Position numbers and translations under genes: made by a program
Notes under the pieces: model-generated
Databases searched by the model: none
What the model was told of the DNA's origin: nothing
The model's input: the letters and a program-made list of their open reading frames with translations, nothing else
DNA from: a virus
Strand: one strand, 5' to 3'
Length of the DNA stretch: 48,920 nt
IMG/VR virus record: IMGVR_UViG_3300036791_001712
Coordinates: 1-48,920 of that record
Part shown: positions 1 through 48,920 of the stretch, piece after piece
How positions within the stretch are numbered: position 1 is the stretch's first letter
Layout of the letters: each line of letters starts with the position of its first letter

Positions 1-202
1 CCTCTTCTGCGATCCCATCGCGCCGACAGAGAAAGGCTTCCACTAACTCGTGGATCCCGACCGCTAACTCGCTTTGCGGGGACAGCCCGTCAACTACAGA
101 AACTGTTATACTATCCCCAGCCAGTAACCAGTCCCCCGCTTGATCGTTGCGGACTTTCTCCCTGTCCCAGCGCTCAAGCCGCGCTATAGTCCTAGGTATC
201 AT
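1..202 (-). CDS. Conserved phage hypothetical protein, N-terminal part (gene split by contig ends)
   Basis: This is the 5' part of a gene broken by the linear cut of the contig. The ATG is at 202-200, just after the preceding small membrane gene. Joined through the 99-bp overlap to the piece at the right edge, it gives a 131-residue protein beginning MIPRTIARLERWDREKV. The central IHELVEAFLCRR segment and the downstream GDDERSPYFAQHQ segment resemble a hypothetical protein common beside phage terminases (recalled similarity, not searched). The function is unknown. HELVE is not a complete zinc-peptidase motif, so no enzyme call is made. It sits between TerS and TerL in the late operon. Bases 1-8 differ from the right-edge copy at two third-codon positions. 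Confidence 0.7.
   Translation of the reverse strand, partial: MIPRTIARLERWDREKVRNDQAGDWLLAGDSITVSVVDGLSPQSELAVGIHELVEAFLCRRDGIAEE
9..107 (+). repeat. Terminal direct repeat, left copy (99 bp)
   Basis: Identical over 99 bases to 48822-48920. The repeat lies inside a gene that becomes intact when the ends are joined, so it reflects a circular or circularly permuted molecule rather than a true phage end. The flanking eight bases (1-8 against 48814-48821) match at six positions. Confidence 0.97.
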
Positions 203-205
203 AAC

Positions 206-301
206 CTAACAAGCGAAGCGCAGACATAAAACAATAAATGCGGTTACTCCACAAAATAACAGAAGCAACGGAAACCACCAAAATGCCCAGTCAGTTTTCA
301 C
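206..301 (-). CDS. Small single-helix membrane protein (31 aa)
   Basis: A GTG codon directly follows the TAG of the small terminase gene and opens a 31-codon frame. After a short KTDWAFWW start, the protein is one hydrophobic stretch (FPLLLLFCGVTAFIVLCL) ending RFAC. This fits a single transmembrane helix. The stop lies 3 nt before the ATG of the next gene, so it is packed as an operon member. There is no recognisable family. The GTG start and weak ribosome site make the call moderate; a role in membrane permeabilisation is possible but not shown. Confidence 0.5.
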   Translation of the reverse strand: MKTDWAFWWFPLLLLFCGVTAFIVLCLRFAC

Positions 302-802
302 CTAAGTCTCTATAACCTTTCCTTCTACTACCTTGGCGTCTTCTACTTCCTTAGCATCAATCCTTACCTCCTGCGTCCCAATTAAAATCCCGCCTTCTAT
401 TAACCCACTCTGCTCTTCTACCGGCCATAAGGTACTGTAAACAGAAGCCACATCCCTTACCTTGCGCGCTATCTCAAGAGGTTTGCCATGCTCCGCCGCT
501 TTAGCACTGGCTTTCTCAGTGTACTTCGCCAGATTAAGTGTAGAAGCTTCCTTACTCTTCTCAAAGGCTTCTTTAAGTAAGTCCCCAGCATCCAATCCCA
601 CCGGCTCATTACTCTTGACTCCTACCTTCGCCCGTTTCCACTGATACTTAAACGCCCACGCACTCACTGTCCCAAAAGGTAGTCCACTCATCCGGGTAGC
701 TTCCCGTACCCCGTAAACTGTCACCAGCGCCTTAATAGCACTCTTGTCCGCCATCCTACCAGGCCGCCCACCTTTGTTCTTTCCTCTGTCCAGCAATCCC
801 AT
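302..802 (-). CDS. Putative terminase small subunit
   Basis: This 166-aa protein probably recognises the packaging site and hands DNA to the large terminase. The N-terminal 50 residues are basic and contain a helix-turn-helix-like segment (AIKALVTVYGVREATRMSG then VSAWAFKYQWKRAK), as in many TerS and transposase-type DNA-binding domains. The middle is helical and charged, suiting oligomerisation, and the tail is acidic. It is the first gene of the late block and lies two small genes upstream of TerL across the contig ends, which is the usual TerS position. The call rests on fold-like pattern and context, not on a strong motif. Another HTH DNA-binding protein is the alternative. Confidence 0.6.
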   Translation of the reverse strand: MGLLDRGKNKGGRPGRMADKSAIKALVTVYGVREATRMSGLPFGTVSAWAFKYQWKRAKVGVKSNEPVGLDAGDLLKEAFEKSKEASTLNLAKYTEKASAKAAEHGKPLEIARKVRDVASVYSTLWPVEEQSGLIEGGILIGTQEVRIDAKEVEDAKVVEGKVIET

Positions 803-1295
803 AGCACGCTAATGAATCCTTTCCCTTTACTACCTTTGGTTTCTTTATGCAAATTTTTCCGCAAAAAGAACCCCCCTTTTCGCTCCTAAGTAGAACTGTC
901 TGAGTAACTTGCCACCCCTACCCCCCCGCTGCGATAAAAAAGCATTCCTTCCCTGCCGGGGTTGGTGCTGCCACCCTCGCTGGATGGCCGCTTAAAGCAT
1001 GCTACTTGCCCGCAGGGCGCGTTCTTCGCTGCGAGGTAGTGTGGGGACAGCTGCGAAAGACTGCGACGCGATAGGCAGTCAAGCTAGGAAATTGATCTTG
1101 AAAGCGCAGGAAACAAGAACCGTGCCAACATGGCGGAAAGTTCGGAAATTCCTGAAGGAAAAGATACGAATGCGGTCTTGATTTTGTGATGGATGTCTGA
1201 TGAATAGAAAGCGGCCAACCTCCCAAGCTGGGCAAGTTGGCCGCGTCTTTATCTATCTCTGCGGATGTTGTATCTTAGTTTACTTCAATTCACCT
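803..1295. other. Non-coding stretch between the VWA gene and TerS
   Basis: No convincing gene is seen in these 493 bases. A hairpin terminator lies at 1211-1244. A 60-codon plus-strand frame (999-1181) and a 77-codon minus-strand frame (1002-1235) lack ribosome sites and family resemblance, and the latter runs through the hairpin. The late-operon promoter and the packaging site are expected here because TerS begins just to the left. No good TTGACA/TATAAT pair was found on the minus strand, so late transcription may use a different signal. An AGCATGCT palindrome is at 997-1004, and C7 and A6 runs occur around 920-945. Confidence 0.4.
1211..1244. terminator. Hairpin terminator after the VWA gene
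   Basis: Perfect 9-bp arms GCGGCCAAC (1211-1219) and GTTGGCCGC (1236-1244) enclose a loop that can form a second small stem (CCC/GGG). On the minus strand the stem is followed by TTTCTATT, about 50 nt after the VWA stop, as expected for an intrinsic terminator. On the plus strand it is followed by GTCTTTAT, so it could act both ways. Confidence 0.65.
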
Positions 1296-2624
1296 TTAGC
1301 TGCCGAAGGTTTCGAATGCGGAGTCGAGAGAATGTTCGACTGAAAGTTCCCCGCGAGCGGTGGCACGTTCGACTAGCGCGTGAGCTATTTCCTCACTCCC
1401 CAATGTGCCGCCGCAGAAGGCCAGGTCACTCACTAGCGTCCACGGACGCGGCTGGCGAAACATCCAGCGCAGCGCGGGAAGGTCAACGGCATTTCCGCCC
1501 ATCATTGTCAGTGGTGGCAGTTTATCCGCGAAGCGCTTGCCCGCCAGCGCGTAAACGCAGAGTTTGCCTTTGCCTGTTCCGTCGTGGCCGGAGTAATAAG
1601 CCACTGTAGCGGTAGGGATTGTTTCGCACAGTGCGAGAAGTCGCTCAGCGGACACGCCCATTGAACCGGAGGCGTCGATTAAGACTGTTCCGCCCGGCTT
1701 TTGGCGGACACGGCGGGCGAAGAGGCCATCGGCGCAGCGGTTCACAATCGCGTTCACGAAGCGATGCGCGTTAATAATTACGCCATTTGGCGCGTATCGG
1801 CGGCTAATTGACTTTTCCCGGCAGCAAAAGACCGACTTTGGCCGCAGATCAATTATCGCCATATGGCCATCGGCAGCCTTTCCCTCTTCGGGCGGGAGAA
1901 GGTTCGGTTCACCCTCGCCTCGCTCTCTTTCTTCGGAGTCGCCATCTTCAGGCTCCGGCTCTTCCATGAGCGCAACTAGCATGCTAATCGCGCGCGCACG
2001 AGTCCGGCGCGACTTGGCCAGAGCGATCACCTTTTGAATCGCATCAAACATCCGCTCCCCGATTGCTTTGCGCGTAGCCATTGCACCTTTGAACACGCTC
2101 TGCCCACCCTCTGCGTCGTAATGAGCGAGCATCGCGGTCGAACGCAGCGCGCAAAGCAAGTTGCTGTTACGCAGCGCGACACTGTCGGCCACCTTGCCAG
2201 AGCGAACCAATCGCCCTTTAGCGGCCAACGTGCGAACGTCCGTCATGGCAACCGCGCAGTGGGCGCGTTTGTAAGCGCGCAGTCCCTTTATCCCCCGTGG
2301 CAGCGGAGAAGTCTCCACATTGACGTCATCGACTATCTGCGAAGCGATGGCTTCGTTCCCGGTCATCGGCTTACGGCGCGCGGGTTTGTGGCGCGTCGCG
2401 TGTCTTGTCTCATGGCCGCGCACCGAGATTCCGAATGCGTCGTCCCCACTTGGCGCGCCGATTTTAACTACCGCGCCCCCCTTGGGCGCGTACTCGGTAA
2501 AGCCGCCAATTGCCGCCTGATTCTGTTTGGCCTTGCTGAGGGTGATTTGCGCTTGGCAAAGCTTGCCACCGGGCACGCTGCCGCGAATACCCGCCCGCAC
2601 TGTTCCCTTATGAGGTTTCTTCAT
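1296..2624 (-). CDS. VWA-domain (CobT-like) protein
   Basis: This 442-aa protein partners the MoxR ATPase just upstream (2 nt gap). A von Willebrand A domain in the C-terminal third carries the metal-ion-dependent adhesion motif DASGSMG at about residue 315, followed by a helical segment and the SDLAFCGG region. The N-terminal half is basic and helix-rich, with an acidic EPEPEDGDSEERERGEGE linker before the VWA domain, as in CobT-type proteins. In known MoxR-VWA pairs (CobS/CobT, RavA/ViaA, NorQ/NorD) the VWA protein binds the AAA+ ring and links it to a client such as a metal-dependent enzyme. The client here is unknown. The gene ends about 50 nt before a terminator, so the pair forms its own short operon, distinct from the late genes. 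Confidence 0.8.
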   Translation of the reverse strand: MKKPHKGTVRAGIRGSVPGGKLCQAQITLSKAKQNQAAIGGFTEYAPKGGAVVKIGAPSGDDAFGISVRGHETRHATRHKPARRKPMTGNEAIASQIVDDVNVETSPLPRGIKGLRAYKRAHCAVAMTDVRTLAAKGRLVRSGKVADSVALRNSNLLCALRSTAMLAHYDAEGGQSVFKGAMATRKAIGERMFDAIQKVIALAKSRRTRARAISMLVALMEEPEPEDGDSEERERGEGEPNLLPPEEGKAADGHMAIIDLRPKSVFCCREKSISRRYAPNGVIINAHRFVNAIVNRCADGLFARRVRQKPGGTVLIDASGSMGVSAERLLALCETIPTATVAYYSGHDGTGKGKLCVYALAGKRFADKLPPLTMMGGNAVDLPALRWMFRQPRPWTLVSDLAFCGGTLGSEEIAHALVERATARGELSVEHSLDSAFETFGS

Positions 2625-2625
2625 A

Positions 2626-3366
2626 TTAGCTCGCCCTCAGATTGTTCCGTGCCGCGTCGATAAGCGCCATCAGAACGGTTTTGCCTTGCCCCTCGCCAAA
2701 GACTAGCTCAGCGGCCAACTCATCCGCCACACCCTGAGCGCGCAGACCCTCAAACGCTATAAAGCGCCGTGGGGATTGCGCGGGAATCCACTGATCGTTG
2801 TCCGGCTCGTTCATCATTTTATTGAGCAAATAAGCGGCGCTCTCATTGGAGAGGCGCTTGAGAATGCCCGGATGAGGCACCTTGCACTTTAGGACGATGT
2901 CGAAGCGATCCCGCACCGCTTCCTTGAGTTGGTCAGGACTGCCGTTCATTGTGGCAATCACGCGGAATCCACCCGCCGGAGTAATACACTCCCCATTATC
3001 CAAGTTGAAGCGACAGACCGATTCATCATCTAGAATCGCTTGCAAAGTCGAATCCAGTTCAGCCCCCGCTTCATGGATTTCATCCAGAACAAGGGGACTC
3101 CCCGCGATCGCTGCGCGAGTCGCCGGAGCGTTCGCCCAGTAGGTTGACCCGTCCTTGAGTAGGAACTTGCCAAGCAGCGCGTCAGGGAATTGGCCTTGCG
3201 TTAGTGTGATTCGCTCGCTCTGCTCAGAGAGAGAAAGCGCGTAGGTTGTTTTGCCCGTCCCCGGCGGGCCGTGCAAAAGAACACGGCGCGGCGGATTAGG
3301 AAGCTTGCTGAGCATCTCTAAGATCTCAGCCCATTGTTTGAGACTGACTTTTGTTGTTGTATCCAC
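2626..3366 (-). CDS. MoxR-family AAA+ ATPase
   Basis: This 246-aa AAA+ module probably forms a ring that hydrolyses ATP to remodel a client with the adjacent VWA protein. Walker A GPPGTGKT is at residues 33-40, Walker B LVLDE at 92-96 followed by IHEA, sensor-1 ATMNGSP at about 138-144, and an arginine-finger candidate in VRDRFD at about 151-156. It is shorter than typical MoxR proteins, with a compact lid. The start is GTG at 3366. This lies only 6 nt after the predicted -10 of the leftward promoter and has no Shine-Dalgarno sequence, so translation may be leaderless. It is the first gene left of the divergent control region. Confidence 0.88.
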   Translation of the reverse strand: MDTTTKVSLKQWAEILEMLSKLPNPPRRVLLHGPPGTGKTTYALSLSEQSERITLTQGQFPDALLGKFLLKDGSTYWANAPATRAAIAGSPLVLDEIHEAGAELDSTLQAILDDESVCRFNLDNGECITPAGGFRVIATMNGSPDQLKEAVRDRFDIVLKCKVPHPGILKRLSNESAAYLLNKMMNEPDNDQWIPAQSPRRFIAFEGLRAQGVADELAAELVFGEGQGKTVLMALIDAARNNLRAS

Positions 3367-3372
3367 GCCGGG

Positions 3373-3401
3373 AGCTTAAACGGGAACGGTTCCCGTGTCA
3401 A
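3373..3401 (-). promoter_or_regulatory. Leftward promoter with a perfect palindrome as spacer
   Basis: On the minus strand, a perfect -35 TTGACA (3401-3396) is followed by a 17-bp spacer and TAAGCT (3378-3373). The first 15 bp of the spacer are the palindrome CGGGAAC-C-GTTCCCG, a likely operator where a dimeric protein would block RNA polymerase. The GTG of the MoxR gene begins 6 nt downstream, at the expected transcription start. Confidence 0.7.
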
Positions 3402-3423
3402 TGGCAGAACCTCTCTAAAAGTG

Positions 3424-3472
3424 AAAATAAATGAAAATAAACATTGACCTTTCCTAGCAGCTTGGCATGGTA
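3424..3472 (+). promoter_or_regulatory. Rightward early promoter 1 with A-rich upstream element and operator
   Basis: The order is AAAATAAATGAAAATA (3424-3439), 4 nt, TTGACC (3444-3449), 17-bp spacer, then ATGGTA (3467-3472) or TGGTAT one base on. The spacer contains CCTAGCAGCTTGG, a near-match to the operator-like palindrome in promoter 2. The A-rich block is identical in sequence and spacing to that of promoter 2 and resembles an UP element. Confidence 0.65.
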
Positions 3473-3510
3473 TTAGCTTACATGTCACAGTGTGACGACA
3501 TGTAAGCTAA
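3473..3510. repeat. 38-bp inverted repeat ending on a start codon
   Basis: Perfect 14-bp arms, TTAGCTTACATGTC (3473-3486) and GACATGTAAGCTAA (3497-3510), flank a 10-bp spacer. The centre also forms the nested palindrome GTCACAGTGTGAC. The right arm's last base is the A of the ATG of the first rightward gene. It sits just after promoter 1, so it may be a strong operator, an RNA hairpin hiding the start codon, or an origin-type site. Confidence 0.85.
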
Positions 3511-3845
3511 TGACAACACGCAGCGACAAAGTTACCCGCTCCCAAATTTCCGCCGTCATGGCCGAACTCGGTCGCCGCAATGCCGGAGGCCGAAAGACGC
3601 TCACCCGCGCCGGACACTTTCAACGCATCCAAGCAGCCCGCGCCAGCGTCGCCGCCCGCGCCGCCCGAACGGGACGCCCGGATCCCCGGACATCCCCCGC
3701 ACCCCGCCGCGCCCCCGGAACCAGGGGGCTGGGGCTGGGGCTGGGGCAAGCCCAATCCAGCAACAAGCCGCTGACCGGGGGAAAGGGAAAAGCAACGGGC
3801 AAGCCCAATCCAACAACAGCACATCACCGGGACAACGGAAAATAG
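3510..3845 (+). CDS. Small basic protein with GGR motif and low-complexity tail
   Basis: This is the first rightward gene, 111 aa. The N-terminal half (SAVMAELGRRNAGGRKTLTR, then FQRIQAARASVAAR) follows a pattern seen in many small bacterial and phage proteins: helix, G-[RK]-x-GGR, helix. The second half is rich in Pro, Gly, Arg and Lys and looks disordered. The ATG at 3510 is preferred over an in-frame GTG at 3492 because the inverted repeat would otherwise be coding. No Shine-Dalgarno is visible. The next gene has a related motif, so the two may be diverged paralogues. The function is unknown; an early nucleic-acid-binding role is plausible from charge and position. Confidence 0.55.
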   Translation: MTTRSDKVTRSQISAVMAELGRRNAGGRKTLTRAGHFQRIQAARASVAARAARTGRPDPRTSPAPRRAPGTRGLGLGLGQAQSSNKPLTGGKGKATGKPNPTTAHHRDNGK

Positions 3846-3853
3846 CTCTTTTT

Positions 3854-4015
3854 ATGGCAACACAACGAAGTGACGAAACAATCCGCAAATTCCTGCGTGA
3901 GATCGGACGCAAAGGCGGACGCAAAAGCGCCCAGCACCCCAACCGGCCACAGCTTAACCGCGAAGCCGCCGTTAAACGTTGGCGCAAGGTAATTCCCCCC
4001 ATCAAAAAAGTTTAG
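3854..4015 (+). CDS. Small basic GGR/KGG-motif protein (53 aa)
   Basis: It encodes 53 residues with the core FLREIGRKGGRKSAQHPN followed by an REAAVKRWRK helix. The pattern (helix, IGxKGGxKS, polar linker, EAAxxRW) is recurrent in small hypothetical proteins of environmental bacteria and their phages; no function is established to my knowledge. It lies 8 nt after the preceding gene and shares its GGRK core. It is strongly basic and may bind nucleic acid. The A-rich upstream element of promoter 2 begins 2 nt after its stop. Confidence 0.65.
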   Translation: MATQRSDETIRKFLREIGRKGGRKSAQHPNRPQLNREAAVKRWRKVIPPIKKV

Positions 4016-4016
4016 A

Positions 4017-4065
4017 AAAATAAATGAAAATAGTTCTTTACAAATACCAAGCAGCTTGGTAATTT
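4017..4065 (+). promoter_or_regulatory. Rightward early promoter 2 with best operator copy
   Basis: AAAATAAATGAAAATA (4017-4032) is followed by 4 nt, TTTACA (4037-4042), a 17-bp spacer and TAATTT (4060-4065). The palindrome TACCAAG-CAG-CTTGGTA (7-bp arms) fills the distal spacer and reaches into the -10. The upstream element is identical to that of promoter 1. Transcription would begin near 4072, 18 nt before the next ATG. Confidence 0.7.
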
Positions 4066-4089
4066 ACCTAAACAAGAAAGAATCACCAC

Positions 4090-4311
4090 ATGATGACAAA
4101 GAAACACTTCATCAAACTGGCCGATGCGATCCGCTCGGCAAAACCGCAGTGGAAAGCTAACGGGGACGATGTCCCTGCCTTAATGCAATGGGAACATCAA
4201 GTCCGAATACTGGCCGACTTCTGTTTCGATCAGAACTCACGCTTCAATCGCACACGCTGGATTCTGTATGTGAACGGCGAATGCGGCCCGAACGGGGGGA
4301 AACTGAAATGA
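4090..4311 (+). CDS. Conserved small phage protein (73 aa)
   Basis: A short protein with HFIKLADAIR near the start, an aromatic/tryptophan-rich middle (ILADFCFDQNSRFNRTRW) and the ending NGECGPNGG. This 'FxxLAxxI...ADFCxxxNxxFxxxRW...GxCGPNGG' layout recurs in small early phage proteins (recalled, not searched), whose function is unknown. Its ATG follows AAGAAAG, a plausible ribosome site, and its stop overlaps the next start (ATGA), showing translational coupling. Confidence 0.7.
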   Translation: MMTKKHFIKLADAIRSAKPQWKANGDDVPALMQWEHQVRILADFCFDQNSRFNRTRWILYVNGECGPNGGKLK

Positions 4312-4799
4312 CCACTCTCACCAAAAACCGAATTTTAGAGAAAGGCGACCAGTTCTTTAACGGAACAGGCTGGGTGCCGATTCCAACAACTGACTTTGGC
4401 CTCCAAGTCGCATTTGCCAAATACAAGGAAATACGACGCCCTTCTGAAACGGTAAAAGATTTGCCCGCGCAGCGAACCGCCGAGGATGCAATTCACGGAG
4501 AACTGGAAGCGCCAGTCGATGCGGGTAATACCACCGCTACCACCACCACTACGTCTATTGACTCAGACGAAGCGGCAGGTTTGGACATTAAATTTCCCAA
4601 AACGAAGTTTCAGCCCGTCTGGATGGGACGTAACGGTTGCTTTAACGGTTATGCGTTATCCTGCATCCAAGTCAAGCCCGACAAAATCCTGCTTCAACCC
4701 GTCGGGAAACGAGGGGTAGGCAATTGCATGATCGAATTTCCCAAAGCCATCATCCCTCAACTGGTTGACTGGCTACTACAACAAGAACTGGAAAAATAG
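4308..4799 (+). CDS. Hypothetical early protein with Thr-rich linker
   Basis: This 163-aa protein starts at the ATG overlapping the previous TGA. An in-frame upstream ATG at 4188 is rejected because it would overlap the previous gene by over 100 nt. There are two apparent domains: an N-terminal part (FNGTGWVPIPTTDFG) and a C-terminal part (FPKTKFQPVWMGRNGCFNGY through PQLVDWLLQQ), joined by an acidic stretch and a TTATTTTTS tract encoded by ACC/ACT repeats. No known family was recognised. Confidence 0.7.
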   Translation: MTTLTKNRILEKGDQFFNGTGWVPIPTTDFGLQVAFAKYKEIRRPSETVKDLPAQRTAEDAIHGELEAPVDAGNTTATTTTTSIDSDEAAGLDIKFPKTKFQPVWMGRNGCFNGYALSCIQVKPDKILLQPVGKRGVGNCMIEFPKAIIPQLVDWLLQQELEK

Positions 4800-4810
4800 A
4801 AAGAACCCAA

Positions 4811-5098
4811 ATGACAAAAATCACCAAACCAAAACTATCACATGACGAAGAGGCTGACCGAGCACAAACCGAGAGGATCAAGGAAAATGCCCAACTCAAA
4901 AAAGAAAACCAGAGGCTAACTAATTACATCAAGGATAGCGCAGCCTATCTGCGATTCGCCTTCGGACGGGGCGACCGGGAAAGCCTGATCCTCTCCACCC
5001 TAGCCCATGACCTGAAAGGTCTAGCCAACAATGAAACCTGCTTTCTGCCACGGGTAGATGGCTACTACAAATGGGAACAGGAGCACAGGAATAAATAA
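4811..5098 (+). CDS. Coiled-coil hypothetical protein (95 aa)
   Basis: Residues about 15-45 are heptad-like and highly charged (ERIKENAQLKKENQRLTNYI), predicting a short coiled coil. The C-terminal part (FGRGDRESLILSTLAHDLKG) is helical. No enzymatic motif is present. It sits 11 nt after the previous gene with AGAAAG upstream, in the same early operon. Dimerisation is likely; the role is unknown. Confidence 0.65.
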   Translation: MTKITKPKLSHDEEADRAQTERIKENAQLKKENQRLTNYIKDSAAYLRFAFGRGDRESLILSTLAHDLKGLANNETCFLPRVDGYYKWEQEHRNK

Positions 5099-5099
5099 T

Positions 5100-5504
5100 A
5101 TGAAAAACCAAACTAAACAAAGTAACACCGAGCTAATAAACTGCCCGCGCTGTCCACGCTGGTTCGCCAGCAAAAACGCTCTTAGCATGCACATAGGCCG
5201 CGTCCATACAGGATCAATCGTGCCGGGGAAAAGACGCAGGCCAATATCACGCGAAGAAAGGATAATCAACAGACGCGAGTATAGCCGCCGCTGGAGACAA
5301 GCGCGTGGCATAACTCCAAACCCGAAAATGTGGCGGAAAGAAAATGATAAAAGAGGAGGCAGAAGGATCAAAACCCGCCGCCATCGTTTCACACCAATCG
5401 TCTTCCCAGATCCAACCAAGCAAACCCAACCTGAGCAAACCCAATCCACCCTCAACTATTGCCCTACCTGCGGCGAACACCTGAGCCAGTGGAAGAAAGA
5501 GTAA
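5100..5504 (+). CDS. C2H2 zinc-finger protein
   Basis: This 134-aa protein has a eukaryotic-type finger: C15-x2-C18-x12-H31-x4-H36, with the hydrophobic core F22 and L28 in the expected places (CPRCPRWFASKNALSMHIGR). A long Arg/Lys-rich segment follows (REERIINRREYSRRWRQARG), then a C-terminal CPTCGEHL knuckle. It is a likely DNA- or RNA-binding regulator acting in early infection. Bacterial C2H2 proteins are best known as Ros/MucR regulators, but the spacing here is closer to the classical finger. The ATG at 5100 is chosen because an earlier in-frame ATG (5058) lies inside the previous gene. Confidence 0.8.
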   Translation: MKNQTKQSNTELINCPRCPRWFASKNALSMHIGRVHTGSIVPGKRRRPISREERIINRREYSRRWRQARGITPNPKMWRKENDKRGGRRIKTRRHRFTPIVFPDPTKQTQPEQTQSTLNYCPTCGEHLSQWKKE

Positions 5505-5510
5505 CCAAAC

Positions 5511-5984
5511 ATGAAACAAAGAAAACAATATCACGGAAAATCCGGGATCAAATCACTAAAAAAGATTCACAAGTATTTCCCCAAAATAACATCGATAGAA
5601 GATGCCAGTAAGCCAGTCGTCGTAGAGGTAACTCCAAATGATGTGGCTACTTCAAATGTCAGAGACCCAGCCATGTGCGCTTTTGCCAAAGCTTGTTACA
5701 ACAAGTTTAACGCAGATGGCGTAATAATTGGACTCTCAACCTCTTACGTCATTATAGGAGAAAGAGCAATCCGCTACCGCAACACCCAAGGACTGATCCG
5801 CGAGATCGTTTCCTTTGACCGAAAAGCCGGATTTGAGGCTGGAACCTATATGATTAGCCCGCATAGTCCTGCCTCGCGGCTGGGACTTTACAAAGGGCGG
5901 GAGACTCATCCCAGAAGCAACGGAAAAGACAGGCGACAATTTAAGCATTTTACCACAAATGTGCGCGTCTTGGGGGTGGACTAA
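5511..5984 (+). CDS. Conserved early phage hypothetical protein (157 aa)
   Basis: The basic N-terminus (KQRKQYHGKSGIKSLKK) is followed by a compact mixed alpha/beta region: AFAKACYNKFNADGVIIG, then STSYVIIGERAIRYRN, IVSFDRKAGFEAG and SPASRLG. This layout recurs in small early-region phage proteins of unknown role (recalled similarity). No catalytic motif is seen. It is 6 nt after the zinc-finger gene and likely co-transcribed. Confidence 0.65.
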   Translation: MKQRKQYHGKSGIKSLKKIHKYFPKITSIEDASKPVVVEVTPNDVATSNVRDPAMCAFAKACYNKFNADGVIIGLSTSYVIIGERAIRYRNTQGLIREIVSFDRKAGFEAGTYMISPHSPASRLGLYKGRETHPRSNGKDRRQFKHFTTNVRVLGVD

Positions 5985-5988
5985 CTAT

Positions 5989-6093
5989 TTGAAAGCATTT
6001 GATACAGCGATCGCCGTGGCCCTTAGCGTGACGGTCGGGATGACGCTCTGGCTTCTCACTCTCGGAATAATCCAATGGGTGGCCAATCATTAA
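5989..6093 (+). CDS. Small membrane protein (34 aa)
   Basis: TTG at 5989 opens a 34-codon frame with one hydrophobic helix (AIAVALSVTVGMTLWLLTLG). The TTG is preceded by GGGGGTGGA about 10 nt upstream, a good ribosome site. Its stop is directly followed by the next ATG. No family is known. Confidence 0.55.
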   Translation: MKAFDTAIAVALSVTVGMTLWLLTLGIIQWVANH

Positions 6094-6213
6094 ATGAACA
6101 ACTACAAAAAGGCGAAACGTGTACTTCGATTCTGGATATACCTCTTAGCCGCAATCGGATTCTTTTCCATCGTCTATTTTCTAGCCAATGTCATTTCCCC
6201 ATTTTGCCCTTGA
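6094..6213 (+). CDS. Small membrane protein (39 aa)
   Basis: The basic start MNNYKKAKRVLRFW leads into one transmembrane helix (IYLLAAIGFFSIVYFLANVI). It abuts the preceding stop (TAAATG). Its TGA overlaps the -35 of the next promoter. The positive-inside rule predicts a cytoplasmic N-terminus. The function is unknown. Confidence 0.6.
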   Translation: MNNYKKAKRVLRFWIYLLAAIGFFSIVYFLANVISPFCP

Positions 6214-6238
6214 CAACAAATACCAACCAGCTTAGCAT
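6210..6238 (+). promoter_or_regulatory. Rightward promoter 3 with degenerate operator
   Basis: TTGACA (6210-6215), a 17-bp spacer, then TAGCAT (6233-6238). The spacer end reads TACCAACCAGCTTAGCA, aligning base for base with the operator of promoter 2 at 12 of 17 positions. The ATG at 6249 is 10 nt after the -10, so the transcript would have almost no leader. Confidence 0.65.
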
Positions 6239-6248
6239 ATTAACACCA

Positions 6249-6473
6249 ATGAATGACAAAGAACTAAAACGCAAAATCACCGAAAGGTGGAATATCCTGT
6301 CAAACCACCAAAACTTTAACCCATTTGCAGATGGGCCAAAAATCACCGTTTTCGCGCAACTGGAGTATATCCTGATTGAGGCCGGGCTACTGGCCCAACG
6401 CCGGAAACGCCTGTCTGAGCGCGCAATGCGTCATGGTGCAACGGAAACCAAAACAACAACAACCATAGAATAA
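6249..6473 (+). CDS. Hypothetical early protein (74 aa)
   Basis: A helical, charged protein (ELKRKITERWNILSNHQNF, then QLEYILIEAGLLAQRRKRLSE) ending in a TKTTTTIE tail. The ATG 10 nt after the -10 of promoter 3, without a ribosome site, suggests leaderless translation. An upstream in-frame ATG (6075) is rejected because that reading crosses the membrane gene and the promoter. No family was recognised. Confidence 0.65.
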   Translation: MNDKELKRKITERWNILSNHQNFNPFADGPKITVFAQLEYILIEAGLLAQRRKRLSERAMRHGATETKTTTTIE

Positions 6474-6489
6474 GAAAAGGAAACACACA

Positions 6490-6750
6490 ATGCCGATAAG
6501 TTTGAATGTCAACGTCGATAAGATCGACAAAAAAAGACTCTTTGAAGGTAAAAAAGGTCGCTACCTAGACCTAGTTCTCTTTGAAACCCCGGACTCCGAT
6601 TACGGAGAATGGATGGTCAAGCAAAGAGGGGACAAAGGAGAAAGGATGCCGATCTTGGGAAACGGCAAATATTTCAAACCCAAGGAGAACAAGGAAAAAC
6701 CAGCTGGAGAACCAAAGAACCCCGGGGAAGGCAAAGCAGACCCGTGGTAA
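6490..6750 (+). CDS. Conserved early phage protein (86 aa), possible DNA-metabolism factor
   Basis: The N-terminal 55 residues follow a pattern I associate with small phage proteins near replication genes: ISLNVNVDKIDKKRLFEGKK, GRYLDLVLFETPDSDYGEW, then MPILGNGK. The strand-rich layout could be an OB-like or beta-sandwich fold, but this is not established. The C-terminal third is Lys/Pro/Glu-rich and disordered-looking. AAGGAA precedes the ATG. It lies directly upstream of the nuclease operon partner genes. Confidence 0.65.
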   Translation: MPISLNVNVDKIDKKRLFEGKKGRYLDLVLFETPDSDYGEWMVKQRGDKGERMPILGNGKYFKPKENKEKPAGEPKNPGEGKADPW

Positions 6751-6980
6751 CCGTAGGCGACATCAATAAATTTATGGATGAAATCACTAACGACCTTAAA
6801 AAGCAGGACTTTCCGCCCATTTCCGAGCAAAAGAGTTATTGGAAAACCCAAGATGTGATCTGGAAGAAATATATGCAGCAGATGGACGCTATGAGCGAAT
6901 TTTTCAGCGACTTGGATAAAGCCCTTCAAAAACTGCACATCAAGCTAGGCAACCAGAGATGGAAGGAACCAAATAGGTAG
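6744..6980 (+). CDS. Hypothetical helical protein (78 aa)
   Basis: The GTG at 6744 overlaps the previous stop by 7 nt and gives VTVGDINKFMDEITNDLKK, followed by aromatic-rich helices (YWKTQDVIWKKYMQQMDAM, FFSDLDKALQKLH). An ATG at 6774 is an alternative start. A purine-rich GGGGAAGG lies upstream of the GTG. No family was recognised. The amphipathic helices suggest oligomerisation or partner binding, perhaps with the nuclease 12 nt downstream. Confidence 0.6.
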   Translation: MVTVGDINKFMDEITNDLKKQDFPPISEQKSYWKTQDVIWKKYMQQMDAMSEFFSDLDKALQKLHIKLGNQRWKEPNR

Positions 6981-6992
6981 AAAAAAGCTAGA

Positions 6993-7916
6993 ATGAAACT
7001 CACCAATAAATTCTCATTACCCGAACCTTTCGTGGCGGCGGTAAGCGCCGGAGCGGATATTTACGAGCGGGGCGATGCCGAGTTTACCGCGACTGAACTA
7101 ATCCGGCCCAGCCGGATCCTCTACTACGCGCGCAAACATGACGCGGAGATGGTTGAAGATGTCTCCGACCGGGTCTGGGCCTTTCAGGGACAAACCAAGC
7201 ATATTGTTTTGGAACGCATCGCGAAAACCAATCCTGAGCGTTACCTGGTCGAACGCCGCTTTGAAACCGTCATGCCCGGAACCAGAGCTAAGATCAGCGG
7301 CCAGATTGATCTGTTCGATCGTTCGGACGGAACTTTGTATGACTGGAAAGAGACCAGTGTCTGGAAATTCATGCTGGGCGATACCAAGGAATGGGAGTGC
7401 CAAGCCAACATCAACCTTTACCTGATGCGGATAAATGACATGACTGTTAACCGGATCATCAATATCGCAATCCTCAAAGACTGGAAAGCGCGTCAGGCGC
7501 GCTACACCAAGGATGGAGACTATCCCAAGTGCGCGATCCATGTCATGCCACTCCCGGCTTGGAGTATCGGGCAAGCACAGGACTACATCAATACACGAAT
7601 AGAAAAACACCGCTCAGAAGCAGCCAGTCCCCCGGTCTGCACCAAGGAAGAACGCTGGCAGCGTAACGCCACCTTTGCCGTCATGCGTTCTGACCGCAAG
7701 CGCGCCATTTCCGGCGGGCTATGCTCAAGCCGCGATCAGGCTGAGGCGGTAATGCTCCATCACATGAAAATCGCTCCCCCCGGAGACAGTAAAAAGTTCT
7801 TTATCGAAGCGCGGCAAGCCGAGCCTGTGCGCTGTCTAGATTTTTGTCCGGTGCAGACATTTTGCGACTTCGGTATTGAAGCGGAAAAGAAATTCAAGGA
7901 AAAACATGATGGATAA
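6993..7916 (+). CDS. Cas4/RecB-like PD-(D/E)XK nuclease with probable Fe-S cluster
   Basis: A 307-aa nuclease of the family that includes phage Cas4-like exonucleases. Visible elements are H70 with E74 in the first core helix, G103-x2-D106 in ISGQIDLFD, and D117-W-K119 in LYDWKET as the (D/E)XK strand. The C-terminal Cys set C281-x3-C285-x5-C291, together with a Cys about 40 residues upstream (GGLCSS), fits the 4Fe-4S clamp of Cas4/AddB proteins. The likely role is 5'-end resection or recombination during phage DNA replication. It lies in the early operon upstream of the primase-helicase. No neighbouring CRISPR genes are present, so adaptation is not implied. Confidence 0.82.
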   Translation: MKLTNKFSLPEPFVAAVSAGADIYERGDAEFTATELIRPSRILYYARKHDAEMVEDVSDRVWAFQGQTKHIVLERIAKTNPERYLVERRFETVMPGTRAKISGQIDLFDRSDGTLYDWKETSVWKFMLGDTKEWECQANINLYLMRINDMTVNRIINIAILKDWKARQARYTKDGDYPKCAIHVMPLPAWSIGQAQDYINTRIEKHRSEAASPPVCTKEERWQRNATFAVMRSDRKRAISGGLCSSRDQAEAVMLHHMKIAPPGDSKKFFIEARQAEPVRCLDFCPVQTFCDFGIEAEKKFKEKHDG

Positions 7917-8394
7917 GAAACACATACATTGGGGATTCGCAGGATCCGATAAGAACCCCATCTACGGGGGCGGCATAAGCGGAGGAAGCGAGATTGCCGA
8001 TGATTTGCGAAACTTCCTGACATCCAAACTGCCGGAATCAATCAAGCTAAATAGTGTGCAGCGGGATCATATCTTTAGGATTCTTACTGACGCCATGAGT
8101 TTTGTCATGCGGGACAGCGTAGATCGGGAAATTATTGTTAAACCACGCCATCAGATCAGGACGCTACCTAATTCAATCTGGCCGGAAAATTCCTTGCTGC
8201 TTAGATGGGACGACCATTTGGAACGATGGACTGAAAAAGACTCCAACCGCTCGTCTTATGTGGGACATCCCTACAGTCTGTCCACGGAGGATATGCACAG
8301 ATTACTGGAGATCGAAAGAAATGGACATAATGTCCAGATTGACGGGAGAAGCCACTATGGGCCTGGACATACACTACGAGTTAAGATTACCTGA
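7906..8394 (+). CDS. Hypothetical early protein (162 aa)
   Basis: It starts at tandem ATGs (7906/7909) overlapping the end of the nuclease gene. Visible features are a Gly-rich start (IYGGGISGGSEIADDL), the helical SVQRDHIFRILTDAMSFVMR, and a C-terminal part with the YSLSTEDMHRLLEIERNGHN helix. No catalytic motif or family was recognised. Coupling to the nuclease suggests a related role in DNA metabolism, by context only. Confidence 0.6.
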   Translation: MMDKKHIHWGFAGSDKNPIYGGGISGGSEIADDLRNFLTSKLPESIKLNSVQRDHIFRILTDAMSFVMRDSVDREIIVKPRHQIRTLPNSIWPENSLLLRWDDHLERWTEKDSNRSSYVGHPYSLSTEDMHRLLEIERNGHNVQIDGRSHYGPGHTLRVKIT

Positions 8395-8527
8395 CCACCA
8401 ATGGTGCGTGTGCGGTCATTGTGAATGGCGACACCATTCCCATAGCTGGTCTTGTCTGGCTGATGGCTGCGACTGTGACCGATTTACCAAAAAAGAAAAT
8501 GACAATGATCGACAATCACGAAATTAA
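8357..8527 (+). CDS. Small Cys/His-rich zinc-binding protein (56 aa)
   Basis: The core CVCGHCEWRHHSHSWSC followed by CDCDRF contains enough Cys and His for one or two zinc sites. CxCGH...H...C...CxCxxF is a frequent small phage/plasmid motif of unknown function. GGGAGA upstream is a good ribosome site. It overlaps both neighbours out of frame by 30-40 nt, typical of this compressed operon. Confidence 0.65.
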   Translation: MGLDIHYELRLPDHQWCVCGHCEWRHHSHSWSCLADGCDCDRFTKKENDNDRQSRN

Positions 8528-8861
8528 AGACATTCAGCGACGGATGCAGGAGTGCATCACCAGGATGCGTAGCCTTGCCCCGGGGGTAGGTGCGGCTAGG
8601 CAGGTTAAGGAATTTTCCAATGACCAGCGAAAGAACGCGCTGGCGGGCGAGCAGGTTCGCTTTATCCAGCGCGGGGAATCGGTGGCCGCAGCGGAAAACC
8701 TGGCCCGGAGCAGCCCGGTTTACCTGCAACGCTTTAAGGACTTGGAGACTCAGTATGCCGATGCCGCTGCCACTATCGCTGAATGGGAAGCAGTCTTTGC
8801 CCGGTTTGAAGCATGTAGAAGTCTTTTAAGTATGTCAAAAGAAACATTAAAGTTATTATGA
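8499..8861 (+). CDS. Coiled-coil early protein with altered C-terminus
   Basis: This 120-aa protein is helical and coiled-coil-like (IKDIQRRMQECITRMRSL, then RFKDLETQYADAAATIAEWE). Up to about 8810 its codons match the neighbours. The final 15 codons are abruptly AT-rich and run into the inserted homing-type gene, whose ATG overlaps the stop (ATGAG). The native C-terminus may have been replaced at the insertion point. No function is known. Confidence 0.6.
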   Translation: MTMIDNHEIKDIQRRMQECITRMRSLAPGVGAARQVKEFSNDQRKNALAGEQVRFIQRGESVAAAENLARSSPVYLQRFKDLETQYADAAATIAEWEAVFARFEACRSLLSMSKETLKLL

Positions 8862-9280
8862 GAACAGGTTCGCATTGCTCTTATAGACAGAAACTCAGAA
8901 TAAGCAAAAGCAAGAAACGTTCCTGGGAATTACTACCTCCTGGCATCCAAAGTGAGAGGCGAGAACAACTGAGTAAAGTATTTTCAGAATGGCTTACAAA
9001 GAACCCAGGAGGTAGCCAGGCAGGAAAAAAATGTTCGGATACTATGAGAAAGAAACTATCCATTACCACTAAAAAATGGAGACATACACACCGGAATGAA
9101 GCTCTGCATTCACTAAATGGAAAATGGTCAAGACGTTTTGCTTATTGTGTAGTTTGCAAAACACGATCCTATCGCCATCATGCAAAAGGTTATTGCACTT
9201 CTTGTCTTGCTAACAAAAGAAGAAAAGTCGTTCCCATGCTGGCCATGTCACGCGAAGTAATGCGCACTTTAGAAGGCTGA
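8858..9280 (+). CDS. NUMOD3-like / zinc-ribbon homing-type protein
   Basis: A 140-aa basic protein. Residues about 38-74 contain motifs like the NUMOD3 DNA-binding modules of homing endonucleases (AGKKCSDTMRKKLSITTKKW). Residues 97-116 form a zinc ribbon (C97-x2-C100, C113-x2-C116) with HHAKGYC between. No HNH or GIY-YIG catalytic core is visible, so it may be a truncated homing endonuclease or an accessory DNA binder. Base composition is distinctly AT-rich compared with both sides, a sign of lateral insertion. It overlaps the preceding gene by 4 nt and lacks a clear ribosome site. Confidence 0.6.
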   Translation: MRTGSHCSYRQKLRISKSKKRSWELLPPGIQSERREQLSKVFSEWLTKNPGGSQAGKKCSDTMRKKLSITTKKWRHTHRNEALHSLNGKWSRRFAYCVVCKTRSYRHHAKGYCTSCLANKRRKVVPMLAMSREVMRTLEG

Positions 9281-9294
9281 CCCGGAGATTCCAA

Positions 9295-9519
9295 ATGAGC
9301 GAACACAAAAACGAAATCATGTTGGAATTCCAAATGAGCGACGCCGACAAGATCAAGGCCAAGCCAAACATGAGGGTTACAGTTCCCGTCTTGTGGTATC
9401 TCGGAGCGCACGGAGATCCGGTAGCTGATTTCAGGGAGGCCGTAATTCTTATCTTACATTCGGACGGCAGCGTCACTTGGGAGGCAATCAGTCATTACTC
9501 AAGGGAGGAAAACAAATGA
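9295..9519 (+). CDS. Hypothetical protein (74 aa)
   Basis: The protein starts MSEHKNEIMLEFQMSDADKI and ends DGSVTWEAISHYSREENK, with a short beta-rich core (RVTVPVLWYLG, AVILILHSDG). GGAG lies 8 nt before the ATG at 9295. A second ATG at 9334 follows a duplicated TTCCAAATGAGCGA segment and would give a start like those of two genes downstream. No known family. Confidence 0.6.
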   Translation: MSEHKNEIMLEFQMSDADKIKAKPNMRVTVPVLWYLGAHGDPVADFREAVILILHSDGSVTWEAISHYSREENK

Positions 9520-9872
9520 GCGACTACGATAAATCATTCATGGGAGAACTGTTCAACAGCAGAAATCCGTATCTGCCGCCAAAGCTAACGAGAAAGGAAC
9601 TGGAGGAATATTCAGGACTTACGGTGCCGCCGGATGAAGGCGCGGTCGCGATCGAATGTTACGATAAGATCAATGCCAAGCTGAATGAGATACAAACATG
9701 GCGCGATAAAGTAGATCACGCGATAATTCTAAAGCATCGAGATTTGCTCATCGCCGCCCTGCAAAGGGCGATGGAAGCGTTTAAGGCATACCGGGTTAGC
9801 GAACGACAATCACTACGAGAACACGCCGAAGAGTGCGAGCGCGACATCGCACGGATACTGGAGGGCAAATGA
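9516..9872 (+). CDS. Hypothetical helical protein, paralogue of 9976-10179
   Basis: A 118-aa protein starting MSDYDKSF. Its C-terminal half (LLIAALQRAMEAFKAY ... ERDIARILEGK) parallels the short protein at 9976-10179 (LIAVLRRALEECDKAE ... RSEIAKILEGT), indicating local duplication. A strong ribosome site GGGAGG precedes the ATG, which overlaps the previous stop. The function is unknown. Confidence 0.65.
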   Translation: MSDYDKSFMGELFNSRNPYLPPKLTRKELEEYSGLTVPPDEGAVAIECYDKINAKLNEIQTWRDKVDHAIILKHRDLLIAALQRAMEAFKAYRVSERQSLREHAEECERDIARILEGK

Positions 9873-9979
9873 TCGACGCAGATTTGATTGTCAGGGTCGG
9901 CCTGGTATTGGCATTTATCGCAACGCTTTGCTCCATAGGCACGTACGTTTATGTCGCCATACATGAGAGAAAGAAATGA
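9869..9979 (+). CDS. Small membrane protein (36 aa)
   Basis: One transmembrane helix (VRVGLVLAFIATLCSIGTYV) between a short acidic start and a basic end (HERKK). GGAGGG precedes the ATG, and start and stop both overlap the neighbouring genes. No family is known. Confidence 0.6.
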   Translation: MIDADLIVRVGLVLAFIATLCSIGTYVYVAIHERKK

Positions 9980-10179
9980 GCGACCACGACAAGATCAACG
10001 ACATGTTGGCTGAGATGGATCGAGGGTATGCGCCCTGGCACGGCGACATCTATCGAAAAAAACTTATCGCCGTGCTGCGAAGGGCGCTGGAAGAGTGCGA
10101 CAAAGCGGAAGTGAACGCCCCATGGTCATTCGATGAAATGAGAAGCGAGATCGCGAAGATTCTGGAGGGCACACCATGA
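9976..10179 (+). CDS. Hypothetical helical protein (67 aa), paralogue of 9516-9872
   Basis: It starts MSDHDKINDMLAEM and shares the LIAxLxRAxE ... xxIAxILEG pattern with the gene two positions upstream, minus the central 50 residues. The likely origin is tandem duplication. It is embedded in the operon with 4-nt overlaps on both sides. The function is unknown. Confidence 0.65.
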   Translation: MSDHDKINDMLAEMDRGYAPWHGDIYRKKLIAVLRRALEECDKAEVNAPWSFDEMRSEIAKILEGTP

Positions 10180-10328
10180 CTGCCATGACTGCTTTGGTGA
10201 TCTTTTTTGTTGCCGTTGTTCTGCTTTTTTTCTTCCTTGCCTTCCTCTTTTTTATTGATGTCAGCCGCGACCGAAAACTTAACGACAAGGCGCGGAAAAA
10301 AGAGCTGCGCGACTGGGACGAAGAATAA
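10176..10328 (+). CDS. Small membrane protein (50 aa)
   Basis: A strongly hydrophobic Phe/Leu/Val helix (LVIFFVAVVLLFFFLAFLFF) is followed by a charged cytoplasmic-type tail (SRDRKLNDKARKKELRDWDEE). GGAGGG precedes the ATG. It is the last gene before the next promoter. Confidence 0.62.
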   Translation: MTAMTALVIFFVAVVLLFFFLAFLFFIDVSRDRKLNDKARKKELRDWDEE

Positions 10329-10332
10329 AAGC

Positions 10333-10361
10333 TTGACAACCCCGGGGTTGGTTGCCAATCT
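10333..10361 (+). promoter_or_regulatory. Rightward promoter 4 with palindromic spacer
   Basis: TTGACA (10333-10338), a 17-bp spacer and CAATCT (10356-10361). The palindrome AACCCCGGGGTT overlaps the -35/spacer junction. The next ATG is at 10373, 11 nt after the -10. The -10 is weak, so this is a moderate call. Confidence 0.5.
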
Positions 10362-10372
10362 TGGAAACACCA

Positions 10373-10573
10373 ATGAAGACATCATTCCAAAAACAAAGTT
10401 TCGGTGGTGGTTACGGAATCAACCGGCACACCGGAGGAGCCGCTTCCCTTCCGACCGCTGAACCGCCCCTGGCCCATATCTCGGTCAAACCCGGCCCCGG
10501 GATCATTACCCCGGGCAGCCCCAAGACCGGCTACAAAATCCGTCCAGCCAAAGTAATCGGGAGCAAGAAATGA
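10373..10573 (+). CDS. Hypothetical Gly/Pro-rich protein (66 aa)
   Basis: It begins MKTSFQKQSFGGGYGINRHT and continues Pro/Gly-rich (PGPGIITPGSPKTGYKIRP), basic overall and probably little folded. No Shine-Dalgarno is present, and the ATG is close to the predicted transcription start of promoter 4. It is coupled by ATGA to the next gene. No known family. Confidence 0.55.
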   Translation: MKTSFQKQSFGGGYGINRHTGGAASLPTAEPPLAHISVKPGPGIITPGSPKTGYKIRPAKVIGSKK

Positions 10574-10755
10574 ATACTCTCCGGCTGCATCTCCCCAACA
10601 AACCCTCGATACCGCGCAACCAAAAGATGATGGATCGCGCGGCAGCGATAGGGAAAGGCAAAGGCTTACGAAACAAGAACCCGTTCAGTTACCTGAGCGG
10701 ATCAATCGCAGCCAATCACAAACGTAAACTGGCCAAGTCACCGAAACCTCGCTAA
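10570..10755 (+). CDS. Small basic protein (61 aa)
   Basis: A Lys/Arg-rich protein (QKMMDRAAAIGKGKGLRNKN, then ANHKRKLAKSPKPR) with the ribosome site GGGAG before the overlapping ATG. It is a likely nucleic-acid-binding or disordered peptide with no known family. A strong terminator follows 26 nt after its stop and closes this sub-operon. Confidence 0.6.
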   Translation: MNTLRLHLPNKPSIPRNQKMMDRAAAIGKGKGLRNKNPFSYLSGSIAANHKRKLAKSPKPR

Positions 10756-10781
10756 AAGCGAAGAAATTTTTAGTAACCCAT

Positions 10782-10810
10782 GGGTGGCTTTTTGCCACCC
10801 TTTTTTTTCA
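10782..10810 (+). terminator. Strong intrinsic terminator
   Basis: GGGTGGC (10782-10788), a T5 loop, then GCCACCC (10794-10800), directly followed by eight T residues. This is a textbook rho-independent terminator ending the sub-operon from promoter 4. Confidence 0.92.
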
Positions 10811-10828
10811 TTTTTTTCTTTGCCATAT

Positions 10829-10875
10829 AAAAGAAAGGGGTGCCAAGGAAGAATCACCAAACCCCGGCACCCCTT
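10829..10875 (-). terminator. Minus-strand terminator-like hairpin
   Basis: Perfect 10-bp arms AAGGGGTGCC (10835-10844) and GGCACCCCTT (10866-10875). Only in minus-strand orientation is the stem followed by a U-rich tail (TTTCTTTT). It implies a leftward transcript from 10880-11000, where no convincing gene is seen apart from a possible 32-codon frame from ATG at 11000-10998. Confidence 0.55.
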
Positions 10876-10960
10876 ATGGATCCAACTCTGTTTTTGTCAC
10901 TTCACGTTGTCTCAACCCCTGATGGTTTCAACAAAACGAAAAATAATTCACCATTCGGCC

Positions 10961-10989
10961 TTGACAAGAAAAATCTTTTCTGAGATATT
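10961..10989 (+). promoter_or_regulatory. Rightward promoter 5 with palindromic spacer
   Basis: TTGACA (10961-10966), a 17-bp spacer and GATATT (10984-10989). The spacer starts with AGAAAA-ATC-TTTTCT, a 15-bp inverted repeat. The ATG at 10999 is 9 nt after the -10, again suggesting a leaderless message. It drives the replication sub-operon. Confidence 0.65.
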
Positions 10990-10998
10990 TTTTTCTTC

Positions 10999-11115
10999 AT
11001 GCGAGCTGGTTATGGCATCCAATATTCCAATGGGTGCTTCGTGTGCTCTTTAGGTGCTACGGCATCTGACTGGCTCGCAAAGCACGGAGCATCCGCTGGA
11101 GTATTGGCCGCATGA
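10999..11115 (+). CDS. Small leader protein (38 aa) before replication genes
   Basis: This 38-codon frame starts MRAGYGIQYSNGCFVCSLGA and ends GVLAA, with its TGA overlapping the next ATG (GCATGACC). No ribosome site is present. The ATG coincides with the predicted start of transcription. The fused-like coupling to the zinc-ribbon gene supports translation. It contains C-x2-C, perhaps a zinc knuckle. The function is unknown. Confidence 0.5.
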   Translation: MRAGYGIQYSNGCFVCSLGATASDWLAKHGASAGVLAA

Positions 11116-11429
11116 CCGCCGAGCAGGGAACACTCTTCGGGGAATGCGCGCACCCCCGCCGGATAATCGTGCCGGAAAGACGCGGCCCGCATCATGCCAA
11201 ACAGATTTGCGCTGACTGCAAACGATTCCTGGGCTGGATACCAAAGCCTGAAACAATAGCGCGCCAGCAAAAGACCGACCATGTCCTGACCGAGTTGGCC
11301 AAAAACGACCGGCTTTCGGAATGGGAACGACAATTTATCCGTGATATAGCCAACCACAGACATTTAAGTCCCAAACAAGATAGGAACCTGCGTGAAATAC
11401 GGGATAAATACTTGAAAAAGGAGGAGTGA
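11112..11429 (+). CDS. Zinc-ribbon protein upstream of primase-helicase
   Basis: A 105-aa protein. The N-terminal part has C12-x-H and the segment GPHHAKQICADCKRFLGW, a zinc-ribbon pattern common in phage/plasmid replication neighbourhoods. The C-terminal part is a helical pair, LSEWERQFIRDIANHRHLS then KQDRNLREIRDKYL. The layout suggests a DNA-binding accessory factor. Its TGA overlaps the ATG of the primase-helicase behind a perfect AAAGGAGG site, so the two are translationally coupled and probably act together. Confidence 0.7.
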   Translation: MTAEQGTLFGECAHPRRIIVPERRGPHHAKQICADCKRFLGWIPKPETIARQQKTDHVLTELAKNDRLSEWERQFIRDIANHRHLSPKQDRNLREIRDKYLKKEE

Positions 11430-13381
11430 TGCCTATGGGAGTGACCGTTTCGATGGTGCAACGCTGCGATCAGACTGAAACCCGTCCGATCTCTTTTGAC
11501 GATATCTGGGCAATAACCCGCGACGGGGGACACGGGCTAAAGGAAAAGATCAATCAGATCCGTAACCGTTACGAAGCCGAGAAAGATATTACCGGCAACC
11601 CGGAGAAGGCCAAAAAAGCCATTGCGGAACTAAAATTGCAGCTGCCGGGCTTCCTTCCCTCTGGGACATTTTCAAAACGCGAAAGCAGCGCGCTAGTGGA
11701 ACACTCCGGGCGACTATGCGCCGACTGCGACTCACTTGGGGAACGCCTGCCCGCCATCAGGGGAATACTAAAAGCACTCCCATACGTTTACGCCATTGCT
11801 CTCTCTCCCAGCGGGGATGGTTTGAAGGTTTTCTTCAACGTACTCAACGACCCCGCACGCCATGAGGATTCCTTTCGCGCGATCCAAAGCAACATGCGCG
11901 ATCTGGAAATCGAAATCGACGAGAAATGCAAGGATCTCTCCAGGATCTGCTTTTTTACCTACGATCCCGATCTGTGGATCCGCGAGGACGGCAACGAGGT
12001 GCTGCCACCAGCCGACCCACTTCCCCGGGGTAAACCGGTAACCCAGTTGCCTACCGCCGATACGACCCGGCGGGAACTGATCGCGATCAGGCTTCTGGGT
12101 GAACTGCGGCCAGCGCCGGAGAAGGGCGGTTATTTTGTAAATTGCCCGGGGATAAACTTCCACACCAATAAAGACAATACCAAACAGACAATTCTTTACT
12201 TGGAAGGCGCGCCTACTCTGGATTGCCAACATGAATCCTGCGGTCATGTTGTTGAGGCGTTCAACAAGGTGCTTCGAAGCGAAATTGGAAAGGCAGAACG
12301 TCAACAGTCTCCTATCTCCAATCCCTATAGGGATAGTAGATTGGAGACACTTACACGAAATGGTGCAGAATCCACTACAACTCAACCACTTAGAGATTTT
12401 GTCACCTTTTACTCAGTTTCTGCCGTAAAAAGTTACGTCCCGCCGCCTGGTCTGGCGCTGGTTGGAGACTATCATATTGTTCGCGGATCGGTCACTGTAA
12501 TCGCTGGCCCGCCCGGAGTTGGAAAGAGCAGGGCCACGGTTTATCTATCGGTCTGCGGGGCCACCGGAGAGAATTTCTTCGGACTTTCTGTCCATTCCAG
12601 GTTCAAGACCATGATCCTGCAATGCGAAAATGGTCTCTATCGGCTCAAGAGTGAGTTCGCTCATGTGGGGGAAGAATTTGATGATTTCATAAGAATCTCC
12701 GATCCACCGCCTTACGGATTCCTATTCAAACGCTCTGATTTCAGGGCATTTGTGAAAGATAAGATTGCTGAATTTTTGCCCGGGGTATTAGTTATTGATC
12801 CTTGGAACAGAGTCGAGCACGGACAGGATTCCCGGGACTACCTGGATACCTTCGATCTGGTTCACTCCATCCTGCCTGAAAGTGAAAATACCCCGGCCTT
12901 GGTTATCAATGCCCATCACCGTAAAAGCGGCAACGATGGCGTAGGAAGCGGTCGTGATCTCCTAAAGGAACTTTCTGGTGGGCTAGCACTTGGGAGCGTT
13001 CCTAGAACAGTTTTCGCCATGCTACATGCCACTAACGCCGAAGAAGAAACCCGTGTCGTCTGGACATGCTGCAAGAATAATGATGGGGAACTGGGTAAAA
13101 GATCCGCGTGGGAACGAAAAGACGGAAACTTCCTGCCAGCAACAATCGACTGGGCTGAATTTGATTCCGCGACCAAGGCTGATAAGCGGGTCACAATCAC
13201 CGACGAAATGATCGAGGAATGCTTTGAAAGCGGCGCGATGATTCGCAGCCTAGCCCGCGATAAGCTAATGGAGATTAGCGGAGCAACCCGTGGAGCAGTC
13301 TATAAATGCCTGTCTCCCAAAGGTCGATTTTCAGATCAACTTATTTTCAGTGGAGATACCATAAACTACTTGAGGAAATAA
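11429..13381 (+). CDS. Primase-helicase-like replication protein (BT4734/VirE-N domain plus RecA-like ATPase)
   Basis: This 650-aa protein starts at the ATG after AAAGGAGG; a GTG 3 nt upstream is less likely. Residues about 30-200 resemble BT4734/VirE N-terminal domains linked to primases (FLPSGTFSKRESSALVEHSG, then VYAIALSPSGDGLKVFF). The C-terminal half is a RepA/RecA-fold ATPase: Walker A AGPPGVGKS at about 358-366, Walker B GVLVIDPWN at about 451-459, and NAHHRKSG near 493. It is the only clear replisome gene here, so it probably primes and unwinds phage DNA while polymerase comes from the host. The linker between the domains contains a hairpin-forming DNA segment (12315-12347). Confidence 0.85.
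   Translation: MPMGVTVSMVQRCDQTETRPISFDDIWAITRDGGHGLKEKINQIRNRYEAEKDITGNPEKAKKAIAELKLQLPGFLPSGTFSKRESSALVEHSGRLCADCDSLGERLPAIRGILKALPYVYAIALSPSGDGLKVFFNVLNDPARHEDSFRAIQSNMRDLEIEIDEKCKDLSRICFFTYDPDLWIREDGNEVLPPADPLPRGKPVTQLPTADTTRRELIAIRLLGELRPAPEKGGYFVNCPGINFHTNKDNTKQTILYLEGAPTLDCQHESCGHVVEAFNKVLRSEIGKAERQQSPISNPYRDSRLETLTRNGAESTTTQPLRDFVTFYSVSAVKSYVPPPGLALVGDYHIVRGSVTVIAGPPGVGKSRATVYLSVCGATGENFFGLSVHSRFKTMILQCENGLYRLKSEFAHVGEEFDDFIRISDPPPYGFLFKRSDFRAFVKDKIAEFLPGVLVIDPWNRVEHGQDSRDYLDTFDLVHSILPESENTPALVINAHHRKSGNDGVGSGRDLLKELSGGLALGSVPRTVFAMLHATNAEEETRVVWTCCKNNDGELGKRSAWERKDGNFLPATIDWAEFDSATKADKRVTITDEMIEECFESGAMIRSLARDKLMEISGATRGAVYKCLSPKGRFSDQLIFSGDTINYLRK
12315..12347. repeat. Inverted repeat in the primase-helicase linker
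   Basis: Perfect 9-bp arms TCTCCAATC (12315-12323) and GATTGGAGA (12339-12347) surround a loop containing the palindrome CCCTATAGGG. It lies in a locally AT-richer coding linker between domains. It could be a replication-initiation or priming structure, or chance. Confidence 0.6.
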
Positions 13382-13451
13382 CTTTACACAACCTGTCTCC
13401 CATTGTGTCAACTAGAGACTAATATGGATACACTCAGCCCGTAAACGAACT

Positions 13452-13748
13452 ATGGATATCAGCACAGGACAATTACGAAGCATTTTTGGGACAGCTTTAA
13501 TGGGCGGCAGTCAAGGCGCTATTTATTTGCCAGACCGAGAAACTCGCGCCCGATGGCTGGTAGCTGACGCCATGCGGGTGATCGCCAAACAGGAAGAACG
13601 CGCAATGGCTTCCAGGCTTCGTATTCTGGCTGGCTGGGTAGAATCCGGGCAGATGCCTACCAAACGCATAATCAATAAAATTGGCAACAAGCGGATGGAT
13701 AAAGTTGAGGATGAATTTGTTCGGTTGACGCGAGAGAGACTAAAATGA
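13452..13748 (+). CDS. Hypothetical helical protein (98 aa)
   Basis: A basic, helix-rich protein (ARWLVADAMRVIAKQEERAM, then MDKVEDEFVRLTRERLK). It follows the primase-helicase after a 70-nt gap and overlaps the next start (ATGAG). No family was recognised; a helicase-loader-like or DNA-binding role is conceivable from position only. Confidence 0.6.
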   Translation: MDISTGQLRSIFGTALMGGSQGAIYLPDRETRARWLVADAMRVIAKQEERAMASRLRILAGWVESGQMPTKRIINKIGNKRMDKVEDEFVRLTRERLK

Positions 13749-13900
13749 GCGATGAAGAACTGGAAAATTCCCTTGAAACCACGATCGCCATCCCCATGAA
13801 TGATGTTATGTCACCCTATTTTGTCTCCGGGCTTGATCCCCATTTCAGGCTTCAACCCGGCGAAAACAAGCTTTATGAAAGAGAGGATCCGGTAAAATGA
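13745..13900 (+). CDS. Small acidic hypothetical protein (51 aa)
   Basis: An acidic short protein (MSDEELENSLETTIAIPMND ... YEREDPVK). Both ends overlap neighbours by 4 nt (ATGA), indicating coupling into the glycosyltransferase gene. The function is unknown. Confidence 0.6.
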   Translation: MSDEELENSLETTIAIPMNDVMSPYFVSGLDPHFRLQPGENKLYEREDPVK

Positions 13901-16539
13901 TTGTTGTCTTCCCATATAGCACCCGTGACGAGGATCTGGCGCTGCGGAACCTCCAATGGTGGAATGAACTGGGCGGCTGCAAAGGCCATCAGTGCCTCCT
14001 GATGCACGATAAACGATGCGCCCCGGACTTGGTCAGCTCCATTGGGCAGGAAGCTTTCAAAGCCTTCGACAATGTCGAAATGGTGCCAGCCGGGGCGGCA
14101 ATAGACGGCTGGCCAGAGGGAGCCAATTACTTTTTCCGCCTTGCAGCGGCTACGCTTCAGAGCCGCCCCCAATGGCGCTATTTCTTCTGGATGGAGCCGG
14201 ACGCTATTCCGCTCCAAAAGGGCTGGCTCGACACGCTGGAAGCCGAATACAAGCGGGCGGGGAAGCCTTTCATGGGTGATCGGGTGGAAGTTGAGAAGAT
14301 CCCCCTCCATATGTCAGGAGTGGGATTTTACCCCAATCCGCTCCACCTCTATGCGGGAGAAGCGTATCGCGCGCATGAGACTGCTTTTGACATGGCGGGC
14401 AAAGATCAAATTGTCCCCCGGGCACATTTCACCAAACTGATCGAGCACGCGTGGCAGCACAAAACCTTTACCGACCCTCACGAACTTCAAACCCAAATGA
14501 GACCAGAGTGCATTCTATTCCATTCAAGTAAAGACGGTAGTCTGATAGATTTATTACGCCATGACAAAGCAAACCAGATTCAAAAACGGACAGATGCTCT
14601 TCACTCAGATATTCACGAAAAAAGAGGCTTTGTTGCGGCGACGAACCAAAATGAAACGTTACAAGAAAGCGTACAACCTCAAACATCCAGATGGGGCGAA
14701 GGAAATCTATCGCCGATACCACAAACGACATCGGGTATTGAAGTCTCAGAAGTATCGAGCAGGGGACAAGATTCGCGACGCGGTGCGGAGCGGCAGGATC
14801 GAGAAGCCCAACAAGTGCCAGCGGTGCAACCAACAAGTGCCAGCGGTGATGCTGCACGGTCACCATCAAAACTACAACGACCCCCTGATGGTGGAATGGA
14901 TATGCGCGTGGTGCCACCGGAAGGCCCACGGAGTATAACCTGCGACATTTTCATAAAAACCTACACCAAGGATGCCGAGTGGCTGGATTATTGCCGACGC
15001 TCGATAGCGCGCTTTGGCACCGGGTTCCACAACGTGGTCATAATCGGCGACCAAAAGGAGTACTGTGACGATGGTTATCTTTCCCAGCAGATCTACAAGG
15101 TTTACGCCGATACGTTCACTGACGCTGATTGGATTTTGCACATGGACAGTGACGCCATGTTCACCCGACCGGTCAGCCCGGAGACTTATCTGATCGATGG
15201 TAAACCCCGCTGGATGATTACGCCTAACAGCGATCTTGAGAAAAGTCTTCCCTGGTTTGAAGTCATACGCGAGTTCATGGGCGAGAACGCCGAATTTGAG
15301 TTCATGCGCCGGTTTCCTTTCCTCTTTCCCCGCTGGTTCTACCCGCAGTTTAGGCAATTTATCCTGACCCAGCACGGGGTCGATGCCGAGACCTACATCA
15401 AAAACAGGCCAAATCGCTCTTTCAGCGAGTTCAACTGCATGGGCGCATTTGCCTACAAATTTTTGCGGGACAAGTTCCACTGGATTGACACCAGCAAAGA
15501 TCCCTGGCCAGAACTAACCGTGGATCAACTCTGGAGCCACGGCGGGTTGACTGAAGAGAATAAGGCGCGCAGGGAAAAGATTTTGAGCGGCGAACCTGCT
15601 CAAAAACTTCCTGAGCCAGAATACGATATTCCTAAGCTTTTTACGAAAGGCGTGTTTCTTTCTAATTTAGGCGAGGTAAAAACAATTCCTGAAGGCATCA
15701 AAGTCTTGCCCGGGGATATCTGGGTTTTGGAAGGAGGCGATCAGATAAGCCAATGGGTGGAGCAGGAAGGTCGCCTTGACCATGACCAAAACTTCCTCCC
15801 CTTTGTGCTAAAACATATCAATGAGGGGGACACCGTAATAGATATTGGCGCACACATAGGCGATCACGCCATTGCTTACGCGCACAAGGCCGGGGAAGTC
15901 CACGCCTTTGAACCTAACCCAATCTCTTTCGAGTGTCTGAGTCACAACCTTTCTCCTGACATCGCGCCCCGGGCAGCGGGTGTTTTTTTACATCAGGTGG
16001 CGCTGGGCGACAAAGTTGGATCAGCCCCGCTTTCAGGCAATAACGGCCAGCCCGGGGGAGGTTATATAGGAGAACATATGAAGGTGGCCGATGTGGAAAT
16101 GCGCCCCCTGGATGGTTACAAGATCAAAGCCGACTTCATCAAGATCGATGTTGAAGGTTATGAGCTAAATGTGCTCCGGGGCGGGGAAGCCACGATCGAA
16201 GAAAACCGTCCTATCATGGTGATTGAGATAAATTTCGGCGCGCTTCGCCGTCAGGGAAATGTCCCCGGGGATATTTTTTCATGGTTAAAAGCGCATGATT
16301 ATTCCTACACCATCATCCAGGAGAACTGTGGTAGAACCAGCCCGATGTATGATGTCCTGTGTATGCCCGTCGCGGCCCCCCTCCTGGATAAAAATGATCT
16401 TTTAACTAATGAGCAGGTTCAAAATTACATCAAACGAATCGGGAAATTCTCCGGTTTCAGTTTGCAAAACAAAGCCTACGTCATGCGAGCTTTGGTGTTT
16501 GCCGGACTTAAAGAGAAAAGGAAAAAGAAAAAGAAATGA
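13897..16539 (+). CDS. Glycosyltransferase - glycosyltransferase - FkbM methyltransferase fusion
   Basis: The frame is 880 codons. Residues 1-220 look like a glycosyltransferase (RYFFWMEPDAIPLQKGWL; EPD may replace DxD). Residues about 221-347 are low-complexity and are the out-of-frame reading of an HNH gene (14561-14938). Residues about 348-590 form a second glycosyltransferase with a DxD motif (HMDSDAMF, about 415-420). Residues about 640-830 are an FkbM-type SAM methyltransferase (TVIDIGAHIGDHA; EPN; FIKIDVEGYELNVLRGG). The tail is poly-Lys. The likely role is sugar transfer and O-methylation of host surface glycan, virion or DNA; the target is unknown. Originally separate genes may have been fused when the HNH gene arrived. 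Confidence 0.8.
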   Translation: MIVVFPYSTRDEDLALRNLQWWNELGGCKGHQCLLMHDKRCAPDLVSSIGQEAFKAFDNVEMVPAGAAIDGWPEGANYFFRLAAATLQSRPQWRYFFWMEPDAIPLQKGWLDTLEAEYKRAGKPFMGDRVEVEKIPLHMSGVGFYPNPLHLYAGEAYRAHETAFDMAGKDQIVPRAHFTKLIEHAWQHKTFTDPHELQTQMRPECILFHSSKDGSLIDLLRHDKANQIQKRTDALHSDIHEKRGFVAATNQNETLQESVQPQTSRWGEGNLSPIPQTTSGIEVSEVSSRGQDSRRGAERQDREAQQVPAVQPTSASGDAARSPSKLQRPPDGGMDMRVVPPEGPRSITCDIFIKTYTKDAEWLDYCRRSIARFGTGFHNVVIIGDQKEYCDDGYLSQQIYKVYADTFTDADWILHMDSDAMFTRPVSPETYLIDGKPRWMITPNSDLEKSLPWFEVIREFMGENAEFEFMRRFPFLFPRWFYPQFRQFILTQHGVDAETYIKNRPNRSFSEFNCMGAFAYKFLRDKFHWIDTSKDPWPELTVDQLWSHGGLTEENKARREKILSGEPAQKLPEPEYDIPKLFTKGVFLSNLGEVKTIPEGIKVLPGDIWVLEGGDQISQWVEQEGRLDHDQNFLPFVLKHINEGDTVIDIGAHIGDHAIAYAHKAGEVHAFEPNPISFECLSHNLSPDIAPRAAGVFLHQVALGDKVGSAPLSGNNGQPGGGYIGEHMKVADVEMRPLDGYKIKADFIKIDVEGYELNVLRGGEATIEENRPIMVIEINFGALRRQGNVPGDIFSWLKAHDYSYTIIQENCGRTSPMYDVLCMPVAAPLLDKNDLLTNEQVQNYIKRIGKFSGFSLQNKAYVMRALVFAGLKEKRKKKKK
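14561..14938 (+). CDS. HNH homing endonuclease overlapping the glycosyltransferase fusion
   Basis: 125 aa in a frame different from the surrounding 880-codon gene. The C-terminal half is a clear HNH nuclease with structural zinc: C86-x2-C89, the H99/H101/H102 core with N104/N106, then C115-x2-C118-H119. The N-terminal half is very basic (EALLRRRTKMKRYKKAYN) and probably binds DNA. The stop TAA lies exactly where the second glycosyltransferase domain begins. There is no obvious ribosome site at 14561; M31 (14651) is another possible start. It is likely a free-standing mobile endonuclease that inserted between two glycosyltransferase genes or domains. Confidence 0.8.
   Translation: MTKQTRFKNGQMLFTQIFTKKEALLRRRTKMKRYKKAYNLKHPDGAKEIYRRYHKRHRVLKSQKYRAGDKIRDAVRSGRIEKPNKCQRCNQQVPAVMLHGHHQNYNDPLMVEWICAWCHRKAHGV
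14808..14848 (+). repeat. 22-nt tandem duplication inside the HNH gene
   Basis: CCAACAAGTGCCAGCGGTG occurs at 14808-14826 and again at 14830-14848. The unit length of 22 is not a multiple of three, so the same bases are read as NKCQRC in the first copy and NQQVPAV in the second. Confidence 0.9.
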
Positions 16540-16682
16540 GAGTGCCCCTCTTTGCGTTCATTAAATGGCTCAGGGAAAAAACCCGGTCATGCCAACTCAA
16601 ATCCGTGCCACCGGTTTCGACACTGGATTCCATCCTGCGCGACAACTGGTATGAGCCGAAAAAGAAACCACCCAAAGGCTAA
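16536..16682 (+). CDS. Small basic hypothetical protein (48 aa)
   Basis: The last rightward gene, coupled by ATGA to the glycosyltransferase fusion (MRVPLFAFIKWLREKTRS ... YEPKKKPPKG). It is basic, with an amphipathic start. Its TAA overlaps the TAG of the leftward ATP-grasp gene, so the two large convergent transcripts meet with no space for a terminator. Confidence 0.6.
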   Translation: MRVPLFAFIKWLREKTRSCQLKSVPPVSTLDSILRDNWYEPKKKPPKG

Positions 16683-17986
16683 CCACCAAGTACTTTGGCA
16701 ACTTGCGCCTGGGTAGGGACAGGTTCATCGCTAAAATGGATGCCGCTCTCTTCCCCGGCCTTAATCGTATCGATGGCTTCCGAAACCCGTTCCAGGTTCA
16801 GGTCAAGCGAGTAACCAGTTACCTTTCGGCAATACGCTTTTACTTTTTTTATTGCTCCCAAAAGTGAATCATCCACCGCCACAATCGCTCCTATTTCGGG
16901 CAGCCCGACCACCTGCGGAGCAACATAAAGGGTGTCGTTCACCTGACAGATGTTGCGCAGTTTTACCCATTGTCGAACTTCCGGCTCAACATAAACAGCC
17001 TGCCAATGCTGGTCAGCCCAATGACTGTGAATCAGTATCTCGACTCCGAACTTCCCAGTTGATTGGGGAGTTACTAACTCGCCATGTGCTCCATACCAGA
17101 TTATTTCACCCCAATTTGAAAACATTTCCTGATAAAGCTCTGATGGAGGCGATCCTGCTCTACAGCACGGATCCGTCAGATACGGCTTACCGTCTTTTTG
17201 AACTCTTATTTCACTACTCCAAAATCCTCGATAATTGTAGTCAGCAAAAACCGGAGCTAGTTTTGCGTTCACCTCCTTTACCTGCTCCGGCAATTTCTCG
17301 TAAGGCCGGACAACGCCCACATAAGCCACATCTTTGATCTCGTAACCAAACATCCCCGGGTCAGGGTAGGCTCCGTCAATGGTAAACCCGTCATAGCCTA
17401 TCTCGATAGCTTCATCGATCGCATCTTCCACGATAAATTCTTTGCTTTCCTTGTAAGGGCCAAGTTTCTGCTCGATATCGTCCAGGATCGGCTCGGAAAG
17501 AAACCTGTCCTGGTGATGAAAGGTTTCAACATCACCCCGCAACAGCGAGATTTTGACGTACTTGTTCTCTGCCTCTTCCAGATACTCGCGCAGGGCGGAG
17601 AGGCCGATGATTCTTTCGACCGGTTGCACAGGGAGATGAAGATCTTTTTTTAAGAAGAGCTTGGTCTGCCAGCGCATCAGTTCCAATTCCTCGCCCTTGG
17701 CGCTGCCCCAGACCGGTTTGCCCATCTCACGCAGGGCGATCTGTAAATCCCCGTCATAAACATCGGGGAAAAAGAAAATGTCAGCTTCATCGACATGATC
17801 CCAAAAATCTGTCACCCGTTCCACTCCCTCAAGCCCTGTGCCGATCGCGTATTGCTGACTCCGGGGGAATGCGCTTTTAAAAGGAGCGTAATAAAGAACT
17901 CTGCCGAAGTACTCCGTTAATTTTAAAGCCCAAGACGCGAACAAGCCATAATCTCGAACGAAGCACGTTTTATCTTGCAGATCCAT
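16679..17986 (-). CDS. ATP-grasp fold enzyme (PurD-like)
   Basis: A 435-aa protein like the ATP-grasp proteins found at the end of phage structural operons. N-terminal half: CFVRDYGLFASWALKLTEYF, RVLYYAPFKSAFPRS and a KGEELELMRWQTK substrate/ATP region. C-terminal half: FIVEDAIDEAIEIGYDGFTI and RGFWSSEIRV...YLTDPCCRAG, where E and D residues would bind Mg-ATP. ATP-grasp enzymes join a carboxylate to an amine or thiol; the substrate here is unknown, perhaps a peptide or wall component. ATG 17986, one base after the preceding TAA with AGG upstream, is preferred. An in-frame ATG at 18073 would add 29 residues and overlap the previous gene by 86 nt. Confidence 0.72.
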   Translation of the reverse strand: MDLQDKTCFVRDYGLFASWALKLTEYFGRVLYYAPFKSAFPRSQQYAIGTGLEGVERVTDFWDHVDEADIFFFPDVYDGDLQIALREMGKPVWGSAKGEELELMRWQTKLFLKKDLHLPVQPVERIIGLSALREYLEEAENKYVKISLLRGDVETFHHQDRFLSEPILDDIEQKLGPYKESKEFIVEDAIDEAIEIGYDGFTIDGAYPDPGMFGYEIKDVAYVGVVRPYEKLPEQVKEVNAKLAPVFADYNYRGFWSSEIRVQKDGKPYLTDPCCRAGSPPSELYQEMFSNWGEIIWYGAHGELVTPQSTGKFGVEILIHSHWADQHWQAVYVEPEVRQWVKLRNICQVNDTLYVAPQVVGLPEIGAIVAVDDSLLGAIKKVKAYCRKVTGYSLDLNLERVSEAIDTIKAGEESGIHFSDEPVPTQAQVAKVLGG

Positions 17987-17987
17987 T

Positions 17988-20900
17988 TTACCTACGGCCA
18001 GTTCCTCTGGTATGAACCGATGGAACCACCCCTCTTCGCCTGACACCGAGCTGCTGTGGCCGGGGTAAGACATCAGGAACCTGCTCGCGCAGCCCGGGGA
18101 TACCCATCATTACATGTTCCTTGATCCCAGTCGGGTAACGCTTTTCCGCCGGATCAGTCATCTGAGCTATCTGTTGAACGAACATCGGGATCAAGATTGA
18201 GCGAACATGTTCGCCCAAGACATCGGCACCCTGCCGAGGGTCAAGTGATTTGGCCATCTCAACCGATTCACGGACAAAAGGTGATGAAGATAACGCAGCC
18301 CACAGGGTTTCATACAGCCCGTACCAATATCCGGCAGTCTCCTCGTCGCGCTTGCGCAGATAAGAATCTCCTATCTGCCGGATGGTGGATCCAAATTGGG
18401 GCAGGATAAGGAAAGGATTATCCTGGAGCCAGGCCGGGATAACTTTGCCGCCAAGAACAGGGACACCTTCCGGGATTCTTGTTTGGCCAAAGCCGAGTTC
18501 ACCTGGTTGCCTCTTTTGTCCTGGACGGTAAAATCCGCCAAAATATTGTGGAGCGAAAACTCCCAATGCGGTTAGAGCCAGTCCAAGGGAACCGGTTTTC
18601 AAATTGCGCATGATTAAATCGGCTTCCTTGGGTGATAAATTTTCAATCCCTTTGCCCAAGATCGTTCCCACAATTCTTCCGCCACCTGAAAACCCCCCAA
18701 AGACCCCTTCAAAGGTGCGGGCGAGGATATTGGTTGGAACTTGAACCACAGGCAATTCGGCTTTAATCCCAAAAGCAGCCGCTTTTCCATAGAATCCGCC
18801 CTGACGTTCCAGTACACCCAGAAGCATACGGTAACCTTTGCTGGCCACGTTTTTATTTTGAAAACGCCAAAAAACCGAATCTTCATAAGCCAGTTCTCCA
18901 TTGACCACATGAACCAGTGGATCAGTGATATCAACTCCATGCCGAGCAGCAAACTCGGTGCGATGGATCAGCGAGCGAACCCATTCGTTGCGCGCCAGAG
19001 GCGATTTAAGCGCGCTATGCAAAAACCCAACATAATTTTGCAGTTCAGGTGGCAATGCTTGAAAGGATCCGAAAACACTTTCAAAATCCGGTTTCTGACC
19101 CCTGATATTCTTGCCAAAATCCGAGAGTAAATTTTTCCACATCTCGCCAAAAGCTGCCGCTTCGGCACGAGTATTAAACCCGTAACCTTCCCGGGGCGCG
19201 CGTTTGGCTACTTCACTAACAATGGGGAGATGTTTGAGCACGGTTCCAGCCGCTTCCCGGGCAGGGAGTATGATGGTTCCTTCAACTGAAGCAGAGAACA
19301 GTTTGGCCAGAGAATGAAAACCGGAAATAACACTCGCTCTGCGCCATTTAATGAGAAAGTCCGGGGCTTTCTGCCACCAAGTGAGTTTATCTCGGCGCGC
19401 TTTTTCAAGTGAATCAATCCAATCGTCTTCAGCTTTTTTCGCCTCAGCTGCTTTCGCCAAGTGTTCCTTGCTAAGGGGCATGAGTGTTTCGAGTTTGCCT
19501 TTACCGGTTCGATAAGCTTCCGCCTGTTTGCCCAGATTTTCCCAGAATTGTGTCGCTTTGGGACTGTGCAGATAAGCTTGAAGCGCGTCCTGTTTTTCCT
19601 TAATTTTATCATATTCCGCTACCACATCGCCATGTTCAAGGAAGCTTAAGGGACGACCTTTCTCGATCGCCTGCTTGTCGTCGAGCATCTTTTCAAGAGT
19701 AAACTGACTCGGGGAGCTAAGCGGCACTGCCTGCTTAGCCTTCTGGCCACCTTCCCGGGCTTTGCGGATATCCTGTAATTTGTCCAGGGTCTCAGAATAC
19801 TTGACATCGTTTTCAGCAATTCTGGCCTGATCCCCGCGCTGGAAAGCGTCCCTTTGGTTAGCGGCAATCCTATCTTTTTGAGTGTTAAGCTCGTTTTCCC
19901 GTTTGTTTAAGGCCGTGTGCTCTTCAGCGGTTAAAGGCCGGGGTTTGTCTTTTTGTGTCTCAATCAGGGTATTAGCGCGCCCTAGTTCAGCTGTCCTCTC
20001 CGGTGGCAGCGGAGCGACCGGCCCAGTTGGAACAGGAGGTGGTTGCGGGCCGGTTGGGCGGCGAGGTTGCTGTGAAAGGGGATAGAGCGAAGTCGCTGCC
20101 GGAGCAGCACCTGTCTCCGGCTTTGTTACCGGCCCAGCTTGTGCCTGGCGCTGGCGTTCGGCAGCTGCCTCTTGGGCTGTTTTTACTCCAGCGGCGGGCT
20201 GGGGAGCGGCTGCTCCTGGAGGTCGCTCTGCCCCCGGGGCTGCTTCTGGTGCGCCCCTTTTCTCGGCAGCGATTTGCCCGGCAAGGATGTCTCCGATTGC
20301 CCCAGCAGCCCGATCTGGCGCTTCAGCTCGTCCAGGGCCGGTTGGTCTTTGTTGCGAAAGTCGTTCATCCGCCGGTGCATCGACTCCAGGTACACCTTCA
20401 CCAGCCCTTTTAGCTGGGCCGGGTTCCGGGCCAAGGGCTGAAGCAGACTTGAAACTTGTGGCAGCATTTTTTGTATTATAGTCTTTGAGTCGGTCATTGA
20501 TTTGGTTGATTGCGTCCCAGTGTTTTTCATAAATGTTTCCTAAGGCTTTTTCATATAATCTAGTAGGAACACCGCTTGCGACCATCCGGCTATGATTAGC
20601 GAACAGCTCTGAAGTAAATCCCGCCCCTTCTTCGCGCGCATTAGCATGAGTTAACTCATGGATGAAAGCATGTAAAGTCGCAGCTGCGGCGGCTTCCGGG
20701 CTTGTTAAAGCAGAACTGGGGAGAGCACCCGGGTTAAACCAGACAGCCTTGAACGGGTTCATCATGTTCAGGCCAGCATAATCTTTATCGAAAGAAATCC
20801 CGCCGAACCATCCGCCCGGATCCGTTCGTTTGTAGTCTTGGTAGTCGGGGATCTTTCCAAACTCCCGCATGAAACCGGTCAGGGCATTGCCCAGCTTAGC

Positions 20901-23900
20901 CAGTAACTCCGGTGCGCCTTTAATATCAGTGTATTTAACATTGGTATTGTTATGCAGCCAGGGCTTGGTCGGATCCATCTGGGTGACATCAAGCTTGGTT
21001 TTTTCGTAATCTACTTCCTTTTCCGCTTTAAAAGTTGATGTCTCGGGTTTAACATATTTCTCCCTGGAAACTACCTCTGTCCTTCCACCTTTATAGTGTA
21101 AGACTACATCCCTGTCCCCCATCTCTACTCTAGTGATTTTTTCGGGGGTATAAGGTTTAACTTCCTGTTTAGCAGAAATGGATTCACGGACTTTGGCCAG
21201 ATCGGCAGGAGAGAGATCCTTAGTCGGATCCACCGATGGCAGCTGTTGGAGATTTTTGAAGGTGTCCTGTGCTTTTACAAGCTGTTGCTCGGTCGCTTTC
21301 CGTCGCAGGAACGATTTCATCGCTTCCACATCGGCCTTTCTTTTGCCCCTGAAATCCTCTCTCTGCATATTTATTGGATAATCAGGGTGCTTAGGTTTTA
21401 CCTTTGAACGAACATCGAGAACAACATCATGGGGAAACTTGGGGTCGCCATAGCCGCCATATATTTGGCCTGCATGGATAGTGAATTGATAGAGGCCAGA
21501 AGACAGAACATGGGTTCTCGGATAATCCGCGTTCTTGGGATCGACATACATCTCAACATCACCCCATTTGAAGTGAAAGGTGTTGTCTTTGTGCCAATCT
21601 TTCTGGGTTGCACCCAGATGATCCATAAACTGTCCGTTCACACGGATCCTGACCGGGCCAATCAATGGGCTTCGATCATAGACACTGTCGGAAAAAAATG
21701 GGATAGATCCAGGATAAGACAAAAAGTTGATCTGCTGCTCCTCGCCATCGGGGTCAATGTAACTTTTGGGGATTTTAATTTTAACCGTTGTCCCATTGGG
21801 TTCCGAAGTGCGAGTGCCTATTATCTTGAAACGTCCAGTGGCAATGTTCTGTCCTGTGTCATCAATAACAGATTTGATTCCATTTTTAACGGTTTCCACA
21901 TGAACTGTCTCTGAACCCTCAAAAAAGCTCATTTTGGCCAGCCCGTTACCGCCGGAACTGTCTTCAGGACGAGTTGGCTTGAAAGTTCCACCTATCTTGA
22001 AGAGGGCTTCTTTAATGACATTACGATCCATGCCTGTCCCGCTGTCTTTAACCGTGATTTCCCGTGTCTTTGGATCATTTGTAATGTCGATAATTCCGGG
22101 ATGTTCATTAGTCACCCCGGCAGCCTTGTAAGCGTCAAAGGCATTTTGAACCAGCTCTTTTATAGCCACTTGCTGGATTGGCTTTTCATACATGTCCTTG
22201 CTATGAAGCGCCGCCATTTGAGGCTTATCTACCCCCATCTCAATTTCTTCCTCACCGATTCCATCCTCGTCCATTGTGGATGACACTGTTTTAGCGCCCT
22301 CTTCGGACATGTTTTCAAGTTCCCGGTCAAGCACCTCGGGTGGTTTCTCTGTCCCCGGGGCAAAAGGAGCAGCTGCCTGAGTGGCTTCCCTGCGCCTGAA
22401 ACCAAAGAGACGGGATGGAGCTTGCTCGGCTTCGCCTGCCATAGGTTGTTGGTTTATTCGCGTTTCGTTTTCGGCCAAACCCGGCGTAATCGCGCTTTGT
22501 CGTTCACCTGTGTCGGCGTTTACGCGCTCAAAACGTGTTCCCTGTCCGACAACTTGCTCTTGGTGCGCGTTAAACGCTTTGCGAGCAGCGGCTCGCTCTG
22601 GCGTATGCGGCGCGGTAGCGAAGTAGGCGTCCTGTAATTCGCCAGCTTTTCGCCACCACCCCTCGGCTTCCGGCGTTTGGTAAATGTAAACAGGAGCCTT
22701 TGGCGCTCTTTCAGGCGTCAGATAAGAGGGTTCTTCCATCGCTTGGCCGCGCGCTTCCATCCCCCAAAGTTTTCTGGTAGGTGAACGCAACCGCGAATCA
22801 AGCATGTCAGCCAGGTGCCCGGGGTCATTTACGTCAAACCCTTTTGCTCGCAGTCCCATGACAATCCTATCGTCATCGGGAGCGTCTTTCCGGAAGAGAT
22901 CACCATAGTTGAGTTTCTCGCCGCTCACCGCTTTGGCAAACTTACCTTGCGTGAACTTGGAGGATTTTTGGAACGCTTCCCCTAGATCCTTAAAGTGAGG
23001 TGAGTCAGGATTGATTCCGCCAAGCTCTTTAATGGCAGGAAGCAACTCTTGCCCACCGCGTTCCTGGTACTCCTGCGCTCCAGCGGTCAGCTCCGCTTCA
23101 TGTTCAGCCCTGAGCCGCGCTTCCTCGGCGCGGATTCTCCGGTTCAGTTCGACTGGAGCCAGTTGTCCCCGCCGGTTGTAATCAGCGGCCTGTGCGTGCA
23201 ACCGTTCAAGCTCGGTGGCGATGTCCGGTGCCCTTACTTCTTCAGCGGTTTTTTCTGCTACTGTTTCTCCCGCTTCAGCTGCTAGTTTCTTAAAGAAGTC
23301 ATTATCCAGATTGCTTTTGGCTTGCTGGGCAGCTTCAAGATCGCCCCGGATAGTGACAGGTTCGACACTCTTGGTGCGCCGATCAAAAATGCCGTAAGCG
23401 CCACGACTGCCCTGGATAAAATACGGGCTTGGCGGTCTCTCTACCGCCGGTTCATATGCTCGCTCCGGTGGCGCGCCAGCCACGGATGGGCGGGTGGAAA
23501 CGGGTTCTTGTGGTACTTCCCTCCCTGGCTCTCTTCTTTGCGTTTCTCTGAGAGCATAATCGCGATCGCCTGGCTGCGGGACTTCACCTTGGGGCCGTGC
23601 TTCGACCCCGAGTGGAGTTTCCCTTCCTTGAATTTGTGTAGTACTTGGCTCGACGGCATATGGTTTTACTCCTGGTATTTCTCTTGTTGCGGTTGGTGCT
23701 TCTATTGAAACTGGTGCTGCAAGGGGCGGCGCGGGGATCTCTGTCCCGGCGTGCCTGCTTTTTATCCATTCCTCATAATTTCTTGCCGCTCCTGGCGCAC
23801 CTGGAACTCCACCTGGCGCTCCACCTGGAGGTGGCACACCTGGTGGCGCAGCACCTGGAGCAGCACCTCCGGGCTTAGCAGCGGGTAATTTGGCAGCAGC

Positions 23901-24782
23901 GGCCTCTGGATGAGGATAAAACATCCACGGCTCATTAAAGAGTGCGCCGGTAGCGGCAGCCGCAGCGAGTTGATTCCAGCTAAAATTACCCGATTGCAAC
24001 TGATCTTTGATGTTGTAAGCCGAGTTAAGAAGTCCCATCTGGGCAACATTGAGCAGGTTGAATACTTCTTGCTGTTTCTCCGGGGTAAGCGCCTTTGCTC
24101 CTTGTCGTGCCAGTGTCACCACAGCTTGCCTGCCCTCGCTCGTTGCCAGAGTGCGCCCTGCACGAAGGACGTTCACGGCGTTGGGTTTTCCGAAAGCAGC
24201 TGCGCTTCCCACCATTGTGGCAATAGGATGTTCAGTTGCCTGCATCGCTTCGACTTGCGGAGAAAAAATCCCCTGGGGCGATATTTGCTGGGCCAGGGCG
24301 CTTTGAGCTTTGGAAACGCCGTAGGCGGCAGCCCCTCCAGAGACCAGACCGCCGATTAAACTGCCCAGTGGAATCGCAGCCGGGGCAAGCGGGCCAGTCA
24401 TCGCACCAATCGCCGCTCCAGCTTCAGCACCAAATGGAAAAGCACCCATGAACGCCGCGGTCGGAGCAACACTCCTGGCCGCGCCACCGGCAAAAGCAGC
24501 CAGGGTACTAGGATCTCTCCCTGGATATCTGTTAGCAGCGGTAATCTGGGCGGCAGCGTTGCGCATCGCCCGATCGGTCTGAGGCGTCAGTGAACCTGGT
24601 TCTCCGCCACCGGATCCGCTTACAGCATCAATAAAATCCTGATCCCGGTCAGGGGGCTTTGCATATACTGTTCCCGTGCCCGGGGGCGGAGCAGCGCGTC
24701 CGTCAGGAGTCAGGTCAGGATCTAATGATGTCCTGGACTGGCCATTGACAGCATCAATAAAATCCTGGTCTCGATCGGGCAT
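17988..24782 (-). CDS. Giant polyvalent virion protein with GHKL ATPase and HELTH metallopeptidase motifs
   Basis: 2264 aa, the largest gene. Order: duplicated DRDQDFIDAVxG motif (residues 3-14 and 45-56); Ala/Gly-rich hydrophobic region (about 110-155); Pro-rich linkers; GHKL/Hsp90-type ATPase near 870-960 (KELVQNAFDAYKAAG, DSGTGMD, GGNGLAKM); zinc-peptidase motif IHELTHANAREEGAGF near 1371 with a later Glu; coiled coils (1560-1800); and a C-terminal region with one hydrophobic stretch (TGSLGLALTALGVF, about 2060). This is the architecture of large polyvalent proteins thought to be packaged and injected with phage DNA, where they act against host defences or modify host targets. It lies in the internal virion gene cluster. 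The activities are inferred from motifs only. Confidence 0.75.
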   Translation of the reverse strand: MPDRDQDFIDAVNGQSRTSLDPDLTPDGRAAPPPGTGTVYAKPPDRDQDFIDAVSGSGGGEPGSLTPQTDRAMRNAAAQITAANRYPGRDPSTLAAFAGGAARSVAPTAAFMGAFPFGAEAGAAIGAMTGPLAPAAIPLGSLIGGLVSGGAAAYGVSKAQSALAQQISPQGIFSPQVEAMQATEHPIATMVGSAAAFGKPNAVNVLRAGRTLATSEGRQAVVTLARQGAKALTPEKQQEVFNLLNVAQMGLLNSAYNIKDQLQSGNFSWNQLAAAAATGALFNEPWMFYPHPEAAAAKLPAAKPGGAAPGAAPPGVPPPGGAPGGVPGAPGAARNYEEWIKSRHAGTEIPAPPLAAPVSIEAPTATREIPGVKPYAVEPSTTQIQGRETPLGVEARPQGEVPQPGDRDYALRETQRREPGREVPQEPVSTRPSVAGAPPERAYEPAVERPPSPYFIQGSRGAYGIFDRRTKSVEPVTIRGDLEAAQQAKSNLDNDFFKKLAAEAGETVAEKTAEEVRAPDIATELERLHAQAADYNRRGQLAPVELNRRIRAEEARLRAEHEAELTAGAQEYQERGGQELLPAIKELGGINPDSPHFKDLGEAFQKSSKFTQGKFAKAVSGEKLNYGDLFRKDAPDDDRIVMGLRAKGFDVNDPGHLADMLDSRLRSPTRKLWGMEARGQAMEEPSYLTPERAPKAPVYIYQTPEAEGWWRKAGELQDAYFATAPHTPERAAARKAFNAHQEQVVGQGTRFERVNADTGERQSAITPGLAENETRINQQPMAGEAEQAPSRLFGFRRREATQAAAPFAPGTEKPPEVLDRELENMSEEGAKTVSSTMDEDGIGEEEIEMGVDKPQMAALHSKDMYEKPIQQVAIKELVQNAFDAYKAAGVTNEHPGIIDITNDPKTREITVKDSGTGMDRNVIKEALFKIGGTFKPTRPEDSSGGNGLAKMSFFEGSETVHVETVKNGIKSVIDDTGQNIATGRFKIIGTRTSEPNGTTVKIKIPKSYIDPDGEEQQINFLSYPGSIPFFSDSVYDRSPLIGPVRIRVNGQFMDHLGATQKDWHKDNTFHFKWGDVEMYVDPKNADYPRTHVLSSGLYQFTIHAGQIYGGYGDPKFPHDVVLDVRSKVKPKHPDYPINMQREDFRGKRKADVEAMKSFLRRKATEQQLVKAQDTFKNLQQLPSVDPTKDLSPADLAKVRESISAKQEVKPYTPEKITRVEMGDRDVVLHYKGGRTEVVSREKYVKPETSTFKAEKEVDYEKTKLDVTQMDPTKPWLHNNTNVKYTDIKGAPELLAKLGNALTGFMREFGKIPDYQDYKRTDPGGWFGGISFDKDYAGLNMMNPFKAVWFNPGALPSSALTSPEAAAAATLHAFIHELTHANAREEGAGFTSELFANHSRMVASGVPTRLYEKALGNIYEKHWDAINQINDRLKDYNTKNAATSFKSASALGPEPGPAKRAGEGVPGVDAPADERLSQQRPTGPGRAEAPDRAAGAIGDILAGQIAAEKRGAPEAAPGAERPPGAAAPQPAAGVKTAQEAAAERQRQAQAGPVTKPETGAAPAATSLYPLSQQPRRPTGPQPPPVPTGPVAPLPPERTAELGRANTLIETQKDKPRPLTAEEHTALNKRENELNTQKDRIAANQRDAFQRGDQARIAENDVKYSETLDKLQDIRKAREGGQKAKQAVPLSSPSQFTLEKMLDDKQAIEKGRPLSFLEHGDVVAEYDKIKEKQDALQAYLHSPKATQFWENLGKQAEAYRTGKGKLETLMPLSKEHLAKAAEAKKAEDDWIDSLEKARRDKLTWWQKAPDFLIKWRRASVISGFHSLAKLFSASVEGTIILPAREAAGTVLKHLPIVSEVAKRAPREGYGFNTRAEAAAFGEMWKNLLSDFGKNIRGQKPDFESVFGSFQALPPELQNYVGFLHSALKSPLARNEWVRSLIHRTEFAARHGVDITDPLVHVVNGELAYEDSVFWRFQNKNVASKGYRMLLGVLERQGGFYGKAAAFGIKAELPVVQVPTNILARTFEGVFGGFSGGGRIVGTILGKGIENLSPKEADLIMRNLKTGSLGLALTALGVFAPQYFGGFYRPGQKRQPGELGFGQTRIPEGVPVLGGKVIPAWLQDNPFLILPQFGSTIRQIGDSYLRKRDEETAGYWYGLYETLWAALSSSPFVRESVEMAKSLDPRQGADVLGEHVRSILIPMFVQQIAQMTDPAEKRYPTGIKEHVMMGIPGLREQVPDVLPRPQQLGVRRRGVVPSVHTRGTGRR

Positions 24783-24783
24783 T

Positions 24784-25848
24784 TCAAGGATTTTCTCTCA
24801 GGTATTTTTCAGCCGCTGCTTTGGCTACTGGGCTGGCACCGGGATCTTCCCGGAGTCGTTGTGCCTGTTCCTTCAGGTTCTTTGCTTTGGTAGCGTACAC
24901 GCCAACGGATGGGTCATCTACCTTGGATGCGATTAGACTCCGATCCTTAAATGTGTCTTGATATAGTTTCCTGGCCTTGGTGATTTCGGCCAGGGTCACG
25001 GCCTTCTGGACTGGTCGCCCAGCAGCATCGACTGAGCTAACTAATTTTTTGCCGCTCGGTGTTGTGCTGGGGGATGTCCACTGCCACCAATGAGCACCGG
25101 TAGCGACTCTTTCATCAGGAAGACTTTTTGGGTCGTCCAGGAACGAAAAATCCGTAATTCCAGCGTTACCAAAGAGGGTTGCCCCAATATTCTTGCGGGT
25201 CGAGTCTTCCAGCCTCTCTTGTATCCTGGATTCTCGATCAGAATCGGCGTTACTGCTCTCAAGATGAAGCTTCCACTGTCTGTCGTGTTCGGCGGAAGGC
25301 AATTTTTTTAAGGCAGGGCCAGCACGTTTAATCCATTCACTTTGGTAGGTGACTGTGCCCTTTTTAAGACCCTCAGCTTCCAGTTCAGCGTCCAACGTGG
25401 CCAGATCACCCTGGGCATTTATCAGGTCTTCATATTTTTGATAACGCAGATCAGAGTTAGCTTTATCAGTTTCAGCTCTTTCTTTTTGAATATCTATTTT
25501 TGCCTGCTGATCCCGCATCGTGGCGTCTTTTACAGTGCTATCCAGGTCAAACTTTCGCAAGGCCAGATCATACATCTGATCCTGATGCGCCTTCGCGTTT
25601 TGATTCATCATCTCGCGCAGGGCGAAACCTTTCTCTTTTAGATCATCCGAAAGTTCCAGTTGTCGGTTGCGCTCGGCCAAGGCTTGCATTTTACCTTCTA
25701 TCTCGCTCTTTTTCAGTCTAAGCTGGGTCGCCATGCTCCATGCGTTCAAGAACTTGTCGGCTGGATTTCCCAGGGCAATGTTCTTGTAAGGGATCTCAGC
25801 TCCGATCCGTTGTTGAGCTTCTAATGCGCCACCGCCACCGTTTGCCAT
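24784..25848 (-). CDS. Coiled-coil internal virion protein candidate
   Basis: 354 aa. Residues about 40-170 are almost wholly charged helix (KKSEIEGKMQALAERNRQLE; IDIQKERAETDKANSDL), giving a long coiled coil. The start is Gly-rich. It lies between a Gly/Ala-rich virion protein and the polyvalent protein, the position of podovirus ejection proteins, which often form helical conduits through the cell envelope. No enzymatic motif is seen. The assignment is from position and composition. Confidence 0.6.
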   Translation of the reverse strand: MANGGGGALEAQQRIGAEIPYKNIALGNPADKFLNAWSMATQLRLKKSEIEGKMQALAERNRQLELSDDLKEKGFALREMMNQNAKAHQDQMYDLALRKFDLDSTVKDATMRDQQAKIDIQKERAETDKANSDLRYQKYEDLINAQGDLATLDAELEAEGLKKGTVTYQSEWIKRAGPALKKLPSAEHDRQWKLHLESSNADSDRESRIQERLEDSTRKNIGATLFGNAGITDFSFLDDPKSLPDERVATGAHWWQWTSPSTTPSGKKLVSSVDAAGRPVQKAVTLAEITKARKLYQDTFKDRSLIASKVDDPSVGVYATKAKNLKEQAQRLREDPGASPVAKAAAEKYLRENP

Positions 25849-25852
25849 AAAG

Positions 25853-26863
25853 TTAGTATCCTCCTATGTTAAAAGGATCTGTGTTAGTCCCGGTAAAAGC
25901 TGTTGTCCCGCTATAATCAAGTGGTTGAGCGTAAGTAACTGGAGCGGTTCCGCCATAGCCGCCATAGCTCTGCGGGAGACCATATTGGCCATAACTCTGT
26001 GGAGCACCTACGTTAAAAGGTGTCTGAGGATAAGCTTGTGGGCCAGCAAGTGAAGCGCCTATTGCCGCCGTGCCGCTGGGTGCAGCTGTCCATTGAGCAC
26101 CGGCGCTATAGTCAGGTTGCTGGCCCGCATACTGGCTTGGACTGTAACTGGGAGCTGTCCCGCCTGCACCGCCACCTTTTCCAGCACCCAGATACGCGCC
26201 CAGCAAATTGATAATGGTATCGCTCACGCCCTTGGCGACCGGGCTGGGAGCAGCCGCCAGGTTATTAGCCAGCTGCTGAGTCGCCTGCCGGTAAAGGTTG
26301 TTTTGCATGGTTTGGGCGGCCTGTTCCTGCGGGCTAATAAAGAAGGCAGCCGGGTTCATAATGTTGCGAGCAGCCAGCCCGCTCCACTGTTGCGCTGCGT
26401 TCCCGGCCTGGCCCTGCAAATTGGCACCCGCCCCGATCAAATCGAGAGAAGTTAGCCCCAGGTTACGCGCCAAGTTTGCGCTTGCCATCTGGCTACCTGA
26501 TGTCCCGGAAAGGAGCGACTGATAAGCTGAGCTGCGCTGCACCTGGTCAACCACATCCTGGGGAATCTGCCCCGCCAGTTCCTGGCCAGCAACACTTTCC
26601 ATCTTAGCAGTGAGTGTGCCGCCTTCTTTTAAGATATCGGCAAACCCGGGGATGGCGCGCTCCATTGCCCCGGACATATAATCGTAATACTGGGTGCCCA
26701 GGGCCGAGATCTTGGGCATCGCAGCCAAATTTTCGGTGAGCGCCTTTAATTGTTCATCGGAAAAAATTGTCGGGGTGTATGGGGCAACCGCCGGTTTAGC
26801 CCCAAACACATCGGAAAGAATCGGGATGTCCTCAGTTTGGTATCCTGTAACTCCGTTTGACAT
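25853..26863 (-). CDS. Gly/Ala/Gln-rich internal virion protein candidate
   Basis: 336 aa. An N-terminal helical part (PKISALGTQYYDYMSGAMER, QIPQDVVDQVQRSSAYQ), an amphipathic Ala-rich middle (NLARNLGLTSLDLIGAGANL; SDTIINLLGAYLGAG) and a C-terminal low-complexity tail of Tyr/Gly/Gln/Pro repeats (SYGQYGLPQSYGGYGG). Amphipathic Ala-rich helices and placement suggest a protein packaged in the capsid and ejected with DNA. There is no family certainty. Confidence 0.58.
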   Translation of the reverse strand: MSNGVTGYQTEDIPILSDVFGAKPAVAPYTPTIFSDEQLKALTENLAAMPKISALGTQYYDYMSGAMERAIPGFADILKEGGTLTAKMESVAGQELAGQIPQDVVDQVQRSSAYQSLLSGTSGSQMASANLARNLGLTSLDLIGAGANLQGQAGNAAQQWSGLAARNIMNPAAFFISPQEQAAQTMQNNLYRQATQQLANNLAAAPSPVAKGVSDTIINLLGAYLGAGKGGGAGGTAPSYSPSQYAGQQPDYSAGAQWTAAPSGTAAIGASLAGPQAYPQTPFNVGAPQSYGQYGLPQSYGGYGGTAPVTYAQPLDYSGTTAFTGTNTDPFNIGGY

Positions 26864-26875
26864 GTTATTTATCTC

Positions 26876-28633
26876 CTATAAAATGTTCCCGACATCTCCG
26901 AGTCCGAAACCGTAAGTCTGGATGTGGATGGTGTGCTCGATCCCGGCCAAAAACTCGGCCAGTTCCCTGTCCAGGACTCCTTTGGCGCTTTGCGCTGCCG
27001 CTGCTGCTTCCTGCCATTTTTCGCCATACTCAAGAATGATCGCCTGGGTCATTAGCCGGAGCGCCTCAAAATTCTTGATCGTAGTCGGCTCATTCTGCGC
27101 CTTAGGATACCAGCGAATCTTGCCCACAATCGAGATGGTGTGACTTACGGTATCGGTTGTGCGCAACAGGTATTTGCGCCGGGTTAATCCGTTTTCAGGA
27201 AAATATATTTCGCCCATGTCAACTAGGCGTTGGCCAATAATAATGTCTATTCCCGGGCCATTCTGGAGGTACTCAAAAAGCGCACCCCGCACGGGGATCG
27301 GGATCCCATCCAGATCAATGGCCAGGACTGTCTCGATCTGGGGCGGGAAAAAGACTTCTCCCGCTACTACATCCGCCGTAAACAGTTCAATGGTGTCTTT
27401 GAACTTACCCAGATCAATCAGCCGTTTCTCGGCCATTTCAAAGGTGCGCTGCATTTCAACTGTAGTCAGGCTCAAGCCACCCGGCACTTCCAAGGCCAGC
27501 CGGGCAATCGTCCAGGCAACGGTTCCAGCAGTCGCGCTATTGAGAGTATTCGTGTAATCATTATGGCGCAGAAACTCCATCCGCTCGGTCAGGCGTTTGC
27601 CCAAAAGCTCGATCGCCTTGTCTTCCAAAGGCTGGGCTTGGGCTGGATCAGTCGCAAAATAAGAGGCGCACAGGCGACGAATGATATCAAAATCCTGGAC
27701 ACCAATTGAACCTGGGATCAGGTCAGTGAGCAGCTGATGGTCATTGGTTGCGTAGGAAAAGACCAGTTCGGTAATGCTTTCGTGAACGCCAAGCCGACCG
27801 GCAAAACGAAGGGTGTTCTCCTCAGTCACGATTGTTCCCAGGGCATGGTTAATGGCATCGCTGAGTTCAATCCTCCCCTTGGCCAGATACCCGGGCACTT
27901 CCAGGGCGAGGCGCGCGCGAATGTTACCCAGGGAACCGATCGGGAACCCGACAGCGGGCAAAACCTCATGTTGATAGGCGGCCTTGCGCTTGAGCGAGTT
28001 AATGGGATCCAACAGATGTTTTTTGACCTCGGACTGTAAAATCTCCAAAGCCTGTTTGAGATATTTATCGGCTTCGTCCGGGGCATTGTTTTCGGTTCGC
28101 TCGATGGAAAGGATGACTCGTTTTAAGGCTTCGATGTTCTGGACAATCAGATAATCATTGTTGCCTATGATGGGCAGATAGCGTTTCGCTCCGGTCACAT
28201 TGATAGTGGCGGGAGTTTGAATGTTCGGATAATAATATTGCCTTCGCAAAATGGTGGGATCACTTGGGTCAGGCTGCAAAAACTGGTCAACCAACGGGTT
28301 ATCATGTTGTGCATTTGGATCGATGTAGGCGAAGTTATTGACCAGTTCGACCCAGCCCTGGGGAAGATAAGTCCCGTTGACAGCCCCAACGTCGCCGTCT
28401 ACTGCAATCGCATTCTCAAGCTCTTTTGGCAGCAGAAATGTCCTTCCATCTGTCCCGGCACCAACAATAGTAAAAGTCGCCATTCCTCCAACCGGGATCA
28501 TGTGATCCAGAATCAGCTTGGTCGCGGCGTTGGTGCGCTCGATGACCCGTGGATCATCATAGGAAATACCATTGTCCACTACCCGGGCCAGGAAGGGCGC
28601 TGCCAGACCAAAAGTAATTCCTCCTGAAGCCAT
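26876..28633 (-). CDS. Structural protein with internal duplication (tail/connector type)
   Basis: 585 aa, beta-rich with alternating helices. The motif ARLALEVPG occurs twice about 135 residues apart (near residues 238 and 373), each followed by a helix, so a domain has been duplicated. The N-terminal GMATFTIVGAGTDGRTFLLP and C-terminal SIVGKIRWYPKAQNEPTTI segments are beta-sandwich-like. It is set between the collar-like protein and the internal virion proteins. Most likely a short-tail or adaptor component; the precise role is unknown. Confidence 0.55.
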   Translation of the reverse strand: MASGGITFGLAAPFLARVVDNGISYDDPRVIERTNAATKLILDHMIPVGGMATFTIVGAGTDGRTFLLPKELENAIAVDGDVGAVNGTYLPQGWVELVNNFAYIDPNAQHDNPLVDQFLQPDPSDPTILRRQYYYPNIQTPATINVTGAKRYLPIIGNNDYLIVQNIEALKRVILSIERTENNAPDEADKYLKQALEILQSEVKKHLLDPINSLKRKAAYQHEVLPAVGFPIGSLGNIRARLALEVPGYLAKGRIELSDAINHALGTIVTEENTLRFAGRLGVHESITELVFSYATNDHQLLTDLIPGSIGVQDFDIIRRLCASYFATDPAQAQPLEDKAIELLGKRLTERMEFLRHNDYTNTLNSATAGTVAWTIARLALEVPGGLSLTTVEMQRTFEMAEKRLIDLGKFKDTIELFTADVVAGEVFFPPQIETVLAIDLDGIPIPVRGALFEYLQNGPGIDIIIGQRLVDMGEIYFPENGLTRRKYLLRTTDTVSHTISIVGKIRWYPKAQNEPTTIKNFEALRLMTQAIILEYGEKWQEAAAAAQSAKGVLDRELAEFLAGIEHTIHIQTYGFGLGDVGNIL

Positions 28634-28639
28634 AAAGTT

Positions 28640-29392
28640 TTAGAATCCAATAAACATGACAAAGATGACACAGTAATAGGGCGGAGTAATCGGGACAGGG
28701 GTTTGAGGCACACCCGGGGGCGCGCCATAATTTGTGTTGCCGGTGTTTGGATCTTGAACTGTAGAGTGCTGAAAATAATTGATCCAGTTATTATCGACAA
28801 GTATATGATAGGTTGGCGTCCCGGCACCGGCGCTGTAATTCGCGCCTGCAAAGATTGGGTTATAGGTAGGAAGATCGCTCTCCTGAATGGTGTAAGTCGA
28901 AGGGACATTTCCTCCGCTCTGGGCAACTGCCCCAGTAAAGGTTGTAGCAGGCGTAGTTGTTCCTGCTAGGAAAGTCTCCATGCCAACCAGAAACTTGTTG
29001 TTGAGTTTGGGCGTGCCGTTCTGACCATTACAGGCTGCCCATCCATCCCAGCGGGTTCCCGGTATTCCCTTGCCGCTTCCGTCAAAGAACGGGGTAGGAT
29101 CACCAACGAATATTGTTATTTCACCTGTTTTGCCGTTGCTAACAGGTCTCCAGACACCAGCGTTAAAGACATAAAACCCCATAGGATTTCCGGCGGGATC
29201 ACTCCTGAACCACAGCTTGTCTTGATCGCCTACTGCGGGGGTGTTGCTCCCGGTCACCATCTGGGCATTGTAATTGCCAACTGAAACAGGAAGGAATAGC
29301 GAATTAAGAAGCGTGACCAGTTCGGTCACGTTGAGCGGGGTAGCGGAAGGATCCGGCAACCCGAGCTGGGCAGTAAAGGTTGGTGATGGCAT
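28640..29392 (-). CDS. Tail collar-domain protein
   Basis: 250 aa. The middle contains a phage tail-collar pattern: GEITIFVGDPTPFFDGSG, then WDGWAACNGQNGTPKLNN and KFLVGMETF. It ends in an exposed hydrophobic strand (PPYYCVIFVMFIGF), the typical end of collar-type fibre proteins. A role in host adhesion or as a fibre connector is likely. The start overlaps the previous gene's stop by one base. Confidence 0.72.
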   Translation of the reverse strand: MPSPTFTAQLGLPDPSATPLNVTELVTLLNSLFLPVSVGNYNAQMVTGSNTPAVGDQDKLWFRSDPAGNPMGFYVFNAGVWRPVSNGKTGEITIFVGDPTPFFDGSGKGIPGTRWDGWAACNGQNGTPKLNNKFLVGMETFLAGTTTPATTFTGAVAQSGGNVPSTYTIQESDLPTYNPIFAGANYSAGAGTPTYHILVDNNWINYFQHSTVQDPNTGNTNYGAPPGVPQTPVPITPPYYCVIFVMFIGF

Positions 29393-31164
29393 TAAATTCC
29401 TTTCTGTAATTCAAGTCCCCGGGAGCGTTCCACGGTTCGTTGGCCATGAACCCGGAGCCGGTCAATCTGGAGATGTCCGCTCCCAGTGAGTTTCATTTGA
29501 AACTCGTATCCTCGCCGCAACAAGCGGCTGGTATTGGTCGGGTCATAATCATCTGGCGGTTTACCCAGGGAAAGCCGGGGGGCGAATCCAGCGGTGGCAA
29601 TGGGAACTCCGCCGCTTGTGATCGTGGAAGGTGTCCCAATTAATTTGGCACGGTTAGAAAAAATCTGCCATTGCACCCACTGCGGGTAATTGTCTGGTTT
29701 GTAATAAAAATTCATTTGCGTCTGGGTATCGACCACATCGCTGAACCAGACATCGGCATCGTAAAGTTCGTTCTCGTTAAAAGGACTGGAACTTTGGTAA
29801 AGCTTGCCAAAATCAAATGCCCGGGTGACAAGTTCCCAGTCGATCTCCGTGTCATTGAAATCATCCTTATCACTAAGACTGATCTCGTAGAGCGCGTTCT
29901 TGGAGTTATTATCTATCCCAAAAGCGAATGCGCGCCGGACACCTTTGAAAATACCGACCACCAACTGGGTTATTTTTATCCCTGTCCAGCGCCCGTTCCA
30001 GGCTGGCCGAAACTTGGTTCCGAAAGACGAAAGGATATCAAAATCCACTACCACCATCCCATTGTGATAAGGGCGTCCATTGTTCCAGTAGGGATTACAA
30101 GTAGCGATGATCCGGTTATCGAAATAGATTGAGTTAATCAGATACAAGAGCGATGGCGTGTCATTGTCCAGGTACTGATGAACATTGGTGGAAAGAGGGA
30201 TATGTGCCCAGCCGAGAGGTTCGCTCCTGGCCTGGCGATAGCTTCGCCAACCGTCTTCAGAACGAAACCATAGATCTTCGTTGACGGCAGAGATGGAACG
30301 CCAGCCCCGCAGTCCCGTAGTCAGGAGAGCAAGCTGTTGAAAAGCGGCGGTTTTCCACTGGCTCCTGTCCAAAGAAAGAAAGAAAGAGGCCGCCCCGCGC
30401 TCGCAAAAGACCATTAACTGCCCGTTGCCGGTGGAAGTGTCAAGCTGCGGAAAGAAGGTAGCAGCAGTCGCTTTACCCAAGTCAAACGGGATCCTGGCAT
30501 CAAAACCTTCAGTTAAAAAAGTTGTCTCGGTAAAGAGGATGATCGAATCCCCGGGATCTGATTTATCAGCGTGGGAACCGTAAAGATCGCCAAAAACGAT
30601 ACTGCTAAAATCGGGTCGCACCACGACCAAACGCCCCATTCCGTAAGCCATCAGAGTTCCAACGGGAACTTCATGGCTCACAATATTACTTCTTCGCGCC
30701 GTTGCCCCATCAAAAATAATGGGTGGCGACTGGGCGTCCTGGACGATCAGGAATTTATCGGCCTGGATCATGTAATTGGTGTAAGTGGCGTTGTTGACCG
30801 GCGACATGATTATCTCAGCCACGATGACTGTATTCTCCAGCGGGGTGACCTGAAAAAGCCGACCAGCAGACATCACCATGATGCACTGTGTTCCGTTGGG
30901 TGGAGCGTAATAACAAGCCGATTGGAACATGCCGCCGAAAAACGCGTCAGTAGCGGTTTGTCCCCCGACTGTGTTGGATCCGTTTGATACGGTGAGCGGG
31001 TAATTTCTTATCCCTGGCCGGGTCTTGGCCCGGCCTCCCCGGAAGACCATGTTCTCAGCCGAGGCGACCTGGTTGACATCGATGAGATTAGGCGCGCGAC
31101 CGCCGTCCACCCCGCTTTCCAGAGTCTGGAACCCGTCATAGATCCGGTTTTTATCTTCAATCAT
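29392..31164 (-). CDS. Tail nozzle-like (tail tubular B-like) structural protein
   Basis: 590 aa, strongly beta. The N-terminus, with GGRAPNLIDVNQVASAENM and FRGGRAKTRPGIRNYPL, resembles the start of podovirus nozzle proteins (T7 gp12/P22 gp10 type), where a conserved segment precedes a beta-propeller-like body. Repeated GWRSYRQ/FAFGIDN-type strands follow. It is the best evidence for a short, non-contractile tail. The identification is by pattern and position, not by search. Confidence 0.62.
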   Translation of the reverse strand: MIEDKNRIYDGFQTLESGVDGGRAPNLIDVNQVASAENMVFRGGRAKTRPGIRNYPLTVSNGSNTVGGQTATDAFFGGMFQSACYYAPPNGTQCIMVMSAGRLFQVTPLENTVIVAEIIMSPVNNATYTNYMIQADKFLIVQDAQSPPIIFDGATARRSNIVSHEVPVGTLMAYGMGRLVVVRPDFSSIVFGDLYGSHADKSDPGDSIILFTETTFLTEGFDARIPFDLGKATAATFFPQLDTSTGNGQLMVFCERGAASFFLSLDRSQWKTAAFQQLALLTTGLRGWRSISAVNEDLWFRSEDGWRSYRQARSEPLGWAHIPLSTNVHQYLDNDTPSLLYLINSIYFDNRIIATCNPYWNNGRPYHNGMVVVDFDILSSFGTKFRPAWNGRWTGIKITQLVVGIFKGVRRAFAFGIDNNSKNALYEISLSDKDDFNDTEIDWELVTRAFDFGKLYQSSSPFNENELYDADVWFSDVVDTQTQMNFYYKPDNYPQWVQWQIFSNRAKLIGTPSTITSGGVPIATAGFAPRLSLGKPPDDYDPTNTSRLLRRGYEFQMKLTGSGHLQIDRLRVHGQRTVERSRGLELQKGI

Positions 31165-32552
31165 AAAATCCTCGGCCCAAATCCGTATGGCGCACCGCCC
31201 AGACCTCCAAGAACAGATAGATCAGTCGTGCTGACTCCGCCTTCCAATCCGCCGTATAAACCGCTTGATGCTGTTCCAAAGGCAGTGGTGCCGCCATAAC
31301 CAAACGTGTTCCCTCCGGCAGCGTAATAGTTGGATCCAGATCCAAGATTGGACGGACTCTGAACAGGTTGGAATGAGGTCAGAGGAGTTTGCCCGCTATA
31401 AGGCGAGGCACCGGTTACATCGGAAACCGGAAGAGCCGGAAGCGCCGGGACATCGCTTGTCGTTGGAGTTGGAGCCGTTGCCTGAGTCGGGGATGGTGTT
31501 CCAGGTATGGTATCAATAAAGTTCCAGTTGGCGTCGTAAACATAGGTGCTCCCGCCCGGCCCGGGAGAATAATTGTAACCCCCAAGTGGAGCTGAACCAA
31601 TAGGCCCACCACCACCAACTTCAACAGAAGGAACCTGTCCTGGATCGGTCATGCCAAGTGCGCCGCCGGGGACATTTGATGCCATGAGCGCGCTCGGAGG
31701 AAGATTGGACAGGTCGGGTGTAGCCATTGAGAGAGGCGGCATCTCAATCCCCGGGGTAAATCCTCCCGCCCCTCCGGTATCAGGCGGCGGAGGAAGATCG
31801 CTTCCAAAGGGAATCGAAGTATCAAACCCTAATCCCTGTGGAGCAGTTGTCGGATCATAGCCTAGGGAGAGGGCACTAGGCTGAAAGGGAGTGTTTCCAT
31901 ACAAAAAAGGGTTAATATCGCCGGTCGCAAGCGGCGTCTGAGGAGTGGCAACGGTTCCGGCTGGGTAAAGCGGCTGGTTAACAATCCCCGGTGTAACCGG
32001 GCCGGTCACATACCCCGGGGAAAACTGGACATTGGGCTGATTGATCTGGGCCGAGTTCATCATCTGCCGATTCGCGGTAGCGATATCGATTTGCGTTCCG
32101 CCCTGGATCCCCGGGGCAGCCCCCGTGTCGCGGAAACTGAACTGTTGCTGTGGGAATTGCGGGCTGATTAAAGGCGTGCCGTAAGGATAGAGATTGCGCT
32201 GACCAGCAACGGTAGCAAACGGAGCATTGGGATCGCCAAAAGCCTGGATCGGTTGTTGCCGCATATCTACCGGCCCACCGCCTATGCGCGGGTCAACACC
32301 GGGCACTCCACTGTAACCTGTCGTCCTGACATTTATCGGTTGTCCCGATCGGGCGGTAGCAGTCTGTGCAGCGGCTGTTTGCTGGATACGCCGAAGATCC
32401 TGGCCAGCAGGCGGTGGTGGAAGTGCTCTTCGGGATGGCACACCCGGAGGAAGCGCCCTTCGCGTTGGAACTTGCCCAGCGGGAAGTGCCCTTCGGGCAG
32501 CCGGACTACTACCCTGTCTTCGCCAAAATTCCTGATTCCAAGGGGCTGGCAT
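31161..32552 (-). CDS. Pro/Gly-rich low-complexity virion protein
   Basis: 463 aa, mostly disordered: an N-terminal triplicated RRALPxGx motif (residues about 19-48), then long Gly/Pro/Thr/Tyr tracts. The composition is like flexible virion linkers or decoration proteins. It overlaps the next gene by 4 nt. No domain was recognised. Confidence 0.6.
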   Translation of the reverse strand: MPAPWNQEFWRRQGSSPAARRALPAGQVPTRRALPPGVPSRRALPPPPAGQDLRRIQQTAAAQTATARSGQPINVRTTGYSGVPGVDPRIGGGPVDMRQQPIQAFGDPNAPFATVAGQRNLYPYGTPLISPQFPQQQFSFRDTGAAPGIQGGTQIDIATANRQMMNSAQINQPNVQFSPGYVTGPVTPGIVNQPLYPAGTVATPQTPLATGDINPFLYGNTPFQPSALSLGYDPTTAPQGLGFDTSIPFGSDLPPPPDTGGAGGFTPGIEMPPLSMATPDLSNLPPSALMASNVPGGALGMTDPGQVPSVEVGGGGPIGSAPLGGYNYSPGPGGSTYVYDANWNFIDTIPGTPSPTQATAPTPTTSDVPALPALPVSDVTGASPYSGQTPLTSFQPVQSPSNLGSGSNYYAAGGNTFGYGGTTAFGTASSGLYGGLEGGVSTTDLSVLGGLGGAPYGFGPRIL

Positions 32553-32881
32553 TAGACCAAAATTCCTCTCTGTTGCTGCTGCTGTTGCTGTTGTTGCTGC
32601 GGCGGTGGTGACTCCTCTGGCTCTTTCTGGTAAATCTGATAGTCTTCTGGATCAACAAAATAAGCTCCGGCGGGAATTAAATGGTAATCATCCTCATTCT
32701 GAGGATGCCAGAGGTGCTCGTTCATCTGGCTAATCTGGCGATCTGCCGCAGTCATCGCCTGAGAATTACCCAGGCTATACTGCGACGGATCACGGTTAAA
32801 CAGATCTACCGAACTGGTTGCCGGTGGAGGCGGCAGGCGATACTGCGATGGATCAGGGTTAAAGATGTCTATCCCATTCAT
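32552..32881 (-). CDS. Small protein with DPSQY repeats and a polyglutamine tract
   Basis: 109 aa. The motif D[IL]FNxDPSQYxL is duplicated near the start. The middle is acidic (PQNEDDYHLIPAGAYFVDPE). The end is PPP followed by ten Gln and RGILV. The Gln run is encoded by mixed CAG/CAA repeats (about 32565-32595). The ATG at 32881 is chosen over 32911 because GGAGGAGGG lies just before it and its A is the last base of the preceding stop. The function is unknown. Confidence 0.6.
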   Translation of the reverse strand: MNGIDIFNPDPSQYRLPPPPATSSVDLFNRDPSQYSLGNSQAMTAADRQISQMNEHLWHPQNEDDYHLIPAGAYFVDPEDYQIYQKEPEESPPPQQQQQQQQQQRGILV

Positions 32882-33096
32882 TACCCTCCTCCAAATTGCT
32901 GGAGCGCCCAAATGACAACCAGGATAATCAAGACTAACCCAAGCACTAACCGCACCATTACAGGCAGCGGCCCTTTAATAATCCATTGCTCGATGGCCCA
33001 AATTAGTCCTGCTATTACCGCCAGCACCACGATCAGGACAAGGAAACTGATTAGTATTCCAACCAGCCCGTGGCTTCCTGCCATTATTGCTATCAT
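32881..33096 (-). CDS. Putative holin (two transmembrane segments)
   Basis: 71 aa with two strong hydrophobic helices, LVGILISFLVLIVVLAVIAG and VRLVLGLVLIILVVIWAL, joined by a short charged/aromatic loop (AIEQWIIKGPLP). This size and topology suit a class II holin that permeabilises the membrane for lysis. It lies in a cluster with a repeat protein, a double-psi-barrel-type protein and another two-helix membrane protein. The holin call rests on topology and context. Confidence 0.6.
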   Translation of the reverse strand: MIAIMAGSHGLVGILISFLVLIVVLAVIAGLIWAIEQWIIKGPLPVMVRLVLGLVLIILVVIWALQQFGGG

Positions 33097-33097
33097 G

Positions 33098-33508
33098 TTA
33101 CTTCGGCTGTTTCGATGGTTTAAGATCCCCCGGAACGAAGGAGACTTTCACCCAGTTGCCTGTTTCAGGGTTGTAGATGATAACCGTGAAACTCTTCGGT
33201 GGCTCGACTCCCGGTGGGATGACAATCGGATGCTCAGGCATCTCGATGCCTTCACCCGGCGGCCAAACTTCCGGTGGAAGCGGTGTCGCTCCCGGTGGAA
33301 TGACAATCGGGTGCTCCGGGGTTTCAATGTCACCCCAGATGACCAACGGCGGGCCACCTGGCGGAATGACAATCGGATGGGCTGGCATTTCAATGTCGCC
33401 CCAGATTTCCAATGGCGGCACAGTGCCCCCGGGCGGGATAACGATTGGATGGGTTGGTACGCCGTTTGATACTTCAACCGGCGAGATTAGTGCTAGAAAC
33501 GATTCCAT
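33098..33508 (-). CDS. HPIVIPPG tandem-repeat protein
   Basis: 136 aa. The octamer HPIVIPPG occurs four times at roughly 25-30 residue spacing, each followed by Pro-rich text and an [EV][IV]W(G/P) motif, with IE[MT]P between. The repeats suggest an extended Pro-rich rod. The final 30 residues (FTVIIYNPETGNWVKVSFVP) form a small beta unit. Similar HPIV-PP repeat proteins occur beside lysis genes in other environmental phages (recalled, unverified); the role is unknown. Confidence 0.65.
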   Translation of the reverse strand: MESFLALISPVEVSNGVPTHPIVIPPGGTVPPLEIWGDIEMPAHPIVIPPGGPPLVIWGDIETPEHPIVIPPGATPLPPEVWPPGEGIEMPEHPIVIPPGVEPPKSFTVIIYNPETGNWVKVSFVPGDLKPSKQPK

Positions 33509-33542
33509 GTTTTATTTTCTTTCTATGTTGTTGTTTTTGGCT

Positions 33543-33971
33543 TTATGTTGGTTTTCTTTCGTCGATTACAGCGTCCTCCCAATGCCAGACCACGCTGGCG
33601 AAGACTGGAGGTTTTAAATTGAGTGCGGCGCAGGTATCTGGGTTGAGATCGATCCTAGCCGCAGTCTTGATGTTCTTTTTCCATGGCATACGATCTTTTA
33701 AGACCGCGACCACCTGCTTGTCATCCGTGTTAATGACAACACCCTTGTGCTTAGCGCCGTTAATCGTCCCATAACGGTCAACCATGTCGTCAGGAGGCAG
33801 AGCACAAGATGGGCCGCTGCCCTCAGTTGTATCGTTGCCCCAGCAGCCGATCCCATTATCGCCATATTTGAAAGCTTGCTCGTCGGACATGCCTTTCGCT
33901 TTGGCCTTTTTGAAAGCTTCAATATCACGCGGGTCTGCAAACGAACTGGCTTTGACGGCGTGTTTAATCAT
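33543..33971 (-). CDS. Putative double-psi beta-barrel (RlpA-like) protein, possible lysis enzyme
   Basis: 142 aa. The segments YGDNGIGCWGNDTT, CALPPDDM, KHKGVVINTDDKQVVAVLKD and ARIDLNPDTCAALNL with the ending VVWHWED match the order of a double-psi beta barrel: GxxG start, central strands, then the 'IDLSPxxxxxLG...VxWxW' end of RlpA-type proteins. An aspartate in IDLNP is the usual catalytic residue of lytic transglycosylases of this fold. No signal peptide is visible. Placed beside holin-like genes, it is the best endolysin candidate seen. Confidence 0.5.
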   Translation of the reverse strand: MIKHAVKASSFADPRDIEAFKKAKAKGMSDEQAFKYGDNGIGCWGNDTTEGSGPSCALPPDDMVDRYGTINGAKHKGVVINTDDKQVVAVLKDRMPWKKNIKTAARIDLNPDTCAALNLKPPVFASVVWHWEDAVIDERKPT

Positions 33972-33977
33972 TGCAAT

Positions 33978-34271
33978 TCATACGGTGCGTGGCGCACGCG
34001 TTGCGGATTGCCCTTGCGCTTCCTGCCGTCCCTCCTGTTTTTTTTCTCTGCCGTTTGCTTTGATGACTTCCCAGGTTTTCAATCCGGCCAGGCCAAAGAC
34101 CAAAAAGGTGACGTTACGCATAAATTCGCGCAGATAATCCAGGTGCGCTTTTTCCTGCTCAAGGCTGGGATAAACCCAAATTTGTGTCACGAAAAGGATT
34201 GCTGGCAACACAAAAAAAGTAATGACAGCTGTCCAGTTAAGCACTGTTCTCCAGATAGGTTCGCGGATCAT
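33978..34271 (-). CDS. Two-helix membrane protein (holin/spanin-like candidate)
   Basis: 97 aa with hydrophobic segments at about 10-31 (VLNWTAVITFFVLPAILFV) and 53-66 (VTFLVFGLAGL), a charged loop and a basic tail (KKQEGRQEAQGQ). It lies upstream of the double-psi-barrel gene in the lysis-type cassette, so it could be a holin or antiholin alongside the 71-aa protein. It overlaps the preceding spike gene by 4 nt. Confidence 0.52.
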   Translation of the reverse strand: MIREPIWRTVLNWTAVITFFVLPAILFVTQIWVYPSLEQEKAHLDYLREFMRNVTFLVFGLAGLKTWEVIKANGREKKQEGRQEAQGQSATRAPRTV

Positions 34272-36631
34272 AGTGGCCCTGTTCGACTAGTTTCATTCCA
34301 ATTGCCGCCGCCGAGGGTGAAAGTCACGGTAAAGACTTTTCCACTTACGGTTCCTGTCGCCAGCGTCCCGGTCGATTTGAAGCCCGTCCCCCAAGTGAGC
34401 GTTCTAGAAGTTGTGCCACTGGTCGTGATTAAAAACGTCGTGCGGTAGCCCGCTGCGATGCCTGTTCCAGCGTTAAAGGTGCAATCGCCAGTTGGCGTTA
34501 TCTGAACTTGGTCGCGATCCATCGGGACAGTTTGCGTGCCAGTAGTTGTAGTCAGGGCAACCACTCGCGATGGGGTCGCGTCCAACACGGCAGCAACACC
34601 GTCGTTATATCCCCCGTTGAGGGTTATCTGGTTGACCGTTGCTATTTTACCATCGAGCGTTGTCGTGACCGGTAAACGATAGCCGTTGTAATTGGGAGTT
34701 ATCCCCGGAGCACCCGTAAATGCCCAATCGGAGCGGGCAAAATTGCAATGCTCAAACACGCTGGGCCACGTGTTGTTGACACTCTGCACACGACCGAAAC
34801 GAAAACTGCAATTTCGCAGCGTGGAAGGGGCGTTAAAAGTCGCTTCATTATATTCATCGTGAATCCATTGGGCGGTTCCGTCAGTTGTAATCGGCGAGGC
34901 AACGGCACGGGCACTGCTGACTGTTGTGGAAGCTGCGGCAGTTAGAACGGCGCTGCTTGAACCAGCGGACACTATCGTCGTATAAAGGTTGGCCCCGCTT
35001 ACGCCAGCGCCCACGACCATGATCCCCCTTCCGGGCATGAATGAAGCCATGTTAACGAATCCGCCGGTGGTAAGGGTCGTGCTGCCGCTAGTCATGCCCC
35101 CATCGAGAATCTCGACTGTCGGGTTGCCGTCATTATCGTTCCAGACCGGCTCAGTCGCGCCGCTTATTCCGGCTACGACGCAGCGGTGCAAATGCCCGTT
35201 GCCGTGGCCGCCAGTAATCCCGATTGTCGAAGCGCCCTGCGCGTAAGCGTAATTAGCCGCCCACGTTCCTTGCGGTGGGGCCATGTCTATTACGTTGCTG
35301 TCGGCAGTGAAAACAACCCCATTGTTCATCAACACAGACTTGGTCGATTCACTTCGGCAATTAGTCATTGCAACATGGGCATTGGCGCTGTTGGCTACCC
35401 AGACATCATAACCTTGCAGATCTTGCTGTTGCGGTTTAATCGCCTGAAAACCTACCGAGTTAAGATTGGCTGATCCGGCTTGAATCCCAACGCCGTTTAC
35501 ATGTGAACTGAAATTTCCTCCGATAAACGTGTTCTGAAGGGCATTGTAAGTGTAGATTTTAACAGCGTTACTATTTATCACTGTGGCCGGATTATTAAAA
35601 TGGCAATCCAGCCAGAGGTTCTCGCTCCCCTGGGAGTTGGTTCCGTGATAGCACATGCCCAAACATGGATGAATAGTAAAGGAAGCATCCCAATGGCAAT
35701 CCTTCCAGGTATTTCCTTGGACGCCTTGGGTATGTTTACCGTCCCAGTTGCCATCGACAAGAAATAGTGGAAACTCGCTCTTGTTTCCATTGGCGGTAAA
35801 CCACTGGATGCCAGTAAACTGAGTAAACCACAGACCGTTGCACTCCCATGCTCCAAATCCGGCCCGAATCGAGTTAATTTGAGTCGTAAGCCGCCCGTCA
35901 CCGAAGACAACGCCGCCCTGTACCTCATACATGGTTGGAGCTTTATTAACCAAATATCTTCCAGCTGGGATATAAAGCTGCTTGTTGAGCCAGCGGCTAG
36001 TTTTGTTTGGATTTATGGTTCCGTTCTGGAACGCGGCGTAGATCGCTTCCTGCAAGGCCACATAATCCCACTGATCGCCAGCAATATAATCGCCAATCGT
36101 GAATGTCACGCCAGTTGCAGTGGTATACGCTCCAAATCCATAGCAATTGATTTGTGCCGACGTAGCACTGAAAACTTGCGAGATTCGACTTCCTGGCCCA
36201 AAGGCCGCCACCCCTCCTGACACTCCTTCAATTCGCTGCCCGACATCGGTAACACTATTAAAACTACCGGATGTGTCAGTGATAGTCTGCGACCCGCTTG
36301 TTGTCATGCCAGTGGTCACGGTGCGAGCGATTGTGCCTACCCAGAGTGTCTTGCTTCCGCCTGCGCTGTGGTCAATAATATCTTGCGCGGTGATCGGGTG
36401 GGATGTTCCATCCGCGAACGCGCCAAAATTCATTGGATTAACAATGCTAATTCCACCGCTAACGGCAGGAGTTGCCCAGACATCATCCCCGCGCCAGAAG
36501 GTATGATTTGTCGCACCGGTGCCCATGTTCATCTGGGAAATGGCGATGTTGCCGGTCAAATTGTTAAAGTCTATTGGCCCGCCGCCACCGCCGCTACTGC
36601 CTCCAGTTGGATCAAATGCAGAGTATGACAT
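34268..36631 (-). CDS. Tail spike with parallel beta-helix
   Basis: 787 aa. After a short Gly-rich start (GGSSGGGGGPIDFNNLTGN, a capsid/tail-adaptor style linker), the region NPMNFGAFADGTSHPITAQD is the classical start of pectate-lyase-like phage spikes ('FGAxxDGxxD'). A long repetitive beta region with many small/Asn residues follows (FTGIQWFTANGNKSEFPLFL; TNCRSESTKSVLMNNGVVF). It probably binds or degrades host surface polysaccharide. The C-terminus is Thr/Gly-rich. The call is confident for a spike, unknown for substrate. Confidence 0.78.
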   Translation of the reverse strand: MSYSAFDPTGGSSGGGGGPIDFNNLTGNIAISQMNMGTGATNHTFWRGDDVWATPAVSGGISIVNPMNFGAFADGTSHPITAQDIIDHSAGGSKTLWVGTIARTVTTGMTTSGSQTITDTSGSFNSVTDVGQRIEGVSGGVAAFGPGSRISQVFSATSAQINCYGFGAYTTATGVTFTIGDYIAGDQWDYVALQEAIYAAFQNGTINPNKTSRWLNKQLYIPAGRYLVNKAPTMYEVQGGVVFGDGRLTTQINSIRAGFGAWECNGLWFTQFTGIQWFTANGNKSEFPLFLVDGNWDGKHTQGVQGNTWKDCHWDASFTIHPCLGMCYHGTNSQGSENLWLDCHFNNPATVINSNAVKIYTYNALQNTFIGGNFSSHVNGVGIQAGSANLNSVGFQAIKPQQQDLQGYDVWVANSANAHVAMTNCRSESTKSVLMNNGVVFTADSNVIDMAPPQGTWAANYAYAQGASTIGITGGHGNGHLHRCVVAGISGATEPVWNDNDGNPTVEILDGGMTSGSTTLTTGGFVNMASFMPGRGIMVVGAGVSGANLYTTIVSAGSSSAVLTAAASTTVSSARAVASPITTDGTAQWIHDEYNEATFNAPSTLRNCSFRFGRVQSVNNTWPSVFEHCNFARSDWAFTGAPGITPNYNGYRLPVTTTLDGKIATVNQITLNGGYNDGVAAVLDATPSRVVALTTTTGTQTVPMDRDQVQITPTGDCTFNAGTGIAAGYRTTFLITTSGTTSRTLTWGTGFKSTGTLATGTVSGKVFTVTFTLGGGNWNETSRTGPL

Positions 36632-36632
36632 G

Positions 36633-39146
36633 TTATAGTCTCCTGAGCTTCATGTAGCTAGCGTTGTTGATAGTAGCTGTGCCAGAGGTATTTTTTCTTA
36701 CGCGCGGCGTGATAGTAGTAGTCCCGGAACTGCCGGGATACATAATCCCGGAAAATTTTATTTGAAGGAAGCCAGATACCGTACACCAAAGCGTTGAGTT
36801 GATGTTATTTTGCGAACAGTTGGTGAGAGTTCCGGCCAGATTTGCCGAGGTCGCTCCAGTCCAGTATCCAAATGGTTGCGCGCCAACACCAGGACTGTTT
36901 ATCCCAAAAAACATCCCACCAGTGTCACTAGAGCTTGCCAATAGCATTATTTCCGTTTCGTAGTAAACGTTGGCGAGAAGAACGTCTGACACTAGCGGTG
37001 TAATGTCCGTCAGTGCTTGAACAGCTGACGTAAAGGCGGCGTTCGCACCAAAAGTATAGTAAACCCATCCATCTAGGTTGGTCGAAGTGACGCTCCATTT
37101 GCTAACTCCGTCACTAGTAAAAGTGACAGCCATAAAAGGCTTATTGAAGTTAACCGCAGTCGCAGTCGGCAAAATTTGCGTCGTAATCGTATCACTTCCA
37201 GCTCTCAAAACCGTGAGTATAATATTCTGAGTAACAGCGCCAACCAGGTCGGTCACGATAATGCTCTGACCAGCAAGCACGGAGTTGGCCGCTGGCAATG
37301 TCCACGTTCTGGCCACCGTGAGCGCAGCGTTGGTAGCTACAACCCTGTCAGTTGGAAGAATCGTGTAAGCAGCGTCTCCAACTTTGGTCATGCTAATGGG
37401 CGCTGCGCTGGCCCAGTTTATCCCGTCACTAGTCATTACGTTTCCGCTTACGCCTGGTAAAGCTATTGCAAACGGCGAGGCATTCCAATTAGTCCCATCG
37501 GAACGGATGTTTGTTCCTGCCGCGCCTATTGCGGGGGTCACTATGTTGGCGCTTCCGTCAAACGCGATCTGATTGATGTTGCGCGGAGTTGTCAGAGTCG
37601 CAGCCGAACCTGCCGTATTCTGATTAAGCGTTGTGATGCCGGGGTTGGGATATGTTCCTGTCAATACTCCTCCTGCTGGGCCACTTGGTGCGCCTGTGGG
37701 AGTTATGCTTATCCAGTTTGTGCCATCGCTTGACAGGACATTGCCGCTTGCGCCGGGGGGCGCATATGTTTCCGTGGACGGTTTGAAGGCTGTTCCGTCA
37801 CTTTTTAGGATAGTTCCAGTAGTTGGGGCCGATACTCCTGTGCGGTAACCGGTGTTCGCGCTTATAATTCCTGCGCCGGGATCAGTCGTGTTATTGACGC
37901 TTAATCCGCCGCTTCCGAAGAGGCGCATCTTAGTAGCTTGGGCGGCGGCATTGGCAGTAAGTGCGAAATCCAGCGCGGCTGTTTTAGTGGCATCGTTTGG
38001 GTCAGTCCACAGAGCGGCCACTCGTCCGGCGTTTGTATCGACCCCGCTACTCGAAAAAGCATTGAGTTGGACAGCTGTTCCAAATCCGGCTACCGGAGTA
38101 GCGGTCGTCTGATGCTCTACGATCAGCCCGAGTGCGACATTGTTAGTGCCAGCGTCCCGGGTACCGACTACAAGTGTCGCGTATTGATTGGGTGTGCCGT
38201 TGTTAACTTCCAATCTGTTTACAGCGTTGCGAGCCAGCCCAATGTCGGAGCCGCCATAAGCCGAGCCAGTGGCTGACCAATAGATTCTTGCAATGTTCGC
38301 AAACTGCATCCCGGTAGCAGTAGAGTTGTTTATGACACAAGCTATGTTGCCACTTGTATCAGGGCCGAATTGCAAAGCGCCCGATGCGTAGGACGCGCCA
38401 GTGCCGTTTAGTATAGCCACGACGCCACTGCTCCCGACAGGTGTGAAGTAAAAACTGTTGGCTGTCCCCTGTAAGCTAAATTGTGTCGCACCGTTGCTGT
38501 TATTGATGGCGAGGTTACCAGTCGAACCGGTTATCGGAATGAATCCGAGCATCCGATTGCCATTGGCATCGTCTAAGCCTGTAGTTATATTGGGCGAAGT
38601 CGCTGAAACGAGCGTGGTGTGTATCGTGCCAGTGCCCGTGCCTGTGACATCGCCCGTTAGGCCAACCGTCGAACTAACCGGCGCGGGAATGACCATCCCA
38701 CGAAAGTTAAAGAAATATCCTTCCGTAGCAGAAGTAGCGATGACCAGCGGCTTGGAGACTGCCCCGATTGCGGGGGGTTCAGTCGCGGTAAGCAGACCAG
38801 CTACTGTATTGCTTAAAAAATAAACAGTTTGGGGAACTAACGAAGCGAACTCCATTGGGCCAATGAAATGGAGATAAAAGATGTCCGGGCCAGCCACAGC
38901 GGAAACAATTCCGGCTACCTCGGCGTTGGCAGGCGTATCGGCCTGGGCCGGGACAAAGATGGTTCCATTAAAGCGAACCACTTGTTCGACACTCAACCCG
39001 TGACCGACCTGTTTAATGATACTGTCCTGGACTACCCCTGGGGGAATGATGAAATCAAGGTATTGATCGCCGCTTTCGACTGATGTTGTCGTGTCGAGAA
39101 ACTGGGCTGGGCTATCGCCTTCTGTGGTAACGACTAATTGAGACAT
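36633..39146 (-). CDS. Tail fibre protein with SDGTNW repeats
   Basis: 837 aa, beta-rich. A repeated unit (P-x-x-G-N-V-[LM]-x-S-D-G-x-N-W) occurs at least four times around residues 435-580, as in many trimeric fibre shafts. The end resembles fibre tip regions (FLQIKFSGIMYPGSSGTTT). It sits directly upstream of the spike and likely provides receptor contact. Confidence 0.72.
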   Translation of the reverse strand: MSQLVVTTEGDSPAQFLDTTTSVESGDQYLDFIIPPGVVQDSIIKQVGHGLSVEQVVRFNGTIFVPAQADTPANAEVAGIVSAVAGPDIFYLHFIGPMEFASLVPQTVYFLSNTVAGLLTATEPPAIGAVSKPLVIATSATEGYFFNFRGMVIPAPVSSTVGLTGDVTGTGTGTIHTTLVSATSPNITTGLDDANGNRMLGFIPITGSTGNLAINNSNGATQFSLQGTANSFYFTPVGSSGVVAILNGTGASYASGALQFGPDTSGNIACVINNSTATGMQFANIARIYWSATGSAYGGSDIGLARNAVNRLEVNNGTPNQYATLVVGTRDAGTNNVALGLIVEHQTTATPVAGFGTAVQLNAFSSSGVDTNAGRVAALWTDPNDATKTAALDFALTANAAAQATKMRLFGSGGLSVNNTTDPGAGIISANTGYRTGVSAPTTGTILKSDGTAFKPSTETYAPPGASGNVLSSDGTNWISITPTGAPSGPAGGVLTGTYPNPGITTLNQNTAGSAATLTTPRNINQIAFDGSANIVTPAIGAAGTNIRSDGTNWNASPFAIALPGVSGNVMTSDGINWASAAPISMTKVGDAAYTILPTDRVVATNAALTVARTWTLPAANSVLAGQSIIVTDLVGAVTQNIILTVLRAGSDTITTQILPTATAVNFNKPFMAVTFTSDGVSKWSVTSTNLDGWVYYTFGANAAFTSAVQALTDITPLVSDVLLANVYYETEIMLLASSSDTGGMFFGINSPGVGAQPFGYWTGATSANLAGTLTNCSQNNINSTLWCTVSGFLQIKFSGIMYPGSSGTTTITPRVRKNTSGTATINNASYMKLRRL

Positions 39147-39152
39147 AAAAAT

Positions 39153-40121
39153 TTACGCTTTGCGGTAACGAAGAATGGAACCGATTTTGACCTTGCTTGT
39201 GCCGCTCACTACTTTTAGATGCTGCAATGAAATAGTAACCGTACCGCTTCCAGTGGTTGTGACCCAGCCGTTGATCTCGACTGTGCCATTCATATCCGGG
39301 CCTGACCCAGGGCCGGTCATCAGGGCTGTGCTGGGAGTATCGATTGCATTGATTGTCTGACTTGAAGCGGTTGCTGTGGCCAGTGTCCCTCGCAAAAGAG
39401 CGTTGCAAGTGCCCGGGGTTCCGGTTCCGGCGCAGTGGATTCCGTATTGGTTCCCATTGATATCGGAGGTGGTCGTACAAAGCAGCGTAGCCCAGATCTG
39501 GTAAAGAGTGCTTGGAAGAAGTGAAACGCTAACCAGACCGGTAATATCTACCAGGATTTGCCCGGTCGTGGTAACATCGGCACCGCTGATTTTGGCAACC
39601 GACCAGTCCCCGGTGTTTGGCGCAGTTGAAATCGCAGTAATGAGTCCCTGGGCGTTATATGTTATTGCCGGTATGAGGAGAGCTGAACCAACGCTCCCGG
39701 CAGTAATGATATTAGGAAGGGACGGAGTGGTGCTTGCGGTTACAACCCCGGTAATAAGTCCCTGGGCGTTATATGTTATGACCGGGGTAAGTGTCGTCGA
39801 ACCGACTGTTCCGGGAGTAATGATATTGGCAAGTGCTGGCGGGACAGCAAAAGAGAGAACTCCGGCGGGAGAAATGCCGGTCACGAAATTATTGGCTACT
39901 CCGGCCTGGGGAACAATGGTTGTCCCAACAACTCCGGCATCGTTTTTATCATGGAAACGCTTGTCGGTAGCGGAGGTATAAGTTGAGGTCGAACCGGTGA
40001 CAGGCGCGACGGGATCAGCCACATTAGTCGAAAGAACTGAGCCAGTCTTAACGGTACCGTCCGGGATCGTGTTAATCTGGGCAACCGGCGGACTGATTAT
40101 GACTCTGATATCATCGGCCAT
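39153..40121 (-). CDS. Fibre-like structural protein with tandem 38-residue repeat
   Basis: 322 aa. Two adjacent copies of a 38-aa unit contain VITYNAQGLIT/AITYNAQGLIT. The C-terminal half (QIWATLLCTTTSDINGNQYG ... GTVTISLQHLKVV) has jelly-roll-like strands as in fibre heads. ATG 40121 is preferred; an in-frame ATG at 40184 would extend it 21 residues over the previous gene's 3' end. Confidence 0.65.
   Translation of the reverse strand: MADDIRVIISPPVAQINTIPDGTVKTGSVLSTNVADPVAPVTGSTSTYTSATDKRFHDKNDAGVVGTTIVPQAGVANNFVTGISPAGVLSFAVPPALANIITPGTVGSTTLTPVITYNAQGLITGVVTASTTPSLPNIITAGSVGSALLIPAITYNAQGLITAISTAPNTGDWSVAKISGADVTTTGQILVDITGLVSVSLLPSTLYQIWATLLCTTTSDINGNQYGIHCAGTGTPGTCNALLRGTLATATASSQTINAIDTPSTALMTGPGSGPDMNGTVEINGWVTTTGSGTVTISLQHLKVVSGTSKVKIGSILRYRKA
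39643..39779. repeat. Tandem coding repeat, 114-bp period
   Basis: The 23-base string AGTCCCTGGGCGTTATATGTTAT occurs at 39643-39665 and again at 39757-39779. The period of 114 bp equals 38 codons, so the fibre-like protein carries a recent in-frame domain duplication. Confidence 0.85.
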
Positions 40122-40125
40122 ATTT

Positions 40126-40494
40126 TCAAAGTGAAGAAGGTTGCTGCATTGACTGGGCTTGTTTAACTGAAACAAAACCGCCAAAGATCGGCTTAGACTG
40201 AATTGGAGGAGCGGTCATGTCATAAGGATATTTTCCTATCGGATAAGTAGCTGTGGTGGCTCCGGTTTGGAGTATCTGGAAAACACCTCCGGTCAGGTTG
40301 ATGGGGTTAATGAAGAAAGTAAAAAGTTGGTTGCCACATGTGATTGTTGCCCCGGTCAGATCGATCGGGGTTCCATCGCTGTTGGCCAAGGAAATCTGGT
40401 ACGGCCCCCAGGTCAATCCGCGATAGATCGTGGGCAAATTAACTGGCTCGACAAAATCCTGAAGACCAATGATCTGGATTGCCTGGGTTGCCAT
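40126..40494 (-). CDS. Small beta-rich virion protein
   Basis: 122 aa: NLPTIYRGLTWGPYQISLAN, then DLTGATITCGNQLFTFF and a PIGKYPYDMTA segment. The pattern (RGxTxxxxxxLxxxDGTPIDLTGATI) is that of small beta-sandwich proteins often encoded near phage fibres. It lies between the capsid gene and the fibre block. Its exact role is unknown; head-tail joining or a fibre base are options. Confidence 0.6.
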   Translation of the reverse strand: MATQAIQIIGLQDFVEPVNLPTIYRGLTWGPYQISLANSDGTPIDLTGATITCGNQLFTFFINPINLTGGVFQILQTGATTATYPIGKYPYDMTAPPIQSKPIFGGFVSVKQAQSMQQPSSL

Positions 40495-40575
40495 GACTTT
40501 GAAACTCGATTCCTCCGCCAGCCCTTTACCTTAAAGGGGAAGTTGAGCTGGCAGAGGTTGCCGAATTCCACGCTT

Positions 40576-41769
40576 CTAGCTATAGCACGACGGATGAGGC
40601 GTGCGCAGCGGCGGGCAGTTAATATGCGCGATCGCGTAGCCCAGGTAGGTGTGACCCGGCTGGCTGGCTGATGCGTACAAGGCATCAAAGAAGCCGAGTT
40701 CACCGCGCGGGTTGCAAGCTTTGTCGGGGATGACAAGAAACTGAAACTCGCCCATGTGACTTGCGTAATCGAACTTGATTGAACCGCCTGGAGCTGTGCT
40801 TGGCCTCTCGTAAAGACAAGTAAAGACGGTCGGGATAAAGACGAAACTGACCTGATAGGCCGCATAAATGTAGGCCGTATTGACAATTCGTTTCCATCCC
40901 TTGGTCGTGGCAACGGGCGCTGAGTAAGGATAAATCCTCGCCCCGGTCGCGTCGAAACGCGGCGGGAACTTTAGCCAGACATGCTTGTAGCCGTTGTAGC
41001 TATAAGGCGTGCCCAGCGTGTTGATGAGTTTATCCGGGTCAGCGTAGCGGAAATCCTGACGCAGATCTGGATCCTGACGGATTAAGTCGCGGCTGGTGAC
41101 AGCGTCGGTAAAGAGGGCAAAGATCGGTTGATCGTTTACTCCTTTGCCGATCGCGCCAGCGGTGGCGACAGCTCCGTCTAAGACCAGTTGCGTATAGACT
41201 TGTTCCAGTGTGCCCTGGAGCAGGCGACTCGTCGGCGGGTTGCCGACAAAATCGTGCAGTGTTCCGGTAAGATCAAAACCAGTCTGTTTCTCAGTGATCT
41301 TATGATCGCACAAGTTGTAGTACTCGTTTTGAAACCGGTTGCTCCAGACCCATTCCGTGGTCGTTTCCAGCTGATCCATGACGTTGCTCAAGACCTGGGC
41401 GATCATAAAATCGTTTTGCAGATCGTTGATGCAGAAATTCTCCGTCTGGAGATTTCTGCGGGACATGGTAAACGGGGTTAGCGTTTGACCGAACTGGAGG
41501 ACTTCAGGAGTGGGCAAACAGTTGTTGTTTGTCGTAGGCACATCGCCGCTCCCTGATGGGGTGGCGGCGACCCATTCTGTTCCGGTCTCCGAGTTTGTAA
41601 GGGTGCGTTCCAGCATCATCGAATTGATGGTGAAACCCATGCCGGTAGGCCACTCGCCTTTTTCGACATAAGCAACCCACGGATCGTTGATGCTGATCCG
41701 GTTATACAGCCTCGGAGATACTTGTCCTGTAAGAGCGTAGAAAGCGTTCTTGATGTTTTCGCAGGCCAT
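40576..41769 (-). CDS. Putative major capsid protein
   Basis: 397 aa, directly after the scaffold gene and preceded by its own promoter and a long structured leader, as suits the most abundant virion protein. The protein is mixed alpha/beta with a long helical segment (FMIAQVLSNVMDQLETTTEW) and late beta strands (YQVSFVFIPTVFTCLYERPS), consistent with an HK97-type fold but not proven. It has several Cys residues. The gene order portal - scaffold - this gene is the main evidence. Confidence 0.68.
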   Translation of the reverse strand: MACENIKNAFYALTGQVSPRLYNRISINDPWVAYVEKGEWPTGMGFTINSMMLERTLTNSETGTEWVAATPSGSGDVPTTNNNCLPTPEVLQFGQTLTPFTMSRRNLQTENFCINDLQNDFMIAQVLSNVMDQLETTTEWVWSNRFQNEYYNLCDHKITEKQTGFDLTGTLHDFVGNPPTSRLLQGTLEQVYTQLVLDGAVATAGAIGKGVNDQPIFALFTDAVTSRDLIRQDPDLRQDFRYADPDKLINTLGTPYSYNGYKHVWLKFPPRFDATGARIYPYSAPVATTKGWKRIVNTAYIYAAYQVSFVFIPTVFTCLYERPSTAPGGSIKFDYASHMGEFQFLVIPDKACNPRGELGFFDALYASASQPGHTYLGYAIAHINCPPLRTPHPSCYS

Positions 41770-41795
41770 CTTAGAAGGTTAATCCTTTCTTTTTT

Positions 41796-41912
41796 TCTCA
41801 AACAGTTGCAGTGGCTTAATGAAGGTTCCTCGCTCCATGCAGGCAGGAGGCATCGAAGCCTTTTTCCCGGTCGGCTGACCTCCGGGCTAACAGCAGCCAC
41901 CAATGTTTGAGA
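41796..41912 (-). promoter_or_regulatory. Structured 5' leader RNA of the capsid gene
   Basis: On the minus strand, TCTCAAACA (41912-41904) pairs with TGTTTGAGA (41804-41796), and TTG plus GTGGCT further in pair with AGCCAC and CAA. This gives an 18-bp closing stem with bulges of one and two bases. Enclosed are CCCGG/CCGGG (with GGTC/GACC inside), AGGC-UUCGAU-GCCU, and CTCC/GGAG hairpins: a four-way-junction-like fold immediately before an A-rich ribosome-binding segment. Confidence 0.7.
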
Positions 41913-41990
41913 AGCGGGACTATCTTCTCTCTGTCTTTTTACGCCCTAACGCTGGATGAACGCGCTTTTTCTACCACCATCCAAGAAAAC

Positions 41991-42020
41991 GCTTTAGCAC
42001 AGCGCCGCGCAATTTGTCAA
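41991..42020 (-). promoter_or_regulatory. Capsid-gene promoter
   Basis: On the minus strand, a perfect TTGACA (42020-42015) precedes TAAAGC at 18 bp or CTAAAG at 17 bp (41997-41991). The spacer contains GCGC-G-GCGC. Transcription would start near 41984, giving a leader of about 215 nt. Confidence 0.6.
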
Positions 42021-42107
42021 GTGGAAAATTGTACCGCGCCGCCGCCAAACCTTACCACTTAATAAAGCGAACGGCGCGGGCGATGCCACTCAGCATCGAC
42101 AGTTGTT

Positions 42108-43379
42108 TTATCGATTTCTATTCTGCGACCGGTGAAACTCGCGCAGGAAAACATCGACAAAGGGTTTTTTGAGATCGTCCTTCATTTCCGGGGAACCGGA
42201 GGCGATGTTACCGCCGCTTTCGGAGAGGGTTGGTTCGCTTCCGATACGGTCTTTGATGAACTTTTGCAGGTCAGTGACTTTTTTCTGGCTCTTAATAAAA
42301 AGGGATCGATAGGCGTCTGCGGCAGGAGCCAGGAGACAGGCGTAAGCGACCCGGTCAAGATCAGTGTTTTCCAGGAAAAGATTGCGTCCGGCTTCAACCA
42401 GGCGTTCTCCCTGTTTATTCCACCAGTCGCCATTCTGGTCAGTTGTTTTTTGAAACACTTCGACTTTGGCTTCGTCCCGGAGCCGGGTCAGCGCGCGATC
42501 GAACATGCTTTTCATTTCCTCGCGCTGCTGATTGATCTGCTGATATTGGGCTTGGGTTTCGCGTTGCCGGATCCCTTCCAATGTCTTGGGCGCGTTAGCG
42601 ACCGCGACCCGTCGGGCATCTTCAAAGCGGCGGTAGGAACGTAGCGCATCATGGGCTTCCATTTTGGCGCTTTCGGGCATTTCGCTAAAGAGAGTGTCCA
42701 AGGCTTCAAACTGCGCGCGGCCATTAAGACTCATCGCCTTGGCCAGTTCCTGGGGATCGGCTCCGGCGTCCCGCACAATGCGAGCGGCTTCATTCCAGGA
42801 AGCGTAAAGGGGAGCCATGACCTGGTTCTGGAACTCGGGAGAATTTTCTACTCCGACCCGGGAGAGGACTTCCTGCATGTTACGGTTCGCGGTTTCCAGT
42901 TGGGAAAGGCGCTGGGCATCGAGCGGATCGCGGCTGGGGCGTTCCCGCAGATGAGTCAGTTCGGCTTTGGCGGCCTTGTAAGCGTCCCGCAACCCTTTGA
43001 TCCGGCTTTTTCGCTCTTCCTGGGGCAATTCCTCGCTCCATTCGACTTCTACTTCCGGCGGAGCGGGGGAAGTTGTTGGGACTTGACTTGGCTCAAGTTT
43101 AAGTGCTTCTTCAAGAAAAGAAGGAATGGCATGTTCTTCGACTGGGGCAGAAGGTGGGCTTACGCTTTCCTGGGCTTTTTCTACCGGCTGGGGCGCAACT
43201 TGATCGGCTTGTTCTCTCTGTTGCGCTGGCGGCGGGGGCGTTAAAGGACGGGACTTAATTTCCGGTAACACCCGGTCAAACGCTTTCTGGACTTGTTCCA
43301 GGCCCGGGGAAGTATCTCCGGGCGTGCTTGGCTGCTGAATAGTGGGCGTAGGCGGAACAATGGTTGGTTCTGATGGCAT
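42108..43379 (-). CDS. Putative scaffolding protein
   Basis: 423 aa. The first 110 residues are Pro/Gln/Glu-rich and unstructured. The rest is nearly all charged helix (RKSRIKGLRDAYKAAKAELT; RRFEDARRVAVANAPKTLEG; REEMKSMFDRALTRLRDEA), ending in a basic tail (LREFHRSQNRNR). Long acidic helices with a basic C-terminus that docks on capsid protein are hallmarks of scaffolds. It sits between the portal and capsid genes, the standard place. Confidence 0.7.
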   Translation of the reverse strand: MPSEPTIVPPTPTIQQPSTPGDTSPGLEQVQKAFDRVLPEIKSRPLTPPPPAQQREQADQVAPQPVEKAQESVSPPSAPVEEHAIPSFLEEALKLEPSQVPTTSPAPPEVEVEWSEELPQEERKSRIKGLRDAYKAAKAELTHLRERPSRDPLDAQRLSQLETANRNMQEVLSRVGVENSPEFQNQVMAPLYASWNEAARIVRDAGADPQELAKAMSLNGRAQFEALDTLFSEMPESAKMEAHDALRSYRRFEDARRVAVANAPKTLEGIRQRETQAQYQQINQQREEMKSMFDRALTRLRDEAKVEVFQKTTDQNGDWWNKQGERLVEAGRNLFLENTDLDRVAYACLLAPAADAYRSLFIKSQKKVTDLQKFIKDRIGSEPTLSESGGNIASGSPEMKDDLKKPFVDVFLREFHRSQNRNR

Positions 43380-43383
43380 AATA

Positions 43384-43686
43384 TTATGTCGGTACGTTTA
43401 GCGGTTCTTCATAGGTAGGCGGCCCGATCGCTTCAGCGCCGCCGGGGATTGGCACAGCCAAGAGCCGCAGTGTATCAGCATATTTAGAATAACCCCGGGT
43501 AAGACCCAGTTCAATGGAAGCGCGGGTCGGGGAGATGTCATCGTCCCGATCGGCGCGCAGCGCGTAGCGCGCGGGATGGTTTTCTTCCATTACGCGCATA
43601 ACACTCTGGAGAATACCATTGGTAGCCAGTTCCTTGGCCCATTGGGCGGGTAAAAACTTATGCTGCCGGAATTGTTCAATGGTCAC
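43384..43686 (-). CDS. Small hypothetical protein after portal (100 aa)
   Basis: Overlaps the portal gene end by 4 nt (ATGA). Helical N-terminus (IEQFRQHKFLPAQWAKELA), a middle with ARYALRADRDDDISPTRA, and a Pro-rich end. It is a probable minor head or assembly protein by position; no family was recognised. Confidence 0.6.
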   Translation of the reverse strand: MTIEQFRQHKFLPAQWAKELATNGILQSVMRVMEENHPARYALRADRDDDISPTRASIELGLTRGYSKYADTLRLLAVPIPGGAEAIGPPTYEEPLNVPT

Positions 43687-46040
43687 TGGTTTGGCGGTCT
43701 TTGATTTCTTTTAAGAGCGATATCGGTAGCGGCCCGGGCGCTGTCGCGCTGGATTGAGGAAGCGACTTTTTTATCTGAGAGCTGCTCGGAATGGGCTTGT
43801 TTGCGTTCTTTTAAGGCCATATCGCCCTGCATCTTTTGCACTTTCAGGCGCAGATCGCCCTGGACTTTGGCCATTTTGGGGATCAAAGAAGGATCAGGCG
43901 GTGGTTGCTGTCCTTGTGCGGGCGCGCCCTGGGCAGCGCCATTGCCCTGACCTTGCGCTTGCAAGCTTTCGGTAATTTGCTGGTGCAGTTGATCGGTGCG
44001 CTTCCCGAGTTGGTCAAGAGCTTTGCGCGCCATTTTGACTTCGTTTTTCCGGGTGGGATCGCCCTGGAGCATCTGGAGATGTTGATCCATATGCGGCCCG
44101 GCCTGGTTGAGGTGAATCATCTGCATCATGGGAGGTGCGCCCTGTTCCTGGAGATGGGCTGCCGCGTCTTTCATGTGAGTATCAAAATGGATGGAATGGT
44201 TCTGCATGGGTTCCACCAACGCCTTGCCGCCGGGCTGGCGCAGGGCGTTGTTTTCTAAGACCGCCATCGCGGTATGAGCGTTAGGAACGCCTCGCTTCTC
44301 GATAGGGGGAAAGTAGCTATCGACACTGTGCATCCCGACCCCGGGCAAGGAAGAGACCCGCGCACGCAGGGCGTGGTTACGGCTCACCTCGTCCATGTAC
44401 GGGATCATGGTGACAAGTTCCCGGGTCGTGATATCGCGCAACGTTGGGCTGCCGTAGCCCAGGGAGCGGGTGGCGATTACTTTGCGGATATTTTTAGCGC
44501 GCAACACTTCTTCGGGGATCTCGCGCATGATGCAGCGAGTGCGAAATTCGATGGCTTCCCTTCCTCCGGGGATCGACTCGCTCTGGGCAGGATCCAGGAT
44601 CCGGCGCAACGTTTCCCGGTGCCATTTGTCCAGGTTATTGTAATAGCGGTTAGTGGAACCTTTACTGAGGAGCGTCTGCTGTTGGGAAAGGAGCTGGGCC
44701 TGGCCATAAGTGGGTTCGGGCCGAACCGCTTCGCCGGTTGGCTGGCGATAGCTTCCGGTATTGGAAGCCAAAACATTTTGCAGTTCCCGGCGCATGGTCA
44801 TCGCCCCGTCCAGACTTTCCGCGATCCGGGTTTGGACGACTTTGTACCCTGGCGCGACCACGGTGGCTCCGCCGACTAAGGCCAGTTGGGTTTCGTTAAT
44901 CGCGTTGGCATCGGCGGTTTCTAGGGTAATCCCGGAGCCAATGACCGATCCATCCAGCATCTGGCAAAAGGTGCGATTGGAGACATCGCAAAAATCATAG
45001 ATCTTTGGCCCCAGACCTTTGACCGCGTGCCAGGTGCCGTCCGGGCCGGAATCGAAAAAGAATGGATCAAGCACTTGAGCGAAAGAATCAAACTTGTTGC
45101 GGCGGCGAAAAAGGTAACCTGCTTCCTCGGACAGATCAGTAGTAGCTTCCGACTGGTGTCCCAGGGTTTGATCGGTAATGATGTAGTGACTGACTTTGCC
45201 GCCAAATTCTTTGACAAAAAGTGAAGCGACATAGATCCGGTCAGAAGAATGGATCCCGTAAAAGAGATCGCCGGTGCGGATGGCGCGCTGGTACATGTCA
45301 TAATTTTCCGTCCCATAAGTCTGGCGCATCTCGCGCACCGCAACATCGATAATGGCTTGCTCGCACAGTTCCCGGTTCCAGCCTTCGCCGCCTTCTTCCT
45401 TGTAGGAAAGGCGGGAAATAAAACCTTCCAGTTCATCGGCCCGATAGGAATGGAGTATTACGCACAGCTCCAGTTCATCGACATTTGCTTTTGTTTCCTG
45501 AGGCACCAAGACTTTGCGCGCTTTGCACGCCTCGGAATGCCAGCCCAGGTAGTGCGGCCAGAAAAGCGGCCCGACCCCGTTAACGATCATCTGCCACTGA
45601 TGAAGCTGAACTTGCTGGTCTAATCCGCTCCAGTCGGAAAGAGTCTCGGAATATTCTTCGCTGGCGACATCATTCCATTTTTCTACGATATGAGGTTCAA
45701 CTCCTTCCAGCTCAAAAAAGATTGAAGCAAAGCGAGGGACTTCAAAGAAGAGATCGTAATAGGGGGTTTTAGCGGCTTCGACAATACCTTCACTTTCCCG
45801 CAAGTTAAAATTGGCGCGGTGACCTTGCCCAAGATCGGTTAGCTTAGTGGCGTTCCAGGGCGGGTTACCATCCATTAGCCCCTGGATTTTGGTATAGCGC
45901 CACATTCGGGTGTCGTCTTCGTATTTGAGGCGTTCGACTAGTGTTCGGGCATTGGAAGCGTTCCCTATCCGGGAAGAAGGCCGTTCCCGAGTCTCGGGAT
46001 CGAGGCTGGCCAGACGGACGCCATAAGTATCAACTGGCAT
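43683..46040 (-). CDS. Portal protein
   Basis: 785 aa, the size of P22/N4-like portals. The N-terminal half has the LVERLKYEDDTRMWRYTKIQ and DGNPPWNATKLTDLGQGHRA segments often seen in podovirus portals. The centre contains FDSFAQVLDPFFFDSGPDG. The last 170 residues are Gln/Lys/Ala-rich helix (MLQGDPTRKNEVKMARKALD; LRLKVQKMQGDMALKERKQA), fitting the C-terminal barrel. It forms the dodecameric channel through which terminase packages DNA. Position downstream of TerL and upstream of the scaffold supports this. Confidence 0.82.
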   Translation of the reverse strand: MPVDTYGVRLASLDPETRERPSSRIGNASNARTLVERLKYEDDTRMWRYTKIQGLMDGNPPWNATKLTDLGQGHRANFNLRESEGIVEAAKTPYYDLFFEVPRFASIFFELEGVEPHIVEKWNDVASEEYSETLSDWSGLDQQVQLHQWQMIVNGVGPLFWPHYLGWHSEACKARKVLVPQETKANVDELELCVILHSYRADELEGFISRLSYKEEGGEGWNRELCEQAIIDVAVREMRQTYGTENYDMYQRAIRTGDLFYGIHSSDRIYVASLFVKEFGGKVSHYIITDQTLGHQSEATTDLSEEAGYLFRRRNKFDSFAQVLDPFFFDSGPDGTWHAVKGLGPKIYDFCDVSNRTFCQMLDGSVIGSGITLETADANAINETQLALVGGATVVAPGYKVVQTRIAESLDGAMTMRRELQNVLASNTGSYRQPTGEAVRPEPTYGQAQLLSQQQTLLSKGSTNRYYNNLDKWHRETLRRILDPAQSESIPGGREAIEFRTRCIMREIPEEVLRAKNIRKVIATRSLGYGSPTLRDITTRELVTMIPYMDEVSRNHALRARVSSLPGVGMHSVDSYFPPIEKRGVPNAHTAMAVLENNALRQPGGKALVEPMQNHSIHFDTHMKDAAAHLQEQGAPPMMQMIHLNQAGPHMDQHLQMLQGDPTRKNEVKMARKALDQLGKRTDQLHQQITESLQAQGQGNGAAQGAPAQGQQPPPDPSLIPKMAKVQGDLRLKVQKMQGDMALKERKQAHSEQLSDKKVASSIQRDSARAATDIALKRNQRPPNQ

Positions 46041-46049
46041 AAAAGAGCT

Positions 46050-46139
46050 TTACCGGTCGCCTCCCCGGTTAACGCCTAGCGCGCGATCGAGGATGCGACG
46101 ATCGCCGCCCCGAACACCGCGATGACCGTTCTTGCGCAT
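46050..46139 (-). CDS. Tiny basic peptide (29 aa)
   Basis: ATG at 46139 preceded by TAGGGG gives a 29-residue Arg/Gly-rich peptide (MRKNGHRGVRGGDRRILDRA...). It fills the gap between its neighbours in the late operon. A short basic peptide could bind nucleic acid, but coding status is uncertain. Confidence 0.4.
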   Translation of the reverse strand: MRKNGHRGVRGGDRRILDRALGVNRGGDR

Positions 46140-46149
46140 AGAATGGCCC

Positions 46150-46380
46150 CTAGAGTCCGTTCGGGGTAATAATGAGTGGCGCTTCGCTTTCCAAGGGGAA
46201 ACGGCGCATGTGTTGCTCCAGCTCGCAGATCTGGCCGGAGAGATTGCGCATCAAGTTGCGGATGGAATTGCCTTTGACCCCTTTCATTCTACCGCCCTGG
46301 ATATCGGTTAGCACCGCTGCGTAACCTCGTTGCGGGTCAAACCCGATCTCGGCGCGAAACATGACAGTTACTTTAGCCAC
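46150..46380 (-). CDS. Small conserved-looking hypothetical protein (76 aa)
   Basis: A short beta-helix layout (KVTVMFRAEIGFDPQRGYAA, LMRNLSGQICELEQHMRRFP) resembling small HicB/double-stranded-domain-like folds only loosely. It overlaps the zinc-ribbon gene by 8 nt. The function is unknown. Confidence 0.6.
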   Translation of the reverse strand: MAKVTVMFRAEIGFDPQRGYAAVLTDIQGGRMKGVKGNSIRNLMRNLSGQICELEQHMRRFPLESEAPLIITPNGL

Positions 46381-46984
46381 GGTAGTTGTCGCTTTGGCGA
46401 TTTAGCCAGCAGTGCCCCGGGTACATCTCTTGCACCCCGGCGCTGACCTTGTCAAGAGCAGAAATGGGGAAATGAACTTTGGCGCGCAAGAAACAGCGGC
46501 AGACCGCGCAACTGCGCAGCGAAGCGTCGTACTTGGTTTTGCGCAGGCCGAGAATTGTAGTTAGCAATGGTTGGCAACCGGAGCAGCCGCTTACGTTAAC
46601 GTTGAGATAGCACCGTGAACAGACAAGAGCGCGCCGCTCTGCTTCGGCTTGAGTGACTTCTTCTTTGCCTCGGGCGATCCAGTTTGAGAAGGTTTCGATG
46701 CCTTTCTGGAGATCGGAAAAGGAAAGGGACAGGGTAGGCCGGGGGCGCATTGGATCGTCATAGAGACACCAGCCGGGCGGGAGAGTGAGGCAGAGCTGAT
46801 GTTGCATTGTCTTTTCCAGATCCTCTGGAACGGGAAGTTGATTGGCCTGGAGATGGTTGCGCGCTTCCTGCACCCAATCGACATACGTCCAGGCAAAAGC
46901 AACGTAGCCATCAGCAGGGAACATGAAGCGGAACCCGTCCGGCGGACATGGCCCCCAGGTGTTAGTAAGAGAGAGGGTTGGCAT
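46373..46984 (-). CDS. Cys-rich zinc-binding protein between terminase and portal
   Basis: 203 aa. The C-terminal half has three Cys pairs: CSRCY, CSGCQ and CAVCRCF, spaced about 13-30 residues apart, followed by CWLNRQ, suggesting a zinc-ribbon/treble-clef module. The N-terminal half is Trp- and Pro-rich (PCPPDGFRFMFPADGYVAFA). It overlaps the TerL end by 23 nt and is likely co-translated. Zinc proteins in this slot occur in several phages with unknown roles; a packaging accessory factor is plausible. Confidence 0.62.
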   Translation of the reverse strand: MPTLSLTNTWGPCPPDGFRFMFPADGYVAFAWTYVDWVQEARNHLQANQLPVPEDLEKTMQHQLCLTLPPGWCLYDDPMRPRPTLSLSFSDLQKGIETFSNWIARGKEEVTQAEAERRALVCSRCYLNVNVSGCSGCQPLLTTILGLRKTKYDASLRSCAVCRCFLRAKVHFPISALDKVSAGVQEMYPGHCWLNRQSDNYRG

Positions 46985-48632
46985 ATTCGACGGCGATCTT
47001 GCGCTTTTCCAGGAATCGTTTCCACGGGGAATCGGTTGTTTTCTGGGTATGGGAAACGCTTCGTGGGGACAGCCCGCAGCGGGCCGCGGCGCAGCGGGCG
47101 GTTACAACAACCGCATCAGCCAGATCGGGGCTACGCCGGGTGCGATCTTTCATTTTGGCTTTTGTTTCCAGGGCGATTAAGCTTCCGCGCATCGACCACC
47201 ACCTTCGGCAGAACTCGGTTGCGCTTTGTTGATCCAACCCTTTAATTTGGCCGTTAAGAAGAAGGAGGCGAAAGAAAAACCATAGCTCGGTTACGGCCCG
47301 GTCATATTCCTGGTTAGCCGCTTTAGAGTTAGTGGCCGACACGGGATTTTTGCTGGCTTGGCCGCCAAATTCGACGCAGAGAATTTCCCGGCTCCATTCC
47401 TGTTGGAAAATACTAGCCAAGCCGCCGCCTTCGCCGGTCGAGTCCAGGGCGAAGTAGTATGGAGCGACTTCGCGCCGCTCACATTCGGCCTGTGCCTGGC
47501 GCACAATCTGGTAATGGATCGGGTCATCGGTGGCAATTTTGGTGCGCAAGAAAAGGGTTTCACCAAGGAGGAGAGTCTTTTTGCCTTCGACATCGCCGAC
47601 TCTGCCAAAGCGCAGCACACAACGATCTTCTCCTTCAAAAGCCGGATCCAGACCCGCTACCGCGACAGAGCTTTGGTCAAAGGAAGCGCTCCCAAAAGCT
47701 TCCGAGCGGATAATCATCGGCATGGAAAGGACGGTTTTAAGTAGTCCTTCGGGTGCCCAGAACCCACGGCGCATCTGCCAGAACTGCGGGCTATCGACCG
47801 AGTAAACGGTAGCGGTAGTATCGATGTCACTTTGGTTAAGCAGCCCCGGATAAGACTTGGTTTTGTCTAGCACATTGGGACTTCGCAGTCCGTCCAGGTG
47901 AACGCACACGCCCCGGCGCGTTTCCCACGACTCGCTTTCGACATCGATTGATTCCCAGCCAGCGGCTGGTTCGCACATCCGCCCGTGGGGATCCAAATGG
48001 TCATCGGCGTTACCCAGTCCTTTAAACTCAAAACGGGTGGAGCCGCTTTCCAAATTGACGCACGCTTCCACGATGGCTTCGGGCGTGTAAGGCATCTCGT
48101 CCACGAAAACTAACATTTTTTTGGCGTGAAAGCCGATTATTTTCCCGATCGCTTTATCTATCTCCCCTTTATCGGTAGCTAAGCCAAAGACCCCTGCGTC
48201 ATCGTGGCCTTTGCTATATTGAATGGCGTTGCGACTTTGCACCATGTGGCCGTAGAGAGGCCGGAGCCGGTGGAAGCGGGTGATCTCTTTCCAGATCCGG
48301 CGGCGCAACCCGTCCAAAGTCGTACTGGTGCAGATAACAACCGTGTTACGCGGATCAGCATAAAAGCTGCAAAGCGCATAAATAGCCGCGCTAGTTGTCT
48401 TCCAGGAAGCGGCAGGGCCAGTTACGGTGCACCATTTGTGCTCGGCAAAGGAGCGGATAAGTAGCTCGCTCCAATCGTTCCAGATAAAGCTTTCCGGGAA
48501 AGGCCGGTTCCAGATTAGGTCAATCGCGTTACGCAGATGGACAAAACGCCCCGGACTCAGAGGCGCACCTTGGGAAAAGCAGTACAACTCAATCGCCTGC
48601 CGGTCAGCCGTCGGAAACTTTAGTCCATACAT
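46962..48632 (-). CDS. Terminase large subunit
   Basis: 556 aa, the packaging motor. ATPase domain: Walker A GPAASWKT (72-79), Walker B MLVFVDE (173-179) with E179 as catalytic residue. Nuclease domain (RNase H-like): acidic residues in AGLDPAFEGEDR (about 328-340), ALDSTGEGGG (about 415) and RRSPDLADAV (about 510). It translocates DNA into the prohead through the portal and cuts the concatemer. The ATG at 48632 overlaps the preceding gene by 13 nt. Cut type (cos, pac or direct repeats) cannot be told from this sequence. Confidence 0.93.
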   Translation of the reverse strand: MYGLKFPTADRQAIELYCFSQGAPLSPGRFVHLRNAIDLIWNRPFPESFIWNDWSELLIRSFAEHKWCTVTGPAASWKTTSAAIYALCSFYADPRNTVVICTSTTLDGLRRRIWKEITRFHRLRPLYGHMVQSRNAIQYSKGHDDAGVFGLATDKGEIDKAIGKIIGFHAKKMLVFVDEMPYTPEAIVEACVNLESGSTRFEFKGLGNADDHLDPHGRMCEPAAGWESIDVESESWETRRGVCVHLDGLRSPNVLDKTKSYPGLLNQSDIDTTATVYSVDSPQFWQMRRGFWAPEGLLKTVLSMPMIIRSEAFGSASFDQSSVAVAGLDPAFEGEDRCVLRFGRVGDVEGKKTLLLGETLFLRTKIATDDPIHYQIVRQAQAECERREVAPYYFALDSTGEGGGLASIFQQEWSREILCVEFGGQASKNPVSATNSKAANQEYDRAVTELWFFFRLLLLNGQIKGLDQQSATEFCRRWWSMRGSLIALETKAKMKDRTRRSPDLADAVVVTARCAAARCGLSPRSVSHTQKTTDSPWKRFLEKRKIAVEYANPLSY

Positions 48633-48920
48633 ATCGTCTTTTCATGCTCGTCCCAGCGCAACCCAAGGGCATGAGTGGCCGCCCGCTCAACGTGAGTCGC
48701 CATCTGATGCTGGGCAAAGTATGGACTGCGTTCGTCATCCCCAGCTTCAGCCCGCGGGGAATGCTTGCCTTTTGTGCGTTCCGCTTCAAAGCGGCGGTCA
48801 AAAGAGGCAATTGCCTCATCGGCGATCCCATCGCGCCGACAGAGAAAGGCTTCCACTAACTCGTGGATCCCGACCGCTAACTCGCTTTGCGGGGACAGCC
48901 CGTCAACTACAGAAACTGTT
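48620..48920 (-). CDS. Conserved phage hypothetical protein, C-terminal part (continues at left edge)
   Basis: This is the right-edge part of the 131-aa gene whose start is at 202 on the left edge. Readable text includes HELVEAFLCRRDGIADEAIA, GDDERSPYFAQHQMATHVER and the end GLRWDEHEKTICMD. An apparent internal start within this piece (GTG at 48856) is an artefact of the cut. The TAA overlaps the start of TerL. The function is unknown; see the left-edge entry. Confidence 0.7.
   Translation of the reverse strand, partial: TVSVVDGLSPQSELAVGIHELVEAFLCRRDGIADEAIASFDRRFEAERTKGKHSPRAEAGDDERSPYFAQHQMATHVERAATHALGLRWDEHEKTICMD
48822..48920 (+). repeat. Terminal direct repeat, right copy (99 bp)
   Basis: Right copy of the repeat at 9-107. 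An exact length of 99 fits an assembler overlap of odd k-mer size. Confidence 0.97.

Follow-up and report, generated by a model that had tools for sequence, protein, structure and literature searches.

Early promoters of the window and their shared palindrome

The DNA analysed here (the window) is a virus record of 48,920 bases from IMG/VR, whose early region matched none of 50,697 phage records at the DNA level. One gene of the related contig L004 is present in two pieces at the ends of the window (1-202 and 48620-48856), and stretches of its first 100 bases are found again within it, apparently close to the right end. The record is thus probably a complete, circularly joined genome.

The early region contains three 17-bp palindromic sites on the plus strand, all in promoter-like DNA upstream of small early genes. 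We refer to them as putative operators O1, O2 and O3, located in promoters P1, P2 and P3, respectively. O2 (4045-4061) is the perfect palindrome TACCAAGCAGCTTGGTA, in which TACCAAG and CTTGGTA flank a central CAG; O1 (3451-3467; TTCCTAGCAGCTTGGCA) and O3 (6221-6237; TACCAACCAGCTTAGCA) each carry three mismatches to it. With up to three mismatches to TACCAAGCAGCTTGGTA allowed, the 48.9 kb contain these three sites and no others, compared with 0.04 expected from shuffles. A weight matrix built from the clade described below likewise finds no score of at least 10 in the remaining 45 kb of the window, outside the early region. The shared palindrome noted in the first-pass annotation is therefore real, and a chance or coding origin of the sites is rejected.

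P1 consists of a TTGACC −35 element (3444-3449, plus strand) and a CATGGT −10 element (3466-3471; spacer 16), with TGGTAT at 3468-3473 as an alternative −10 (spacer 18). This −10 is a weak hexamer, which reads CATAGT at the same palindrome position in L004. The first gene of the P1 unit encodes a basic GRR-motif protein (3510-3845, plus strand) and the second the 53-aa KGG protein (3854-4015, plus strand). The P1 leader also contains a 14-bp inverted repeat (TTAGCTTACATGTC/GACATGTAAGCTAA; 3473-3510) that extends to the A of the ATG and folds as RNA with −21.6 kcal/mol (z −4.1); L004 retains only its inner part, GTCACAGTGTGAC. P2 combines TTTACA (4037-4042) and TAATTT (4060-4065) with a spacer of 17 on the plus strand, and its first gene belongs to the TKKHF family (PHROG 34049; 4090-4311, plus strand). 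In P3, also on the plus strand, the −35 is TTGACA (6210-6215) and the −10, TAGCAT (6233-6238; spacer 17), lies within the right arm of O3; the first gene (74 aa; 6249-6473, plus strand) has its ATG 10 nt 3′ of the −10. P1 and P2 further share an identical 16-bp A-rich UP-like element, AAAATAAATGAAAATA (3424-3439 and 4017-4032, plus strand), exactly 4 nt 5′ of the −35, as first described. This element is not strictly kept in L004, where it is a general A-rich UP-like tract.

A consensus promoter scanner reported only P3 among the three promoters, and its promoter-like matches in the early promoter region of the window were at shuffle level (3 versus 2.9). P1 and P2 are thus poor consensus promoters, and the case for promoter function rests on conservation in relatives.

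Conservation and symmetry of the palindrome in related viruses

Related contigs (L004, L005, L035-L042, and L124) were recovered with exonuclease, KGG, and SSB-like queries. In nine non-redundant clade members (the window and eight others), the operator occurs three to six times per genome. A symmetric weight matrix, whose training seed included some of the sites later counted but not those of L124, L165, and the lineages outside the clade, scored 42 positions in the nine genomes at 9 or higher and 39 at 12 or higher, compared with 3.2 (mean) and 1.1, respectively, in shuffles. The operator is also present in the promoter of the leftward AAA/VWA or zinc-ribbon genes in L036, L041, L042, L124, and L165. 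The leftward AAA/VWA operon promoter of the window (TTGACA-17-TAAGCT, minus strand) has a different palindrome in its spacer (ACGGGAACGGTTCCCGT; 3380-3396), and L004 is similar.

The curated set comprises 39 promoter-linked sites in the nine genomes, 37 of them distinct, and yields the symmetric consensus TNC(C/G)AAsCNGsTTGGNA (by position: T 95%, N, C 97%, C/G, A 92%, A 86%, G/C, C 92%, N, G 92%, C/G, T 81%, T 92%, G/A/C, G 97%, N, A 100%). Base preferences agree between the two half-sites, among them C/G at position 4 and S at position 7, as should be seen if the site is bound by a homodimer. Within-site covariation was not significant over the 37 distinct sites (block permutation p 0.11); apparent examples of compensation, such as TACGAACCAGCTTCGTA, are thus no proof alone, and it is conservation and the symmetry of the consensus that carry the case. 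Symmetry without covariation points to the DNA site of a dimer rather than to an RNA hairpin. The first-pass annotation had proposed a regulon of sites of graded quality and suggested a motif search of the genome and its relatives. This search found the palindrome conserved, and its conservation, symmetry, and variable promoter phase strongly support such a regulon.

Variable position relative to the −35 and −10 elements

The same annotation placed the palindrome always at the same position between the −35 and −10, which proved to be wrong. The −35 is separated from the palindrome by 1 nt in P1, 2 nt in P2, and 5 nt in P3, and the first base of the −10 is palindrome position 16 in P1 and P2 but position 13 in P3. 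The right arm of O3 departs from TTGGTA because its TTAGCAT contains the −10 of P3. Across all operator promoters, the best-scoring −10 hexamers start at palindrome position 4, 13, 16, 18, 19, 22, or 23, and spacers are 16-18 nt at nearly all of them. The KGG gene promoters of L005, L036, L037, L039, L041, L042, and L124 stand out most clearly as a class of their own (assigned by eye for L037 and L039, where the automatic scorer chose other hexamers). In this class, a TTGACA-like −35 (TTGACT in L037, TTGCAA in L039) precedes the palindrome by 13-14 nt, and the −10, of the GAASCT type, occupies palindrome positions 4-9.

Operator sequence yields to promoter sequence wherever the −10 falls within the palindrome. 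In the KGG-promoter class, the centre base doubles as the last −10 base and is T in 7/7 sites, versus 5/30 in the other sites (Fisher p 8e-5), while the TAGNAT class has A at position 14; the comparison is partly circular, as each class is defined by its own −10. A core-promoter element would not shift against the promoter while keeping its sequence, and such a shift is difficult to reconcile with activation over a fixed spacer. Occlusion of RNA polymerase is the simplest reading of the variable phase. An ATG follows 5-12 nt after the predicted −10 in some 32 of 40 operator promoters (those of L004, L005, L036-L042, L124, and L165, plus P3 of the window), and leaderless or near-leaderless early mRNAs are thus predicted.

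Operator promoters in lineages with other early genes

Scanning viral contigs with a promoter-plus-operator pattern returned clade members, coding-region matches, and L161 (genome G003). Other exact 17-mer matches in viral contigs were inspected and showed no promoter-like context. G003 is a 59-kb virus with three operator promoters (16101, 24839, and 25522), in all of which the palindrome can be read as the entire 17-nt spacer (at 24839, the automatic scorer picked other hexamers). The operator is also found in two early promoters of G007 and in one each of G018 and G019. The half-site CCAAG is thus kept at early promoters in three virus lineages: the clade, G003/G007, and G018/G019.

On the minus strand, the window encodes a 464-aa protein (16679-18073) that has neither a Pfam match nor a match in isolate phages and looks ATP-grasp-like, as read from conserved motifs. 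Late genes link the window to the outside lineages: this protein is shared with G003, G007, G018, and G019 at about 40-43%, and the terminase with G003 and G018 at 25-26%. Many relatives in the ATP-grasp family lack the operator, which is thus not universal. Profile searches in the four outside genomes found no convincing relative of the KGG, TKKHF, g4188, g4811, C2H2, SSB-like, exonuclease, or g8421 proteins, nor of the primase, AAA, VWA, or zinc-ribbon proteins. Homology of the second P2 gene (4188-4799) to the gene at the best operator of G003 was unsupported (hhalign probability 0.2).

One operator unit of G003 contains a DUF3293/S-adenosylmethionine-lyase-type gene (24833-25321; Pfam scan, G003 copy only), and look-alikes are present in the operator units of G007 (31543-31971) and G018 (7748-8215). 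Such a gene is possibly anti-restriction, and early counter-defence expression would fit. G018 (21158-21286) and G019 (25747-25875) encode the same 42-aa protein, which contains two GRKGGR motifs and resembles the KGG proteins of the clade in this motif only.

A putative homodimeric repressor and its possible identity

Taken as regulatory DNA, the palindromes are probably operators of one homodimer that represses early promoters and would most likely itself be a phage-encoded early product. We infer from the sites that a homodimeric DNA-binding protein would occupy the operators within sigma-70-type early promoters, occlude RNA polymerase, and thereby repress the early genes. Its CCAAG-type half-sites have their centres about one helical turn apart and would be contacted on the same DNA face. 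The differences between the sites, with a perfect O2 and weaker O1 and O3, may determine how strongly, or in which order, the promoters are shut off. If the protein is an early product of the phage, it would exert negative feedback on early transcription in a Cro-like role. A phage-encoded reader is favoured because the sites occur only in phage early units and cover the KGG start in 7/9 genomes, and operators that are confined to early units and present in several copies per genome suit early shut-off. On these grounds, feedback by a phage-encoded repressor is rated somewhat above repression by a host protein, as a matter of judgement and not of demonstration.

A host-encoded repressor, exploited by or acting on phages, is a possible though less probable reader; it could be, for example, a stress/SOS-type regulator coupling early transcription to the state of the host. 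Three lineages with unrelated early gene sets carry the same CCAAG half-site, for which a shared cellular reader would be a simple explanation. However, the strict promoter-plus-operator pattern gave only 13 matches across 84,980 species of bacteria and archaea, all within open reading frames and against a chance estimate of about 9, in a search whose collections may lack the host and which misses degenerate or differently placed sites. The phyla of G020 and G021, sampled with 149 and 101 genomes, respectively, showed no enrichment either. Host searches with the exonuclease in bacterial genomes, with KGG in plasmids, and through isolate phages gave no usable host, and a literature search for the motif strings gave no match. 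More tentatively, the operator may have been kept while the lineages replaced all their detectable early genes, its reader being either a repressor whose fold has not been linked to specific DNA binding before (the two-helix KGG protein or a small protein that escaped recognition, for example) or a host protein.

Pfam and PHROGs scans detected no CI/Cro-type or other HTH repressor among the early proteins, in agreement with the first-pass annotation, although a very diverged one could escape such scans. The C2H2 protein (5058-5504) or a GGR/KGG protein had been proposed as the binder instead. The clade-wide presence of KGG speaks for this proposal, but searches of the operator-bearing outside lineages found homologues of neither family, which leaves both as weak candidates. 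It is unlikely, although conceivable, that the small KGG protein (3854-4015 and orthologues) is itself the repressor and is autoregulated at its own promoter. Its orthologues occur in every clade member examined, its relatives among 2.9 million viral contigs are confined to clade contigs, and the operator lies over its own −10 and start in 7/9 genomes. The protein is basic, and its AlphaFold model has two helices (pLDDT 76, pTM 0.34). Being clade-wide and basic, with the operator over its own start, KGG is the best candidate within the clade. On the other hand, G003 and G007 lack a homologue, G018 and G019 have only the unrelated-looking 42-aa KGG-motif protein, the model matches no solved fold, and other early families are equally clade-wide. 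Among these, the TKKHF protein is modelled with three helices (pLDDT 85) and has no significant PDB match. The C2H2, TKKHF, SSB-like, and exonuclease families, although present throughout the clade, were rejected as binders, since HMM searches did not find them in G003, G007, G018, or G019, as was the leftward zinc-ribbon protein, which has no match in the window or L004.

It is very improbable that the palindrome is no repressor operator but a promoter element or an activator site with MerR-type spacer remodelling. Most sites do fall at least partly within the spacer, and the right-arm GGTA often supplies a TG and the start of the −10. However, MerR-type promoters typically have spacers of 19-20 nt, compared with the 16-18 nt seen here, and the −10 starts at seven different palindrome positions; this variable phase disfavours both a core-promoter element and a MerR-type activator and favours steric repression. 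Moreover, we know of no role of a left-arm CCAA in sigma-70 recognition. That the palindrome acts as an RNA hairpin in transcripts is barely credible, for although O2 as RNA could fold into a 7-bp stem, its z-score is only −1.4, the 37 distinct sites show no covariation, and the palindrome lies 5′ of the expected start in most promoters.

Significance and comparison with known systems

The sites delineate an early regulon for phages of a group without an isolate match in our searches, and provide an exact 17-bp bait for pulling down the regulator as well as a marker of early promoters in such contigs. As the operator persists amid changing early genes, the identity of its reader would distinguish an unrecognised family of phage repressors from host control.

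The palindrome represents a new operator family within a type of regulatory system that is already known. The lambda CI/Cro operators at PR/PRM and PL are odd-length 17-bp pseudo-palindromes of graded quality that overlap the −35 and −10 of early promoters, and the sites described here are likewise symmetric, graded, 17 bp long, and placed over early promoters. In contrast to the clustered, cooperative triplets of lambda, each promoter has a single operator, no recognisable CI/Cro or other HTH protein is encoded beside it, and no integrase or lysogeny module was noticed among the proteins scanned. MerR-family operators share the location of a palindrome between the −35 and −10, whereas the spacers here are of normal length and the palindrome has a variable phase and no fixed place. 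The stoperators of mycobacteriophage L5 are short asymmetric sites scattered over the genome and read by one repressor. The palindromes resemble them as one short site that is repeated in a phage genome and predicted to have a single reader, but differ in being symmetric and confined to early promoters.

Follow-up and report, generated by a model that had tools for sequence, protein, structure and literature searches.

A gene for an HNH homing-type endonuclease is, in our judgement, likely to be nested within the disordered linker of a phage enzyme that was already fused when the gene arrived, with the host reading frame kept. The window analysed here is the entire 48,920-nucleotide IMG/VR record IMGVR_UViG_3300036791_001712, a metagenomic assembly of an uncultured phage. 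As the original prediction had it, an 880-codon frame is open across the HNH frame, with both ORFs confirmed to lie on one strand but in different frames. The long frame had been described as a fusion of two glycosyltransferases; both glycosyltransferase domains (GT1 and GT2) are found, but the protein has three domains, the third being an FkbM methyltransferase:

13897–16539, + strand: GT1-linker-GT2-linker-FkbM methyltransferase gene, an unbroken 880 codons (AlphaFold model, Foldseek).
13897–14559, + strand: GT1 domain, a GT-A-like glycosyltransferase ending in the conserved KDGSLIDLLR, with pLDDT mostly >84.
14560–14631, + strand: in the fusion frame, a helical tail at the GT1 C-terminus; in the HNH frame, scant independent homology to the HNH family.
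14632–14937, + strand: Ser/Gln/Arg/Pro-rich interdomain linker (residues 246–347), the same DNA as the HNH read in the fusion frame.
14941–15588, + strand: GT2 domain, a GT-A-like glycosyltransferase with a weak DUF6492 match.
15595–15681, + strand: GT2-FkbM linker of low pLDDT, variable among relatives and without a nested gene.
15841–16308, + strand: FkbM methyltransferase domain PF05050 (E=4e-23).

An AlphaFold model of the fusion, built from an alignment of relatives, gives three folded parts, GT1 (residues 1–221 plus its helical tail), GT2 (residues 349–564) and the methyltransferase, with disorder at residues 246–343, over most of which pLDDT is 24–32, and at 567–595. Foldseek searches with the model returned GT-A enzymes such as glycogenin, together with FkbM 2py6. 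The onset of the disordered linker at 14632 matches, to within a base, the TTG codon at 14633 picked out by start-site analysis, and the tail of GT1 is the better reading of the stretch 14560–14631. Long antisense ORFs also lie over the fusion gene on the − strand, at 13873–14310 (145 aa), 14468–14929 (153 aa) and 14872–15480 (202 aa); these are probably due to chance, because open stretches in one antisense frame are common in this genome (91 of 938 windows).

The nested frame comprises the following features:

14561–14938, + strand: maximal HNH frame, ATG to TAA, 125 aa, in a frame different from that of the fusion.
14620–14635, + strand: AAAAGAGG, a Shine-Dalgarno-like motif (14620–14627) and TTG (14633–14635), the best-supported HNH start.
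14633–14938, + strand: likely HNH endonuclease gene for a 101-residue protein, with the C-x2-C ... HH ... C-x2-C-H ... H core intact.
14936–14938, + strand: HNH stop codon TAA, with similarity to the nearest relative back at 14940.

Profile searches match the HNH frame to phrog_2340 (endonuclease, E=3.7e-19), the match starting at position 64 of 171 in the profile, and a second profile, made from nine homologs with the window left out, gives the frame 83.8 bits, while the Pfam HNH match (E=0.55) lies under the cut-off. The Cys/His core was predicted to be complete, and it is: the pattern CxxC, HH, W-[LI]-C, C-H, H is whole and the family-invariant residues are all retained (C86, C89, H101, H102, Y105, W113, C115, H119 and H123). 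Assignment to the phrog_2340-type HNH family is, on this sequence evidence, solid. The homologs from cultured phages occur either as free-standing genes or within a polymerase gene that is spliced; an exact-peptide search of IMG/VR confirmed no relatives of the window HNH, the ten-member HNH alignment proved too divergent to scan with, and a single-sequence structure prediction (pLDDT 63) was too poor for use.

At its N-terminus the homology begins at about residue 20–27 of the maximal frame with both the phrog_2340 and leave-out profiles, and the zinc knuckles that the homologs carry N-terminally, outside the catalytic core, were not found in the window HNH. A zinc-ribbon remnant at residues 1–20 of the HNH frame was considered and received no support from the leave-out profile. 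Start-site analysis found no Shine-Dalgarno motif ahead of the ATG at 14561, and the TTG at 14633 lies five bases past AAAAGAGG (−5.8 kcal/mol), making this TTG most likely the HNH start. At the other end, the HNH stop does fall where the second glycosyltransferase begins, again as predicted.

The openness of the fusion frame over the HNH is beyond chance. Although the statistics are somewhat flattering, the case having been singled out for being open, the fusion frame is open in only 1.2% of synonymous HNH shuffles that use the same codons and in 0 of 5000 drawn from phage codon usage; the equivalent relative frame is open in 0 of 938 windows of 126 codons from this genome, and in nine annotated HNH homologs it contains 10–39 stops. 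None of the 25 stop-prone HNH codon junctions uses T, compared with 12 of 64 other junctions (Fisher p=0.017) and with a T usage of 30% in this phage's other genes. Together, the shuffles, genome windows, homolog stops and T avoidance indicate that the frame is used or was filtered, rather than open by luck. Two proteins made from overlapping frames would be compatible with all of these observations. An HNH was found at this site in one genome only, and current selection on both frames is what we infer.

The two frames are further tied together by a repeat within the HNH core:

14808–14848, + strand: 22-nt tandem duplication, with 19-nt exact copies at 14808–14826 and 14830–14848.

The repeat keeps the HNH homology on its two sides in register, and the loop between CxxC and HH exceeds that of relatives by about 3 residues; without the repeat, the core is split between two frames. 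Removal of one copy stops the HNH frame at once and sends the fusion frame into the HNH C-terminus, where it stops at 14936. Loss of one copy therefore breaks both frames, which share a common fate here, a frameshift at this point breaking or restoring both. The duplication may have arisen either in a compound event swapping about 13 nt for 22, or by duplication after an earlier break.

Comparison with related phages bears on the order of events. The nearest relative, L002/G001, has a genome that is collinear with the window and about 80% identical to it. There the same three-domain fusion is encoded in a single 779-aa ORF that lacks an HNH and whose linker is 33 residues long. A third GT1-GT2-FkbM fusion, of 896 aa with a 42-residue linker, is found in L146/G002, while in G003 and G004 GT1 is fused directly to FkbM, again at KDGSLIDLLR. 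The empty site sought around 14560/14938 is thus present, for example in L002: the HNH is sporadic, missing at the homologous site in L002, L146, L144 and L143, of which the first three have a linker free of inserted elements and the last has a tRNA gene there. Neither HNH profile matches at the loci of the fused relatives nor HNH remnants in their linkers were found. The L002 linker was also considered as a leftover of an excised HNH, with no similarity seen, and a VQPxxAS likeness between the two linkers is attributed to chance, the stretch in the window belonging to the HNH core. In the GT1 tree the fused forms make up one group with moderate support (86/93), and in more distant phages GT1, GT2 and FkbM are separate ORFs, often with short overlaps. 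The simplest history would therefore run from separate genes to a fusion and then to entry of the HNH into the linker of one lineage; very probably the fusion came first and the HNH later.

Searches beyond these relatives found no GT1 or GT2 homologs in GenBank phages, even at E=1, and no GT2 in bacterial genomes; a scan of bacterial genomes for KDGSLIDLLR gave five stretches, only one with a weak partial GT1 match, and a neighbour-gene search recovered only the same nearest relative. The three enzymes also occur as separate overlapping genes, in tandem GT1-GT1 fusions and in other orders (L028, L066, L043, L085, L040 and others). The predicted GT1/GT2/FkbM cassettes of many uncultured phages are a shuffled, putative glycosylation module.

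In its main reading, the original prediction had a mobile endonuclease insert between two genes and fuse them by keeping both frames open. An HNH of mobile kind does sit mid-fusion with its DNA as linker, but its role in creating the fusion is contradicted by the closest relatives, which are already fused without it, and by the GT2-FkbM linker, which arose with no HNH at all. A version in which the HNH-less fusions are later deletions of the HNH can appeal to the separate, overlapping GT1 and GT2 genes of more distant phages, according to which fusion happened at some time; we consider it very unlikely, given three fused relatives at different clade depths with no linker element and a fourth with a tRNA gene, the lack of HNH remnants and profile matches noted above, and GT2-FkbM and GT1-FkbM junctions that were fused without an HNH. 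Since relatives have the fusion without the HNH, the HNH very probably did not create it. Removal of the insert at the RNA or protein level, as an intron or intein carrying the HNH, is scarcely credible: the closest annotated homologs do include an HNH located in the DNA polymerase gene of Staphylococcus phage K, which is spliced, but no Rfam intron or other Rfam family was detected at E up to 1, the insert is the HNH gene plus about 70 nt and so too short for a ribozyme core, and on inspection the fusion frame lacks intein-like ends.

It is also conceivable, though unlikely, that the HNH is dead or was never expressed and that its DNA is now linker only, held open as fusion coding sequence. 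The ATG at 14561 without a Shine-Dalgarno motif, the N-terminal truncation, the lengthening of a core loop by the 22-nt duplication and codon statistics that fall between coding and non-coding would all agree with this, but the HNH frame is open to its end with every invariant catalytic and zinc-binding residue kept, on which the fusion frame should exert no pressure, and a fair ribosome-binding site precedes TTG 14633. An assembly error or chimera, which would make the linker or the repeat an artefact and leave the frames separate in the real genome, is highly improbable. The sequence is a metagenomic contig, and the repeat occupies the only position at which losing a copy disrupts both frames; against this, the repeat puts the HNH homology in register, an artefact being unlikely to mend a split core, and the genome is otherwise collinear with its nearest relative. 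We favour entry of an HNH gene into the linker of an existing fusion.

Further indications of how the gene arrived come from the DNA upstream of it:

14380–14559, + strand: divergent flank, a candidate co-conversion (donor) tract, in which identity to L002 decays while the protein is conserved.

GT1 DNA identity between the window and this relative is 0.83–0.93 for 480 nt, then falls to 0.77, 0.68 and 0.52 in successive 60-nt blocks toward the insert, the last value at or below that among separate relatives in the same stretch (0.58–0.75). Over the last 17 GT1 codons, 12 of 14 identical residues use a different codon, compared with 31% elsewhere (p=5e-5), giving the highest codon-difference windows of the gene; the codons at the end of GT1 are AT-rich and atypical for this phage, with in-frame block values for codon use in the flank of −0.25 in the window and 0.00 in L002. 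In phage T4, flanking DNA is co-converted along with the endonuclease gene (PMC2988022). The divergence here fits donor DNA arriving with the HNH and supports homing, but conversion is not proven because the divergence is confined to the 5′ side and forms a gradient, not a sharp step.

We propose that a free-standing HNH homing-type endonuclease gene, with some donor flank, entered the linker of a GT1-GT2-FkbM fusion at the junction of the conserved GT1 end (KDGSLIDLLR) and the GT2 start. The host frame would have survived through an insert length and codon choice that left no stop in the fusion frame, helped by a disordered linker that may accept nearly any sequence, and selection on the fusion enzyme would afterwards have maintained the second frame open. 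The ribosome would translate the entire fusion, with the HNH DNA supplying about 100 linker residues, while a separate start of translation, for which TTG 14633 downstream of AAAAGAGG is the likeliest site, would produce the HNH protein; this would cut HNH-less alleles, and the gene would spread by recombination. Expression, cleavage and mobility of the HNH we infer from its sequence.

Parts of this arrangement are familiar from other systems. Aeromonas phage Aeh1 has the HNH gene mobE inserted in nrdA and missing there in related phages (PMC2988022), likewise an HNH homing endonuclease gene embedded in a phage enzyme gene, but nrdA is split into two proteins, whereas in the window the host frame continues through the HNH. 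Insertion of mobA at genes 39/60 of phage T4 (PMC2988022, PMC5009743) similarly places an endonuclease in coding sequence, with the difference that T4 has a split subunit and a 50-nt translational bypass in gene 60, neither of which the window needs. The free-standing T4 genes segC, segF, mobA and mobC overlap the upstream gene by 11–24 bp (PMC2988022); in both cases an endonuclease start lies within upstream coding sequence, but the T4 overlap covers the first few codons and that in the window the whole endonuclease gene. Rickettsia palindromic elements are mobile DNA lying in frame in protein genes and translated as tolerated residues (PMC2229807), comparable in that the insert is translated as extra residues of the host protein, yet they are non-autonomous and 105–146 bp long, whereas the window insert encodes an enzyme in another frame. 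The phrog_2340-type HNHs of Staphylococcus phage K, Bacillus phage Grass, Cronobacter phage GAP31 and others have the same core at about 30–40% identity and share the invariant Cys/His residues, but they are free-standing or in a spliced polymerase gene, have N-terminal zinc knuckles and contain 8–39 stops in alternative frames.

A parallel case is found at the homologous linker of a relative. Rfam (69 bits) and ARAGORN detect a complete tRNA-Met(CAT) gene, its CCA encoded, at positions 3606–3680 of L143/G003 (IMGVR_UViG_3300045119_000359); no other tRNA was found in this record. It lies inside the GT1-FkbM linker, in fusion coding sequence, with the fusion frame reading through it as linker peptide. 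The same linker thus appears to have housed two unrelated genes in two phages, which is suggestive, though two cases make no rule. It is possible, and we put it forward tentatively, that disordered linkers of fused phage enzymes are a nesting site in which the HNH and the tRNA were housed independently, the host frame being selected to stay open; the tRNA-bearing relative suggests that phages may in general tolerate nested genes in interdomain linkers.

To our knowledge, homing endonucleases that enter coding sequence either need a self-splicing shell or split the gene. If our reading is true, they could also invade it without intron, intein or gene splitting, a third outcome in which a selfish gene lies wholly within an enzyme gene in another frame, its DNA serving as linker, and which would provide a natural test case for dual-frame constraint. 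We found no report of such an arrangement in the open-access literature searched, though it may have been described before. Elsewhere in the window, a 2264-aa ORF (17988–24782, − strand) lies in a region of large proteins mostly without a PHROGs match, which is absent for eight of the other big ORFs there, indicating that this phage is distant from described phages.
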